A DNA stretch of 64,000 nucleotides from Bolinopsis microptera (taxonomy: Eukaryota > Ctenophora > Tentaculata > Lobata > Bolinopsidae). The notes beneath the pieces are model-generated. The model was given only the letters and a program-made list of their open reading frames with translations. It did not search any database and was not told the origin of the DNA. Positions 1 through 64,000 of this stretch are shown one piece after another. A program made the translations under genes and the position numbers. Every line of letters starts with the position of its first letter. Position 1 is the stretch's first letter. The stretch is taken from NCBI RefSeq assembly GCF_026151205.1, contig NC_087072.1, positions 5,752,084 to 5,816,083 on the forward strand, given 5' to 3'.

Positions 1-940
1 GTTTTTTGACAAAAAATTTAAAACTTCTGTAATTTCATTTCTGTTTTTGTTACGCATTTGATTTTTGGTATGCGTATAGAAAATCGATACGGCTTTAAAA
101 TGAGATGTTCGGCGACCTCCTAGCTCACTCACTAGACTCAGTAGGAGTGATTTAACTGCGAGGGACAATTGAGGCTAACAAATTAGCCTCACCACTTTCA
201 AAAAGGAACTTTCTCATGTTACGTCCATGATATCCAAGTTGCAAGTATAATCCATAGTGATTATACTTGATCGAAATCTAAGCTTTAGATATTCAAGGTG
301 AAAATGAGGCCAACAAGTATACTTTTGTGTACATTTTCGAGTTGGTTCGGTATTGTGACTATCTAATACGTCAACAATAAAGATTGATTCATCCTCTTCA
401 AACTCAACATTTCAGAAATCGCCGAGTCTACTTGTAGGAGGCCAAAATGAGGCTAATAAATAATTCGACCGCATTTTAACTTTAATGTACGGAAACAAGT
501 TACTTGATATCTATGTTGCACATGAAATTCCGTCGGATTATAGCTTCAAATTTTCGAGGTGAAAATGAGGCTAACCACTTTGTGACTTGTGAGAGGGTGA
601 AATGAGGCTAACAAGTATACTTTTGTGTATATTTTCGAGCATGTTCGGTATTGTGACTATCTAATGTGTCAACAATAAAAATTTATTCATCCTCTTCAAG
701 CTCAACATTTCAGAAATCGCAGAGTCTTCTTGTAGGAGGCCAAAATGAGGCTAATAAATGATTCGACCGCATTTTAAGTTTTAACTTTAATGTACGGAAA
801 CATGTTATAGACCCACTATAAAACTTGCAATTGTAGCCTGAAGGTTATTGAGACTTTATCGAAACTTATGTGAGGTTGGATTGAGGCTAACTTCCCTCCT
901 TGAGGCAAAATTGAGGCTAACAGATACACTACGCAGACAA
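1..940. repeat. Repeat-rich region with recurrent GAGGCTAA motif
   Basis: No coding potential was seen here. The octamer GAGGCTAA recurs in the same orientation at 171, 449, 567, 604, 747, 883 and 913, with a one-base variant (GAGGCCAA) at 305. It is usually preceded by AAAAT or ATT and followed by a C or T and then A. Sequence between the copies is AT-rich. The region adjoins the decayed coding sequence at 939-2177, so it may be the flank of the same mobile element; that link is inference. Confidence 0.6.
296..804. repeat. Direct duplication of a ~200-bp unit (300-bp period)
   Basis: The segments 296-497 and 596-804 are near-identical. Both run from an AGGTGAAAATGAGG-like start, through shared blocks such as CAACATTTCAGAAATCGC, to TTTAATGTACGGAAACA. 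Differences are scattered substitutions plus an extra short TTAACTT duplication in the second copy. About 100 bases separate the two units. This is a relatively recent local duplication inside the GAGGCTAA region. Confidence 0.8.
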
Positions 941-2177
941 ACGTCACTGTGCCAGCTATCAAGTAGTTGCTGAGCAGCAGCAGCAGTTAGATGAAGAAAA
1001 TGAAGTTGAGGAAGGAAATGTATTAGAGCTGTTGGCTAGAGTAGGCCCCTTACTTCTATGTAGCTCTCTGGCCAATTGCTCTGGCAATGCTCTCCATGGG
1101 GCCATGTAATATCACATGATCTGATATCATGCCAAATTAGACAAAATTAACATTTTTCGTTACTTGGAAAGAGAATACTTACTCAACTGTCAGCATAACG
1201 AATCAGACGTACCTTGATCTTATATGTACTTGTGACGGTCTTGTTTTGTATTTAACTCTGCTGAAGAAGCAATTCCCTAATGCTGAAATCGTCACTTATT
1301 ACCTTGGAAGTGATCAGAATGAGCAGCTGTTTGCATTTATTCGAGTTTCTTTTTCATCTGGTCGCTCAAGAAATATGGATGCGATAACTATGGCCCATGG
1401 AATGGAGAGAAAGAATGTGTACAGTGCTTTATCATTACATGAAGACACATCTGCAATTGCACATGCACGTGGAAGTACAGTTTTGCATCCTACAGTTCAC
1501 CTCAAAAAGGTTAAATCTACAGGCCAGAAAGCAGAACGAGTGAAATGGACTGGTGGTATGATAAGCCTAGGCAAGTTGGCAAAAACGCTGGACAGGGCAT
1601 CGAGGGACTGCATTCGAGAAGGGACAGAAACAATTTCCCTGTGTTCGCCGCAGTCGCAGATCCTGAAGAACGGAGTGGAAAGCCAATCGTCCATGGCCAA
1701 GAACTTTCTTGGGAAGCTGTAGATGATGAAGCTGGATGCCTCGAGGATGAGGACGACTTAGCTTATGAGGTAGAACCTGGAGTTGATGATTGTGATGATG
1801 GAGAAACGATATCAACAGATAGATATGGAACACTATCCTTCCGGTCTTTTGAGACACTCACGCTCAATGGAGGAAGAAGCACTTTATCAACAAAATCTCG
1901 TCTTTCAAGATTCAAGGGGGACGCGTTTGGAGTGTCTTCTGATGTTCGCATATACCATCAACCTGAATGCGGATGTTCAACAGGTTTGAAAGCTGGCAGT
2001 ACAGAAACTCTTAAAGTCTTCAAATCTCAGCAGGACTTTGCAACAGGAGTGGTTAGATTTATTTCTTATAAGTCATGCCCGATGAAGTACTACTGCCAGG
2101 AACATAGCCTAATCAATGGATCTCCTAATGTTTGGCTACTCGTCGAAGACAAATACATCAGATGCATTGTTCCTTGA
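939..2177 (+). pseudogene. Decayed coding sequence, transposase-like
   Basis: Several plus-strand open segments in different frames look like one broken protein: 939-1108 (Gln/Glu-rich), 1246-1722 and 1545-2177. The middle piece contains GSDQNEQLFAFIR followed by a Leu/His/Ala-rich stretch and HPTVHL, resembling the C-terminal region of eukaryotic cut-and-paste transposases. The last piece has an acidic stretch and several Cys/His residues. No initiator ATG or single frame covers the region, and the superfamily is not recognised. The surrounding repeats support a mobile-element origin. Alternatively it could be exons of an unrecognised gene; splice sites were not resolved. Confidence 0.4.
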
Positions 2178-3113
2178 TGACATTCAAAATCGTTGTGTTG
2201 TCAATGTTTGTATTCTGTACATTTTGAACATCTCACAATTTGCTATTCTTGAATAGTGAAATGTTTGGTATATATTTGATATAAAACATTTCTATTTTCT
2301 TTATTTAGTTATTTGTCATATGAATCTTTGAATTTAACGATCATTCCAAGCGTTATAAAGCATGAAACATGTCTCTTATTCAAGTACTAATAATATTTGC
2401 GAATTTAAAGTCATCCTAAAGGTCAAATATGAAGACCTAAATTCATGGCATAAATTGGCATAAATGGAGAATTGGCCAAACAAAATTTCCATTTATGCCA
2501 TGAAATTTCTATGCCATTTGATGATTTTTATGCCATTCTTCTCCATTTTATGCCATTGGTACCCCCCCCATCCCTCCTTAACAATTGAAACTTATCTTAT
2601 ACTAATTTAATAAGTTAATTTTTCCGCTGGTCTCGTACCACAGCCTCGCGCCAATGACGTCATTAAATAACTTTACCATGCTGAATTTCACCACCAGCAG
2701 GCTGCTCGCTGCAGCTGAATCGATCTTCAAATTATAATTGTAATTGAGAGCCCCTAGCAGTTCATAGATATTCTTTTGACTTATTTTCTTCAAGACCACC
2801 CCCTCTCGGTTAGTATCAATGTGTACTGGGTTTTGTAATTTTGTAATTAGCTGAAGAGCACCTGTTTGGAAAGAATTACAGCAGTAGATTTGTTACGAAA
2901 TTTGACTCTGAAAGCATTACAAAATTAAGTACCTTATTCACCTGTAGGCTGTACTCACCCATATATCTGACAAAAGCTTAAGTATTGAAAATTGAGTACG
3001 AAAATGTCGAAGGATATTTTTCATACTATAACATTTAGCAATCTCAGTAATAACTCTATTGGATGGTACAAACAAATTGTATAACCTCTAATTAAATAAC
3101 ATAACACCCCCAG
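2178..3113. other. Non-coding AT-rich stretch with ATGCCATT motifs
   Basis: This is probably the intron upstream of the first visible PRKDC exon, or intergenic DNA. Between 2443 and 2562 the words TTATGCCATT and ATGGCATAAA recur in both orientations and could fold into hairpins. The word CCATTTTATGCCATTG appears here near 2545 and again near 60450, so it belongs to a dispersed repeat. A polypyrimidine tract and AG at 3112-3113 end the stretch. Confidence 0.5.
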
Positions 3114-3269
3114 GTTGTTCAAGCCACCACCAGTTGTTGGATAAGTTCGGATCGGACGTGTTACCAACGATAAATGATAGTCTGACACCAGATATGTTGA
3201 CTGGTGTCTTGTCGTGGGTTGGGTGGCTCTCTGATAACAGCATTGTGGCTAACACTCAAACATTAATCG
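3114..3269 (+). CDS. PRKDC: PRKDC exon (first visible), HEAT-like region
   Basis: Acceptor CCCCAG ends at 3113 and donor GTTAGT starts at 3270. The reading begins GCSSHHQLLDKFGSDVLP and ends in phase 1. This is helical solenoid sequence with no individual motif. Its place in PRKDC rests on frame continuity into the next exons. Confidence 0.75.
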
Positions 3270-6200
3270 GTTAGTTAACTTCAACATTCGACTAGAGTCT
3301 AGATATACCTTACAACCTTACGTTGACCATATTTTATTTTTATCTCAAGAAACTAAGCATGTAGTCTGAACAACTGCTCTTCAGAATCACTGGGCCTAAC
3401 TAAGCACACTCATACCATCCTCTCTACTACTAACCTCCAAACCTCCTACCCTTCTCTTATCCTCTACGTTAGTCTCCTTCCTTCGCTCCAGACACTGTTA
3501 AGCCGGGATGTAGTGTGTGATATGGTGCTGAATCCTGGGCCTCTACTCGCAGAACAACAGTACTGTGTTGTGGTTGCCAGGTTCCTCAACAGACTTGATA
3601 AGTCACGTGATCAAGAGATCGTTGGGGCGCTTACAGATCGGATCAGAAATTTAAAGTAAACTTAATTTTAACTATATTATACAAATAAACGATATTTAAA
3701 TAACTCTCTAGGCAAAACATAACACGAATCATTTCATGAAGTTAAGGGTAATATAACTGTAAGCTAGCTCCTCGCTTTAACTAATTATTTAACGCTTTCA
3801 GCGAAAGTGGAGCAATACTTGACCTACCCACAATAGTTCTACAAACCATATCTCAACTCTACTCTCGCAAACTATTAACAGATCTAGAGACCTCTCTTAA
3901 CTATTTACCGGTTCTGCCTCTGTCGGAGTGCCTGTTACACAAAGCAAGATACTCCGCTCTTGTAAATTTGCATCTCCTCTCAATGTCAGATCTGAGGTTA
4001 GTTGTTCGTTTTTACTTGGTTAATCAATCTTAAGCGAGACTTTTTAGGAGACTTTTGGTGAAACTTAATCTTGATCAGTGAAAAGTTGAATATTTGATGA
4101 TATTGTTTCAGAAAAGCGCTCGATGCCATAGAAAAGTTAAGAAATGGAAACCAGTGTCTCTTCAACACAATTAAGAATGACATCAGTCTAACCCTTACCA
4201 ACTGCAAGGTAACTTTGTAACAGAACATTTGTCAGCTGTTTTTAAATGTGGGTCATTAGTGTGTCCGGCATCTCGCTATTAGTCCGGTATTTTGTTATTA
4301 GTCCGGTATTTCGTGCAAGTGCTATTAGAACACAGTCAAGGTAGCTGATTTAATTTGCTACATCTTCACAGGTGCTCGTGAAGGTTTTACAGACTGGGGA
4401 TCCCATGGAAATCTGATTAGAACTGCTGATTTGCTCTCATTCGTCTCTACAGAGTCTAAAAGTAAACTGTTAGTATTTTTATAAGTTATTTTGTTATTCA
4501 AAATATTAGACCTGCCGTGTTAAATCAATTTTTACCAACAGATTTTAATGATAAGAAACAACATTTACAATCTCACGTTTCTAAGAGATTCGAAGTCAGA
4601 CAAGAATTTAATTCGTAAAAAGACGCATTTCTTGTAACATAAATCAGTTGCAAAGTGAGGCAGGGAGATAAAATAAAATATATGTTTGGTTATTGTTGGA
4701 GTACGAGTTCTGAATTGTCGCAACAATATTTAAACAACCGATAAAATATCACGCATACACAGATGCTCACAAATGTTCACTGCCTTTTCTAAACGTAAGT
4801 CTGTGCCGAGCGTACAGTATTTGGATCCTGACAAATAACATTACCATGAGTCCTCCTTGTTACAAAGTTGAGTTTACCTTTAACATGTTCGTTTAGAGAG
4901 CTGCCCCTAAGGCACATCACCAGTGGTGTTATCATTGAGTTGAGGCAGAGCAGAGGGTAACTAGCGAAGGAGAACAGTAGTGCTTGGGTAAGGTTGAAGT
5001 GGAATTGTCCCAAGATCGTAATTACTACCGCTGTGAACTGAACACAGTCAAATATCAAGAAGGTAGCGGTGAGGATTATAATAGTTTTGGTTAACCTCCT
5101 ACGTGCCCGAGATACCTTCAGTTTGGAGCTCCTTTTCAGGACTAAGTTACAGAGTTGGTAGATCGTGCTGATCAGGCAGATTAGGATGGGAGCCCCGTAA
5201 GGGAGAATCAGGGTCACAAATGCTGCCACAAAGTCCATTACCCAGATATGGTCTGATGAGCAATCAGCCGGTGACACCATCCCAGTTTTACAGGCGATAC
5301 TGTACACAACAGCACTTCCGGGTCTTGGAATTACGATCATATCCTTGACAGTAACGATGGTAAGATTTCTCCCAGTTTGATGTTCTGACGAGTAGAGAAG
5401 ATATCGTGCCAGGAAGATTTCAAGAACCGCAGTAACAGTCCAGAATACAGGAATACCGATGATGGACGCAATAGTTGCTCTTCTGTTGACGCTATAAGCA
5501 GGCTGTCTGATAATCAGACTCCTCACGATAGTCAACAGTACAGTGTACATTGCTGAAGTGTGGAGAGCAACCTGTCCTAACACATAGAACACAGGACACA
5601 TCATCACCAGGATCCCGGGGTGGTAGGAGAAGAGGATCAGAGCAGCTCCCTGGATTATCAGAGCTACCCCAGCTACCCAGTCTGAACAAGCCAGCACGAA
5701 GTAGATGAGGTGCATGGTGCTGTTGGTTTTACTTCTGAAGAATTGTGCAGTGAAGGTGTTGAGGGTGAGGGTGAGGGTGCCGATGAGGAGGTTAACACAG
5801 GGTAACACCACCAGGAAGACGGGACTCTGAAGGAGGGACTCGTACACTTCTCTCAGAGAGGGGTAGGCTGTTGTCATTATCTTGCTGGGAATGAGAGATT
5901 TGTTAAATAAGTAAAATGTTAAACAGAAACATATGTACTGGTACAACAAATGTTTTAAATACTTGAAACAATCTCATCGACCGTAAGATAAGTATAACTA
6001 GAGCCATCATGGGAAGCAAAATTAAAACGTATATTAATTGGTTAATAGAACCAGAAAGAAGTGGGAAACGTCGATCCTAATAAATGTGAGGTACCTATAT
6101 TGTTTTAAGACGCGCTATAACTATTGTTATAATATATATTATATAGTAGGCAAACTATAGAGTCGTGTCTCATAACGAAAAGTGGTCACATCACTGACCA

Positions 6201-9200
6201 TTGTTTACTAGATGGTTTTCTTTATTTACTCATAATTTTATTTACTTATTGCTAGATTTTCAATCTTTGCGGGAGGAGTAAAGTTTTCACTCTAATATCA
6301 TTACTTACTATACAAGTAAATAATGAATTTTATAACTTAGTCGTAACTAACTTGCCTCCATCCCATACTGTCATCTTATAGTAAACACTTTCAATAACAA
6401 AGAATAAAATACCAATCTCAATCTTTAACCTTATTCCTACTCAACCACTGCCAACCGTTCTATAGCCAAACGCAAGAATATATATACAAGAGTCAGAATG
6501 AAACACTGAAACTGTAAATTAAACCGTGTTTGGTCAGCTGAAGTGGGACTGAACTAAAACCATACTGCTGCTGGCCTCTGTTCAGAACTACCTACTTACG
6601 AGTGCATAATAACACCTACCCGAGCTCTATAATCCAATATTGCATTTATAAATTAATGTGGTTACTTGGCTAATGATAAGTGAGAATTGCATTGGCTGGT
6701 TAAAGTAGTAGCCTGATTTATAAATTTCAAGTTATCAACTTATTATTTAAGCATTCGACAACCTTCTACTAAATTTTGTGATCATCGGACACAAATTGAT
6801 CGGCTGGGATTAAATTATGCTTCATATACTGTGGCGAACCTATTAAAACAGCGAACCTACTGTTAAAACTGTTTAAAACTGGTTCATACTTGGAAAGTGT
6901 AAAATGTTAGTCTTTAAAGTGAATCAAGCTTGTTAGTTTTGCAAGAACATATTGGAACACAATAATGTATATTAAATATTAACAGCTAGACTCAGCAGTC
7001 AGCACCTAAATAAGCACCGAGTGTATAGAGTGCCCCTTTGCCGAGTGATGTGCACCTTTGACCTTGCTAACGGACCTGCCTGACATAGGTACCACTTAAC
7101 TAGTGGCTCTAATAAGTCAACACGTAGACTTAGGACGTGAACAGTGAGGGCCTCCTTACTGGGGGAGTTAGTGTAATCTCTACTATAGTCAATATCACGT
7201 GACCAGATTTATAGCAAAAAAGATCCGTACAAACTTGGTGTGGAATGTTGAAACGCATGGCTGACTTACATGATCTGATCATCCGAGAATAACGGATGGT
7301 AAAATTTCGCTTGTCTACAGTTAACAGTGGTGACATGATTTGATTTGATTTGATTAGAATCAAATGTATCGCAAATCGAACATCAACAATTACTATAGAA
7401 AAATGGGCCGAACTTTATATATAAAGTTCGACCCATGCCCCATATATATAATTTGTGCATAAAAAGTTAAAAAGTGTGGGTCAGTGATACAATTTTTAGA
7501 GGGTTGTCAATTTTAAAATCGAATTAAAATGTTTAAAAGGCCTATAGCAACATTCTGTTATGGCAATCTCTTTCAAATGATCCCTAGAATATATCCTGAA
7601 AGTTTCAGGATGATTGCTCAAAAACTGTAGGAGAAGATAGATTTTGAAGTTCGATTTTCAGGGCGCGCAATTGAAAATCGCTCACACATTACAATTACTC
7701 ATAAGCGCTGACCTTTGAACGGCGATAACCTCGGCTTGGAACATTATTTTTCCATGGGATTGAAAGCAGTTGATAGATATCATTCCCTTTATTATATGTT
7801 TATGAACATTATAGCCTGGGGTCCCAAGGTAAGTACTTGTAGATTAGCTAAAATCACAGTGATATTTAAATAAAATGACACATACAGTTTGTGAATAGGT
7901 AGAATACTATTCTAACAATAGCAATTAAATACAGGTGGTTCTGTCAACTACCTCATTTATAGCAACTTAATAGTCAACCCCACGCAGTAGAAATATAATG
8001 GCCTCTAATAAGGATTTCGCAATATCGACCGTGACGTCACGCTCTGAACAGGTTCCTGACGATTTCGTTTTTCTCGAAATCATCATGCACGACGCACGTA
8101 CAGTAAAACCCCAATTTACTATTTTCTTTTCCCGCAAACTGAACGGTGAATCGGGTTTTTAGTGTACGTAGGACGTTAAAAACGGTTTGTGTGGGGCATG
8201 ATAGATTTTTGAGCTTTTAAGTTGTCAGAAAACAAAATGGTCAAACACAATCGGTTGGACACAGCTTTAACTTTAAGTCGAAGCTGGAAAATGAAATCTA
8301 CGTTACACAGAATTTAATTAATCAGCAATTATTAATGTTAAGTGTCTACATTATATTTGTATTCCTTTAAAAAGCACAAAACCCGAACAATGAAATCAAT
8401 AATTAAAAATAAAGATAAATTTAAAAACTAAAGCAAATTCATCTGACAAATCACTAATTATAAGAATTGATGAAATGTTCAATCCACCAACAAGGTTTTT
8501 TAAGACAATTGCGTGTAATACCAAATGTTATCATGCTTCATAGTCCCCAAGTATTATATACGTCAGTCCATACATAACATCACTTGACGTCATAACATCA
8601 CGCGACTTCATAACATCACGCGACTTCATAACATCATGTGACGTCATCGCATCATGTGACGTCATAAGGGGTCGTTTACATATTACGTAATCAATATTTT
8701 AGCAATTTTTACCCCTCCCCCGGCCCCCTCCGTTATCAACCTCCACCCCCCCCCTCCTGACAGCGAAATTACGTAATCATGGCCTGATCCCCCCCCCCCC
8801 CCCCCCCCCTTTCGACTTTTTTTCCCTGGGAAACACTTTTCTCTACGTTTGATGCTACCCTGATCATTATGAGCCGAAATAATTGTTATGATATCCGGAT
8901 TCCGGCCAAGCACCTTCCCAACTACTTACTTTAGCAGCCGGATACCCGATCCATTCCTAAATTTTATCACTATCAGAGTGAAATTGAGCGGAATTTGAAT
9001 TAAAAATATTGTCGAATTGTTATTATTCTAGAGGGTAAAAAAGAAAATGTTGATTACGTAATCAACAGCCAACACCCCCCCCCCCCCCCCCCCCCCGCCC
9101 CCCGAAATCAAACGTAATCATTTGGGAACCCCCTCCCCCCTCGGCTGATTAAGTAATATGTGAACGGCCCCTTAGCTTTGTCGGCTAGCGCTTCCGTCTT

Positions 9201-12200
9201 GAAGCACTCGATGGTCTCCATTATGATGCTCTTTTTTTATTTTGCTTACCAGATTGAGTATTAGTATTAACTAATCTCAGCAATCTGAATGACTCACCTC
9301 GTTAACAGAGCTCAGCCAGATCTGTTTTTATATAAAGATATAACTCTGGCTACAAGATCCTCCAGATATCATGGAGATCCAGACAGCTAACATGGAGAGA
9401 CTACCCTCTACGTACTGTTATTATGCTCACACGTTTCAGTATCAATACTCCCCTCTCTGGGACCTGATATTTGAACAACTACAACAACTACAACCTGAAT
9501 TATCTATCACTAATGACACTTGTTTTTACCAGCTGTAACGTCTAGTTCTAACTATTAATTATCTGATAATTGAGCTCATCAACGAATGTCTCATAGATCT
9601 GCCAAGTAGTCACATTGACACATTAGTAAGTTAAATGATATGATGGAATCTATAGTGAATAGACCAGGTGCAACAGTTGCTTACCTGGTCAGTGGTCACG
9701 TGGTTAGCCTAAAGAGGAGGACGTTAGATTTAGATATTTGGATTTAATAAAGATATTGGCGACTTCATTGATCTATTAAATTTGATCTCGTGTGGTATGA
9801 TAAAAATGAAATGACAATTTTTAAAAAGTGACAATAATGGTTTCAGTTTCACGGAACACGGTGTTGAGATCGTCAAAAGCTTCTCCAAATAAAAGACAAA
9901 GCCCTTCGTGAACTATAGGCAATGAAACCTTGTTAAGGATCCTTATCGCACATTATCAGTTACCTCCCACTCTGACAATCAATAAAAATATGTCAATTTC
10001 GTATATTATAATCACAATGCTGGCAAGCATTACCGTCGCCCTTATATTCACAACACTATTTGCCCCCTATACGATTATATCCCCTTTATTGTTTTCCAGG
10101 CATTAAGACTCATCGAAAGTAGTTCAGTAGGTACATTTAAGTTCAAAACATTCTAATTCAATGTTGAAGATGACAGGAATAAGAAATAGTTATATGGAGG
10201 TTTTTAAGAAATTTGCGCAAAATACGCGCCAGCATGTTATACGAAATTAGGTAAAAAACCCAAAATCGCCATATTCAGGTGCCTTAAAAACCATGTTAAA
10301 ATTGAGTTAGAGATCTGAAACTTTGCAGGGCGTCTAGACCTTGTCCAAATCGACTGTAAAAAAATGTCATGTTTCAGGAGTATCGGGAAGTGGGTTTTCT
10401 GGAACCCCTGTTTTACAACAGATTGTCGTGAAGATATATATATATATATACTATATATGTATAGACGCTTTTTGCAGTCAATTGTAGCCTACATTTAAGT
10501 GTCCGTAGATTCAGAAGTATAAACGATACAGTCATCTCGAACCACAGGTTAATTGTTTAAGCTTTAGTTTACTTCGATCACGGCTTACGAATTGTAATAA
10601 AGCTTATTGATTTGAAAAAGCGAGCGACCGATTTCATTCTCGGTATCAATTTGCATTAGCGGACTGTTCCTCAAATTAATATCATTTCCTTTTGTTTGGA
10701 AAAGAGAGACACTGGCAGCGGTACACTCTACCCATGATTATGGGTTTTGGTCAAATATGTAATATGTAATACGGACAAAATAAAACCCGTCAAACCCTAG
10801 ATGCTTTAGCAAGCAATATAAAAGTACGTGACTGATAGCTGATGCCTTCATTTACATCTCTGATAATGTCTACTATCGATCTGAAATTAAAATATTCGCA
10901 TGTAATCAGTCTCGGTAAATAAATGGAGCACTCAGCTTAGGATGGTGGTAGTTATCGTAACTGTGGAATGTCCACAATAGTGCACGAGTAGAATTTGATA
11001 AAATTGAACGCTGTATTATCGGATAAAAGAAAGGGGCCTTACTATATCTTCGTGAATGATGAGGTATTTGATAACGAGAAATGGTTATTGGTGTATATTA
11101 TGTACCTAAGAACTGAAGCATGTTGCTGGAAATGAATTGGGCCACAGTTCGTGCCTGTAGTGATCGTGGCCACAATACTTAAAGTAAGGCAGCCATTTCA
11201 TTTACATGGGAGGCCTCTATGCTCATTTTACCTGAGCATGGAACCGTCACTAATAACTTATTCTCTTGTTGCAATTCATTAACTCCTGGATAACGAGGTA
11301 TCCTTGCAGCGATATTTTACTAAGTTAAGGATTTAGCCCTTTTTAAACACAAAAAGTTTAGGACAGTGAATAATTTTTGACAACAGTATGCAGAATTTTG
11401 ATTTTGAGACTGCGAAAGAAAATAAGGACATATCGACACCATACAAAATCATAGAACTTTCTAAAACTGTTTGTCCTTCATCAGAACCCGAACAGTAGTA
11501 CCTGTTAACTAGATATGATACCAGTGGTGAAGCAAAAGAACTGCAGTTACAGTGCCCACTGGTGACCTGTAATAGCTTAACCAGTCGAAATAAAAACTAA
11601 AAAGTAGCCTGATTTACTTGTGCATTGTAACTAGAGTTAACACGTGCTCCTTCATTACAACACGTGCACTGCTCATTCATTACAACATGTGCTCATTCAT
11701 TACTCCCACGTAATGACGAGGTCCCATCTTTCCTGCACCTGTATTTCTAATGCGTCTCTGGTGCAGCAGTCAGGCTGCTGTTGTACCAAGTCACAACTGT
11801 ATAAATATATTCAGACACTTTAAAGATACCAGAGCAATAGTAAAATGTGTTCCCGACGTCCTCCATACAACTTCGTAGCCCAGGATGTTGTGGCTTCCGA
11901 ACCCTTACCCTAATTGTAGCCTTAACCCTACTGGGGCTGGAGGTTGTGAGGAACAATACTCAAGAGCACGACGTCTTGGAGCTGGACGCCGGTTAACGTT
12001 AGCGGATCCTTGTATTGTGTTTGACATATTGTGTATTGTGTTTGACATAATACATATAGGTCCATTTAGCTCAAATGGAGACCACGAAGCTACCAACCTG
12101 TCAAGAGGCTGAATCATCAATCATTAACGGATGGGATTAGTGCCGCCATTAAGAAGCTCCATAACAACAAAAGCATATTGGAGAACCTAGTTTCAAATGA

Positions 12201-15200
12201 AATACCGAAATGTAGCCAGCTTCTTCTCCAAACGTGATCTATTCTCTCCACGAGCAGCTCCATAACAACCCCCTCTTCACAAGAAAGGTGATCGTCAGAA
12301 CCCTGATAACTATTGAGTTATCACCGTTAGCAGCTGCTTCGGAAAACTCTTCCTGTCATGATGTTAACATGCTCTTACTGAGTTGGTTATCATCAAGTCT
12401 AACCTGTCCGAGAACGTCAAAAGGATATAGCACCATTATCTCCCTGAGTTTGAGAATGACCTTACAGTTACATCTGTTATTACAGATGCCCTAACTGCTA
12501 TTACAGATTGCTACTGTCTCAGGAACTACTGCTGGCCTTGTAATCGTAACAATTCTCCACCTCCCCTGCTTCAACATCTTCTACAAAGCTGCATCAACAA
12601 CATATTCTGCACACAATTTATCCAAATCGGACTCACTTCAGTACAAAACTTTCATGTTTCCATTTTGATCTTTTATGTTAGTAAATTATAATTGATGATA
12701 TCATCTCCATTATTATTTTTACCCATTATCGATGTACGCCTTACGGACACTGTTAGCGCTGTCTCGAGTCTATTTAATTTCAATCATTGTATCAAAAAGT
12801 GCATTATTGTACGAATCAATCAACAGAAAAATCAATATCCTCAAATATTTTGACCAATCAAGATTTTTTAGACATCATGCATACTCGCTATTCTTGATGC
12901 ACGTACACCAAGTGGTGTCATTATACTTTAGTCACCAAAATAAATTGAAAAAAATTCTCAACATTCCATGGTATTCAGAGTCATTGTTTCACTGTTTAAT
13001 ATGTAAGTATGTATGCTTTTCAAAAATATTATAAATATTCCCCTTCGTCGTGATGAATTTACATTTTAAAAGAATTTCCAATATTATTTGTGATGCATTT
13101 AAGCCTTAAATTGATCACATCATAATTTATCATAAGGAAGACAATTGTTTTGGTAAAACGATTTTTAGCACACAGTATATAGTATATACACACAAACGAA
13201 AACTGAAGGCAAGTGTCTTTCGCGAATGATTTTTCCCCGCGAATTCTTCTTTTTCTTGGTTTTTCAACGAATAGGGGGACAATCCTTCAGTAGCTATCTC
13301 ACTATTATTATATGAATCATATCGCGGAAGATACTTGCCATGATAATAATTATTGAAATTGGTAGTATGAATGAGCGTGCTGTAAACGGGTAGCTTCACA
13401 ACAAATTAGCGTTACAACAAATTAGCGTTACAAAATTAAAAGGGGTAGATAAATTTGAATACGTGATTGATTATTCCAAAACATGATACATAGTCCTTGG
13501 AAAATCATGAGTAGAAGATTTATCCCAAAAATCGTATCTCTTTAAAAATTTCAATTTTTGTTAGATTGTCGTGGTAGATAGTTACAAGATTGAAAAATTA
13601 TTCCAAATTAAGATGACCAAATTATCCCCAAAAACTTGAATCACCTGGATAAATAATCACAATAATTATAATGCTTTTGATCAAATTGAAGGGCACCGGT
13701 AACCATCGAATCAGGTAAGAATAACTTTTAAAAAACAGGAAGCTTTGTCCAAAATCACATGCAGGTTTATTTACCAGCCATCTGATGAAACTCTGCCTGA
13801 GATTTCCTCATCTCGTCAAATATTTTAGTTCAGCACTCAGCAGTGTCAAAATCAGCGTGAAATTTCGTCAATCTCTAGTCTCTAATCTCGTTGGCAATTG
13901 ACCCCGTTCCTCAGCAAGTTTCATTACTTCAGAGGTTTCATCTGTACTGAGTAATTTAAACCTTAGTGCCGGGATTATGTGTATTGTTAAAACTGTTTGA
14001 CATGCTACTTCTACTGTGAGCACTTCCGGAGGTTTTCCTAACACTGAAGCGTCTCTTGACATACTCCTTCATGGTGCTGCCTCTTAGAATGAGGATCAGA
14101 GGAGTTAGAGCAGAGTTGAGGTAGAGCAGATGGTTACTAGCTATTAACAGGACAAATCCTCTCTTATAGTGCTCACTAGTGTCCAGTTCAATCTCCATGT
14201 CTATTATCATCGCCATCAGGAATGCTGTGTTGCAGATGAAGAAAACTCCTGTTAACAAGATGATAGTGACGGACATTTTCTTGTTCCTTCTCTGACTTTT
14301 CTCTCGAGTTTGGGTGGAGGTGTGGATGAAGATCTGCCGAACTTGCATGACCGCACTTATCAGACAAATGATGGAGGGCAGGCCGTAAGGTATGAAAACT
14401 GTGAGAAGTATCACTAGAATTCTCCGACATGTTTCAAGATCATTATATATAACGTCTCCTCCTAACTGATAAAAGCTTTCTTCGACGAGGCCTGCGCCTG
14501 GTCTAGGGTAGACGTAGAGTAAACCCGCGACAGAAGTCCAATCGGCTTGAAAAAATTTAGAAACATTATGAGCAATGACCCACTCTGCCACTATGAGAAT
14601 AAACCATATTATTGCGTAAATGAGGATACCCAGTTTAATGTATTCTCTGCGGACGATGTGGAGGGGGAGGAAAATGGAGGTGGATCTTGCTACTGTGAGA
14701 AGAACGTTAATGAAGGCAGAGACATGAAGAGGAAGCTGACCCACCACGTAGAAAATAGAGTAGAAGTGCAGTCGGGCCGCTGGGAAGAACCATTCTGTCA
14801 GGAGGACAGCAGCGCCCTGATAGATTGCAACAACTCCTGTAATCATGTCCGAGCAGGCCAACAGGAAGTAGATAAGGTGCATGACTTGGTCGGTTTTGGT
14901 GCTGAAGAAGGCCGCCACCAAACTGTTCAAGGTAACACAACCAATCCCCAGTATAATCCCCAGAACAGGTAATACCACACGATACCCATCAGAAGCAAGC
15001 AGCTGGCACGTTCTCATGTCGTCTTTGTAATATTCCCCATCTGGTGATAGGGAATTACAGATCTCATTGGTTAAGATCGCAGTAGAGATATCCATCGTTT
15101 CATTCGTCAACATTTCAAATCTTCCTGCTAATTGGACATTGTTATTTTGAAGGATGTTATCTCAAACTTGATTATATCATGGATATGAAAGATGGGAGAG

Positions 15201-18200
15201 TCTGTAAATCAACTAACGATTTACCAATCCCAAACGAATAAAGAGCCAGGACTCCGTGCTGTGCCACAGAATAACATGTCATAATATTGGCAGATTAATT
15301 GGTGTGTGCCATATTTACGACATGGCACGGCCTCTAAAGAATATGTCGTCTTCGTCGATATTAATTTGATTGACCTTTTGTTATTTATAGCTTAAATTAA
15401 CTATATTGCTCATAGTATGAATATGTGCAATGATAGATATGACAATAGTTTGCTATGAAAAGTAATTTTTAATTTTGGAATTTTCTCTAGGTCGATGCCC
15501 TCCTGAACTCTCCTGACGTGAATTTCAAAAACACAAACTGAAAAAGCGTTTAACAAAAATTCAATTACATGCCGACTCGGATAGTTTGCAAGTTGAACTC
15601 CCATAGAACAACTGTATGAGTATTTTTAGTCGACCTTTAAAATTGAACTGTGTATTATCTTTCGCGTAATATATGCACTATTTTCTCAGATGTATAATCA
15701 GGCCGAAATTAATAAATATCGATACCTCCGGAATTATAAATTATTAGTATTAAACTTACACAATCAACTGAATATTTATTTAATTAATTAACTAATTGCA
15801 AAACTAACTAAATAATTAATAAAAAATCGCAAATGTTGTTAAACCTATTAAATTGAGATCTAATGACCTCTTAAATCATTTCTACAACACGGAGTGAAAC
15901 TGAAAACTTCATAATCCACCAACTGATACAACTATACTGAGATGGGTGTTGGTTTATATTGATTATCAATGAACTTACAATAGACTATCATAAAACGGAG
16001 GAGAAGGTGTACTTGATATATCATTACTAGCTGTCGTAGTGTCGTGCTGAACCACAGTGTGACGTGCACTGATTTGATATTAAGATATTGTGCCCATTAT
16101 AAGGGAACTACCATTGATGATCGTGACTGTCTCGAGAACAAAAAGGGCCCGACTATTGTGTCAGCAGGTATTTGACTTCGATTTGATTAAAAGCATATTA
16201 TGGTGGGAGCTTATTAATGCGATTAGTTGTACGAGACCAGCTCGGCTCTAGTGCGGGTCTAGAGTGATATACAGATTACAGAACCTTAAACCCAAGTCGC
16301 ATGGGAAAGGCTCGCAGTCGCACGGAAAAGGCTCGCAGTCGCATGGAAAAGGCTCGCAGTCGCATGGAAAAGGCTCGCAGTCGCAGGGGAAAGGCTTGCA
16401 GTCGAACGGGAATGGCCAGTTCAAATGTCAGACGTTCCGTCATATATCGGGCTTATCTTAATTTCCGGGGGTATTCAACATTGATTGAATTAGTTCTTGA
16501 TTATTCTACTGCTAGGTCTCGTCCTTTATAACGTGGACATGAATATAGCTTAGATATGTGGAAAAAGTTGATGTCCTATCTAATATATTCAAAAGATGCA
16601 TCCTTTTATACTATCCAATATTGGCAAAATAGTAAAACGTGCTGATCAATCTCGTAAATTGTGTAAATCTGTCTTCGAAGATTGGCCAGGTAATTTGTAA
16701 ATTGTACAGGGCGGACCATCGTCCACTGAAGTTATAAGATATTGAGACACGCGATCCAGCTGAGAAATGCTCTTATGACAGTATGGCTTTTTTTACTCGG
16801 AGCGGCCATTTGAATTGAATTGAAAATTCCCTCCTAGCTTGCCAGGAGAGAATTTTCAATTCAATTCAAATAGCCCCTAATAAGCATAGATGAAGGGGCT
16901 GCAGAATCTGGGGATCTCGGTCTGCGCAATCCTCTAATGAGAACTGTAAACAGAAGCTGGACTGCCTCTAGGAGTTGATAATTCGTCAATGGGGTGGCCA
17001 GACTAAAGTTTATGTCAAATAAATATCTAATATAGAATCTTATTATTGGCAATATAAGACTAAATAAACCACAAACACCTTCTCTCTTACCTCACTTAAC
17101 TCCCAGACAAATAATACAAAATAAGGACAAAATTTTGTCTGAGCTTCCCATTTTCTGTAAGTCTCATAAAAACGTCTTCGTTAACAAATCACTCTAAGTT
17201 AAGAAAGTAAACAGCGTTCACGTCTGGAATCCTGGGAGACGTGTGATGAAACTTTAAATAGTTCAACTCATTATCTTCCTCAGAAAAATAACCACTGTAG
17301 TTGGTAGTTACGGCTGGCCCCAACAATTAAATAAAAATGAGTTGCTACAATTTACCGAGCCAGAAATAGGGATATCGTATATATACATATAGGAGAACTG
17401 TGCCCCGATATCATACCGGGATTAAGAGGTCATTAACTCTTAAAAATCTACGTAAATCATTAGTTAAGATCATCGCACCTACTGGTCATTTTTCTTAATT
17501 CATTTTGCCAGCTTCTCGTATTACAACTACCAACATATGTCTAGCCAAGACCCGAAGAGCTAAACCATTTTAATGTCTAAAACCGCTCGCTCTAATGCCA
17601 AAACCTTATAATTTATTAACCTATTGAAAATTAATCATGTGAAGAAGATGTGTTTCTCACGAAACTTCTTCATGTTAAATTAGTTTATGAGCTGGATCCT
17701 AAACCCCTTATTTCAGCGGAGAAGAGCTGTTAAAAACGCTGCTGTCAAATTGGGAAGTGTTTGAGACGAGCAGTCTCATGTCACCTGACCACAAGATACA
17801 GTTGGTGGAGATAGTGAGTCTGATGAGTGGTGTCGTGGAGAAGACCCTGTTGTCGGAGACACAGTTCTTGAGAACAATCTACACTCTGTTACTCGACAAG
17901 ACCAGCTCGAACAAACACAAAATTGACCTCATTAACGTCATGAAGGTACGTATGTCGTTCTGTAAGTAGTGGTCAGATTATGTAAGAAGTGATCGGTTCC
18001 CAATACTAACTTTGATCAGAAAGTTGCGGAATTCGATTGGGAGTCGATTCAGCGTCCTCTATTGAAACTCTGTATTGAGACTTATTACCAAACAGTAAAA
18101 TAATATAATAAAACTGTAAGATTATGGGAGGTTCTGATCTGCGCAACCTGGGGACCCACTACACGTTTTACTGTACATAATTCATTTGTAAATTAATGAG

Positions 18201-21200
18201 CCGCATTAGGTTCGGTACAGTTGTCTGTCATTGGTATAACTTTTCGGAGCGTGTCTTCGATAATCATAATCGTTCACGGGGCAGGAGGACAGCTCCCTTG
18301 AAACTTAGATCTAATTTAGCTTAATACAGGAAACATTTAATTATGTATGTTATGTTGTTTTCTTATAAGTCTCAATAAACGAGTACAGCTGTTTTCAATC
18401 AAAACTACTAAGATGATATTTTGACATTGTTCTGTTAACCCAGTCAAGACTTATCAACTAATCAACCAACGACTATGGTACTACCAGAACAGTAATTAAA
18501 CTATGCAGTACCATATAAAGTTAAAAATAAGGATAATGTTTCAACTTAGTAACCACCCATCAGGGCCTGAAGCTGGAGGAGCAGACCGCCTCCCTGCGCC
18601 CAGTGTTGGAGGAGTTCAGGACAGGTCACCTCCCTCTACTCTCAACTCAGTTCACTGCGGGGAGTATGGAGCACCGGGACTATACCAGTCTGGTTAACTG
18701 CCTCTGTGATGCTGCCAGTGCTACTGTAGCTACCCCTCTTATTTCGGTTAGTTGCTACAAATATGGAGACTTGGAGAGTTTCCAAGTTGGAGACTAGAAC
18801 AGGTGTTTAACCGTGTCGGTGTGCTAAAAAGTGCAGGTATCAACTGTAGGGGACTGAACGAGAGGTAGGCCATGACGGACACCTAATATAAGGAATGTAA
18901 GGAATGTATAGCTGTTGGAGGCTGACAAAGCTGGGGAAATAAACTGACTAGTTATTAATTTGATTAATCTCACAAATCTGAAACTGACCCTGGAACGGTG
19001 ATGAGCAAATCAAATCAAAGATTAGCACTACCACGTGTAAAGTTAGTCAACTGTACTCAGCTGTTGCATTCCTTTAAGTGTATAGATATTTTGCATTTCT
19101 TTAAAGATATATATACATATCACCGGAGACTCGCGGGCGGAACAAAATATTGCACGCGCACGCGCGTGCAATATTTCATATGTCCCCGAGGGCGCTAGCC
19201 CGAGGAGGACATATTTTCGTATAGCACGGAGGGCCCATCGGGCCCGAGTGCTATACGATTTTTCCGCCCGCGGGTCGAGGTGATGTGGATTATATCCACC
19301 AGCGGGCGTATTACAGTTAATATATAATTTTATAAATAAACAATGGAGCTTGTATAAAAGTCGACTCTAGAAAAGGTCGCCACTAATTGTTGTAACCATG
19401 GTAACACGTCACGTGTTCAATGTAAGCCAATCATAAAGGGCTGTGTCGTATATAGGGGCTGGAGATGCACTGCATTCCTGGGCCGTGGGAATAATGAATG
19501 TAATGTCAGTGACGATGAATATCAATAATATAGGGGGATTATAGTGCTGATGTTTCTTATGTAGTGTGTTATAATAACTTTGATATAAATCAAAGTATCA
19601 TGTCATCTGCTCACGAGCTGCATGAGCAGCCCTACCGGACACAAAAATAAAATGTATATAATATAGTCAGTGTAATAAGGAATTTCACATGGAGACGATA
19701 CAGAAACTGAAAATATTTTAGAGAACTCCGGGCTATATTGCTACTGGTCAAATTAAATGTCACTTGTTAGCGGGCTATATCATGAGCGGGCTGTAGAGAT
19801 ATCGGGCCCTTTGACAGCGGGCTGGTGAGAGCCCGCTATGCGAAAAAGCGCACGCTGGTGGATATGGGCTAATATAAGCAGATTAAAACGGCTCCCTTTG
19901 GACAAGTGCCAATAAATTCAGTCAGCAGGTGGAAGACGACCTCATACTGGATTGAGTCTGAAACCAATGACTAATAGTGATATAACTGATAAGATAATAA
20001 TATACCCTCCCCTTATCAGGTGGCTACAAAAGTGGTATGTTCTGAAGACCTCCACCCCTGTGATGCTGCATACCAAGCCATGATATCCCAAATAGCCACT
20101 CGGCTTAGCTCCCACAACTACTCCCAAACAACTGGTCACCTCCTACAGGCTGTCCTTCAGAAAGGTAAGAAACTCATTGAAAGAACGTGAGACCACGTGA
20201 TAGCCACGTGATTACCAACACTTTACCATGCTTTAACCTGTCTGACAGTGCTATCTGCTAGTTTATTAGTGTGACTACATGGTGGTGATCATGCAGCTAG
20301 GTGGTGCATGTTCATACTGGGGCACTATAATGGAACTACATGGCTGATAGAGCCACAGAAGTTGTGATATTTACTGATTAGATCGATACCACAGACCCAT
20401 CATGGCTGATATTAATTATTCGCACACAATACAAAGACAGAAAAACAACCCACTTGCTCCCAGAACAATACCCTCACTGAACAATACCCTCACTGAACAA
20501 TACCCTCACTGAACAATACCCTGAACAATAACACCCTTCTTTATCCAAAATTGAGTGAAAACCGAGAAGACAAAGAACAACCTAATTGAGGTGTCATTTT
20601 CAATGAAAAGACAGAAGAGATGGAATTTAGTGTACCACCGAGAATGAAGTGCAGACTGCAGGATGCTATCGAGTTATCACCATCTTGTTAAAATAGTATT
20701 GGAGCTGTTAAAAGACAATTTGCCTGAACTGGGGAACTGGTTCTGAGGCACTTTATAGTCTTGAATGTGTACAGTCATAGAATAAACTAATAAAGTAGTG
20801 GGGTAAATTGTACGTGAAATTGTTGGAGTGAGTTCATTAAATCAAGGAAGATGATGTAATGCGGCAGACAAACATGACAGAGCACGCAATTGTATTTCAA
20901 TCAAACTGTCACCGAGCTTTTGAACTGATTAAATATCCTCTAAGTTAGCAAACAAATTTTTTGTTATACTCGAATCTCTACATCCAATTACAAGAGACGA
21001 ATGGAGTAAATTTTCCTCAAATTTTGATCTAGACTCAACTAAATTCAAACTAAAGCGAAATCTGAGTTCGAATAATGAGTTGAAACTAAATTTGAAGCTA
21101 GATCTGAGAGTAATATTGTTACCTCCCACCAAGGATAAACCGGACCGCTTTTTTGGCCGTGACGGTTTTTCGTGTGTTTTTCATTGATTTTGAAAAAACC

Positions 21201-24200
21201 GAGATTGGGATTCCAAGTACATATGGGCCGATTGTGACTGGGACTAAGCCGGGATTCCGGTCGATTCTTACTGACCACATATCTGCTTTATGACTAGTGG
21301 TTACTGTGATATAGTGAAATTAATGCTCGGATTGGAAATAAGGAATGTACTGTTAAATAGTGAACAGTTTTGAAACAACGATAAAGTATCACAAAACCTT
21401 CAAGGTCGATTTCATGAGAGAAAGTTGCAAAGTTGCACATTCCATATTAAATCAATCAGTTTTAATTTTGTTTTTAATCAAACTGTCACCTAGTTATTAA
21501 ACTAATTTACTACCCTCCACAGTCCACTTTGACAATCTAATTTGTCACTTTAAATCTCACTTGTTTGGCATTGCGATCAGAGATCAACTATACCCAATAC
21601 ATCTCTGGAAATAAAAAGGAATTACTGCCTACTGAAGTAAGTTCTATATGAAGTTGAATATAGATCGAACTAAATGTAAACTGAAGCGAAAATTATTAGT
21701 AAGTTTAAATAATAATTAATAAGTTAAAACAACTGTATATAGCATAGACAATAGTCATATCACTTCACACCCTTCATCTCATGACTACTGACTAGCGTAA
21801 TTAAATGTTGGAGTTGTTGATCAGGAATATGGACGAGACTATGTAATGGTTTAAATATGGATATGGTTTAAAACATTGGTAGTAAAGCGATTAACTATAA
21901 CGCTATAAGAAGAGTCGTGGTTTTCGAAGTTCCACATTCCTAAAGTCTCTTTATCGGTATTCAGTGGATAGTGTTAACAAGGGATAACAGAGTGATTCTC
22001 AATATTCTGATTTCGGCAGTAATACTGCCGCAGTATCCAAGAAGCCCCAAGAAGCTCACGTGTAACGATCCGGCTTCTTGGATAATGCATGGACTTCTGC
22101 AACTGCAATCAACTACTTTTTATGGTTTCGCTGTGCGAATTAAACAGTGTACATTCCTTTTAGTTTTATCGGGAAACCATCCGCTTTAATTAATAATCAG
22201 ATCCATCCTTTCCCCCAGACAAATTAAATCGAAATTGTTAGTGGCTCAAAGTTATTTCGGATTCCTTCCTAATGACATATATTAGCAATAACTATAAAAT
22301 GTTTCAGGAAGAGTTTGCAGGAAGGGCATGATACCGTTACTAAAGAAAGTTAACAAATTAGTCCTGATCCGTTTTACAGAGGAACACTGGCCTGACTTCT
22401 CCAAACATCTCGATGTTGATGCTGTGAGTCACATCTTAAAGCTTTAGATCTTGTTTTTATAAAGCTGTCATGAGATAAACAAATAGGACACGTTAAAGTT
22501 ACGGAGTTGGCGGAGGTATCACGTGGTCGATAGTTCCAAGCCAGCAGATATCTATAATCAATCTCAAAAACAGAAAAATTAAAAATAAGCCTACAAAATA
22601 GAAATAGATGATAGATGGATATATTTTGACAAACAATGAAGATAGCCGTTCATTCCTGGTTAAATTATTTGTAAAACAGAGATGTAGACTGTGGAGCTGG
22701 CCAGTACGGGCAATACCATTGTTCAGTCTTCTATATTTCTTAAGGCAATGGAATGGAGGACGGAGATAGGCCCTCACCCGTCCGCCCGCACCATTGAGTC
22801 GGTGTCTGGTTATTGTCCATTTAATTAGTAGAGTAATCAGGACAGATCATTGGTTCCTTTCTACTGGAAATTTCTGTATGTTAGATAAGGAGCACTATCA
22901 TCTGGGCTATTGTTTTATAGGCATTTACTGACACGTTTTGATACCTTTCCAATGACGTTTATCTGCCTCACGCATTAAAAACGATCAAGTTGTTTCATAA
23001 TTTGGTTAAAAATTAAAAGGTTATCGTAAAAGTTCAACAAAATGAACTAACTGAAACTAATTCTATGCTGTAATTATGTACGGCTAAAGACAAGAAATGT
23101 CGATGGTCGATTCATATTCCTGAACATGTTGGAAAATCTATATTCTATATATAGGTACTATTTTTGTTCTAATCCTCGAAAGTTATGGAGAGAGTAATTG
23201 ACGACCCCTTGTGAACTATAAGTATAGTTGGAGAAGAAACATGAACCTAATCATTTTCTTTATTGTGGGTCATTAAACTATGACGATAATATACAGCTGC
23301 ATTTTGTACTAAGGTTATTTCAGAAAGTCGTGACGTGAGTCAGCCATACTGTTCCTAATTGTGGAGGCAGCCGGAAGAATATAATTACTGGTGCTCCTAT
23401 AATTTAGGTACTGACCTCACAAACAACAAGCACCGGGCCCCCACGAAATAGAACAATTTCTCGTGTGTAGTACTGAGACCTGGTTATCATTAAATAGTGA
23501 ATTAAAAGGACGCTGGCTCGAGCTAAATACCTAAAGTAGCTCACTAGCTGTTTAGATCAAACGTAACAGCAGTTTCGCAAAGGAAATTTCTATTTATTGT
23601 CTAGTCTCAACAACTCTCAGCATTATATGAAAGAATAGAATATTAAACCAAACTAACGTTTGAGATATTTCCCAACTTCGTTAAACCAGGTAGCGAAATA
23701 ACGCTATGATTGCGAGTAAGCTCTCACGAAACGTTTAAATGAACAAATAAGTTAGCTGTCCCTACAAAAATTCTGGTTTCGGTATAATATGAAAGAACGG
23801 GATATTAAACTGATTCCTAAACTATTACGAGAAATATTTCCCTTTACCCACAAAATTCTTCTTTGAGCTATTAGACGCAGATAGATAGCATTGTGATCGT
23901 GAGGAAGTGTTTATAAACACTTCCTCACGATCACAATGCTATCTCTCTGCGTATAAATAAAAGTTGCAGTTTCAATAAAAGTTGATGATATTGATCATAT
24001 TGATCATATTGATCATATTCGCAGACAATTTTACGTTTTATTTTAATAGTAATACTAATAGCTACCTATTATTCAGTGCGCTTTGATAAGATAACGTTGG
24101 ATGATTCTCGATTTAAAATCGACCATACCGGTAGATTTATAGAGTGTCAGTTAACGTATGTCTTTATATCCCCACTTTATCGTAGTATAATCGCAGAATC

Positions 24201-27200
24201 AAGCAATCAATCACGCGATCAATTTCATCATATATCGCTGTATTACAGATTGCAGATATATATCTGTAGACTATGCTCCCGCAAGCTGTCATGTTCGTAT
24301 ATAACAAATACAAGAAGGCACGTGCCCTTTATATTATGGCAACAAGTTGAATTTAGTTCATTATAATAACCTAATATTAATCTTGTTTAAGTTGACCACA
24401 GACTCATTGTGCGATACCAATATTCATCTCATTCTAGATTGAAGGTCACGTTTCTTGATCATGGCTTGCTTTTTAATTTCTTACTCAAATTTCCGATGAA
24501 TTTGTAAGCCCCTTTCTACCTAATCATAATTCGATATCTGTTAAAATGTACACCGGTCGTGGAAATATGTTAAACATTGAAAAAATTTAAATGACAATGT
24601 AATTTGATCATCAAGAATTTGATAATTTCTAATAGTGAAATCAATGGAACCCCTTCACAAGTTCGACAAACTGCTAGATCAAATAACACTAATCATCCCC
24701 GGTAACGACAAACCCCTCTCACGCAGGCTTGTGGGTACACTGTAACGGAGAGCGTGTGTGATATGCTCCAGATATTCCTGACCCGGACAGTTCCTTCGGA
24801 TACTACTACTGATATAAGCAAGGACATCATCAGGTGAGAGAGCCCTGAATTTTAGTTAAACGGTACGACACGTGGAATTAAACTGAAATACTTATATTGG
24901 TTCATTATTCCCAAGAATCTTACTATATATAAAGCGAGACGATATATAATATGTGTTTATCCGTACCATTTTACTGACACCACGGCATCAACTTTAACGC
25001 GACTTTCCGCAAAAGCCGTAAAACTAAGATATACAACTGAAACTTTTTTGACTGGGTCAAATGCTTTAATGGCCTCCAAATCAGCATGAAAAAATAAAAA
25101 ATTGGCCAAGGAATAGGAATTTTAGAGCCCAAAATTTGGACCCCCAAGTGGTGTCAAAAACGCGAATTAAATAGGTAGTAATTATTTTAGTCTCTTGAGT
25201 CTTGACACCAATTTAGGGTTATACGGGTTTCTGCTAGTCTATAATAATGTGACAGGAAGCGGAGAGTTAAAGAGATAGTTCACAAGATCCCCGGGTTGGT
25301 TTAGGACTTTCATTAAACTAATATGATTAGGTGTGTTTAAGGTTCGATTATGTAAGGGTATTAAAGTAGCATGGATCCGGTAATTAATATTTGAACTGTC
25401 ACCTGGTGCTTGCTGCTGAGCCAAGCTGCTGTGGGTTCAAGTGAAAGTTTCAAATTCTTTAGAAGTTTTTTATACAAACACTCCGATTAGAATGTGTTGA
25501 TATTGATACAAAAGTGAATTATTTGCGCAGAATTGAGAATGAATTTATCCCTACGGTGATTGTCGAGTAGACAGCTAGTCCTATCTCCCCTAGTTTAGAC
25601 CCTAAGTCTAAGAGAAACAATGTAGGTTAAATGAACTGTTCAATATTTAAAAGATACTTTTGTAAATAAAAGTCCCTCATAGGAACCTAATCAGTTACTA
25701 TTTTGTGTTCTTAAAAATATCCCAAAAAGGATTACGCGGTTAAACCGGTATAATATGTCCCGTGTCACTCCACAATAACTGGATGTCCCCTGAATGACCG
25801 TTCTAGTAGAGAAGAGCTGTAGTCTTCTGAAGTATCTCAGGTACCACTCAGGTACCACTCATAGTTCCATTTATCTGTGACGTAGTCCAGGAGCTCTATC
25901 CTTCGTCATCGTTACTCCCACCAACCAATCAGTCTGTATCAGTGTATCAGTCTGCCATACCCCGCGTGAATGTTTCGTTAAAATAGTTCTCAGAATACAG
26001 CATGGACCAGGGTCCAGGGCCTGTCTTCATCACGGTGTATGTGGGCAAATAGTTTGAGGAATTCATCTGTTATCCTGATACCTACAAGTCTTTCTGAAAT
26101 TACAAGTTTTGTTATTTCGCTAGTCTGTGTAAAGGTAATGTATTGAGTACATGGTATCTACTAGACAAACTTATTAATCAACTCAATTATTCTACACTTA
26201 TTTTCTGATAATACCATTAGCAAAATCAAACTAAACAATATGACTGTTACGACTCTTTACCAATAACCTGTTATGTCATCCCAAGAAGTGTGAAGTAGTT
26301 GGGAGAGTTCAGCGGTGAAGGTCTGATTCAAGAACTGTTCCGAGAGGAATATTTCCCAATCCCAAGTCCGGTTCTTCTTGGCTCTTACTTCTTCTAATTC
26401 AGCGAGAGTAAAGCTTAGTCTTCTGTGGGCCTCCTCTAACTCAGCGAGAGTAGAATTGAGGTTCATCGACAACTTTTATTTTTCTGACCTGGTCTCCGTC
26501 AGCTCATGAGCTGTTTCGTTCAGCTTTCTTTCTCCACCAGGCAGTCTTTCTACACTTTCAATAACACTTTGTTCGACTAGAGAGTCAACACATTCTGCTA
26601 TATATCCATCGAAGACTGTCCCGCTCCTTCTACGCTTAAGCAGATCCTGCCACGAGAAGACTCATGCTTATCTACTTCTATATTGCAAATTCCCAGCTCC
26701 ATCATGCTAGCTATTTCACTGGAGGACAACTTTTTTGCGTACACATTCAGATATCCTTTCAGTGTCCTGCCTGCTGCTGTTTGTTGTGGCCCTAACAGCA
26801 CTCCATTAACGTAGTATCGATGATACCTTGATGCCAAACCCCACGTAACGCACACATGGTGGCTAGTGCCTTTCGGAACGGAGAGCTTGCTCTCTCAGTG
26901 TTTGACATGAGGATAACAATATACATGTGTCTTGTCCATTAGCCAGTATTAATAGCTCTCTGTTGTCACTGTTGGCATAGCTGAAGAATGCGCGCTGGGA
27001 GGAAGACCCGATGTCCTTAATCCACGCACAAACCGAGATAGCACTGGTTAAACCACTCCAATCAGGACTATACTGGGTAAAACTATAAGGAGCAATCTTC
27101 AGAGCTTTAACCCTACTTAAACCTCCTGTGGCTCCAAGAGACGGTGCGATGAAGACTGAAGAGGGTAACAAAGCAACAAAACAGGAACACGATTCAAAAG

Positions 27201-30200
27201 CGTTTAACGAATTGAAAGGGGACAAGTTAGAAATAGTAGCTTTCAGAGAATGCAGTCCGCGTTACCCTTGTCCTTTCGGTAATTACAGATAGGAACATAA
27301 TATTACCCCTGGACATTACTGGAAGGGAGCGAGACAAATTGAAAACGGGTAGATTTAACGGAAATAAATATTTAAATATTACAGTACCAAAGTCCTTGCA
27401 GAGTCTTAATTTCATTAATTTCGTATATTTTTACGACAGAGGAGATAATATTACCCCTTAATATGACCGGTATCATAACGGAAGGAAGAGACACCGTCAG
27501 AATTGGTCCAATTCCAAAAACTTGCTCGCTCCGTCTTATCAGATTTTTATAATTTTAACGGGAATTCAATATTATATATGTGACGTACGTACGATTTTGT
27601 CTGGCATTCTGCTAATTCATCACGATTAATTAGCGCTCCAGCAATTAGAGCAAAAGAGTCAGATCTTGCAAATAGTGTCAGTAAACAATAATTTTATTAA
27701 GTTCAGACAAACAGGATTCACACATCACATAAGTGTGAACTTGAACTAGATAAAAATAAGATATTGTCACAGGTGTTCTTGTTCTCGTTTGTTTCTTTGG
27801 AGAGACTAAGATAATGGAACCATGTGTCTGAACAAAGGTGGATCTTTGGTTAAAAGAACACTGGTCCATTGCGAGGGATTATTAATTAGAAATTGCCACA
27901 GCTTATAATAAATGTAAATTGTGATATAAAAAGCTGCTGATTATGGTAACTTTTCAAATTAACTTTCAGGAATTCAGCTAAAGTGCGGGAAGTAAGTAAG
28001 TTTGGAGTGGCGGAGGACAAGTTAGCTGGGTGGTACTCACGGAATCAAAGCCTCTACAGTCTCCTGTCAAGTGCACTCCTACATTGTGACAAGGTTTTTA
28101 ATTGTGTTCCTTTAATTGCGCGACCTGTCAAGTGTCAATCCTGAGCGGTGATCGTGTGTCACGGCTTACAATAACGATTATTGGGGGCACTGGAGCAACC
28201 TAAAACGTTGAAAATAAAGGAGGTCGCTGGTCAGTCGTTGCTATATATATAACTATAAGTAGAGGGAATATTGACAGTGCGATCTCTGATATATGACGAG
28301 GAGGTTAGGTTGCTTCCTCTTGGCAGAATAATCAGAGGTCTTGCAGTTCCATGTGCTAATCCTTATAGATATATAAGACGGCGAGACATATCATAATTCA
28401 ATCTTATAATTTTATAAATTATATCGTTGTATCTTGACACCACTTTAGAGTTAAACGGTTTGTTGCTGGTTATTATAAAATTAGTTTTTGGTTGGTTAAT
28501 GTCAGTTACTATCATTAAGATACATTATTCGAGGACTGTCTCGATCAGTCATTTTATACAGGTCTGAACTCTGCTATTTACAACTTAGTTTAGGATATTA
28601 ATCACACTCAACTTTATTGATTAAATTTGGGTTGTCTGGCGAACCATTTTCTCTTAAGATCTCCAAATAAAATTGTATAGTATGGCAAACAAAATTGAAA
28701 CTGAAAATTTAAAAATGTAATGCCCAACGAAAACGATGTGAACTTGGTATACATGGCTACATGAAGAATAAAGATGTTCAATTACAATTTGTTAGATCAA
28801 AATTTGGACAATCAAAGAAGTTATAAAAATTAGATTGAAATATTAAATCAAATATTATCAACCAACGAAGCGTGGCATTGACTATTACATTGCATAACAA
28901 AAAATTGAATGATGAAAAATAAAAAAAATGATAAAAATAGGTTGCAGCTTGGTGACTGATTGGTTTTTCGTGGGGCTAGATGCGCAGGGACAATGTATTG
29001 GCGGTATTGCTAGTAGTCAAAATATACACTGTGGATATTGGCAAGAAAGATACATTATTAGAAAGAGTCTTTACAAAAGAGGGGGTTTGGGACTCATTCA
29101 CATCTTCTGAACGTATTCTATGAATAACAAAATGAACCGCTGGCGCTGGGTATCTCACAAATATCGCTTAAACTGATTTTATGACTTGATTCAAATTCCC
29201 CGTCCAATTAGATCTAATATTTGTGTAAGTTCGTGCTAATAACATCATAAACACGCTAATTATTGTTAATAGCCTACTGTAAAACTTCAATAATGACGAA
29301 AATTTAATAACCTTTTGATTTATACTACGATATCAAGATAATTGTCTCTAATGACATTTTGCGATCTTATTTGATACGGAAATTTTATTGACGGAAAATG
29401 TTTGGTTCCGACCAAAACATTGCAATTAGGTATGTAGATAAATGATTTTTTATGGATATTATTATTAAACCAGCGAATAAATATTACCATAAATTATGCA
29501 GAAAGAATAAAGATACATCGATAACCAAAGTTACCTAATTTGTCTAGCAGTTTAAATGACCGACAAATCAATTAAAGACTACCTGGATATAGAATTTAAA
29601 GAGTATTTCTTTGGAAAAGCTATTAGAAATAAGAGGCCAACTTTCTCGGCTGAGCTAAAGACAGGTTCAGGATAGAACACTTTGAAAATACAATATAAGA
29701 AATTTTCATATTCTAAACTTTGGACAGTCTAATTTTCTTAACAATTCAAAAGACTTTACAATTACAGCACAGAAGCTTAAACCGTATAGTATAGTATAGT
29801 AGTAACCGTATAGTTTAGTTTAGTAGTAGTACTGGAATGAGAATATGGGTAACGGACAACTTCACTCAATTCGACACCGTTCCCACACAGTTAGCAGGGC
29901 ACCCAATCAGCTTAATTGGGTACCCAATCAGCCTAAATCCCAACACGACAACTTTACCCATCCCATAATATAAGTATTTAATTGTTCAGACACAGCTATA
30001 GATTAACCTGTAGTAGAACCACGTGACACAGCTATAGATTAACCTGCAGTAGAACCACGTGACACAGCTATAGATTAACCTGCAGTAGAACCACGTGACA
30101 CAGCTATAGATTAACCTGCAGTAGAACCACGTGACACAGCTATAGATTAACCTGCAGTAGAACCACGTGACACAGCTATAGATTAACCTGCAGTAGAACC

Positions 30201-33200
30201 ACGTGACACAGCTATAGATTAACCTGCAGTAGAACCACGTGACACAGCTATAGATTAACCTGCAGTAGAACCACGTGACACAGCTATAGATTAACCTGCA
30301 GTAGAACCACGTGACACAGCTATAGATTAACCTGCAGTAGAACCACGTGACACGTGATAGTAGCTATTAATTTAGCTGCTGGGAATATGGTTCAGTGTTG
30401 TGTTTTGATTGGATTGACAAAAACGCGGGCATTTTATTTGGCACTGAAGCAAGGTTAGAATGTAGTAGGAAAACTGTGGGTGCAAATAAGCTTGACACAC
30501 GTTGCATTTAGCACAGTGTTGTCAGAGTTTTGGCTTGCCAGGTAAAATCCAATAAAATTATAATCTGGAGTAAAATCTGGATATAGGACACTAGGGCGTA
30601 GAACACAAGGGCGGTAGACGCAAGAACATAGGACACGAGGGCGTATGACACAAGGGAGTTACCTTCCCAAAAGGGTGTACACAAGGCCGAATCACATGAT
30701 TCATTTTAGCATCGACACGCATCGGAACCAAAACCGTCCTGCGATATTCTGAAGACCAAGTTTGTCACATGAACATCTAGGCAGTGTTTAATTGGTCTAA
30801 GCACGTTACCAAATCTGCTGCTGAGTTGGCTGAGACATTTAAGGAAAATCTCTCAATTTTTGGCTCGTAAATCTGGGTGATTATTTGTCACATCACTATG
30901 TTTCGTTTCAAATTTAGATGTGAGTAGATCCAATTCTTCGAGCTAAGTTTTACGTCAACCTGGCTGTTGAGAACATTAAAAAACCCGTTTGTCTATGTTA
31001 AAGTGATTCATGTGATTCGCCCTTTTAAGAAAGTACCGCCCTTGCGCCCTACGCCCTCGTGGGGTCCGGGACTCTACGGTGTAAGACTCTACGGCGTGAG
31101 ACTCTACGGCGGGTCAGGGTTAGGGTTTGGGTAAGACTGTTATCATAGTGGCGGCTAAACAGTGTTATTTACACTGATAAGCTAGGAAAATTTCGGAGAA
31201 AGTGCAGCCATTTAAACAGGCTTGTTTCATTGTTTTAACTTTTAAGGGGGTATACACCAAAACAGGGGTTTGTGTCTTTGAGAAGTATATGTATCAGATA
31301 ACGATTAACGATGATAGAGCTGCTATGAACTTTGCATGAACTCCCGATCCAGCGACCCAGGAGAACATTAAGCCATCAAACGCAACCATCTGCATTGACA
31401 GTCTGTCCGTGATCGCAGACTGACTGACTTGCAACATTGGAAAGGCAGACTTGTCATCCAATGGATTCAAACAACAAAATACAATTTAATGAGATGGCTG
31501 ACAAATTTGTCAATGATGTTGACCAGAACAGATATGTAGCTGTGTCCCGTTTTCTTGCAACACAGAAACGGCCTGCATTATATTAATATTAATGAGATCA
31601 GGGCCGGGGTCCTCCCCCAAAACATCCAGCCGTCTTACAAATAATGAACTTTTGCCTCTGCGAGAAGAGAGAAATATTGAAACAACAAGAGGCTGCGATC
31701 TTGGCAAATAATGAACGTGAACTGGAGATGTTTCCTTAATGCCGACTACATAGCAGCAACAGCAAGTGCGTTGTTAGACGCCACTCACACTGCCAAGGCT
31801 AAGAAGAGGGATGTAATTGTTAAATAGTATTAGTTATTAGTTACCTTCATTAATGAATTGGTTAAACATCGATACATAATACATATTTAACCACATATTA
31901 CATAGCCGAATCATTGTTTATAAATAATAATCAACATGGCCTGTCGAATACAACACTGAATATTGATAACCAGAGTCTAGTCGTCTGCGCCCACTTAATT
32001 GTTATCCAAATATGATGACGATTGTGTTGCGGTGACGTGTGTGTACTTTATCATATGTTTATAATAATGTTAATAATAATGTTTATAATAATGTTTATAA
32101 TAATGTTTATAATAATGTCTAACCGTCATGAGTTTCAATATTCATATCACTCTCAGGAATACAAGTTTTTTGACGGTTTGGTTCTAAGTGAGAAGGGGAA
32201 TAAGAAAGTGTGGAGCAACGTTTTTCCGGATACCTTACCTGCCGTGCTAGCCCTGGAAAAATCCTATGGCGAACAGAGAGAATCTCAGGCAGCGGGTATG
32301 TGATATTGTTCTGACACGTGACAGGGGATATGTGATATTGTTCTGACACGTGACAGCGGGTATGTGATATTGTTCTGACACGTGACAGCGGGTATGTGAT
32401 ATTGTTCTGACACGTGACAGCGGGTATGTGATATTGTTCTGACACGTGACAGCGGGTATGTGATATTGTTCTGACACGTGACAGCGGGTATTTGATATTG
32501 TTCTGACACGTGACAGCGGGTATGTGATATTGTTCTGACACGTGACAGCGGGTATTTGATATTGTTCTGACACGTGACAGCGGGTATGTGATATTGTTCT
32601 GACACGTGACAGCGGATATGTGATATTGTTCTGACACGTGACAGCGGGTATGTGATATTGTTCTGACACGTGACAGCGGGTATGTGATATTGTTCTGACA
32701 CGTGACAGCGGGTATGTGATATTGTTCTGACACGTGACAGCGGGTATGTGATATTGTTCTGACACGTGACAGCGTTTGACCGAGCAGCTTCCAACATTGA
32801 CAAACCCAAAATCGCTTTCAAATGCCAAACAAATGTTGCTTACCAGTATCAAGATCTAAAATTAATTTAAGTAGCCCTTTGGAGACCACCCACTGGGATA
32901 AAGATTTGGTTCAACTTAAGCCGTTAAATATGGAGAATATGTTTGTTAAGCTTTATAGCACGGCAGCTGGAACCTGGCCGCTAAAAGCCTTAAATTCCTA
33001 TTAAATTGTATTAAAAGCTTTTAACGGCTGTGTTTATATGGTTTAATCATTAATATTTGTATGGTAATATCTTTGATCTAATAAATCCTAGATAGAGCAT
33101 AAATTTTAAAGCAGCTGTGTGGATGTTCACTTGATTTAAATCATACTAAAACTAAAATAACTTAAAACAGGTGAGGACAGTTCAAGTGAGAGTGCAGGAA

Positions 33201-36200
33201 GTTTCACGCTACTCTTCGAGAGTTCACTCAGTCAGGATGTTACTCAGTACTCTCAAAATCCTGCTCTAACCAGTTAGTCGTTATTTGTTAATTCTTTAAT
33301 CGATAAAAAAGGAGATCAGATATAAACCTGTTAAACAGATTTGCGAAACAGCGCCCACGTCAGAGTAACTCTTCAAAAAATATCATATCGAAATTTAAAG
33401 ACTAAAGCAAAGTACTTTATAAATATAACATTAAAAGCTAGCTACTAGTATAAACTAGCACACAGTACAAACATATTAACTTATGTCATTATCGTAATAA
33501 TTTATAATTTCATAGTTTTAATATCCTTTGTTTTAAAGTTGGTGAGGTTAATTTGTCTCTAGCTCTATCATTTAAGCATCTTTCAAATGAGGTGACTTCA
33601 AATATTGTAAAACTGTCAGATGACGCTTTAACTAAATTGTATCAATCGCCGTTAGTTTCACACCCAACTTAAATCGTAAATGGCTTCAGAAACTCAAGTG
33701 CAAGAATCGAGCACTACCGCTTCCGAGAGCTCACAGCCAAGTAACAGCAGTGATCCACTCTACTGCTCCCTGGGGAGAGTGTTCCAGAAATTCGTGGACA
33801 AACAGGCCTTCCTTCAACGTTTCTCAGGAATGTAAGAATTAAGAATGTTTGTAATCATTGTATTTTACCACTATCTTCAACTTCATTTGAAGTTGAAGAT
33901 AGTGGTGAATAAAAATAGCCCTATTAAAAGGCACGGTGTAGTTAATATTGTCACACTATGAAATCATATAAACCCTTGATGGTTAGGATAATCATCTCAT
34001 CCTTTAGACAAACTTAGTCAAATAACGATTTCTTAATCAGGTGATAAGATATCGCCTAAATAGGGCCAGCACGGAAACTATGGGTCAGAACTTGTTAACT
34101 TGCTAGGTTAAATAGATGAGATGCCAAAATTAAGCCACTAATGTCGAAAACGTTATTTCAACTTCAAATGAACATGGCCATAAAGTGTTTTATATTTTTG
34201 TTTGTTATTTGGATGGAGTACCAATTTTCAATTTTGAGCTATCAGAAACTGTGACACGTACAGTTAAGTGTCTGGTGAATGTCTGTTCAACAGATGCTGA
34301 TGAAGCAATTAATTATTAAAGATGTCTGGTATTCAGCGTATCACATGAGTACTGATTGTATGCTAACTAGACACACGTTATATATATTGTCTGGTATGCA
34401 GCATGTCACATGAGTACTGATTGTATGCTAACTCGACACACGGGCTCCCATCAACAAGCAATCTGAACTGTGATGATCTGATCCGTGGTATCAAGGCTCA
34501 CTCGACGTTTTCACTGACTCATTATACCTCATTACCTCATTTATTGGGCTCATGTAAACTGAATGAGCTTACTCTAAGTACCCTATCAGACTCAATTAGC
34601 CAGTCCTTGCCCCTCATCGAGATTCCAGTATCCAGGTTAAAAGAGGTACTGAGATCCCAAATAAATATCAACATTCACTTCTATCTCTCTCCAACTGTAC
34701 TAACTACAACTTTACATCCTACTCACTGTCCAAATCCCTCAACCCTACTATCACACATTATTTCTCTCATCATGAATTCAACGTCCGCTTTGAGCAGTGA
34801 TTACTTTTACAACCAGTTGACGGAACTAGCAGCACAACAGAACAGGAAGAGCAGATCCAGCTCCAACCATCCCTCCTCTGAAGACAAACCCTCCAGAACA
34901 CAATCTAACTCTGACGAAGAAGTTCTGTCCGTTCCTGATCAGAACTGCAGAGAGGTTATGAACACAGACCACCCCTTCCTAAAGTACGCTGTGAAGCTGG
35001 GCTACGAGCTGGAGCTGGCACAAGATGCTTTATCCCGTCTAGGAGCCTCTGCTTCAACAGATTCCCTACTGAAGGCGGTGTTGTACAGCTACGCAGCCTT
35101 GAATCCTATCAGGAAGAATAGAAACAACAGGAGACACTACAATAATTATAACAACAATTATAACAACAACAACAGATCCTACCACAACCACCATCACAAC
35201 AATCAGTACATGAGCAACGGCAAGCCCTTCCCATCCTATATGATCACCAGAGACAGTTACCAGCGGTTCAACGGTCACCACCCTGAACTCGCAGCCCTCA
35301 AATCAGCTCTCAGTCAGGGTCCCATCACCCTCCCTCAGAACATGAAACCCATCAGTCCTCCCAACGCTCATAATAATGGTGTCTTCACATCACAGAACAA
35401 CGAACCCTACGAATTGAATGTCACCGATGCCATCTTCGAACCCTTCGCTTACTCTCTAGAGTCATCTCCTGATAGTCTCTCACTCAGCGAGTTCTCGTAG
35501 ACTGAGTGAACAGTACCTAGTCCTATCTTCTACGTGTATAGAACTTCATTTGTATTATTTAAGCGCGAAAGTTTGACGAAGGAATCTTTGTTTTAGCATG
35601 TGCAATTTGTAAATAGTTTGGGAATTTTCTTTTTATCGATGAAAATTGATTGCTTTATTGAGTAAATGTTTTGAAGAACCGAGTAAAAATAACAGGTAAA
35701 AGGGAACAACAAGAGTGAGTGCAGTATAAGAGGAAGGGGGGCGCAGTATAAAATTACCTCTAAAATGTTCAATCAAGAATAAATTAATAATTGGTCCATT
35801 CCCTCAGATTAACCGACGTGATGATAGAAAACAATGTGAAAGTGTTGCTATCCCGAGTTCTACTGAGTACGGGTGATACTCTGCTCCCTCACCTGGGCAG
35901 CATCTCTGAAGTGTGGGTGGGGTGGCTTGTGTCACGTGGTGTGGTGGATAACCTGACAGAGGAGGTACTGCAGATCTGCTTCAACCACCAGATTATTATC
36001 AATGTTAGTATACAATGTTAGTCGATAGCGAATTGTACTGTGCAAAGTACTCGCATGAGTAGAAGCGATATACAAATGAAACGCGAAGATCAACGAACAT
36101 ACAGTTTTACGAAATAAGAAACAATATCGATTATTAATACAAACGCTGACGATCGATTTGTTTGCTATTTCATGAAACTTTACCTTCGTTAATCTTCGCG

Positions 36201-39200
36201 TTTCATTAGTATCAATGTGAATTATGAGTTTGTGATATAGTCTTATACTGGACGCAGTTAAATTACTATTTAGTGAGAAATATAAAATATGAAGAGAAAA
36301 TGGGCGATTAGGTTTGGCCTCTATACGGCCTCTATACGGCCTCTATACGGCCACTATACGGCCTCTATACGGCCTCTATATGGCCTTTATACGGCCTCTA
36401 TATGGCCACTATACGGCCTTTATACGGCCTCTATACGTGTAGGGGCCATATTATATAGAGGCCGTTTAAAGGCCATATAGAGGCCGTATAGAGGCCGTAT
36501 AGTGGCCGTATAGAGGCCAAACCTAATCGCCCATTTTCCCAATATGAAAATCTCTTAGTTTAAATAATTGGTTAAATCGAAGCATTACTGAACGAATATA
36601 GTGACATTTTATACTCCTCTTGTTTTATGTGTTGTGAGTGCTGACAATAACCTACGCACGTACAAAAATATCACTTGTGTTTTGGCCTTTCTTTTTTTGT
36701 ACTATATTGTGTGGTCAGTAGATAAATCAAATGGCTGGATTGTTTGCAAAAATTAAGAATAATCTAATGAACTCAACATGCACTGCAAGATAATGGAGAA
36801 ATTTATTATCAAAAATTTGAGATGATATTGGAATGGCATTACTGCAAATATAGCGAAAGCAAAAATGTATCCGTGGACAAATCAATGTTAGTTTGGGGTT
36901 CTGGCTATGGCATGAATAGGATATCGGGACTGTTAAAATCAGGTGGTAATAAAGTGATAATTGCTACATCTTATTTATTGATTATAAGTATCTAAAATCC
37001 ACGAGCGACTCATCACTTTATCACTTAAATACAATGACCTGGAAGTATAGACAAATGACCTGTAATAACACCATTGTCCCAGGACAGGATGACGTGTTCA
37101 GATCTCCTGGTGCTCCTGCTAACTCAGTGCACTGTAGACACCCCCATCTCTAACGACCTAATAGGTCTCTCCAGCCACCTCCTCTCGGTGTGGTCCTGCT
37201 CTCCCATAGACATCAGTGTCTTCTCCCCCCACCTCCTCCTCACCAACAGCACTACCAGTAAGAACGCCTGCAGATCCCTCAAACTCCTCCTCGACTCCTC
37301 CTGTGTCCTGATGTGTGGAGACAAACTGTTTGACCCTCTGATCCAGCTAGTGAAGATGTCTCAGAAGAAGGTGTACGGACCAGCTGCAGTTGTGCTGGGA
37401 CTGCTGCTCTCCTGGATCAAGCGCAACTGTGCTCAACTCTACCCGGAGTCTGTTAACTTGTTGAATGATCTGTGTCTTGCTCTCTTCAGGGACCAGGTCC
37501 AGCTCCTTAAGTTCATATCTGTAGTTCATGCTGTTAGTAAAGGTCACTCGGAAACAGCTACGCGCTTTCAAGGACAACTAATGGATAATCTGAGCAGGAT
37601 ATACGGGAAACCCAAGTCACTTGTGATAGAGACCCTGAGTATGTCGGGGGAGGAGAGAAGTGTGGTGGTGGCTCTAGAGAAGAGTGGACTGGAGAAACTG
37701 ATGAGAGATACTGATATTCAGATTACAGTGGCTAATGCTCTTATCAAATCAGCTGACTCCATCAGCAGTGATCAGGTTCGTTGTTATATCTATTGCTCAT
37801 TAATATCTGTATTAACATAAATCGACCGGAACCGTTTTAGGGACTGGTAAAAGTGCCGGGAGGGTGTCTTAAACCGGGACTGGGATTAAAACCTGGGCCA
37901 GGATTTTTGAGCTGCTAAAATTCAACTACCAATCAAGGACAAACATAGACTGCGGCTTGTGCGGAAAGCGATTTTTAATTTTGTCCGCACACCGCGACAA
38001 ATCGCGATTACCTCATTTTCCGCAACAAGTACCTATCTCTAATCGCAGTTTTCATTGAAATTATTTTATTAGAATATCCCTACACCATACGTATCATATG
38101 ACAAAAATCTGATCATTTTGCAATGCAATTTTTAATCAGACAAAAATATTTCCAAAATATTTCTAAAGTACACTCTAATACTTTTGTTGAGTAGTTACTA
38201 GTTCCTCTTCGTAACAATTTATTATATATCAGAATTTCCAGTTGCTATGAGTATGAAAAATTTCCTGGCACCAGCAGGCAACTATTTAGTCAACTGTTCA
38301 GCTAACAGAAGTGATATTTCTACCAAGTTATCATAATTTTACCTTTTAGAGAATAAGGTGCAGGCCTTGTGACGTAACTGATAGAATTGAAGAATATAAA
38401 AGTGACAACAAAATTTGACCATGTGTAATACAATGGGTTATTAAATAGTGCACAGGATAATCTGCGCCATCACAGTGCTGACAAGCACGACCGTGGGTTT
38501 AAAATGAAAAGTGGTAAACAAAATTTTGGTTGTCGCGGTTATTCGGGGCGCGGTAATTCGTAGCGTTACTGTACTAAGAATGTAAACTGTGTGCTATTTC
38601 ATTTAATAAAGTATTTGACATTTCAAAATCCATGGTTTTTTTTCGTTGATTTTTACGAGACGTTTTTCAAAAAGTGTTTATTTAAATCCCGGCTTAGTGT
38701 CGGCCAAATGGCCGATATTGACCGGGATTGGAACTAAGGCGGGGTTCCGGTCGATTCTTGTCCAATGTACATATACTGCCAAATTGACAGGAAGAAATTC
38801 CATCCCCTGTTTTTATCCAGACCACATTTTTGTGTATTTACTGTCCTATTAAAAATGTTAGGTTTAACAGCTGTCGAAAATATTATAATTTCCTTTCAGA
38901 TGTTATCTATTTTGGAGGACATGAAGAAAATCATCGGCACTTCAGGAGAAGAATGTAAAAAATTGCTCCTAAGCTTCACTATCAAGTGTTATGAAAAGTC
39001 CTCAAACACGATCATCACAGAAAATTGCATTCCCATCCTTATTCGAGCTGTTTGTGACAAAGACCTCCGCCAGATTGCAGTAGAATTTTGGTACTCAACT
39101 TTGCCAACTACTGTTAAAAACCGTTTCGAGAAGCTTGTGTCACTCTACTCCTTTGAGGTTGATGACGTTTTCCTGAGATCTGTTGCAATAATTCTTTTAT

Positions 39201-42200
39201 CACTCGGTGAATTATCCTCATCATATCAAAGCCCACTTTATCTCAAGCCTCTAGCAACAGACCTATCATGGCAAGATCAGGATATATCTGGTACATTTAA
39301 CTTTGAACAAAAGCAGCGAGGCAAAGTTCGGGCCACTCAGAAAGTTTTCCAGTTTTCTCAGACACAAGCCGACCAGTTCAGTCGTGGTCACAACACAAAA
39401 TCTGTGATGCAGACTCCCAGAGGATTCCTATCACGAGGATCTGGTGGGTCTCAGAGGGCATTGTCCTACAGCGAGTTAACTACAGCAAGGATGAGAGCTG
39501 AGAGACGTCAGCAGTCTCAGCAAGCTCGCAGCAAGGCTATCCATCTAGTGAGGAATTACCGAGCTGGAGAGCTCCCTGACATTCAGATCACCTACCAAGA
39601 TCTGATCAGACCTATGGGTGCTATCGCTAACATCTCTGAGAAATTCGCTTCCTTTACCCTACAAGCTCTTCTGGAAGATGAAGATAAACTTGATCTACAG
39701 GGCGGTATTTTATTGATCTTGAGAACAACCTCTAACCAGGGTCTCGCGAAGTTCTGTATTGAACTTTGTGTCAAGCAGTCCTACGTTGCTGATGATGCTG
39801 CCTCTCTTGCTATTCGTCACCATCAGTATAGCTTGGGAGTCCTCTGGACTGAGGAAGCAATCACTAAATGTGGTAAAGATGAGAGGGGTTGGGGTGAGCT
39901 GTGCAGCATATACGGAGCAATCGGGGATCACGATGCTATACTCGGCATCAGGAAACACGAGATGAGTACAGAACCAGGATTGCTAGAAGCTATCACAGCA
40001 ATGTCTCTAAAGAACTTTAGTTTAGCTGCTCAGAGATTCAAGGATCTTGGCGGTCCACCTCAAACTGATATGCTGGACTGCATGTTAAACCTATGTCAGT
40101 GGAATGAGTTGGATGATCACCTAGAGGATCTTCCACCCTCTTCCTTCTCCGCTCGAATCCAACTATCCAGCATGTCCCACGCTACTGAAACCTTCTCACT
40201 GGCCGAACTAGAAAATATTGCCACCAAGTTTGAGGGACATCTTCAAGTTGATACTCACGGCATACTGGCATTGCTTTTCCACTTAAAGGAAAATGACGAC
40301 AAAGCTCTGGCTCAAATTTACAAGGGTGTTCAGAGTTTCCTGGCAGAATGGAGAGTCTCTCAACAGAATGTCCAGAAGAAGAACACCCTACATCCATGTC
40401 AAGCACTAGCTGAACTGTACGACCTGGTTCACAACGGTTCCCAGCTTGCTTCACACTGGAGTTCGTGCTACCCTGAGGATATCTCAACTCCCTTCACTAT
40501 TTGGCAGTGTTTGCTGAACCAACGCAGACTGCTCCCTGGTAACACTTCTGACGAAATGGACAACTCCTGCTCTTATACCGAGTCTGACTCTCTGATGGAG
40601 GATCGTACTGGTGGAGATAACAAGTACGGGCTAATATTCGCTGCTGTCCAATCTGCTCTTAAACAAAACAGTGCTAGTATTGCAAAGAGACTGGTTCAAC
40701 AGATTGATGTGAACGAGCTGTATGGTGAGGATCTGATCAAGTACTACGGGATCGGAACTGAGGTGGTTATTAGGAGTGTTGAGGAAGCTAATTCCACTGT
40801 ATCTGAGAATATCTCGAGACTGGAAGGAATGTTGGGAATGCTCGATGAGGAGCAGTTTGTATCCAGTGCACGGTTGAAGCTCAAGATGGCACAGTTGCTC
40901 TTTAAGAACCAGTCTGTAAGTCGTCATGAACCTGGTGTCCTGTATGCTGAGGGAATGGAAACACTTACTCGGATTGACTGTTCCACTTTCAACGTAAGTA
41001 TATTCAGCACAATTAAATATCAAGACATGTAGCTCATTTATAAGATATCAGATACAATATTCGTTTAGGGAATTGTAAGTAACAGCAAGTATTTGCGATG
41101 TGATTCAAATATAATACAAATAACAACGAACAAATGCTGATTGCTGATGATCGCGAAACGTCGCGTTTAATCTTCAAATTGTCAGACATGATTTCGCCAT
41201 TTATGGTTTAATAAGTACCAAACAGCAGTGATCATTTATTCTCACAGGAAAACAGTGTTAAAAACTACGATGTTGTCATAGAGATGCTCTCTTCCGAGAT
41301 ACAGAAACCAACCTTAGCACTTATTGATAGTCAACAATCTGATATAAAGCTTGTCTTTCAGAACGTCACTCTGACTGCTATGAGGTATTTAAACTTTCTC
41401 AGAAAACCTGATTTTTGTAAGCAAAAAAACTCAAGTACAAAGATTCAATGTTCTAATGAAGGTAAACAATTCAGGAAATAACAGACATTTTCTTGAAAGA
41501 ATCATCAATTGAGACGCAATAAGTAACGCTAAATGACTTACCTGTTGCCCGAGGTTACTTAACATAGTAAACGTTTATTTTTGAATAGGAATACCTTTAT
41601 AACCATTTGTTCAACACAATACTATACAAAAACTCGATCTCCTAACAATTCAAAACAGCAAAATTATTATTTGAAAAATAGTGGCGAAGTTCCCCGACAC
41701 GGCGATTTTACCCCAATCTACGGTATTCAAGCACAAAGACGAGATAATCATCAAACGTGATTTATTCATCCATCATTTGACCAGGACCTTACGTCCAGCA
41801 TTGCTGAAATTAACTTTTGTGATCTTGCACTAACACGGACCGCCAAGAAGTCACTTAATTTTCAATATTAAAATAAGTCGATCTTCGGGAGACGTTCCGT
41901 TATCCAAATATCCATACCTTACGGCTCACGACCTACTTTCAACTGTGCCACTTGCTACTTGACATGGATGTTTCAGTAGAGCATGATCTTGTCCTATCTA
42001 TCAAATGTAACTCATCTTGTTAATTTGAATCTTCTCTCAGGTATAATAGCAGAAAAGCGAGACTGATGTTCCCTTACGTCTTGCAATCTATCAGTGGAGA
42101 GCAAGCCAAGTCTGACTTCCTTAAAAAGGTAGTATTTCCATTTCCTGGAAAGATATTACCTCTTATCCTAAGAAGCGAAAACTTTGCCCTTCACTCTACC

Positions 42201-45200
42201 GATGATCAAATCTTAAATCTTAATACGACAAAGAAGCGTTGAAGAATAATAAATGACCACGGTAGTTAGGGGTGAACAACCTAGTTAACCAATAAGTTGA
42301 TTAAAAGCGACAAATTTTACTATCTAACCACACCAACTCATTACTAACCACGAAATATTTGATCATATTACAACAGTACTGGTGCGATTCGGGAACCATT
42401 TCAATTTATTCGACGACTACAACGCCGTCTGCACATAGAGCTTCAATAATATTAACATCTAGGGAGATAAGATGTATACTAATTCAGCCAAACATGTTTA
42501 ATTAATTTTCAATGCAACGAGCTGTGTTTACTGTTTAGGAGTGAGACTGAGAGAGAGCGGGAATGGGCTTATTTATTTCATGTAGATTCTCAGGGCTAGT
42601 GATCTGTTTAGTGCTGCCCCTCCCCCTTTAGTGCTGCCCCTCCCCCTTCCTCCGCCTCCCCTTTTTAATACTCTTAATTTGAGGAGGAGCTGAGAGTTAG
42701 AGTGATATAGCGAGATATGGCTGGAAACAGAGTGTGGTGAAATACGTTTAAAAGTGGACAAATTATCTGTAATATTTTCTAATCAGAGAGGAGAAAAAAT
42801 GACCGCTGATTGTCGTAGTCAAATGTATTTTGGTCTTCAGATCCTAATTGCCCTGATCGGACATTTCCATTTCAGTGTTCTGAGATACCGTCGTGGATGT
42901 TTATAGAATGGTTATCTCAACTATTGGCGTTTGTCCCCACTCCTCTTGGCAATGCAGCTGTTCAAGTATTGAAGATCATAGCGCTGGACTATCCTCATGC
43001 TTTGTCTTATTCTTGGAGGTCTGGTTTTTACTACACACAATTTTTTGATATTTTCGACGTAACATCCAAGCATGTACATTTTATATTGTAAGAACGTTGG
43101 AAAATATTTTTTAAACACAAGAATAACGATTCAAATGACTGCAACTTTTCAACATGATTCAACCGTTCAGGGTAAGCCTAGAGGATTGGAAGGATCTAGA
43201 GGGAGAGGTAAACTCAGTTGTTAGCGAGATAAGTGGGTTAGTGACAAGTGAGGACTTAAATCCGTTTCTCGAAGCTCTGGCAACTCTGACTCCCCCTGTA
43301 ATGCTGCTGAAAGATCTGATCGAGGAGATGGCAGTAAAGGCGAACAAGGGCTCTCAAAACAGTTATCTGGACAAAATAACGGAGAAATTGTTTTGTAAGA
43401 ATTCGTTGTCAGACATCAGAAACTCCTTCGCTGCCAAACACAAACAATCCTGGAGCTCACTCGTCAGCAAGTTGAACAAGGTTTGATTAATAAACTCAGT
43501 TCAAAACGCATTTTATGTTGCGATGGAGAGGCGAATTTTTGTGAATACTGTTTATCCAATCTTGTGATTGTGTGGCTAGTTATTTCACAACTGATTTTGC
43601 TGAATAGTCTAATCAGAAATGCACGTTATAAGATGTTTACCTCCATTTCATGGTAGACGCCCATTTTTGTTATATTCCTATACAGTTCAGCTTCAGAACA
43701 TTGTAAAGACTTTTGGATAGGCTCAAATTAACTGCAATGGCCACATTTATACACAACTTATAAAATATGCCAGATTTTGGAGATAGTGGCTAAAAAACAA
43801 GAAGCGATAAGATGATTATAATTTTAGTAGAGAACTATATAGTATATATCATAGCAATCCACGGAAGTTTTCGAATCCCTCTTTCAATTACAAAAACGAA
43901 ACAAATTATTTGAAATATGTCAAACTCAAAAACGTTAAGATTTGCGAATCTTACCATACTCCATAATGAACAAGAAATGCGGCCGCTTTTCTTTTGTGGA
44001 TGGCCGCTCAATTTCCCGATCCTTGATGGCGTATTTATCATATTCCATACAACCTGGGGACGGCCCAGTCTTTACTGTTTATATAAACATGCAAATATGG
44101 CGAAGTGACATGCCGACTGCCGAGCGCCGCCCAGTTAATATAATTCTAAGTATACTGAATTTGAAAATCGTGTATACTTCTATGCAACCATATGTTTATT
44201 GTTTATGCAACCTGACACGGATCTGTGCAAAATAGTAATACTAACTCAAAATAATAATAATATGCTATCAATTAGTGCCTAGTGGGATACGTACATGATG
44301 AAATTAATAATGTACTTGGTTGGTTCAGCGCCGCGCGCCAACAATTATATAATTCAGATTATCACGCAAAATAACTTTGCGCAGGTAGTCACGTGGGCGA
44401 TAACAGTGCTCGCAGGCACGTACGCACGCACGCACGCACGCACGCACGCTCGGTCGCAAAGCTACCATGTACAAAAAAAAACCTCGATCGCTAACCCTTG
44501 TCCTTGACTCTTTTGTGCCTTCGGCACGAGTCATGGATCGGGAAAAAATGTCTTCTAGTCTCCAGTAAGAATTTTATTTAGAAGGAACCGAAAGTTTTAA
44601 GGTCAATAAAAAAAGGCTCGAATATCACCTGTTTAACTTCATCACCTGTACGAGAGTTGATCGTTTTGGTCCGTCGATGCAACAAACTTAGCTGACTTTA
44701 GTGGACACTCACTAATCTAGTGGTATTATGACTGTCTTCGTTCAAATTATGTAAGATATCTTGTACTTGAGAGTTATCCAGCGATGATTTGATTGAAGTT
44801 GGAAATTTCCTCCAGTATCTAGCCTAAACATAACAGCATCAAACATCAGCTATCGAATGCAAGTATTTTATTTGTAATAATCCAGCCAGCAGACGGCAGA
44901 ATGTGCTCGACTCCAACTAGAGTATTAAATCTGCATATTTCAAGTAACATGGTTACATGATTACCTTTGCATAATAAAGACCGTCTACTCTGCAGAGCCT
45001 GATATCAGGTGTTTGGATAAACGTGCCATTTCTCCAGTGTCAATTTGACATTGGGGAAATGGCACGTTTATCCAAACACCTGATATCAGGCTCTGCAGAG
45101 TGGACGGTCTTTATTATGCGAAGGTAATCATGTAACTGTCAACGGGAGGTGGTCGTTTTCATAACCGAGGGGTGTTTTTACAATCACTTAATCATCATAA

Positions 45201-48200
45201 AGAACATATATTAACTGATATTGTTCATGAAGTTGTGGAGTGAATATAGGTCAGTGTTTCCCAACACCTGCCCCAGAGCACTTCATGTGTGACATTATTG
45301 GTAATGTGCAAACTTATTGGCATATGATGCAGAATATTAAGTTGTTATAATTTCAATGTTCATTAATTGCAAGGTTGACGTAAAGAAGAAAGTGGAGGAA
45401 TTGAAAAAATATCAACAAAAAGTAGGAATGGACGGAGAGAAACAGCCAGGAAAAAGGAAAAAAGGCCCCAAACTTTCCGATTACTCGAAATGGTTCACCA
45501 AGTACCAAGCTGGATCCTTAGAGCTGCCAGGTTATCTAAGATTATACCCTTACCATCTTACTCAGGAATTAAGCTATTTATCAGCCGAACCTATAACTAA
45601 GTTTATCTCTTTCGGATTATTGAATCAAGTACTAACAAATGAAAGCAGAACATTTAGGAACAAACGAAATCCCTTTTTAGGTCAGTACAGTGGGATTGAC
45701 AAACCTAACCCGTCGTACCACAAAAAGATAGCTAAGTTCGAGGAAACGGTCACCGTTCTGGCTTCTCTCAGAAAGCCAGTTAAGATAAATATTCTTCTGG
45801 ACAACGGAAAAAAACGTAGCGTTCTGGTGAAGGGTGGTGAGGACTTGCGAACTGATCAGAGAGTCATGCAGGTTGGTTATCTTAGCCATTTATAGTTTTA
45901 TCTTGGGTTTCTGGAACGATATGCAGAACATACAGATTTCAGATATTTGAACTTATTGAACCTATTGAACCGATTGAGATAATTGTCTGATCTTTTTTAA
46001 AAATTTTTCCTCAGTTACTGAAAGTGATGGATGACAAGTTGAGAACCACTCTGAAAGATGCTTCCTTGCGAACATACGATGTTATCCCTCTTACTAACAA
46101 GTTTACTAATGGAATTTAGTTTGAAAATCTATTTTTGTTTAATCATTAGTTAGTTGAATGTGGTTCCTTGAAAATGGGACCGAAATTGGAAAATAGGAAT
46201 TTTCGTTTTGTTAAGATTTCTGCAGTGAGCTTTCTCCGACCGAAATCAAACTTCCAGCACCTCAATCGTATCATTTGCCATCTACAGTTGACTGACTTAT
46301 TGGTTTCGGGTGAGAAATTCAGTAAAAACTGTAAAATTTCGGTCCCCGAAATTTCATCTTCAAAAACTGAAAATGGGACAGACAGATCTGAGATCGAACA
46401 ACATATTTTTCAATTTTCTTCGGGATTTTGACTTCCAGTACCTCAATTTAGTTTCATACCATCATCACTTCTCTACTGTTTACAGTTCTAAACATTCTAA
46501 CTTTGCTATATCCCTCAGTTTAGGAATGATAGCGTGGTTACCGAACACGACTACAATTAAAAGTGTGTTATTTGATGATACTGATAAGCATGTGGCTGAT
46601 AAAGTTAAAGCAGAACATTACGCGTGGGTGAACAGATTCGGGAGTAAGACAGATAACATTCCAGCTTGTTATAAAAAGGTTTTACTTGAGTAGTACTTTC
46701 AAATTTAGTGCGCTAAAGATGTAAATGACGTATGAAAAGCATCGTATGCGTGTTGTAACAACATGATGATTGGTGATAAGAGTATCACTTCAGAAATCAA
46801 CACAATATGTTGCATATGAGAAATATGAAAATAGAAACCATTAACTAACCCTCTCAGATGTACCAGAGATGCAGTTTAGATGACGTTGTGCTCCAGAGTG
46901 AGAGACTCTCCGGTCAGATCTCTCCCACTAAACTCAAATCAGTTCTGGTTAATCTCGCCAGATCGCCTGACTCTTTCGTTTTACTTAGAAAGTAAGTTTG
47001 AAAGTAATCTCAAACTATGTCATGTTCCACACGAAGACATACTGATAAGTAAAAACACACGTGAAGATCAGCTCCTAACATTTAAAAGTGGGCCATATTT
47101 AACATAACACTTAACATACAAAGTTAAGTGGCAGGCAGATATCGATTAAGTGCCACTTTGGTAACCTAAGTTATTGATATTGTTGAATATATGATTATCA
47201 TAATATTTATTTATGTAATATCCTATTGAAGCCCATGGTGGGTTTACTACAACCTAAGTAGCACTTACCCAAGTTAGGTTACTCCGTACTAATCAAAGTA
47301 ACTTAAATACCTCTTAAGTTGCCTCTTAGACCTCATATTTATTAATTGCCCTTAAATAAAATACCACTTATGTTCTTATTGTCATGATACAGAGCCTAAT
47401 CGATCACTTTTGGTTATTTTAAGCAGTCACCCATGATTTTATAATAGTATAGATTATAGTAACCCCTGATTATCTGCCAGGAAGTTTGTATCTACGTATG
47501 TGAGCATGTGTTTATGTCACTGGATACTCGGAGTGGGAGACAGACATCTTAACAACTACCTGCTGGACACTACCTCAGGGGAACTTATTGGGATTGACTT
47601 CGGTCACGTCTTCGGCACTGCCACCACGGTAAGCCGTATTACATATATGTATATATACATCATAGTCATACATATACAATTACAAACACATAAGTCATAA
47701 CTACTTGTAATGGTCATCAAATTGAGTTAAAATCTAATCTTTGCAACTTTGAGTACAAGTACAACCTTGTTCAACAATCAACAGTCAACACCAAACGTTG
47801 CAAGGCCTTAAGGGAAAAATACATTAATTATCGACCGAGTTTTTAGGAGAAAGGGTTCAAATCACCACACATTTGTTCGCGATATGCTAAAATTTCATCT
47901 GTATTTCAGTTGCTGCCAGTACCAGAACTGCTCCCGTTTCGAGCAACACCACAGTTTACCGGAGTATTTGCCCCGCTGGGAGTTGAAGCTGCTATTAGGG
48001 GTCCCATGACACGTGCACTTACTTCTCTTAGGGAGATCAGATCTGTTCTGTTCTGTCTGATGGACGTGTTTGTTAGGGAGCCTACTCTGGACTGGTGTAA
48101 ATACTCAACAAAACATTCCACTAAACAAGGTACTTTAAACAAGCTACTTTGTTTATATTCATGGGAATTATAGAGTGGGCTTCAATCATGCGATATTTAA

Positions 48201-48591
48201 TGGAAGGCTGTTAACTGTTAACACATTCACTTATTCGGTTAGTCATTAATCGTGATTAAATATCTGGGTAGAGATTTATTTCAAATTTGTATTGCCAGGT
48301 CAAGCTAGTGAAGACAGCTGGTATCCAAAAGCAAAAGTAGAGACAGCACGCAAGAAACTGGAACTAGGCAATCCTAGTGAGATATTACGGGACGAGCTCA
48401 AGGAAAATGTTCATGTCGGAAAGGAACAAGCGTTTAGTCACGTGGCTTTAGGAACAAGAAAGCTTCATGCTCGTGCTAAGGTGGGAGCTGTATGTGCAAG
48501 TGTGGATGAACAGGTTATGTGCCTGATTGAGCTTGCTTCTGATCCGAACGTGCTGGGCAGGCAATACTTTGGACTTGAAACTTGGTTATAA
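3114..48591 (+). CDS. PRKDC: DNA-dependent protein kinase catalytic subunit, 3' two-thirds of the gene (29 exons)
   Basis: Encodes the nuclear PI3K-like Ser/Thr kinase that is recruited by Ku to DNA double-strand ends and drives non-homologous end joining. Joined exons give about 2,370 residues; vertebrate proteins have about 4,100, so the N-terminus lies upstream of the window. Identification rests on the kinase domain (VKGGEDLRTDQR, GDRHLNN catalytic loop, IDFGH), the FATC end VLGRQYFGLETWL, the LPGQYSG N-lobe segment and the RATQ...SQTQ cluster, all in the DNA-PKcs order and distinct from ATM, ATR or mTOR. Introns are GT-AG and phases match between consecutive exons. Gaps: no confident exons in 4209-17716 or 28094-32156 (about 70 residues expected in the latter), and the 3' end of exon 32773 is unsure. 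Donors are often GTTAGT or GTAAGT. Introns host other genes. Confidence 0.95.
3385..3655 (+). CDS. PRKDC: PRKDC exon, HEAT-like region
   Basis: Acceptor CTCTTCAG ends at 3384 and donor GTAAAC follows 3655. It enters in phase 1 (G plus AA gives Glu), and reads SLGLTKHTHTILSTTNLQTS and onward, leaving in phase 2. The 90 residues have no stop and a helical Leu-rich composition. Confidence 0.75.
3802..3996 (+). CDS. PRKDC: PRKDC exon, HEAT-like region
   Basis: Acceptor TTTCAG ends at 3801 and donor GTTAGT starts at 3997. It continues the frame in phase 2 with ESGAILDLPTIVLQTISQLY and ends in phase 2. It contains paired amphipathic helices typical of the DNA-PKcs solenoid. Confidence 0.75.
4112..4208 (+). 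CDS. PRKDC: PRKDC exon, HEAT-like region
   Basis: Acceptor GTTTCAG ends at 4111 and donor GTAACT follows 4208. It continues in frame with KALDAIEKLRNGNQCLF and leaves in phase 0. The 13.5 kb intron carrying both GPCR genes follows. Confidence 0.75.
4372..4413 (+). other. Possible small PRKDC exon, unresolved
   Basis: A good acceptor (CTTCACAG) precedes 4372 and the phase-0 reading VLVKVLQTGDPMEI follows before a TGA. No donor in the phase needed by the exon at 17717 (which requires two leading bases) was found. Either another exon lies in the intron, the segment is 12 nt long with donor GTTTTA at 4384, or it is a false exon. Confidence 0.3.
4789..5877 (-). CDS. Class A (rhodopsin-like) orphan GPCR, intronless, nested in PRKDC
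   Basis: A 362-residue seven-helix receptor if the ATG at 5877 is used; the frame is open further upstream but without an ATG. Helix 2 has LACSDW (the conserved Asp of LAxxD), helix 4 has a Trp, helix 5 has LPYGAP, and helix 7 ends LNSMITPLVMCLRG. The DRY motif is replaced by IVRS, the CWxP motif of helix 6 is absent, and NPxxY is replaced by NSMITP. N-glycosylation sequons (NST, NLT) occur in predicted loops. It lies antisense inside the PRKDC intron 4209-17716. The paralogue at 13956-15113 shares MHLIYF, LACSD and PYG motifs. A splice-acceptor-like CCCAG lies just 5' of the ATG, so a 5' UTR intron is possible. The ligand is unknown. Confidence 0.85.
   Translation of the reverse strand: MTTAYPSLREVYESLLQSPVFLVVLPCVNLLIGTLTLTLNTFTAQFFRSKTNSTMHLIYFVLACSDWVAGVALIIQGAALILFSYHPGILVMMCPVFYVLGQVALHTSAMYTVLLTIVRSLIIRQPAYSVNRRATIASIIGIPVFWTVTAVLEIFLARYLLYSSEHQTGRNLTIVTVKDMIVIPRPGSAVVYSIACKTGMVSPADCSSDHIWVMDFVAAFVTLILPYGAPILICLISTIYQLCNLVLKRSSKLKVSRARRRLTKTIIILTATFLIFDCVQFTAVVITILGQFHFNLTQALLFSFASYPLLCLNSMITPLVMCLRGSSLNEHVKGKLNFVTRRTHGNVICQDPNTVRSAQTYV
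5878..8574. other. Intronic non-coding DNA, AT-rich
   Basis: No credible gene is seen. A 34-base near-perfect palindrome lies at 7403-7436 (arms GGGCCGAACTTTATAT and its complement). The ORF on the minus strand at 7130-7363 has no recognisable features and is treated as chance. A CRE-like GTGACGTCAC word occurs near 8031. Confidence 0.5.
8575..8664. repeat. 18-bp minisatellite with CRE-like half of the units
   Basis: About five 18-bp units of the form (G/T)(T/C)GACGTCATAACATCAC or the variant CGACTTCATAACATCAC. Three units contain GACGTCA, the CREB/ATF core (TGACGTCA). The array directly abuts the inverted-repeat element at 8667. Confidence 0.75.
8667..9172. mobile_element. Non-autonomous DNA transposon (MITE), TA target site
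   Basis: Terminal inverted repeats of about 26 bp (AGGGGYCGTTYACATATTAC followed by K-TAATCA-like sequence) end at 8667 and 9172, each flanked by TA (8665-8666 and 9173-9174). The interior contains two long C tracts, near 8788-8809 and 9067-9095, and no ORF. TA duplication and GGGG termini fit Tc1/mariner-like or ISL2EU-like families; the family is not determined. An internal block (about 8900-9000) is also present, inverted, near 56450-56560. Confidence 0.7.
9331..9751 (+). CDS. Candidate small gene, 55-residue ORF
   Basis: An ATG at 9371 opens a 55-codon ORF ending at TAA 9538. The peptide is rich in Tyr, Gln and Leu (MERLPSTYCYYAHTFQYQY) and has no recognised domain or signal peptide. A TATAAAG box at 9331-9337 lies 34 bases upstream of the ATG and an AATAAA at 9746-9751 lies about 200 bases after the stop. 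These signals are suggestive but occur by chance in AT-rich DNA. It lies on the plus strand in the large PRKDC intron. Confidence 0.25.
9773..12067. other. Intronic non-coding DNA
   Basis: No gene is recognised. A TA dinucleotide tract lies near 10434-10460. A block near 10200-10430 has the look of a dispersed element but no inverted ends were found. CCCTAA-like words occur near 11905-11935. Confidence 0.45.
12068..12494 (+). pseudogene. Eroded coding-like fragments, unknown
   Basis: Two adjacent open segments have protein-like composition. 12068-12232 contains SLTDGISAAIKKLHNNKSI and 12234-12494 contains VIVRTLITIELSPLAAAS. They are in different frames, lack a clear start, and are separated by a stop. 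They could be remnants of a gene or transposon, or unrecognised PRKDC exons, since this lies in the unresolved PRKDC intron. I cannot assign them. Confidence 0.25.
12495..13955. other. Intronic non-coding DNA, 3' side of GPCR gene
   Basis: No gene is recognised. AT-rich with chance ORFs at 12732-13034 and 13130-13399. A TTTATT at 13766-13771 reads AATAAA on the minus strand, about 190 bases past the stop of the GPCR at 13956, and is its likely polyadenylation signal. Confidence 0.5.
13956..15113 (-). CDS. Class A (rhodopsin-like) orphan GPCR, intronless, nested in PRKDC
   Basis: A 385-residue receptor starting at the ATG at 15113. The extracellular N-terminus of about 45 residues carries an NET sequon near its start. 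Helix 1 contains TLNSLVAAFF, helix 2 LACSDMITG, helix 3 runs into ARSTSIF where DRY would be, helix 5 has IPYGLPSIICLIS, helix 6 lacks CWxP (VFFICNTAF), and helix 7 is LYLNSALTPLILILRGS in place of NPxxY. The C-tail is Ser/Thr/Asn-rich, a plausible arrestin/kinase target. It is clearly paralogous to the receptor at 4789-5877, the pair lying about 8 kb apart in the same PRKDC intron, antisense to it; local duplication is the simplest origin. Ligand and coupling are unknown. Confidence 0.88.
   Translation of the reverse strand: MLTNETMDISTAILTNEICNSLSPDGEYYKDDMRTCQLLASDGYRVVLPVLGIILGIGCVTLNSLVAAFFSTKTDQVMHLIYFLLACSDMITGVVAIYQGAAVLLTEWFFPAARLHFYSIFYVVGQLPLHVSAFINVLLTVARSTSIFLPLHIVRREYIKLGILIYAIIWFILIVAEWVIAHNVSKFFQADWTSVAGLLYVYPRPGAGLVEESFYQLGGDVIYNDLETCRRILVILLTVFIPYGLPSIICLISAVMQVRQIFIHTSTQTREKSQRRNKKMSVTIILLTGVFFICNTAFLMAMIIDMEIELDTSEHYKRGFVLLIASNHLLYLNSALTPLILILRGSTMKEYVKRRFSVRKTSGSAHSRSSMSNSFNNTHNPGTKV
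16296..16415. repeat. 21-bp minisatellite
   Basis: About 5.7 tandem copies of a 21-bp unit (GTCGCATGGAAAAGGCTCGC plus A). Because 21 is a multiple of 3, one frame reads a repeating SHGKGSQ peptide, but it lacks gene context and is not called as a gene. The last copies diverge. Confidence 0.85.
16807..16871. repeat. Hairpin-forming inverted repeat
   Basis: Near-perfect arms based on TTTGAATTGAATTGAAAATT and its complement, extended by CTCCT/AGGAG, surround a loop of about 8 bases. It could be a small foldback element or a transcribed hairpin; nothing decides between these. Confidence 0.7.
17717..17945 (+). CDS. PRKDC: PRKDC exon, solenoid region
   Basis: Acceptor TTTCAG and donor GTACGT. The reading GEELLKTLLSNWEVFETSSL aligns in character with the vertebrate segment before the SLEELRRVLEQ region. 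It needs two leading bases from an exon not confidently found, and leaves in phase 0. Confidence 0.88.
18564..18746 (+). CDS. PRKDC: PRKDC exon, solenoid region
   Basis: Phase 0 in and out, 61 codons, donor GTTAGT. SLRPVLEEFRTGHLPL resembles the vertebrate SLEELRRVLEQLIVAHFPM segment, and YTSLVNCL matches NNYVDCMKKF. Confidence 0.9.
18747..20019. other. PRKDC intron carrying a cruciform-rich element
   Basis: Non-coding. Contains the structured element at 19117-19868 and otherwise AT-rich DNA. It ends at acceptor CCTTATCAG. Confidence 0.6.
19117..19868. repeat. GC-rich multi-palindrome (cloverleaf-like) element
   Basis: An outer inverted repeat (near 19117-19142 pairing with 19260-19290, core CGCGGGCGGAA) encloses three consecutive palindromes. 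These are at 19146-19176 (ATTGCACGCGC), 19179-19213 (TATGTCCnCGAGGGC) and 19218-19257 (CGTATAGCACGG). The word ATATCCACCAGCGGGCG at 19294-19309 pairs with an inverted copy near 19850-19868. GCGGGCT words recur between 19780 and 19835. No ORF was found. It is much more GC-rich than its surroundings and likely a mobile or selfish structured repeat. Confidence 0.7.
20020..20164 (+). CDS. PRKDC: PRKDC exon, solenoid region
   Basis: Acceptor TTATCAG, donor GTAAGA. In-frame reading VATKVVCSEDLHPCDAAYQ to LLQAVLQK, entering phase 0 and leaving phase 1. Confidence 0.88.
20165..22307. other. PRKDC intron
   Basis: Non-coding. Holds a 16-bp minisatellite at 20464-20530 (AACAATACCCTCACTG, about four copies). 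It also holds a dispersed-repeat fragment at about 21120-21275 whose end (GATTCCGGTCGATTCTTA) matches the right end of the element at 37820-38756. Chance ORFs only. Confidence 0.55.
20464..20530. repeat. 16-bp minisatellite
   Basis: Four tandem copies of AACAATACCCTCACTG starting at 20464, 20480, 20496 and 20512, followed by a partial copy. Confidence 0.85.
22308..22423 (+). CDS. PRKDC: PRKDC exon, solenoid region
   Basis: Acceptor GTTTCAG, donor GTGAGT. Phase 1 in (G plus GA), reading RVCRKGMIPLLKKVNKLVLI, phase 0 out. It corresponds to the vertebrate segment ending around LWHCSLDALREFF by order. Confidence 0.85.
22424..24726. other. PRKDC intron
   Basis: Non-coding AT-rich DNA. Contains a 78-base palindrome at 23875-23952 and a short ATTGATCAT tandem run near 23983-24019. 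ORFs in this interval (for example 24076-24366 plus) have no recognisable features. Confidence 0.5.
23875..23952. repeat. 78-base near-perfect palindrome
   Basis: Arms of about 37 bases, beginning ACGCAGATAGATAGCATTG and ending with the complement, meet at a TTTATAAA centre. Only about two mismatches were seen. It would form a stable hairpin in RNA or a cruciform in DNA. No flanking duplication was identified with confidence. Confidence 0.8.
24727..24833 (+). CDS. PRKDC: PRKDC exon, solenoid region
   Basis: Acceptor CACGCAG, donor GTGAGA. Reads ACGYTVTESVCDMLQIFLT, phase 0 in and phase 2 out. Confidence 0.85.
24834..26256. other. PRKDC intron, 5' part
   Basis: Non-coding; no structure or gene recognised besides chance ORFs such as 25239-25424 on the minus strand. 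Confidence 0.45.
26257..27225 (-). pseudogene. Pentraxin/LamG-like domain sequence with broken frame
   Basis: Minus-strand segments read as one pentraxin-like beta-sandwich domain. 27225-26863 has SSVFIAPSLGATGG, then AISVCAWIKDIGSSSQRAFF and FSYANSDNRELLILANGQ. A frame change near 26880-26910 then leads to SVPKGTSHHVCVTWG (the pentraxin HxCxxW signature) and YYVNGVLLGPQQ, then LSSSEIASMMELG before a stop near 26598. A further segment (26472-26257) has two copies of a TLAELEE coiled-coil heptad. No ATG in a good context starts the first segment. The frame change could be a mutation, an assembly error or a tiny intron; I favour a decayed or partial gene. It is nested antisense in a PRKDC intron. 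Confidence 0.6.
27970..28093 (+). CDS. PRKDC: PRKDC exon, solenoid region
   Basis: Acceptor CTTTCAG, donor GTTTTT. Phase 2 in, phase 0 out. Reading NSAKVREVSKFGVAEDKLAG then WYSRNQSLYSLLSSALLH, comparable to the vertebrate KMGYYKILDVMYSRLP segment. Confidence 0.85.
29991..30352. repeat. 36-bp minisatellite, ten copies
   Basis: Ten near-identical 36-bp units (CACAGCTATAGATTAACCTG plus CAGTAGAACCACGTGA). The first copy has one substitution. Each unit contains CCACGTGACAC, a core shared with the 32-bp array at 32294. Units abut directly without spacers. Confidence 0.95.
31440..31830 (+). pseudogene. Eroded coding-like sequence, unknown
   Basis: Short open stretches in several frames have protein-like composition: MADKFVNDVDQNRYVAVSRF, EILKQQEAAILANNERELEM and ADYIAATASALLDATHTA. 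They are interrupted by stops. It is most likely a decayed mobile element or gene fragment. It does not match the missing PRKDC block as far as I can tell. Confidence 0.3.
32157..32295 (+). CDS. PRKDC: PRKDC exon
   Basis: Acceptor CACTCTCAG, donor GTATGT at 32296. Reads EYKFFDGLVLSEKGNKKVW, which matches vertebrate ELKFYQGFLFSEKPEKN. Phase 0 in, phase 1 out after QAA. An upstream in-frame ATG at 32115 is intronic. Confidence 0.9.
32294..32772. repeat. 32-bp minisatellite forming an entire PRKDC intron, 15 copies
   Basis: Fifteen 32-bp units (GTATGTGATATTGTTCTGAC plus ACGTGACAGCGG), with unit starts every 32 bases from 32297 to 32745 measured at TATGTG. The spliced intron 32296-32772 is 14 units plus 29 bases. 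Its donor is the first unit's GTATGT and its acceptor is the last unit's GTGACAG. Two units have GTATTT, one has GGATATGT and one has GGGATATGT in place of the donor word. Minus-strand ORFs through the array are artefacts of the repeat. Confidence 0.95.
32773..32834 (+). CDS. PRKDC: PRKDC exon, 3' end uncertain
   Basis: The acceptor is supplied by the last minisatellite unit (GTGACAG). Entering in phase 1 it reads AFDRAASNIDKPKIAFKCQT, open to a TAA near 32867. A GT at 32835 (GTTGCT) gives phase 0, but the next exon needs phase 1, so a GC donor, a microexon or another donor must be involved. The end is a guess. Confidence 0.6.
33171..33272 (+). CDS. PRKDC: PRKDC exon
   Basis: Acceptor AAAACAG, donor GTTAGT at 33273. 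EDSSSESAGSFTLLFESSLS then QDVTQYSQNP parallels vertebrate [20 protein letters not shown] and QSYSYSSQDP. Leaves in phase 1. Confidence 0.82.
33690..33831 (+). CDS. PRKDC: PRKDC exon
   Basis: Acceptor GGCTTCAG, donor GTAAGA. Phase 1 in (A plus AA gives Lys), reads TQVQESSTTASESSQPSN then SLGRVFQKFVDKQAFLQRF, phase 2 out. Joined to 35808 it gives GILTDVMIENNVKVLLSRVL, matching the vertebrate PIVPLNIRLFLAKLV segment. Confidence 0.85.
33867..33906. repeat. 40-base perfect palindrome
   Basis: ACCACTATCTTCAACTTCA is followed by TT and the exact complement. It lies 35 bases inside the intron after exon 33690-33831. Confidence 0.9.
34322..34445. repeat. Tandem duplication of a ~64-bp unit
   Basis: Two copies of a block running from TGTCTGGTAT to GCTAACTMGACACACG, differing by a few bases. 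Both contain CAG acceptor-like sites. The block lies just upstream of the nested ORF at 34459. Confidence 0.85.
34459..35500 (+). CDS. Nested gene: UBA-like, Asn-rich protein
   Basis: Open frame from about 34421 to TAG 35500, within PRKDC intron 33832-35807 on the same strand. The C-terminal half has FLKYAVKLGYELELAQDALS followed by LGASASTDSLLKAVL, a UBA-like three-helix segment resembling that of Regnase-type ZC3H12 proteins. A Ser-rich linker precedes it and an Asn/His/Tyr low-complexity stretch follows. No PIN nuclease or CCCH finger is present. The first in-frame ATG is 34772 (242 residues), yet protein-like sequence extends to 34459, where a CAACAAG acceptor fits. So an upstream exon is likely; the PRKDC exon ending at 33831 has the matching phase. 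AATAAA at 35778-35783 is its probable poly(A) signal. Function unknown. Confidence 0.7.
35808..36003 (+). CDS. PRKDC: PRKDC exon
   Basis: Acceptor TCCCTCAG, donor GTTAGT. Reads LTDVMIENNVKVLLSRVLL then GWLVSRGVVDNLTEEVLQI, parallel to vertebrate PLNIRLFLAKLVINTEEVF. Phase 2 in, phase 0 out. Confidence 0.92.
36294..36540. mobile_element. Palindromic MITE with 8-bp target duplication (hAT-like)
   Basis: A 247-bp inverted repeat with terminal arms based on GAAAATGGGCGATTAGGTTT, flanked on both sides by AATATGAA (36286-36293 and 36541-36548). The interior is tandem 11-bp GGCCTCTATAC words on the left and their complement on the right. An 8-bp duplication fits hAT-type insertion. It lies in the PRKDC intron 36004-37082. 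Confidence 0.8.
37083..37775 (+). CDS. PRKDC: PRKDC exon (231 codons)
   Basis: Acceptor GTCCCAG, donor GTTCGT. Phase 0 in and out. KLFDPLIQLVKMSQKKVYG then AAVVLGLLLSWI matches vertebrate YFQALVNNMSFVRYKEVY with AAAEVLGLILRYV. SLVIETLSMSG corresponds to TLCLEVVLCRVEG. Helical solenoid. Confidence 0.95.
37820..38756. mobile_element. Possible DNA element with 14-bp inverted ends
   Basis: AATCGACCGGAACC at 37820-37833 is exactly inverted at 38743-38756, inside PRKDC intron 37776-38899. GGGATT and CCGG words recur near both ends. A partial copy of the right end lies near 21246-21270. No coding sequence and no clear target duplication were found. Confidence 0.5.
38900..40993 (+). CDS. PRKDC: PRKDC exon: phosphorylation-cluster region and FAT domain (698 codons)
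   Basis: Acceptor CCTTTCAG, donor GTAAGT; phase 0 both sides. It begins MLSILEDMKKIIGTSGEECK. The early part has KVRATQKVFQFSQTQADQFS (SQ/TQ sites at 39334-39367), paralleling the vertebrate RATQ...LTQT cluster phosphorylated in DNA-PKcs. GELPDIQITYQDLIRPMGA matches vertebrate GDLPDIQIKHSSLITPLQA. FAT-type helical repeats follow. The open frame extends upstream to 38765 but that part is intronic. It is far longer than the neighbouring exons. Confidence 0.96.
41248..41384 (+). CDS. PRKDC: PRKDC exon, FAT domain
   Basis: Acceptor CTCACAG, donor GTATTT. Reads ENSVKNYDVVIEMLSSEIQK, phase 0 in, phase 2 out. Confidence 0.88.
41385..42040. other. PRKDC intron
   Basis: AT-rich non-coding DNA; nothing else is recognised. 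Confidence 0.6.
42041..42128 (+). CDS. PRKDC: PRKDC exon, FAT domain
   Basis: Acceptor TCTCTCAG, donor GTAGTA. YNSRKARLMFPYVLQSISG matches vertebrate NSNEARLKFPRLLQII. Phase 2 in, phase 0 out. Confidence 0.93.
42129..42875. other. PRKDC intron
   Basis: Non-coding. A 22-bp direct duplication (TTTAGTGCTGCCCCTCCCCC) lies at about 42609-42650. Confidence 0.6.
42876..43018 (+). CDS. PRKDC: PRKDC exon, FAT domain
   Basis: Acceptor ATTTCAG, donor GTCTGG. EIPSWMFIEWLSQLLAFV matches vertebrate SVPCWQFISWISHMVALL, and YPHALSYSW matches YPQAIVYPF. Phase 0 in, phase 2 out. Confidence 0.94.
43171..43480 (+). CDS. PRKDC: PRKDC exon, end of FAT domain
   Basis: Acceptor CCGTTCAG, donor GTTTGA. Contains NPFLEALATLTPPVMLLKDL (compare vertebrate INALDQLSNPELLFKDW). 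Phase 2 in, phase 0 out. Confidence 0.92.
43481..45373. other. PRKDC intron
   Basis: Non-coding. Holds an (ACGC)n microsatellite at about 44417-44449 and the foldback element at 44952-45136. ORFs at 43942-44235 and 44295-44507 show no recognisable features. Confidence 0.6.
44952..45136. mobile_element. Foldback element, 185 bp
   Basis: Two arms of about 88 bases (starting GTTACATGATTACCTTTGC and ending with the complement) are almost perfectly inverted around a TGTCAATTTGACA centre. It is probably a MITE-like element; no certain target duplication was found. Confidence 0.8.
45374..45530 (+). CDS. PRKDC: PRKDC exon, start of kinase domain
   Basis: Acceptor TTGCAAG, donor GTTATC. Reads VDVKKKVEELKKYQQKVG, then SDYSKWFTKYQAGSLELPG, matching vertebrate [20 protein letters not shown]. 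Phase 0 in, phase 1 out. Confidence 0.9.
45681..45871 (+). CDS. PRKDC: PRKDC exon, kinase N-lobe
   Basis: Acceptor CTTTTTAG, donor GTTGGT. Spliced to the previous exon it restores LPGQYSGIDKPNPSYH (vertebrate IPGQYDGRGKPLPEYH). It carries VTVLASLRKP and the PIKK signature VKGGEDLRTDQR containing the ATP-binding Lys. Phase 0 out. Confidence 0.95.
46015..46100 (+). CDS. PRKDC: PRKDC exon, kinase N-lobe
   Basis: Acceptor TTCCTCAG, donor GTTTAC. LLKVMDDKLRTTLKDASL then RTYDVIPLTN matches vertebrate LFQVMNGIL and RTYSVVPMTS. Phase 0 in, phase 2 out. Confidence 0.92.
46101..46518. repeat. PRKDC intron made of two degenerate direct repeats
   Basis: Two ~190-bp related units (about 46160-46305 and 46310-46500) share GAAAATGGGAC, TTTCTCCGA/TTTCTTCGG and GACTTCCAG(C/T)ACCTCAAT blocks. 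Non-coding. Confidence 0.55.
46519..46678 (+). CDS. PRKDC: PRKDC exon, kinase domain
   Basis: Acceptor TCCCTCAG, donor GTTTTA. LGMIAWLPNTTTIKSVLF matches vertebrate LGLIEWLENTVTLKDLLL. Phase 2 in, phase 0 out. Confidence 0.93.
46858..46991 (+). CDS. PRKDC: PRKDC exon, kinase domain
   Basis: Acceptor CCTCTCAG, donor GTAAGT. ISPTKLKSVLVNLARSPDSF matches vertebrate [20 protein letters not shown]. Phase 0 in, phase 2 out. Confidence 0.94.
46992..47480. other. PRKDC intron
   Basis: Non-coding. Words such as AAGTTAAGTGGCA, AGTGCCACTT and CTTAAGTTGCC recur in both orientations between 47105 and 47340, suggesting a small inverted repeat. Confidence 0.5.
47481..47628 (+). CDS. PRKDC: PRKDC exon, catalytic and activation loops
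   Basis: Acceptor TGCCAG, donor GTAAGC. Contains HWILGVGDRHLNNYLL (catalytic loop Asp, Arg, His, Asn) and GIDFGHVFGTAT (metal-binding DFG). Vertebrate equivalents are HWILGIGDRHLNNFMV and GIDFGHAFGSAT. All key kinase residues are intact. Confidence 0.98.
47910..48129 (+). CDS. PRKDC: PRKDC exon, kinase C-lobe
   Basis: Acceptor ATTTCAG, donor GTACTT. LLPVPELLPFRATPQFTGVF matches vertebrate [20 protein letters not shown], and MDVFVREPTLDW matches MDVFVKEPSFDW. Phase 0 in, phase 1 out. Confidence 0.97.
48299..48591 (+). CDS. PRKDC: PRKDC last exon with FATC domain
   Basis: Acceptor TTGCCAG; stop TAA 48589-48591. It carries the FATC ending VMCLIELASDPNVLGRQYFG followed by LETWL, parallel to vertebrate [20 protein letters not shown] and WEPWM. 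An intact C-terminus indicates a functional kinase. No unmistakable AATAAA was seen shortly after the stop. Confidence 0.97.
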
Positions 48592-49489
48592 GTGCGCTTA
48601 TCATAAGGTCATACTGAGATAGGTCCCTTATTTATATTACTTATTTAAGTATTTATAACGAAACGACAGACTATACTGTACTGGTACATGTATCACTAGA
48701 ATAATTTTATTATTTTAGTTGAAAGTTATCTCATATCTAGTAAGCCTTGGTGGCTTCATGATAATATATTGTCAAAGTTGATCCTAATGAATGTTGATGA
48801 TATTAATGTTTATGACTATCATTTTCTTATTTTTCATAAATAGTTAAGATTTTAGTTTTCAGTTTTCACGCCTTGATTAGGTAGTTATTTGTACATTTAT
48901 TTTTAGATGTTTTATTTTATTATTTCTTATGATATTAACTTATACCAGCTCGACAGTCCCAATCTTATCTAGCCCACCAAGACCATGCCACATGTGCACG
49001 CGTCCATTCAATGAGAGTTAAGACGTAAAATTTGGTCCTTCAAATATTATAATCTTGGTACCAAAAGTTGCGTCTGATCAAGCTAATTACGATCCTGTAA
49101 AAATTATTTCAAAATATTCGATATTTTAGGAGTTACAGGCATTTTAAGCAAGAAATTACTCATTTTTCGTCCTTTTTACACACTTGTAACGTACAGGAGG
49201 CCCACATACAGCTCGTCCTTATCGTGCCGCACAGTGAATTTGATTTTGCATTATTCACACTTAGATTTTAAAGGCTTTTGGTACCAAATTTCTCAAAATC
49301 GGAGACAAAAAATTCGGTGCCAACTCATGGCGCTTATTAATATTACATAGCACATAGACTAACAAGTTTGAAGTTATATTAACAAAGTTACAAAACCTAC
49401 AGTTACACTGAATAAACATTTACATATTGGCCAAAGTTACTGGTTACGTTACATGTTAAAAAAAGGAAGCTAACGTTTGGCAACGTTTC
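48592..49489. other. Intergenic DNA downstream of PRKDC
   Basis: AT-rich and includes the PRKDC 3' UTR. No ORF or repeat of note. Confidence 0.5.
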
Positions 49490-50870
49490 AACGGGACCGG
49501 TAGCGGTAGCATTTGACATACCCGTTCACTGTTGGGAATTACTAACGCCAACGGGTGAAACCTTATGTCTTACAATATTTGTTCCAAGACTGACAACGAG
49601 TCCAACTCGGCGCACGTCTTGGTTTGTTATACAAGGGAATTACTATTAGTTAAATAAAGTTGGTAGTTAAATGTTTAATAGTTCATACGTATTGTCTTAT
49701 TATATTTATATGTATCATGTATATCCATTTGTGATTTTAAGTATATTGGATTCACTAAATTTAATCAATCTGCATTTATGTCTTGTGTTGTAGTGTAGTT
49801 ATATATACAACTCGGGATGCTGAACTCATCGGCGCAATTTATGATTATTAACACTGAGATCCCTGGGTAAGAATTATGGCGGAGGAAATTGAAAATGTTA
49901 CGGGTTACCTGCCGCACCATTCCCTCTGCGTTGTCCAATGTTAATCTGAATCACTGCACCCATGACCTGACGCGCGCCGCGCACTACTTCGCACGCGCAG
50001 ACGGCAAAACTTTGCCATTTAACAATAACACCAAACACTTCACATTTGCCTCGTGCGCTACTTCTGACTTCGAAAAAAATTTAAATCATGATAATTGAGA
50101 AGCTTCGCGAGCGTGCTAAATCACTTAACACTCGATTTTTCTAAATCACTAATAAAAATTTGCTTTATCCAGAGCCCTTGCAGTTAACGGGTGATACTCG
50201 TAAAATATCTGTTCCATATACCGTCGACGAGTCCAACTCGGCGCGCGTCCTGGTAGGTTGTAAACCTACAACCTTGCAGTAGCGCGCGCCCGCCTCTTGA
50301 CTTGTGAAACAAGCGCGCCCGAAGTTAACGGGTGATACTCGTAAAATATTTGTTCCAGTCGACGAGTCCAACTCGGCGCTTTTAGGTTTACAACCTACCA
50401 GGACGAGCGCCGAGTTGGACTCGTCGACAGATATTTTACGAGTATCACCCATGACCTGGCGCGCGCCGCGCACTACTTCGCACGCGCAGACGGCAAAACT
50501 TTGCCATTTACAATTTAACAATAACACTTCACATTTGCCTCGCGCGCTACTTCTGAAAAAATTTAAACCATGAGAAGCTTCGCGAGCGTGCTAAATCACT
50601 AAACACTCGATTTTTTAAATCACTAATAAAAGCGCCCTTAATTGTAGGTTATAACCTTAATTGACGATGTCAATTCATGGCAGCTCGGCGCGGCACAGTA
50701 TAGCGCATTTCGCCGATCTAGCCAGGTGTCGCTGTGAGAAGCCACATTGAGTGCGCGGCGCGGCACAGTAACGTATCGCGCTACAAGTTATAACCTACCA
50801 GCAACCAGGACGCGCGCCGAGTTTGGAACAAATATTTTACGAGTATCACCCGTTAAAAAGGGCCCCCAAC
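49490..50870. repeat. Composite of GC-rich direct and inverted repeats
   Basis: A ~190-bp block at 49961-50160 (GACGCGCGCCGCGCACTACTT to CACTAATAAAA) recurs at about 50448-50632. A second module, TGATACTCGTAAAATAT plus GACGAGTCCAACTCGGCGC, occurs at about 49560-49620 (partial), 50189-50260 and 50330-50381. Inverted copies lie at 50396-50450 and 50805-50853. 50330-50450 is a ~120-bp palindrome. No reliable coding sequence. Confidence 0.8.
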
Positions 50871-50883
50871 ACTCCAACAGTAT

Positions 50884-51941
50884 GTCCCTTGTGTTAGTCC
50901 TCATCAACTAACACGCCTTGCTACTGCAAGAAGAGACGACGGGTGGGGTGCCTAGTCTGAGCACAGCTTTCACAGCCCCGCCCGCTTTGGGGTGGCTAGC
51001 CAGCAAACTGCAGGGATCACTCACTCCATCCCCCCTGTTGTTTCTGGACCCACTAGCAACCTCAGAGTGACCTCCACGTTGGTAGGGGATGGTAACTGCC
51101 CATCATTGTCCGGCAGGCTAAACGTCGTCTGGCTGGATCAGATCAAATACCAGCACATACCTGGCCTCTCTCCACTCCACCTCACTCACACAGGAGCCCG
51201 GCAAGCTCCTTTCCGCTACGGACAGTAGAATATCAAAACGACCCAGCCATGGACAAATGGTACCTAAAACCCACAAATATGCCAAAACATATAGCTCGTC
51301 ACATAAACAGAGAGAACGGCAAAAGGGGTCTACCGAAAAAACGGAACGCGCGGACAAAGACATACATAGTAAAGAAAGCCACAAATGTATCACCAAACTG
51401 ATGCGCGCGACCAAACAAATCACGAGATCAACACGAGACAACTACAGACAGATAACATAACATTAGCACACGCTCAAGCGATTTGATCTATACATCCACA
51501 CTCCGTGTAAGACGAAATGAATAACCCCATCTTACACTTAACCCCGCAGTGGAAAAAAATCAACAAACTTCAAGCACAGTAAATATCGAGAAACACCTAG
51601 CGGAGCTGTTAGCCAGATAACAGTGGAAGTGGTAGTTTCTCGCATTATCAAACCCAATTTTCCGGGAGGCTGTTTCGACAGTTGACTTTCTATGGACTCA
51701 GAAAGTCCCCCGATGACGGAACATATGGCAGATACTCTTAGGGGTATCGCCGTTCCACCGGGTCATAACAGCAATGTTATGTCCATTTGGTTCGTGCCGG
51801 CTCAGCGAGTCCCATCCCAGCCGAGCTTTCGGTACACCTCCGCAACCAAAGGAGCTCCAAGAGACGTTAGCCACAAGGCGGACGTAGCCTCCCCGCAAAC
51901 CCGGGGAGGTAGAGTGAGCGCCCATCGACAAAAAAAAAAAA
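50884..51941 (+). mobile_element. Retroposon insertion with poly(A) tail and 13-bp target duplication
   Basis: ACTCCAACAGTAT flanks the segment at 50871-50883 and 51942-51954, and the 3' end is a run of 12 A (51930-51941). These are the hallmarks of LINE-type target-primed insertion. The 1,058-bp body is GC-richer than its surroundings and has only short ORFs (50992-51228 and 51692-51985 plus), none with a recognised reverse transcriptase or endonuclease. It may be a truncated LINE, a SINE-like element or a processed pseudogene. Confidence 0.85.
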
Positions 51942-52399
51942 ACTCCAACAGTATATTTAGGGGATGCACGATAAAAATAAACTAATTGCTCGGATTTTTA
52001 AAAATTGTGTATCATTGTTTTCTAGAGACTGTGAGAATTTTCACAGTACCAAATTTGTCAGGTACGTACCTTTTTGGAATTGGGAATGATCAGTGAGTTT
52101 CGCCGCGCTAATTTAGGTTCAGTAAAAACTAAAACATGAGTGTTTACATAAGCCGACCAAATTTCAACAAAATTGTTAAATGGGAAGTATTAAAACTTTT
52201 TGATTGTTTCCGAAATAATGTTCTGGCCGAAATACGTATACGAGCTAAAAACCATTCATGATTCAATGGTCAGCGCGCGTCTTACGGTCGATTGCGCACG
52301 GCCTAGTGTGCAGTATGGCTCTTACTAATTCGCTCGCCCAAAAATTTCACGTGACTTTGGTTTTTATGGTTTTGCAGCCGTACAAAACGGTTTTACATA

Positions 52400-52605
52400 A
52401 ACCCTAATTCCAACCCTAACCCTAACATAACCCCGAAGCTAACCATAACCCTTACCACAACCCTAACCCTTGACCATTGTTAATGATCTGGCCCGGCGCG
52501 CGCTACTTCGTAGCTCGTGCCATCGGGAAGAAAGCGGCGCGCGCTACTTCGAAGAAATTTAGACGAGTAACATCCGTCAACCCTAACCCTAACCCGAGCC
52601 CTAAA
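52400..52605. repeat. Degenerate interstitial telomere-like CCCTAA repeats
   Basis: CCCTAACCCTAACAT, CTAACCATAACCCTTACC and AACCCTAACCCTTGACC occur at about 52402-52472, and CAACCCTAACCCTAACCC at about 52578-52597. Another CCCTAACCCTAACG lies near 53335. The unit matches TTAGGG telomeres. Confidence 0.65.
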
Positions 52606-52643
52606 CAATCGAATTCATGTTTTACTAGCCTGTCACGTGACCA

Positions 52644-53525
52644 AAACGGTTTTTTTGCCCATAACTCTCCAGGGAAGCATTTTAACCCTACGTCATGGGG
52701 GGTGATTCGGCATCAGCGTCCAAAAATACACCGATTCCGATCACTTTCATGCCCAAAGGGCCTTTTTACAAGAATTTTCTTAAAATTTGGGCGAGCGATT
52801 TAGTAGGATCGGCCTAGTATATATGTTAATAGAAATCGGCTTGAATCGATATATTTTCAAACGCTGATTCCGAATGACATAGTATAGGGTTAAAATGCCC
52901 CCCTGGCGAAAAATTGTCTCGATCACGTGATATGAGTATGACCATTGAATTAGAATTAGGGTTTTAATTCTAGCACATGCTTCAGTTATTATCAATTAAA
53001 GGGATTGGGTTCAAAGTAGAGGGTTAGACTTAAAGTTTCGAATAGTCATTCAGGGCCACCTATACTCTAGAGAACGTGTTAAAAAGTTAGTTGACAGTCG
53101 ACAGTCGAGTGTAGAGTGAGTAGACGTATTCTCGTCTAAATTTCTTCGAAGTAGCGACCTCCGCTTTCTCAATTCTCATTTCTATTCTAGATGATGATTA
53201 ATCACTCTACACTCGACTGTCACGTGACTTTTTCAACCCGTTCTCTAGAGCTGGTCCTGAACGACTATTCGAAACCCTGACCCTCTAATCTGATCCCAAC
53301 CCTAACTCAATCCTTAGCAAAAGCATATGCTGAAACCCTAACCCTAACGAGAAATTAGAATAACTTCCTTATACAGTCATATCACGTGATCGAGACAGTT
53401 TTTCGCCAATATCTCGTCAGGGGAGCATTTTACCCCTATGTCATGGAGGTGATTCAGAATCAACGTCCGAAAATACATCGATTGAAGCTGATTACAACTG
53501 TCGGGGCCCTTTTAGAACAATCTCG
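52644..53525. repeat. Palindromic repeat cluster, three copies of one module
   Basis: A module with GGGAGCATTTTA, CATGG-GGTGATTC and CGTCCRAAAATACA occurs directly at 52644-52780 and 53391-53525 and inverted at about 52838-52940. The segment 52838-53525 is a ~690-bp inverted repeat; CTCTAGAGAACG-like and ACTCTACACTCGACTGTC words at 53040-53120 are inverted at 53190-53280. It embeds CCCTAA repeats. No coding sequence. Confidence 0.7.
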
Positions 53526-54319
53526 AAGATCGACTGTAGAGTGATTTAGTTTTAGCACGCTCGTCTGCTTTATTCTCGAAATATTACTGCCCGAGGCAAG
53601 TGCTGCAAAGTAGCGCGCGCCGGGTCAGTTCATTAACACTAACAGTACAACAATGTCTCCTTACTTGGTCAAATTAAAACGAAGACAATTATTGTATTTG
53701 AAAAAAAGTTTATTTTATTCGGAATATGGAATAACATAATAAAAATAAGGTCAAAATTTAATATTTTGTTAGTTGAAGTAACTGATTAAAATTCAAACGA
53801 TAAAATAAGATTTCAATTCTGAAACAACTGAATAGAAATTTATTCGATAAGTGTTCCTTTATTTGATTAAAAAACAAAATTCAAAATAGCATGTGCTTTC
53901 ATTAAAAAACGGTTACCTTGGTTAAAAATTAGAAGACCGAGAACGCTAAGAGTAAGGTAAGTATAAAAGGGGTAACACTATTGATAAATTGATTTAATTC
54001 ACTCGTTGGTGGTTGGTGTCATAGAATGTAAATATCAGAAAGCTGAATAAGATTAATTAGCATGCGATAAAATGCCAATAAAGCATCGAGTCATCAATGG
54101 CGAAATGAAGCTTTGAACAATTTAAATAAATGCTTATAAAGCACTCCACAATGGGGGACGTGTGATTAATTTGATAAAATAACAAAATTGATAAAAACTT
54201 TAAAACTCGCTAATTATAGCATTAACATTAATTGCATTGTCATGGTTAAAAATAGCTGCTGACGTGGTAAGATTGATAGTGTCCTGACAGATAATCATTC
54301 AATGATTCATTGATCGGAA
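53526..54319. other. Intergenic AT-rich DNA, 3' of the BTB gene
   Basis: It holds the 3' UTR of the minus-strand BTB gene. No other feature is recognised. TTTATT words near 53709-53718 could serve as its polyadenylation signal. Confidence 0.4.
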
Positions 54320-56202
54320 TTACTTGTTGATCTGCAAACAAACAACCTTGAATTTGTTGTCTATCTTAACTAGCGTAACTATATCCTTGAAGTCGGTGGT
54401 GATTAGGGACACTAACGCAGTGAACCTCATGCTGGTTTTGACCCGTATGAACCAGTGGAAGACAGAGTTGGAGTGGTAATGTTCAGGTAACCTCAACCCA
54501 GGTCGGGGAACAACCTTCCTAAAACTCTCTGTCTTGAGGTCGTAGCAAGGGGTCTTGTTGACCAGTCTCAGGACCACCTCTTGTTTACCCTTTTTCTGGC
54601 ACAACTCACAATTGGCGAAGAAGCTCAAGTAGTTCTGGGAGCGGATCTTGCTTAAATCATCTGGGAGGGAGACAGACCACTGCAGGGCAGTAAACTTTGA
54701 CACTGATCCGGGCTTCTCGTCATCGTACGGGTTCCCGATATTGTTGGCAAAATTTCGTGGCAAGTTCAAGCCAAATGATTTCGACAAATGCTCCTCAATC
54801 ATAGACAAATATCTGTCTGACAACTGAAGAGGATCCATATCTATCAGGAGCTGGTTAAGAAGACCTTGCCAAGAACCAGATATAGTGTTTTTACTGCCAG
54901 TAACCCAACCAATTACCACTTCCAACTTAACGAACTCTGGGTACACGCACTTAGAGCTACACAAACCCTCAATATCAGATAACGAGAACTCTGCCCACTG
55001 GCTCAGGTTAGGATAGGACTGTGCAGCAGGGTTCACCACAACAGAAGCCAGCTTTGGAGGGGCAGGCTTATTCTTCTTTTTGGTCGGAGCCATCTTCCAC
55101 CCTTTCTGCAAAGCAGGGAACTTGTCGAAGGATTCGAGGCTGTTGAGGGACTGTCCTATAGAATCTGGTATCGCCCCTTCTCTTCTCTGTTTTCATCATG
55201 ACTACTTTTAAAGCCAATTCTTCCCTTTAGAGGCCGTGAGTTTGGTTTCCATTCTTTGTCATCATCGCTTCTCATTTTACTCATCAGAGGAACGAGACAC
55301 GCATCTCCCGATACTTTTGGACGTGTGGATGAACTGGAGGAACCCAGATTTAATTTAGGAGCTTTAGACCATCGCTCCTCGTTCAAAACAGGATGATCTA
55401 AGAGATGCAGTGGAGAGAGTAGACTGGAGAAAGGAGGTGAACAGTCAGGGTCTGGGGAACAAGGATCAGGTGAGGGAGGATCATATTCCTGACTACCAGA
55501 CCGACTAGAGAGAGATGAGCCAGCGGACCCGGCTGAGTGCTGACGTACTCTAGGGACTAGTTTGTCCAACAATTTCAATCTTTTCTCAATGTCATGGACA
55601 AGGAGCAGCCCAATCTCTTGGTAAAGACCCTTTTCCTGCAGCCACACGCAGCAGGGGCTAACAAGCTCATCAATCTGGAATGTAATTCCGAACTTTAGGA
55701 AGGCGATAACGTTGTCGTGAGTCATGGACACGGCCCCTCCATAGAGCACTTCTAGACACTGAAAATAAAGAGACTGTAATAATAAGATAGCCCACAAATA
55801 CCCACTCTACTGAGTAGTACCCACAATAAAATATATTAATAAGGCCAAGGGCTAACAAATAAAAGAAGGTTGCAAACGATTAAAAGAGTATACTTATAAA
55901 CTACCCATGCTCATAGATTGAAAAAAGAAATCAGCTATAGAAACATTGGACAGAATCTGGTTGAGAAGGATGGCAATTACCTGGTTTAATTGTGGGATCA
56001 TGTCCTGAAACCCGTCCAACACAATCTCATAGTTCTGTTTCAGTACCTTCTCTAAAACAGGACTACGAGCAGCTAGAATAGCGCCGCTACAACACACTGA
56101 GTTACCATCAATAAGAAGTAGTGCTGTCTCGTGGACTGGAACTTTGTCAAGATGGCGGATGTACCGGGACAGGTTACCAAGTGGAGATAGGGTTATCAAC
56201 AT
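54320..56202 (-). CDS. BTB/POZ domain protein, three exons
   Basis: Exon 1 is 56202-55981 (ATG at 56202, 74 codons, donor GTAATT). Exon 2 starts at 55758 after TTTTCAG and runs to about 55206 or 55156. Exon 3 is about 55164-54320. The N-terminus carries a BTB fold: VPVHETALLLIDGNSVCCSG, then AARSPVLEKVL, then LEVLYGGAVSMTHDNVIAFL. A Ser/Pro/Asp-rich linker with EYDPPSPDPCSPDPDCSPPF follows, then a basic KKKNK stretch and a folded C-terminal region (WAEFSLSDIEGLCSSKCVYP) that could be BACK-like. BTB proteins usually dimerise and often act as Cullin-3 adaptors; neither role is demonstrated here. The exon 2-3 junction needs a frame change, by a 41-base intron or a missing base. Confidence 0.82.
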
Positions 56203-57338
56203 TGCCCTGGATTTAGAGGATTCAACTTATAACAGAGTAGGGGTATCATTTTAAGGAAAATAATCTGATGGTTTACTTAAATCATACCATGAAATTAACA
56301 TTAATACGCACAAGATAATTGATAGTGTTTTTTAACATGTTTATTTTCGCATACCAGGCAACTCAAAGCTCATACCAAGCTACTAGAGGCTCATACCAGG
56401 CTACTCGAGACACATACCAGGCTACTAGAGGCCAAGATCAATTCGAATAGATTTTGCAATTCAAATTCCACTCAATTTCACTCTGATAGTGATACAATTT
56501 AGAAATCGATCGGATACCCGGCTATAGTAAGTAGTAAAGAAGGTGCTTGGACGGATATTGATCAGAAATTTCATTAATTTTCAGGAAAAATTCTCGAGGG
56601 CTAGGTCCCGAAAAATATTTTCGGCTCATAATAATCAGAGAAACACGAACACTGGAGAAAAGTAATTTCGCGGAAAACTTTTAAATGTTTGACTTAGACA
56701 ATTTTCGGTCCCAGTAATCCTCGATAAGTACCTCTGAAGGCAGAGCTCCCGCTTCCGAGCTCGCACTGCAAAGGGGAGGCCTGCCTTCCGAGATCGCATT
56801 GCAAGGGGGAACCCTCGAGTTCAAAATCGTATATCGAAGGGTAGGTCCGAAATTCAAAAATAGAACAAATATTTTCGGCTAATAATGATCAGGGTAGCAT
56901 GAAACGTGAACTAAAGTAGTTTCCAGAAAAACTTTGAAAAGGTTTTGACTTTAAAAATTTTCGGTCCGAGTCATCCTCAATACATTAACCTCTGAGGGAA
57001 GGGCTCCCGCTTCCGAACTCGTATTACAAAGGTAAGCCTCAATTCCAATATCGTATATTATGACGCAATGAAACTATCGGATTATAACTACGACGTATGG
57101 GGACTTGTCACCCCATGGCAACATTAAAATATATTGACTCTGTTACATCGTTTCCAGGTTTCCTGTTAATATAAAACTCCGTTACAAATTGAACTGGAAT
57201 TGGCAATACTACACCTTAGATCAATAAAATATGATAAAGTAATGTATAACTAGACTTAAGTAAAAGTTTGATAGAATATAGAAAACAAAATAGTGTACTG
57301 CTTGAAAGCTTATTAAACTGTGAAGTGTGAAAGAGAGG
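56203..57338. repeat. Degenerate ~250-bp dispersed repeat units, first cluster
   Basis: Units share TTTTCGGCT-ATAATRATCAG, AATTTTCGGTCC and GGCTCCCGCTTCCGARCTCG words (about 56620-56870 and 56870-57060). Similar units occur at 59500-60040 on the other side of the transposon at 57343. The part at about 56450-56560 is an inverted relative of 8900-9000. Three GGCTCATACCAGG-like words lie near 56370-56420. No coding sequence. Confidence 0.6.
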
Positions 57339-57342
57339 TTAA

Positions 57343-59373
57343 AGGACCAGTTAACTGAAAAAAAAGTTATCCTCATATTTTGACAGATTGTGACAAATAG
57401 CAAACTAAGCAACGAGTCGAAATTCCTAAATCTCTAACTGCTCTCTAACGCGTGTAATTAGCGTTTGTATTATTTTGGCGATGACGTCATAAAGTCCCTT
57501 GCGCGCACAGATGAGCTCGTGAGACTGTATTTTACAGGTAGAAAATGGACATAATACAATGTTTCTCCCCCAAATAACTCGAAAAGTAAGTATTTTAGGG
57601 TACATGTTGCTTCATAAGTTGTATATAAACATGGCCATTCTGCACAATTTGCACTCATTCAAAAATCTGTAGGGCCTTCATAGCCCAATTAACGAGCTAC
57701 CCATATTTTTGCATGATTTCTGGAACCGGAAATCAGTTTTTCGCCAATAACTGAAAAAGTAAGCACTTTAAGGCATATGTTTGTTCGTAAGTCATATATT
57801 AATATGCTAATTGCGGTTCTTTTGCACCCTGTCTAAAGACTCTATCACGATCCTATCGAAAATGGGCTCAGCACCCCGCCCAAAATGGTTTTTGGCAAAG
57901 TTCTCGGAAAGTAAGGATTTTAGGCCATGTGTTGCTCAGTAACTCCTATATAAACATGCATATGCCGCTTCGTTTAAGCCTATTTTAAAGTCTCTACGAC
58001 CTTCAGAAGCAAGGGGTCGGTTACGTTATTTGGTCAATATGGGCGTGGCCCTCCTGGGTTTTCTCTACGGTCAAAAAATGTCTCCAAACGAAAATCGTTT
58101 ATTCATACCTTCAGGAAGGTCTGTGCAAAGTTTCGTGAGTATTTGAACATTTGCAGGATCATTTCCATAAATGTCCATAAATGACTGGACTACACAACTT
58201 TAGAGTTAACTTTAGAGAAACTCATAAGTCATTTATCTCAAATTAAGCTGTTAGTGTCCATAATCAACCTGTGGCGACAATGTTTTACGTGAAATGTAAA
58301 AATCAGTAGTAATATAAAAAGTGTATTTTTAGATTAAAGTGCTAGCTCATAGTTTTAGAATTGTATAGATTAACGTTGGTCGTTTAGCCATCTAACAATC
58401 GATCGTGCCGTAATATATGGCCAGAGAATAATAGGGTCTTGGAAATCCTATAGTTTTTCAGTGGGTCGATTGACTGAACACGTTTGCACTTGGTATTTAA
58501 ACTTACCAGTAGTTTATTTATTATATGTACCGATGATAATGCAATTAGGATAACAACTAGGTAAGCCGTAAGTCTAATTCAAAACACACCGCACACCGTA
58601 CACTCCGATCAGTATTACTATTTGGTAGACCGGGTATTTTGGCGGGAATTCTGTTCCCACGGCAGTGTTATGATAGAAGCTACTTCTACTAATGGTCCCA
58701 GAGGAACGGCCGTAAAGTAGCCAGACTTCTTGTCTCCTGTACTGGCTGACACATACGGATTAAAGTTAGAAATTTCGCTATGATATAAATATAATTGCTC
58801 TCGGGATTTAACAAACTCCTACTTATCTAGATCCTTTCTAAATTCATTAGAGTTTCATGGACTGGGGAAAAATAATCGGTACAGTCTCCCTGCTTGTGTA
58901 ATTAAGCAATGAAAACAATCCAAAATTATCACATATGACATAATCATAATTATAAGTTGTAATAGCAGAAACTTTCTAACCGTACATTCACCCGCCACTG
59001 TTCAAGAACCTATACCACTGTTTAAAATCATGACGTTAGCACTGTACGTCCAATCAGCTATTCATTTAGTTAGGATGATAGCCAAAACTATAAGGATTTT
59101 GGAGAACTAGGGTAATAGTCATAATTCTAAAATTTGAGTGAGTTAAACGTGTTTTATTGACGATGATAAACATTTGCAATGTATTACGCTATGCAAGCGC
59201 GCACTGAGGGACTTTATGACGTCACGAGGCCACAGCTTATTATTGCAATAACACGCGTTACACGTACGCTAGAGAATTGGTTCTTTCGGCGATACGATTC
59301 TTTACCAGTTTGTCACAGCTGATTTAAATCTTAGCCAAATTGGAGACTACAAATTTTTCAGTTAACTGGTCCT
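57343..59373. mobile_element. Non-autonomous TTAA-type DNA transposon, 2.0 kb
   Basis: Inverted ends start AGGACCAGTTAACTG and are flanked by TTAA at 57339-57342 and 59374-59377. Inverted similarity extends about 150 bp inward and includes TGACGTCATAAAGTCCCT at 57483 and its complement near 59211. TTAA targets with AGG ends fit the Kolobok/T2 type, or less likely piggyBac. Within it are three degenerate ~160-bp tandem units (about 57540-58020) sharing AAAGTAAG, ATTTTAGG and TATATAAACATG. No transposase ORF. Confidence 0.75.
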
Positions 59374-59381
59374 TTAACGTA

Positions 59382-60863
59382 AATAAAACTATTCCGATAA
59401 AACCAAAGAAATATCTCTCGCAAAAGGTAACATGCATAAAGAATTAGAAGGAGGCCAAACACACACTATAATTACATGAAGTCATTAACTATGAAATTAT
59501 GCCAGTGTTTGAGGATACAGGCAGGGCTCCCGCTTCCGAACTCGTATTGCATAGGGGAGGCCTCAGGCCTGCCGTCCGAGATCACATTACAAAGGGTAAG
59601 CCTCGATTCCAATATCGTATATCGTTGTATCACGCGTCGTGACCCTCATTTTCATTTCACTTACCCCCACTATGGCCCCCAGTATCCTGGCGAAAGCCAC
59701 GTCGGCTCATAATGATTAGGGTAACATGAACTGTAGGCAAAAGTCAAAAGTGGTTTCCAAGAAAACCTTAATTATCTTTGACTTAGAAAATTTTCGGCCC
59801 AAGTTTAATTCGATTGATACGTGCCTCTAAAGGCAGACTCACCACTTCTGAGCTCGTATTGCATATGGGAGGCCTGCCCTTCGAGATTGCATTAGTTCCA
59901 TGGCCAATTTTTCACTATATTAATACGCTCAAAAAAAATATACCCGATTTTTTGGCTCTCTCTTTTCGATTCACTGAATTAATACAGCTTAAAAAAAGGG
60001 GAAGCCTCGACTCCAAGATCATATATAGAGGGTGATGTGGGGACTTCGAAATTGGGATAGAAAACTTATAAATCTCGGAAATATTTTTCAGAATTGTTTT
60101 CAGCTTGGAAAGGCAAAACGTTTAGTACCAAAATTATAATATTTGTACTAAATTATGATATTTGAAAAACGAATTATTTTACAATTTTTACAAATTTTAT
60201 ACAAGGGGGGACCCTTGTGTTCGAGCTGGAAAATTGTTGAAGGTCGAAATACAATAAAAGGGCAAAAATTGTCTTTTTGGTGTTTGAAATGATATTTAGA
60301 TTCTAGATGAATATTGTATTTAAATTATTTCGTCCTTTAAGGTCAAAATATTGTAAGAAATTGGGTTTTTAAAATTTTTAAGTTTTTAAATTGCATAAAA
60401 TGGAGACTTTTTCTATGGAGAAAATGGAAAAACCCTTGAGTAATTTCCATTTTATGCCATTGCCATAACTAGAAATGTCGTACCAATAACGCAGAGAGAT
60501 AAAGAAAACCAGTAATAATAGATTAAGATAATAATAAGCTGAACTTGTGGGTTCAGAGTATTAAACATAGATTTTTTAAATTTTTAAATTCTAGTTATAA
60601 GTTACAATTATATTAGTATTTACGTTTTAAATATTATCGCGTTTTAATACAGAAAAAAAATGAAGTTATTAAACAACAAAATATGACCCAGCCATACAAT
60701 GCAAAAATGATTCGGCACCATGTTATTACTAAATACTAAAGCAATGTTGAAATAAATTAAATGAAATTCTGTCATAAAATTGGCTAATTATATTTGTAAT
60801 AATATGTACAGTCATTATATTTCGCCATCGAAGTTGAAAAGTTGCGGCCACGGTTATGCTGCG
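59382..60863. repeat. Second cluster of ~250-bp units, then AT-rich DNA
   Basis: Units at about 59500-59700 and 59760-60040 repeat the GGCTCCCGCTTCCGAACTCG and AATTTTCGGCCC words of the 56620-57060 cluster. The remainder to 60863 is AT-rich and contains a CCATTTTATGCCATTG word near 60450 shared with 2545. The plus-strand ORFs here follow the repeats and are not genes. Confidence 0.55.
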
Positions 60864-60867
60864 TTAA

Positions 60868-62072
60868 GGGGGGGGGGCCAATGGGTATTTTTTTGTGAAA
60901 CTTGATTTCGAGATAGCAGTTGACCAACAAACTAGGACCAGTGACCGAACTTTTGAGGGGGTCCCGGACCCCAACCGCCAAACGGTGCGCGCAGGGCAGC
61001 CACGCCCATATTTGGTCCAAATTAGGCCCAATTTAGCCAAATACCCTGTACATGCCCCAAACCCAGGTTTATGGTGCTCTACTTGTAGCTAGTGGTCTCC
61101 TGAACTCGTATATGAAATTTCATCAAGATTGGACAAAAAATGACTGAGTTATGAGCCAAAAACCATATGCCCATATTTGGGCATACGCACCAAATTTGGT
61201 AGATTTCGTCCCATAAATTGGTCAAATATCAATATTTTTGAATGAAACTTACTTTATATGAAAGGTAAGCCTAAACTACATATTCTCTGTAATTTATAGC
61301 TTTATATCTGTTTAAATGTGGATACTAAGGCGAAAAAACCACAAAAAATGAACTAAATTGCCCATATCTCGGTTCGCGATATTCGCGGAATTGATCTCAC
61401 CAAAATTGTAACAACTCAATCAGTTTTCAAAATTTTTGCATGAAATTTTTGGAATCGACTCGAAATCGCATTTCGACCTTATTTTAAGAACGGACTTTTG
61501 ATTTAGGCCTCAAAAAAAATTTGGCGGCCAAATTCCAAAATTATATTACAGAAATTCAGAATTTAACCGCCAAATTTTTTTTGAGGCCTAAATCAAAAAT
61601 CCGTAAAAAGCCTTAGTATCCACATTTAAACAGATATAAAGCTATAACTTACAGAGAATATGTAGTTTAGGCTTACCTTTCATATAAAGTAAGTCTCATC
61701 CAAAAATATTGATATTTGACCAATTTATGGGACGAAATCTACCAAATTTGGTGCGTATGCCCAAATATGGGCATATGGTTTTTGGCTCATAACTCAGTCA
61801 TTTTTTGTCCAATCTTGATGAAATTTCATATACGAGTTCAGGAGACCACTAGCTACAAGTAGAGCACCATAAACCTGGGTTTTGGGCATGTTCAGGGTAT
61901 TTGGCTAAATTGGGCCTAATTTGGACCAAATATGGGCGTGGCTGCCCTGCGCGCACCGTTTGGCGGTTGGGGTCCGGGACCCCCTCAAAAGTTCGGTCAC
62001 TGGTCCTAGTTTGTTGGTCAACTACTATCTCGAAATCAAGTTTCACAAAAAAATACCCATTGACCCCCCCCC
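60868..62072. mobile_element. 1.2-kb near-perfect palindrome flanked by TTAA
   Basis: TTAA at 60864-60867 and 62073-62076 bounds G-tract/C-tract ends. The left arm (about 60868-61333) is inverted almost exactly in the right arm (about 61606-62072). The central 270 bases contain a second inverted pair based on TTAGGCCTCAAAAAAAATTT. Matching 65- and 78-residue ORFs in the two arms are consequences of the palindrome. It is likely a foldback transposon using TTAA targets. Confidence 0.85.
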
Positions 62073-62076
62073 TTAA

Positions 62077-62409
62077 TTTCTGCAATTGTACACATAAAAT
62101 AAAGATAAATCATACACTTAAAATATCATATAATTAATTTCTAATTAAATTGTAGTACATCTAAAATGAACTTACAATAAACCTAAAATACCACATAAGC
62201 CCCTCAGGCATCAGCTCATGCCATATTAATCAAACTGTTTCATCAGGTGACAGATTCATGGTTGATAGAAGATATGGATATCACGTGTGATATGAAATAC
62301 TGGATATTATCGCGTCGTACGGTTAAATCACATTGCACCAATGGTTTCAGCAGTCAAACATGAAAATACCAGGCTGCACTGTACGTATATAACCACATTT
62401 GCACACATA
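62077..62409. other. Spacer 3' of the LRR gene
   Basis: AT-rich; nothing is recognised. Probably includes the 3' UTR of the gene starting at 62410. Confidence 0.4.
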
Positions 62410-63897
62410 TTACATATTGGTTACAAACCTAGGCAGTTTCAAAAGCTCGTAGTCAATATTGATTACACCCCGATGTGAAATGCTACTAGGGTAGAAATCT
62501 TTGTAGCCAAGTTCAAGATCAAACTCTAGATTCTTAATTTTAAGAAATTTCGGAGCAATGTCATCGAAATTAAGTTTCCAACAATCACAATTGTTTCTAA
62601 TTTCTAACGAATTACACAAGTTTTTGTGCATCATTCTTATCCCATTTACCAACAGGGTGATCACATTGTTTCTATCTCTACAACTTTCTTTACACTTTCT
62701 TGCAGCCTCTTCAATGAAATTGTGCCTTTGATCAAAACCGCTTTGAACAGCCTTTATCATATCATACAACGTACTTAAGGTCAGAGTTTTGAAATTAGGT
62801 CCTGCGTGATCAATAAAAGTAACGATGTCGTCAACAGAGAAGGCGTATCTGGGCTCCTCTATCGATAATTCTTCCAAATTTTTCATGTGAGGAATGACTC
62901 GGCGGGATATAAAACTGAAACAATCAACCAAATTGTTCTCTTCATCGACCCGACTATGATTGTTGTAAACCACGCCGAGGAAAAGCCTTTTAAGAAACTT
63001 CAGCTCGGTAAGAGCAGCTAGCTTCTGGGCGGGAACTGCACATTTTGTTAAGTGCAATTCTTCAAGTAGTGGGCAATGCTCTGATAAAAGGCGTACTATG
63101 TCGACTCCATTGAATCTAAGATGATAGTTATAAGACAGATCGAGAACTATAAGATTTGGCATTAGCATCAAAAGTTCAGTTAGTTGTCGAGAGCACGGGG
63201 TATGACGAGCTAGAGGCAATTCTTCCAGATCATCCTCGCGAGGGCGGACAGAAAGAGAAGCTAGGAATACTTTCATTTTGTTAAGCTTAGGTAGATTATA
63301 GGTTTGCATATTGGTAAGCCCTTCTAGATTTGTCCCCGACAGATTCAAATACTCCAAAGTTTCAGAGAAATTCCTGAATACGTATTCTAGAGATTTGGGT
63401 TGTATGTTAACGTATCTGTAGAAAGAGCAACAGACAATGGGATTAGAAGGAGAGAGAGCCTCGAGAAGACCGGGCCCATCTTCCTCCCTTGTATCATCTT
63501 CCTCAACTTCTTCTTTCCGACACTCTTCCAAACTTAGGTATCTCAATCTTCTAGCACTACTGAGCATTTTGCGAAGATTGATCTTTTCAGGGAATGACTC
63601 TAAGAAGAAAGATAGAGCTTTCAACTTTGGAATAATCTTTTCAGCCATGATTTCGCACGAGCCTTCACTCATTTCCATACCCTTATCGAGCTTTAATTCC
63701 AAAAGATTCGGCATCATGCTAGCTAAACTGGACAAACTTTCAGCATTCAGCCCATCGGTGTTTTCCAGGGCAACCGTGGACAGAGTCCCACAATTGATTG
63801 AAACCACCGACATAATGTTACTCACACTCAACTTTGTCTCAGTTTTGGGTGACAACATCTCACGAATTTGGTCAATATTTAAATCACTCATATTCAT
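62410..63897 (-). CDS. Leucine-rich-repeat (RNI-like) protein, single exon
   Basis: A 495-residue ORF from the ATG at 63897 to the stop at 62410. It has repeated LRR strands, including LPNLLELKLDKG, LRYLSLEECRKE, LEYLNLSGTNLEGL, NLIVLDLSYNYHLRFNGVDI, LLEELHLTKCAVP and NLEELSIEEP. The spacing is irregular, as in ribonuclease-inhibitor-type or F-box/LRR substrate adaptors. No F-box, signal peptide or membrane segment is seen. An acidic EEVEEDDTREEDG loop lies near residue 130. The C-terminal third has a Cys-containing helical part (ARKCKESCRD). The gene appears complete. LRR proteins of this shape usually bind protein partners; the partner here is unknown. The upstream region continues past the window end. 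Confidence 0.8.
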   Translation of the reverse strand: MNMSDLNIDQIREMLSPKTETKLSVSNIMSVVSINCGTLSTVALENTDGLNAESLSSLASMMPNLLELKLDKGMEMSEGSCEIMAEKIIPKLKALSFFLESFPEKINLRKMLSSARRLRYLSLEECRKEEVEEDDTREEDGPGLLEALSPSNPIVCCSFYRYVNIQPKSLEYVFRNFSETLEYLNLSGTNLEGLTNMQTYNLPKLNKMKVFLASLSVRPREDDLEELPLARHTPCSRQLTELLMLMPNLIVLDLSYNYHLRFNGVDIVRLLSEHCPLLEELHLTKCAVPAQKLAALTELKFLKRLFLGVVYNNHSRVDEENNLVDCFSFISRRVIPHMKNLEELSIEEPRYAFSVDDIVTFIDHAGPNFKTLTLSTLYDMIKAVQSGFDQRHNFIEEAARKCKESCRDRNNVITLLVNGIRMMHKNLCNSLEIRNNCDCWKLNFDDIAPKFLKIKNLEFDLELGYKDFYPSSISHRGVINIDYELLKLPRFVTNM

Positions 63898-64000
63898 ACC
63901 ATTAAAGCTTTCTATACAGTCCGGCTGTCTTCTCCGAGTTTTCTGACAGGGAGATAACTTATCCTGGATATTTTAGACAGGCACAGATTATACCATCTTC
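63898..64000. other. Sequence 5' of the LRR gene
   Basis: About 100 bases upstream of the minus-strand LRR start. A plus-strand ORF here is the antisense shadow of the gene. No promoter element is recognised. Confidence 0.4.

What the first reader, a model, noticed from the sequence alone, without database searches (positions are those of the whole stretch)
32296..32772. PRKDC intron made entirely of a minisatellite whose units carry splice signals
The intron equals 14 complete 32-bp units plus 29 bases. Its donor (GTATGT) is the start of the first unit and its acceptor (GTGACAG) is the end of the last, so most units contain a potential donor and acceptor separated by CGG. Copy-number change would therefore alter intron length without breaking splicing. 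Use of internal sites would insert multiples of CGG, which in this phase adds in-frame Ala codons next to an existing Ala run. This fits intron origin by tandem duplication of an AG/GT-bearing segment, caught in a very young state.
Basis: partly seen in the sequence, partly recalled or inferred. Interest (0 to 1): 0.75.

Follow-up and report, generated by a model that had tools for sequence, protein, structure and literature searches.

The report
DNA-repair gene intron made of minisatellite
A predicted intron in the animal DNA-repair gene PRKDC appears to consist entirely of a 32-base tandem repeat whose units look descended from a small dispersed transposon-like element, which would be one more way that new introns can arise.

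Summary
Window 32290-32774 is a 32-bp minisatellite (15 x 32 + 5 bases), and the predicted 477-base intron lies wholly inside it. The gene is PRKDC by colinear similarity to human DNA-PKcs; the exon before the array matches only weakly, to residues about 1958-2015.

The unit's core, TGACACGTGACAG, occurs 527 times in this genome against 24 for the reversed control. It sits in a dispersed palindromic MITE-like family, and the unit's flanks fit that family's arm (P about 0.0004). One unit read in frame hits a stop. CAGCG occurs at both array ends; joining the flanks there once gives an open frame one alanine shorter than the spliced product.

Only 1 of 88 single-intron donor/acceptor pairs stays open, the outermost. 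Single internal sites would add 32s and a stop, not CGG.

Best reading: a MITE-arm-derived minisatellite inserted or grown at exonic CAGCG and spliced by its outermost signals. An ancient intron overwritten by the array is not excluded. Known precedents: amphioxus mirages, Introners, Daphnia neointrons.

The parts
32157..32295 (+). predicted PRKDC exon before the intron, ends in phase 1
   Evidence: aligns to human DNA-PKcs about 1958-2015, 0 of 5000 shuffles reach the score, tblastn E 1.4; codon usage reached by 0.45% of 1325 stop-free noncoding frames
32290..32774 (+). 32-bp minisatellite, 15 units plus 5 bases
32296..32772 (+). predicted intron, GTATGT...GTGACAG, 14 x 32 + 29 bases
   Evidence: only pair of 88 that keeps the frame open
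32290..32294 (+). CAGCG at the left end of the array
32770..32774 (+). CAGCG at the right end of the array
   Evidence: joining the flanks once here gives an open frame QAAFD
32312..32324 (+). first of 15 copies of the core TGACACGTGACAG in the array
   Evidence: 527 in the genome against 24 for the reversed pattern
   Evidence: codon usage reached by 6.4% of 3602 null frames; sequence read
35806..35952 (+). next stretch with similarity to PRKDC
   Evidence: human about 2132-2176, 7 of 2000 shuffles, tblastn E 4.3
37059..37817 (+). PRKDC open frame with Pfam DNAPKcs_CC5
   Evidence: E 5.8e-10
38738..41029 (+). PRKDC open frame, CC5 and PDB DNA-PKcs match
   Evidence: Pfam E 1.8e-16, PDB E 6.8e-11
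45680..48588 (+). PRKDC C-terminal exons with the kinase domain, in order to the C-terminus

Best explanation
A phase-1 intron of a PRKDC orthologue is built entirely of a 32-bp minisatellite. Most units are compact splice modules: donor CGG|GTATGT, a possible branch point TGTGAT, a pyrimidine-rich ATTGTTCT and the acceptor GTGACAG. The unit descends from the arm of a dispersed palindromic MITE-like element whose core also occurs in other minisatellites of this genome. A piece of such an element entered, or was copied into, coding sequence at a CAGCG site, probably in break repair using 5 bases of homology, and grew in tandem. From about two units on it could be removed as an intron by the first donor and the last acceptor, leaving one extra alanine codon. 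Only that outermost pair gives an open frame, so length can drift while the outer sites must be chosen. Shown: the array, the core family, the arm fit, the frame arithmetic. Inferred: splicing, branch point, de novo gain, order of events.
For: Array and frame arithmetic. PRKDC identity and codon usage. Core 527 against 24 for the reversed pattern. Palindromic family: inverted-arm score above the best of 20 shuffles in 20 of 40 sampled core loci; a consensus typed from the copies matches all 40 loci that were scored out of 917 candidates. Unit flanks score 8.4 on the arm matrix, above the median 7.5 of 35 dispersed copies, P about 0.0004. CAGCG at both ends, and the flanks joined there once are in frame. 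Daphnia neointrons carry direct repeats of 4-12 bp shared with one adjacent exon (PMC4202315, passages). A unit read in frame contains a stop, so it was not coding sequence in this frame.
Against: No RNA and no relatives, so neither splicing nor gain is shown. No remnant of the element is seen outside the array, unlike the C6 array. Five other core-array units do not fit the arm (P 0.08-0.71), so core arrays may arise without the element. No closer source copy was found. A 5-bp match at the ends is short and partly belongs to the unit itself. Of 40 sampled core loci none has coding-like flanks on both sides, so the element is not seen making introns elsewhere. Exon 1 similarity is weak (E 1.4) and exon 2 weaker.
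Confidence: 0.5

Rival explanations
1. An ancient PRKDC intron sits here; a core-bearing minisatellite arose inside it, expanded and homogenised until it took over the whole intron including both splice sites and a few exon bases.
For: The C6 core array lies about 20 bases after an apparent donor, inside a probable intron, so such arrays do grow in introns; mirages in amphioxus spread over existing exon-intron boundaries (PMC3087553, passages).
Against: Needs takeover of everything from donor to acceptor with no unique intron sequence left, and a 5-bp repeat at both ends with an in-frame empty site by chance.
Confidence: 0.31
2. Not a spliced PRKDC intron: the array lies in non-coding DNA or in another gene, and the splice signals are coincidence.
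For: Exon matches are weak (tblastn E 1.4); no direct Pfam or PDB hit for the exon peptide; exon 2 lacks a good donor and has weak codon usage; a 359-codon open frame without DNA-PKcs similarity lies between this place and the next PRKDC stretch; loose donor plus acceptor pairs occur in 3 of 55 random arrays.
Against: 0 of 5000 shuffles reach the exon-1 score, 3 of 2000 against the three human pieces joined; exon-1 codon usage is in the top 0.45%; the frame continues across the array only in the predicted phase; order agrees with the human protein.
Confidence: 0.14
3. Tandem duplication of an exonic AG/GT-bearing segment.
For: Repeated units with AG and GT at the boundary; intron gain by tandem duplication is reported, e.g. 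in potato (PMC4974935, title and abstract start in listing) and by repeat expansion in Cryptococcus (PMC2395259, passages).
Against: The unit has an in-frame stop and is not a multiple of three; its core and flanks fit a dispersed repeat family.
Confidence: 0.05

Closest known systems
Amphioxus mirages (Adh3, globin, troponin C, PGBD5 genes)
   Same: Minisatellite-like tandem repeats covering exon-intron boundaries, many units with AG/GT splice signals, normal splicing reported, length variation (PMC3087553 and PMC3902484, passages).
   Different: Mirages duplicate one boundary of an intron; here the array is the whole predicted intron with both boundaries, and the unit traces to a dispersed repeat rather than to the gene.
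Introners (transposable elements that create introns)
   Same: Non-autonomous DNA elements with inverted repeats that bring splice sites; some families add codons to the transcript (PMC9860276, passages).
   Different: Introner introns are many similar whole elements; here one intron, made of a tandem array of an element's arm, and no other intron of this kind was found in 40 sampled core loci.
Daphnia neointrons from staggered break repair
   Same: Short direct repeats between one exon end and the opposite intron end, 4-12 bp, and internal repeats (PMC4202315, passages).
   Different: No full tandem array is described in the passages seen ('tandem' and 'minisatellite' do not occur in that text).
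Repeat-expansion introns in Cryptococcus
   Same: Repeat expansion creating introns, variable between strains (PMC2395259, passages).
   Different: There each repeat (about 107 nt) holds a full intron and exon ends; here one intron spans all units.
Minisatellites inside MITEs
   Same: A minisatellite within a MITE is reported in Porphyromonas gingivalis (PMC4596501, title and abstract start in listing).
   Different: Bacterial and not an intron.

Membership tests
PRKDC (DNA-PKcs) | CC5 region and C-terminal kinase exons on one strand in the order of the human protein | tested here: met
PRKDC (DNA-PKcs) | exons next to the array belong to the gene | tested here: inconclusive
   exon 1 weak but beyond shuffles; exon 2 only codon usage, 6.4%
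Mirage (amphioxus type) | minisatellite units that include exon-intron boundary signals | tested here: met
   13 of 15 units with donor GT, 15 of 15 with acceptor
Mirage (amphioxus type) | units are duplicates of the gene's own boundary sequence | tested here: inconclusive
   core and flanks fit a dispersed family, which argues for an outside source
Mirage (amphioxus type) | normal splicing despite the repeats | not testable with these tools
   no RNA data
Introner | sequence from a dispersed element | tested here: met
   arm fit P about 0.0004; whole element not present in the intron
Introner | several introns in the genome made by the same element | tested here: not met
   0 of 40 sampled core loci have coding-like flanks on both sides; the 40 are a part of 527 core places
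MITE | short dispersed element with inverted repeats | tested here: met
   (20 of 40 sampled loci above shuffles)
MITE | target-site duplications and a related transposase | not tested
   ends and transposase were not searched for
Neointron by staggered break repair | short direct repeat of exon sequence at the far end of the intron | tested here: met
   CAGCG, 5 bases; short, and part of the unit
Neointron by staggered break repair | intron absent in relatives | not testable with these tools
   no related animal genome is held

The most novel reading that the evidence does not exclude
A route from MITE arm to minisatellite to intron. The arm of a common palindromic element can hold both splice signals, its core is found in recurrent tandem arrays, and tandem growth inside an exon past about two units is at once removable as an intron of any length. 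Internal donors then decay because using one gives a stop: all 5 base changes among the 15 units, in 4 internal units, fall at donor positions +1, +5 or -3, while the acceptors are untouched (post hoc, three distinct changes, chance about 0.017 by my own arithmetic for three columns out of 32 all falling in nine donor columns).
Probability: 0.35. Interest if true: 0.7.

Novelty: new variant of a known kind. Interest (0 to 1): 0.5.

Why it matters
Where new introns come from is still open. If this intron was gained in this lineage, it is a case with a named source (the arm of a dispersed element), a plausible entry footprint, and a built-in buffer: copy number can drift without touching the frame as long as the outer sites are used. 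It also predicts how splicing must choose the outermost of many near-identical sites, and selection against decoy donors inside the array.

Tried and rejected
Direct Pfam and PDB searches of the exon peptide, and of three + strand frames around it, found no DNA-PKcs match beside the array; similarity appeared only when the matching human piece was aligned. Copies of the flanks that might lack the array: none found; the other matches of the left flank are to the simple repeat at 32047-32121. Introner family: 0 of 40 sampled core loci with coding score above zero on both flanks. Tunicate check by glycoside hydrolase 6: no hit, and no control rang, so uninformative. Human PRKDC intron positions from variant names: one search, nothing usable in the listing. 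Paper on a PRKDC minisatellite intron: 3 papers hold the three terms, none on this by its title and abstract start. The organism was not identified.

Considered: CACGTG as a protein-binding site rather than a repeat family; not tested, but the inverted arms fit an element better. CACGTG is over-represented in minisatellite units here in general (3 of 55 arrays in the sample against 0.27 expected from shuffled units; 4 of 25 in the window against 0.05), so the core may favour tandem growth with or without the element.

Full report
What is there. Window 32290-32774 is a 32-bp tandem repeat, 15 full periods plus 5 bases. The predicted intron 32296-32772 is 477 bases, 14 x 32 + 29, GTATGT to GTGACAG. 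The 15 units carry 5 base differences from the consensus, in units 2, 7, 9 and 11. Donor GT survives in 13 of 15 and the acceptor in 15 of 15.

Which gene. C-terminal stretches at 45680-48588 match human DNA-PKcs in order to the C-terminus (the human piece there is recalled and unconfirmed), a PI3/PI4-kinase domain match lies at 47455-47631, and the open frames 37059-37817 and 38738-41029 hit Pfam DNAPKcs_CC5, the second also PDB DNA-PKcs. The exon before the array has no direct family hit. A later stretch at 35806-35952 aligns to human about 2132-2176 (7 of 2000 shuffles, E 4.3). The 33680-33832 open frame does not align (1763 of 2000 shuffles reach its score). Codon usage, trained on 3658 codons of this genome, gives exon 1 4.8, reached by 0.45% of 1325 stop-free frames from stretches of the window that I took as non-coding, and exon 2 0.25, reached by 6.4% of 3602; these null frames overlap. 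PRKDC is therefore well supported for the gene, moderately for exon 1, weakly for exon 2.

What splicing can do. Pairing every donor with every acceptor to give an intron of at least 50 bases (an assumed minimum) gives 88 single-intron products, of which 1 is open through exon 2: the outermost pair, giving ESQAAAFDRA. Retention stops at AAGM-stop. So internal sites used singly do not add CGG; only a 3-base CGG micro-exon between two introns does (11 of 11 open). Joining the flanks once at the shared CAGCG gives ESQAAFDRA, one alanine shorter.

Where the unit comes from. A 131-base array query found, outside the array itself, one similar place in G000, on C6, 75-76% identical, period 31, 12.3 copies. 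The two share TGACACGTGACAG, which occurs 527 times in G000 (282 + 245) against 24 (11 + 13) for the reversed pattern; 15 of the 527 are this array. I took 40 stretches around places chosen from the part listed. Many sit in short palindromic elements: the inverted-arm score beats the best of 20 shuffles in 20 of 40, three of the 20 (L034, L042, L043) being loci that hold core arrays. A consensus typed by eye from these copies matched all 40 loci scored, the best of 917 first-look candidates, with main matches at E 6.4e-30 or better; 4 of the 40 were among my sampled copies. By a loose criterion 26 of the 40 sampled loci align over nearly the full element. Leaving out 5 array loci, the arm matrix from 35 copies scores the PRKDC unit's flanks 8.4 (copies left out one at a time: 5% -9.1, median 7.5, 95% 19.6), P about 0.0004 against random flanks; the C6 unit scores 9.6; five other array units score -2.7 to -13.9, P 0.08 to 0.71. 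No closer source copy was found: allowing 3 mismatches in 27 bases, 15 of 16 matches are the array itself and one is on C5 with 3 mismatches.

Arrays of this core. Two exact cores 8-38 bases apart occur 48 times (35 + 13; reversed control 9 + 0), at 18 loci by my count of the list, this one included. Their periods run from 13 bases upward. In the C6 case the rest of the element is still visible after the array, and the array begins about 20 bases after an apparent donor of an exon that resembles GTPBP1 (name recalled, not tested). Two loci on C4 share near-identical 60-base flanks but hold 18.1 and 5.1 copies of a 21-base unit, the second in a degraded array (65% matches). So arrays of this kind do change length.

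Background. In 119,880 bases from 12 places that I chose at round coordinates (2796 N), 55 arrays of period 9 or more: 3 with CACGTG (0.27 expected from shuffled units) and 3 with a donor-like plus an acceptor-like site on one strand; in the window 25 arrays, 4 (0.05 expected) and 3. That sample held no copy of the 13-mer.

How it likely works. The unit brings donor, possible branch point (TGTGAT, its A 21 bases before the intron end), a pyrimidine-rich stretch and acceptor; these labels are my reading of the sequence, not a tested model. One unit alone would shift the frame and stop it; two or more could be spliced out whole. A piece of the element copied in during break repair and then expanded fits this; so does insertion of a whole element followed by loss of the rest. 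That all 5 unit differences fall at donor positions while acceptors are untouched hints at decay of decoy donors, on a tiny sample looked at after the fact. The rival, an old intron overwritten by the array, cannot be excluded without relatives.

Literature. Mirages in amphioxus are the nearest precedent (PMC3087553, PMC3902484, passages). Introners include a family that adds codons (PMC9860276, passages). Daphnia neointrons carry 4-12 bp repeats shared with an exon (PMC4202315, passages). Cryptococcus shows introns gained by repeat expansion (PMC2395259, passages). A minisatellite within a MITE is reported (PMC4596501, listing only). A tunicate splicing paper has no occurrence of minisatellite or MITE (PMC13326754, term search).

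Verdict. Observation confirmed; gene identity right; the exonic-duplication origin and the CGG claim not supported; a minisatellite derived from a transposon-like arm, acting as a whole intron, is the best reading, unproved without RNA and relatives.

Noticed in passing
window 34421-35497 (+): A 359-codon open frame, Asn-rich near its end, with a sub-threshold UBA-like match (Pfam UBA_6, E 0.0043, below its cut-off); it lies between PRKDC stretches and may be a nested gene.
   Followed up: no
window 29989-30353: A 36-bp array, 10.1 copies, 99% matches, whose unit also contains CCACGTGACAC across the unit joint.
   Followed up: no
window 36316-36437 and 36454-36518: Two neighbouring 11-bp arrays whose units are reverse complements of each other.
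   Followed up: no
L062 443-823 and L063 409-521 (G000 C4): The same 21-bp core array between near-identical flanks, 18.1 copies in one and 5.1 in the other.
   Followed up: partly
L034 1-595 and L033 635-858 (G000 C2): A 23-bp core array of at least 25.9 perfect copies that starts at the edge of the fetched stretch; L033 has 9.7 copies of what reads as the same unit.
   Followed up: no
window 32047-32121: A 12-bp AT-rich repeat (TTTATAATAATG) just before the exon, with similar arrays at several other places in the genome.
   Followed up: no
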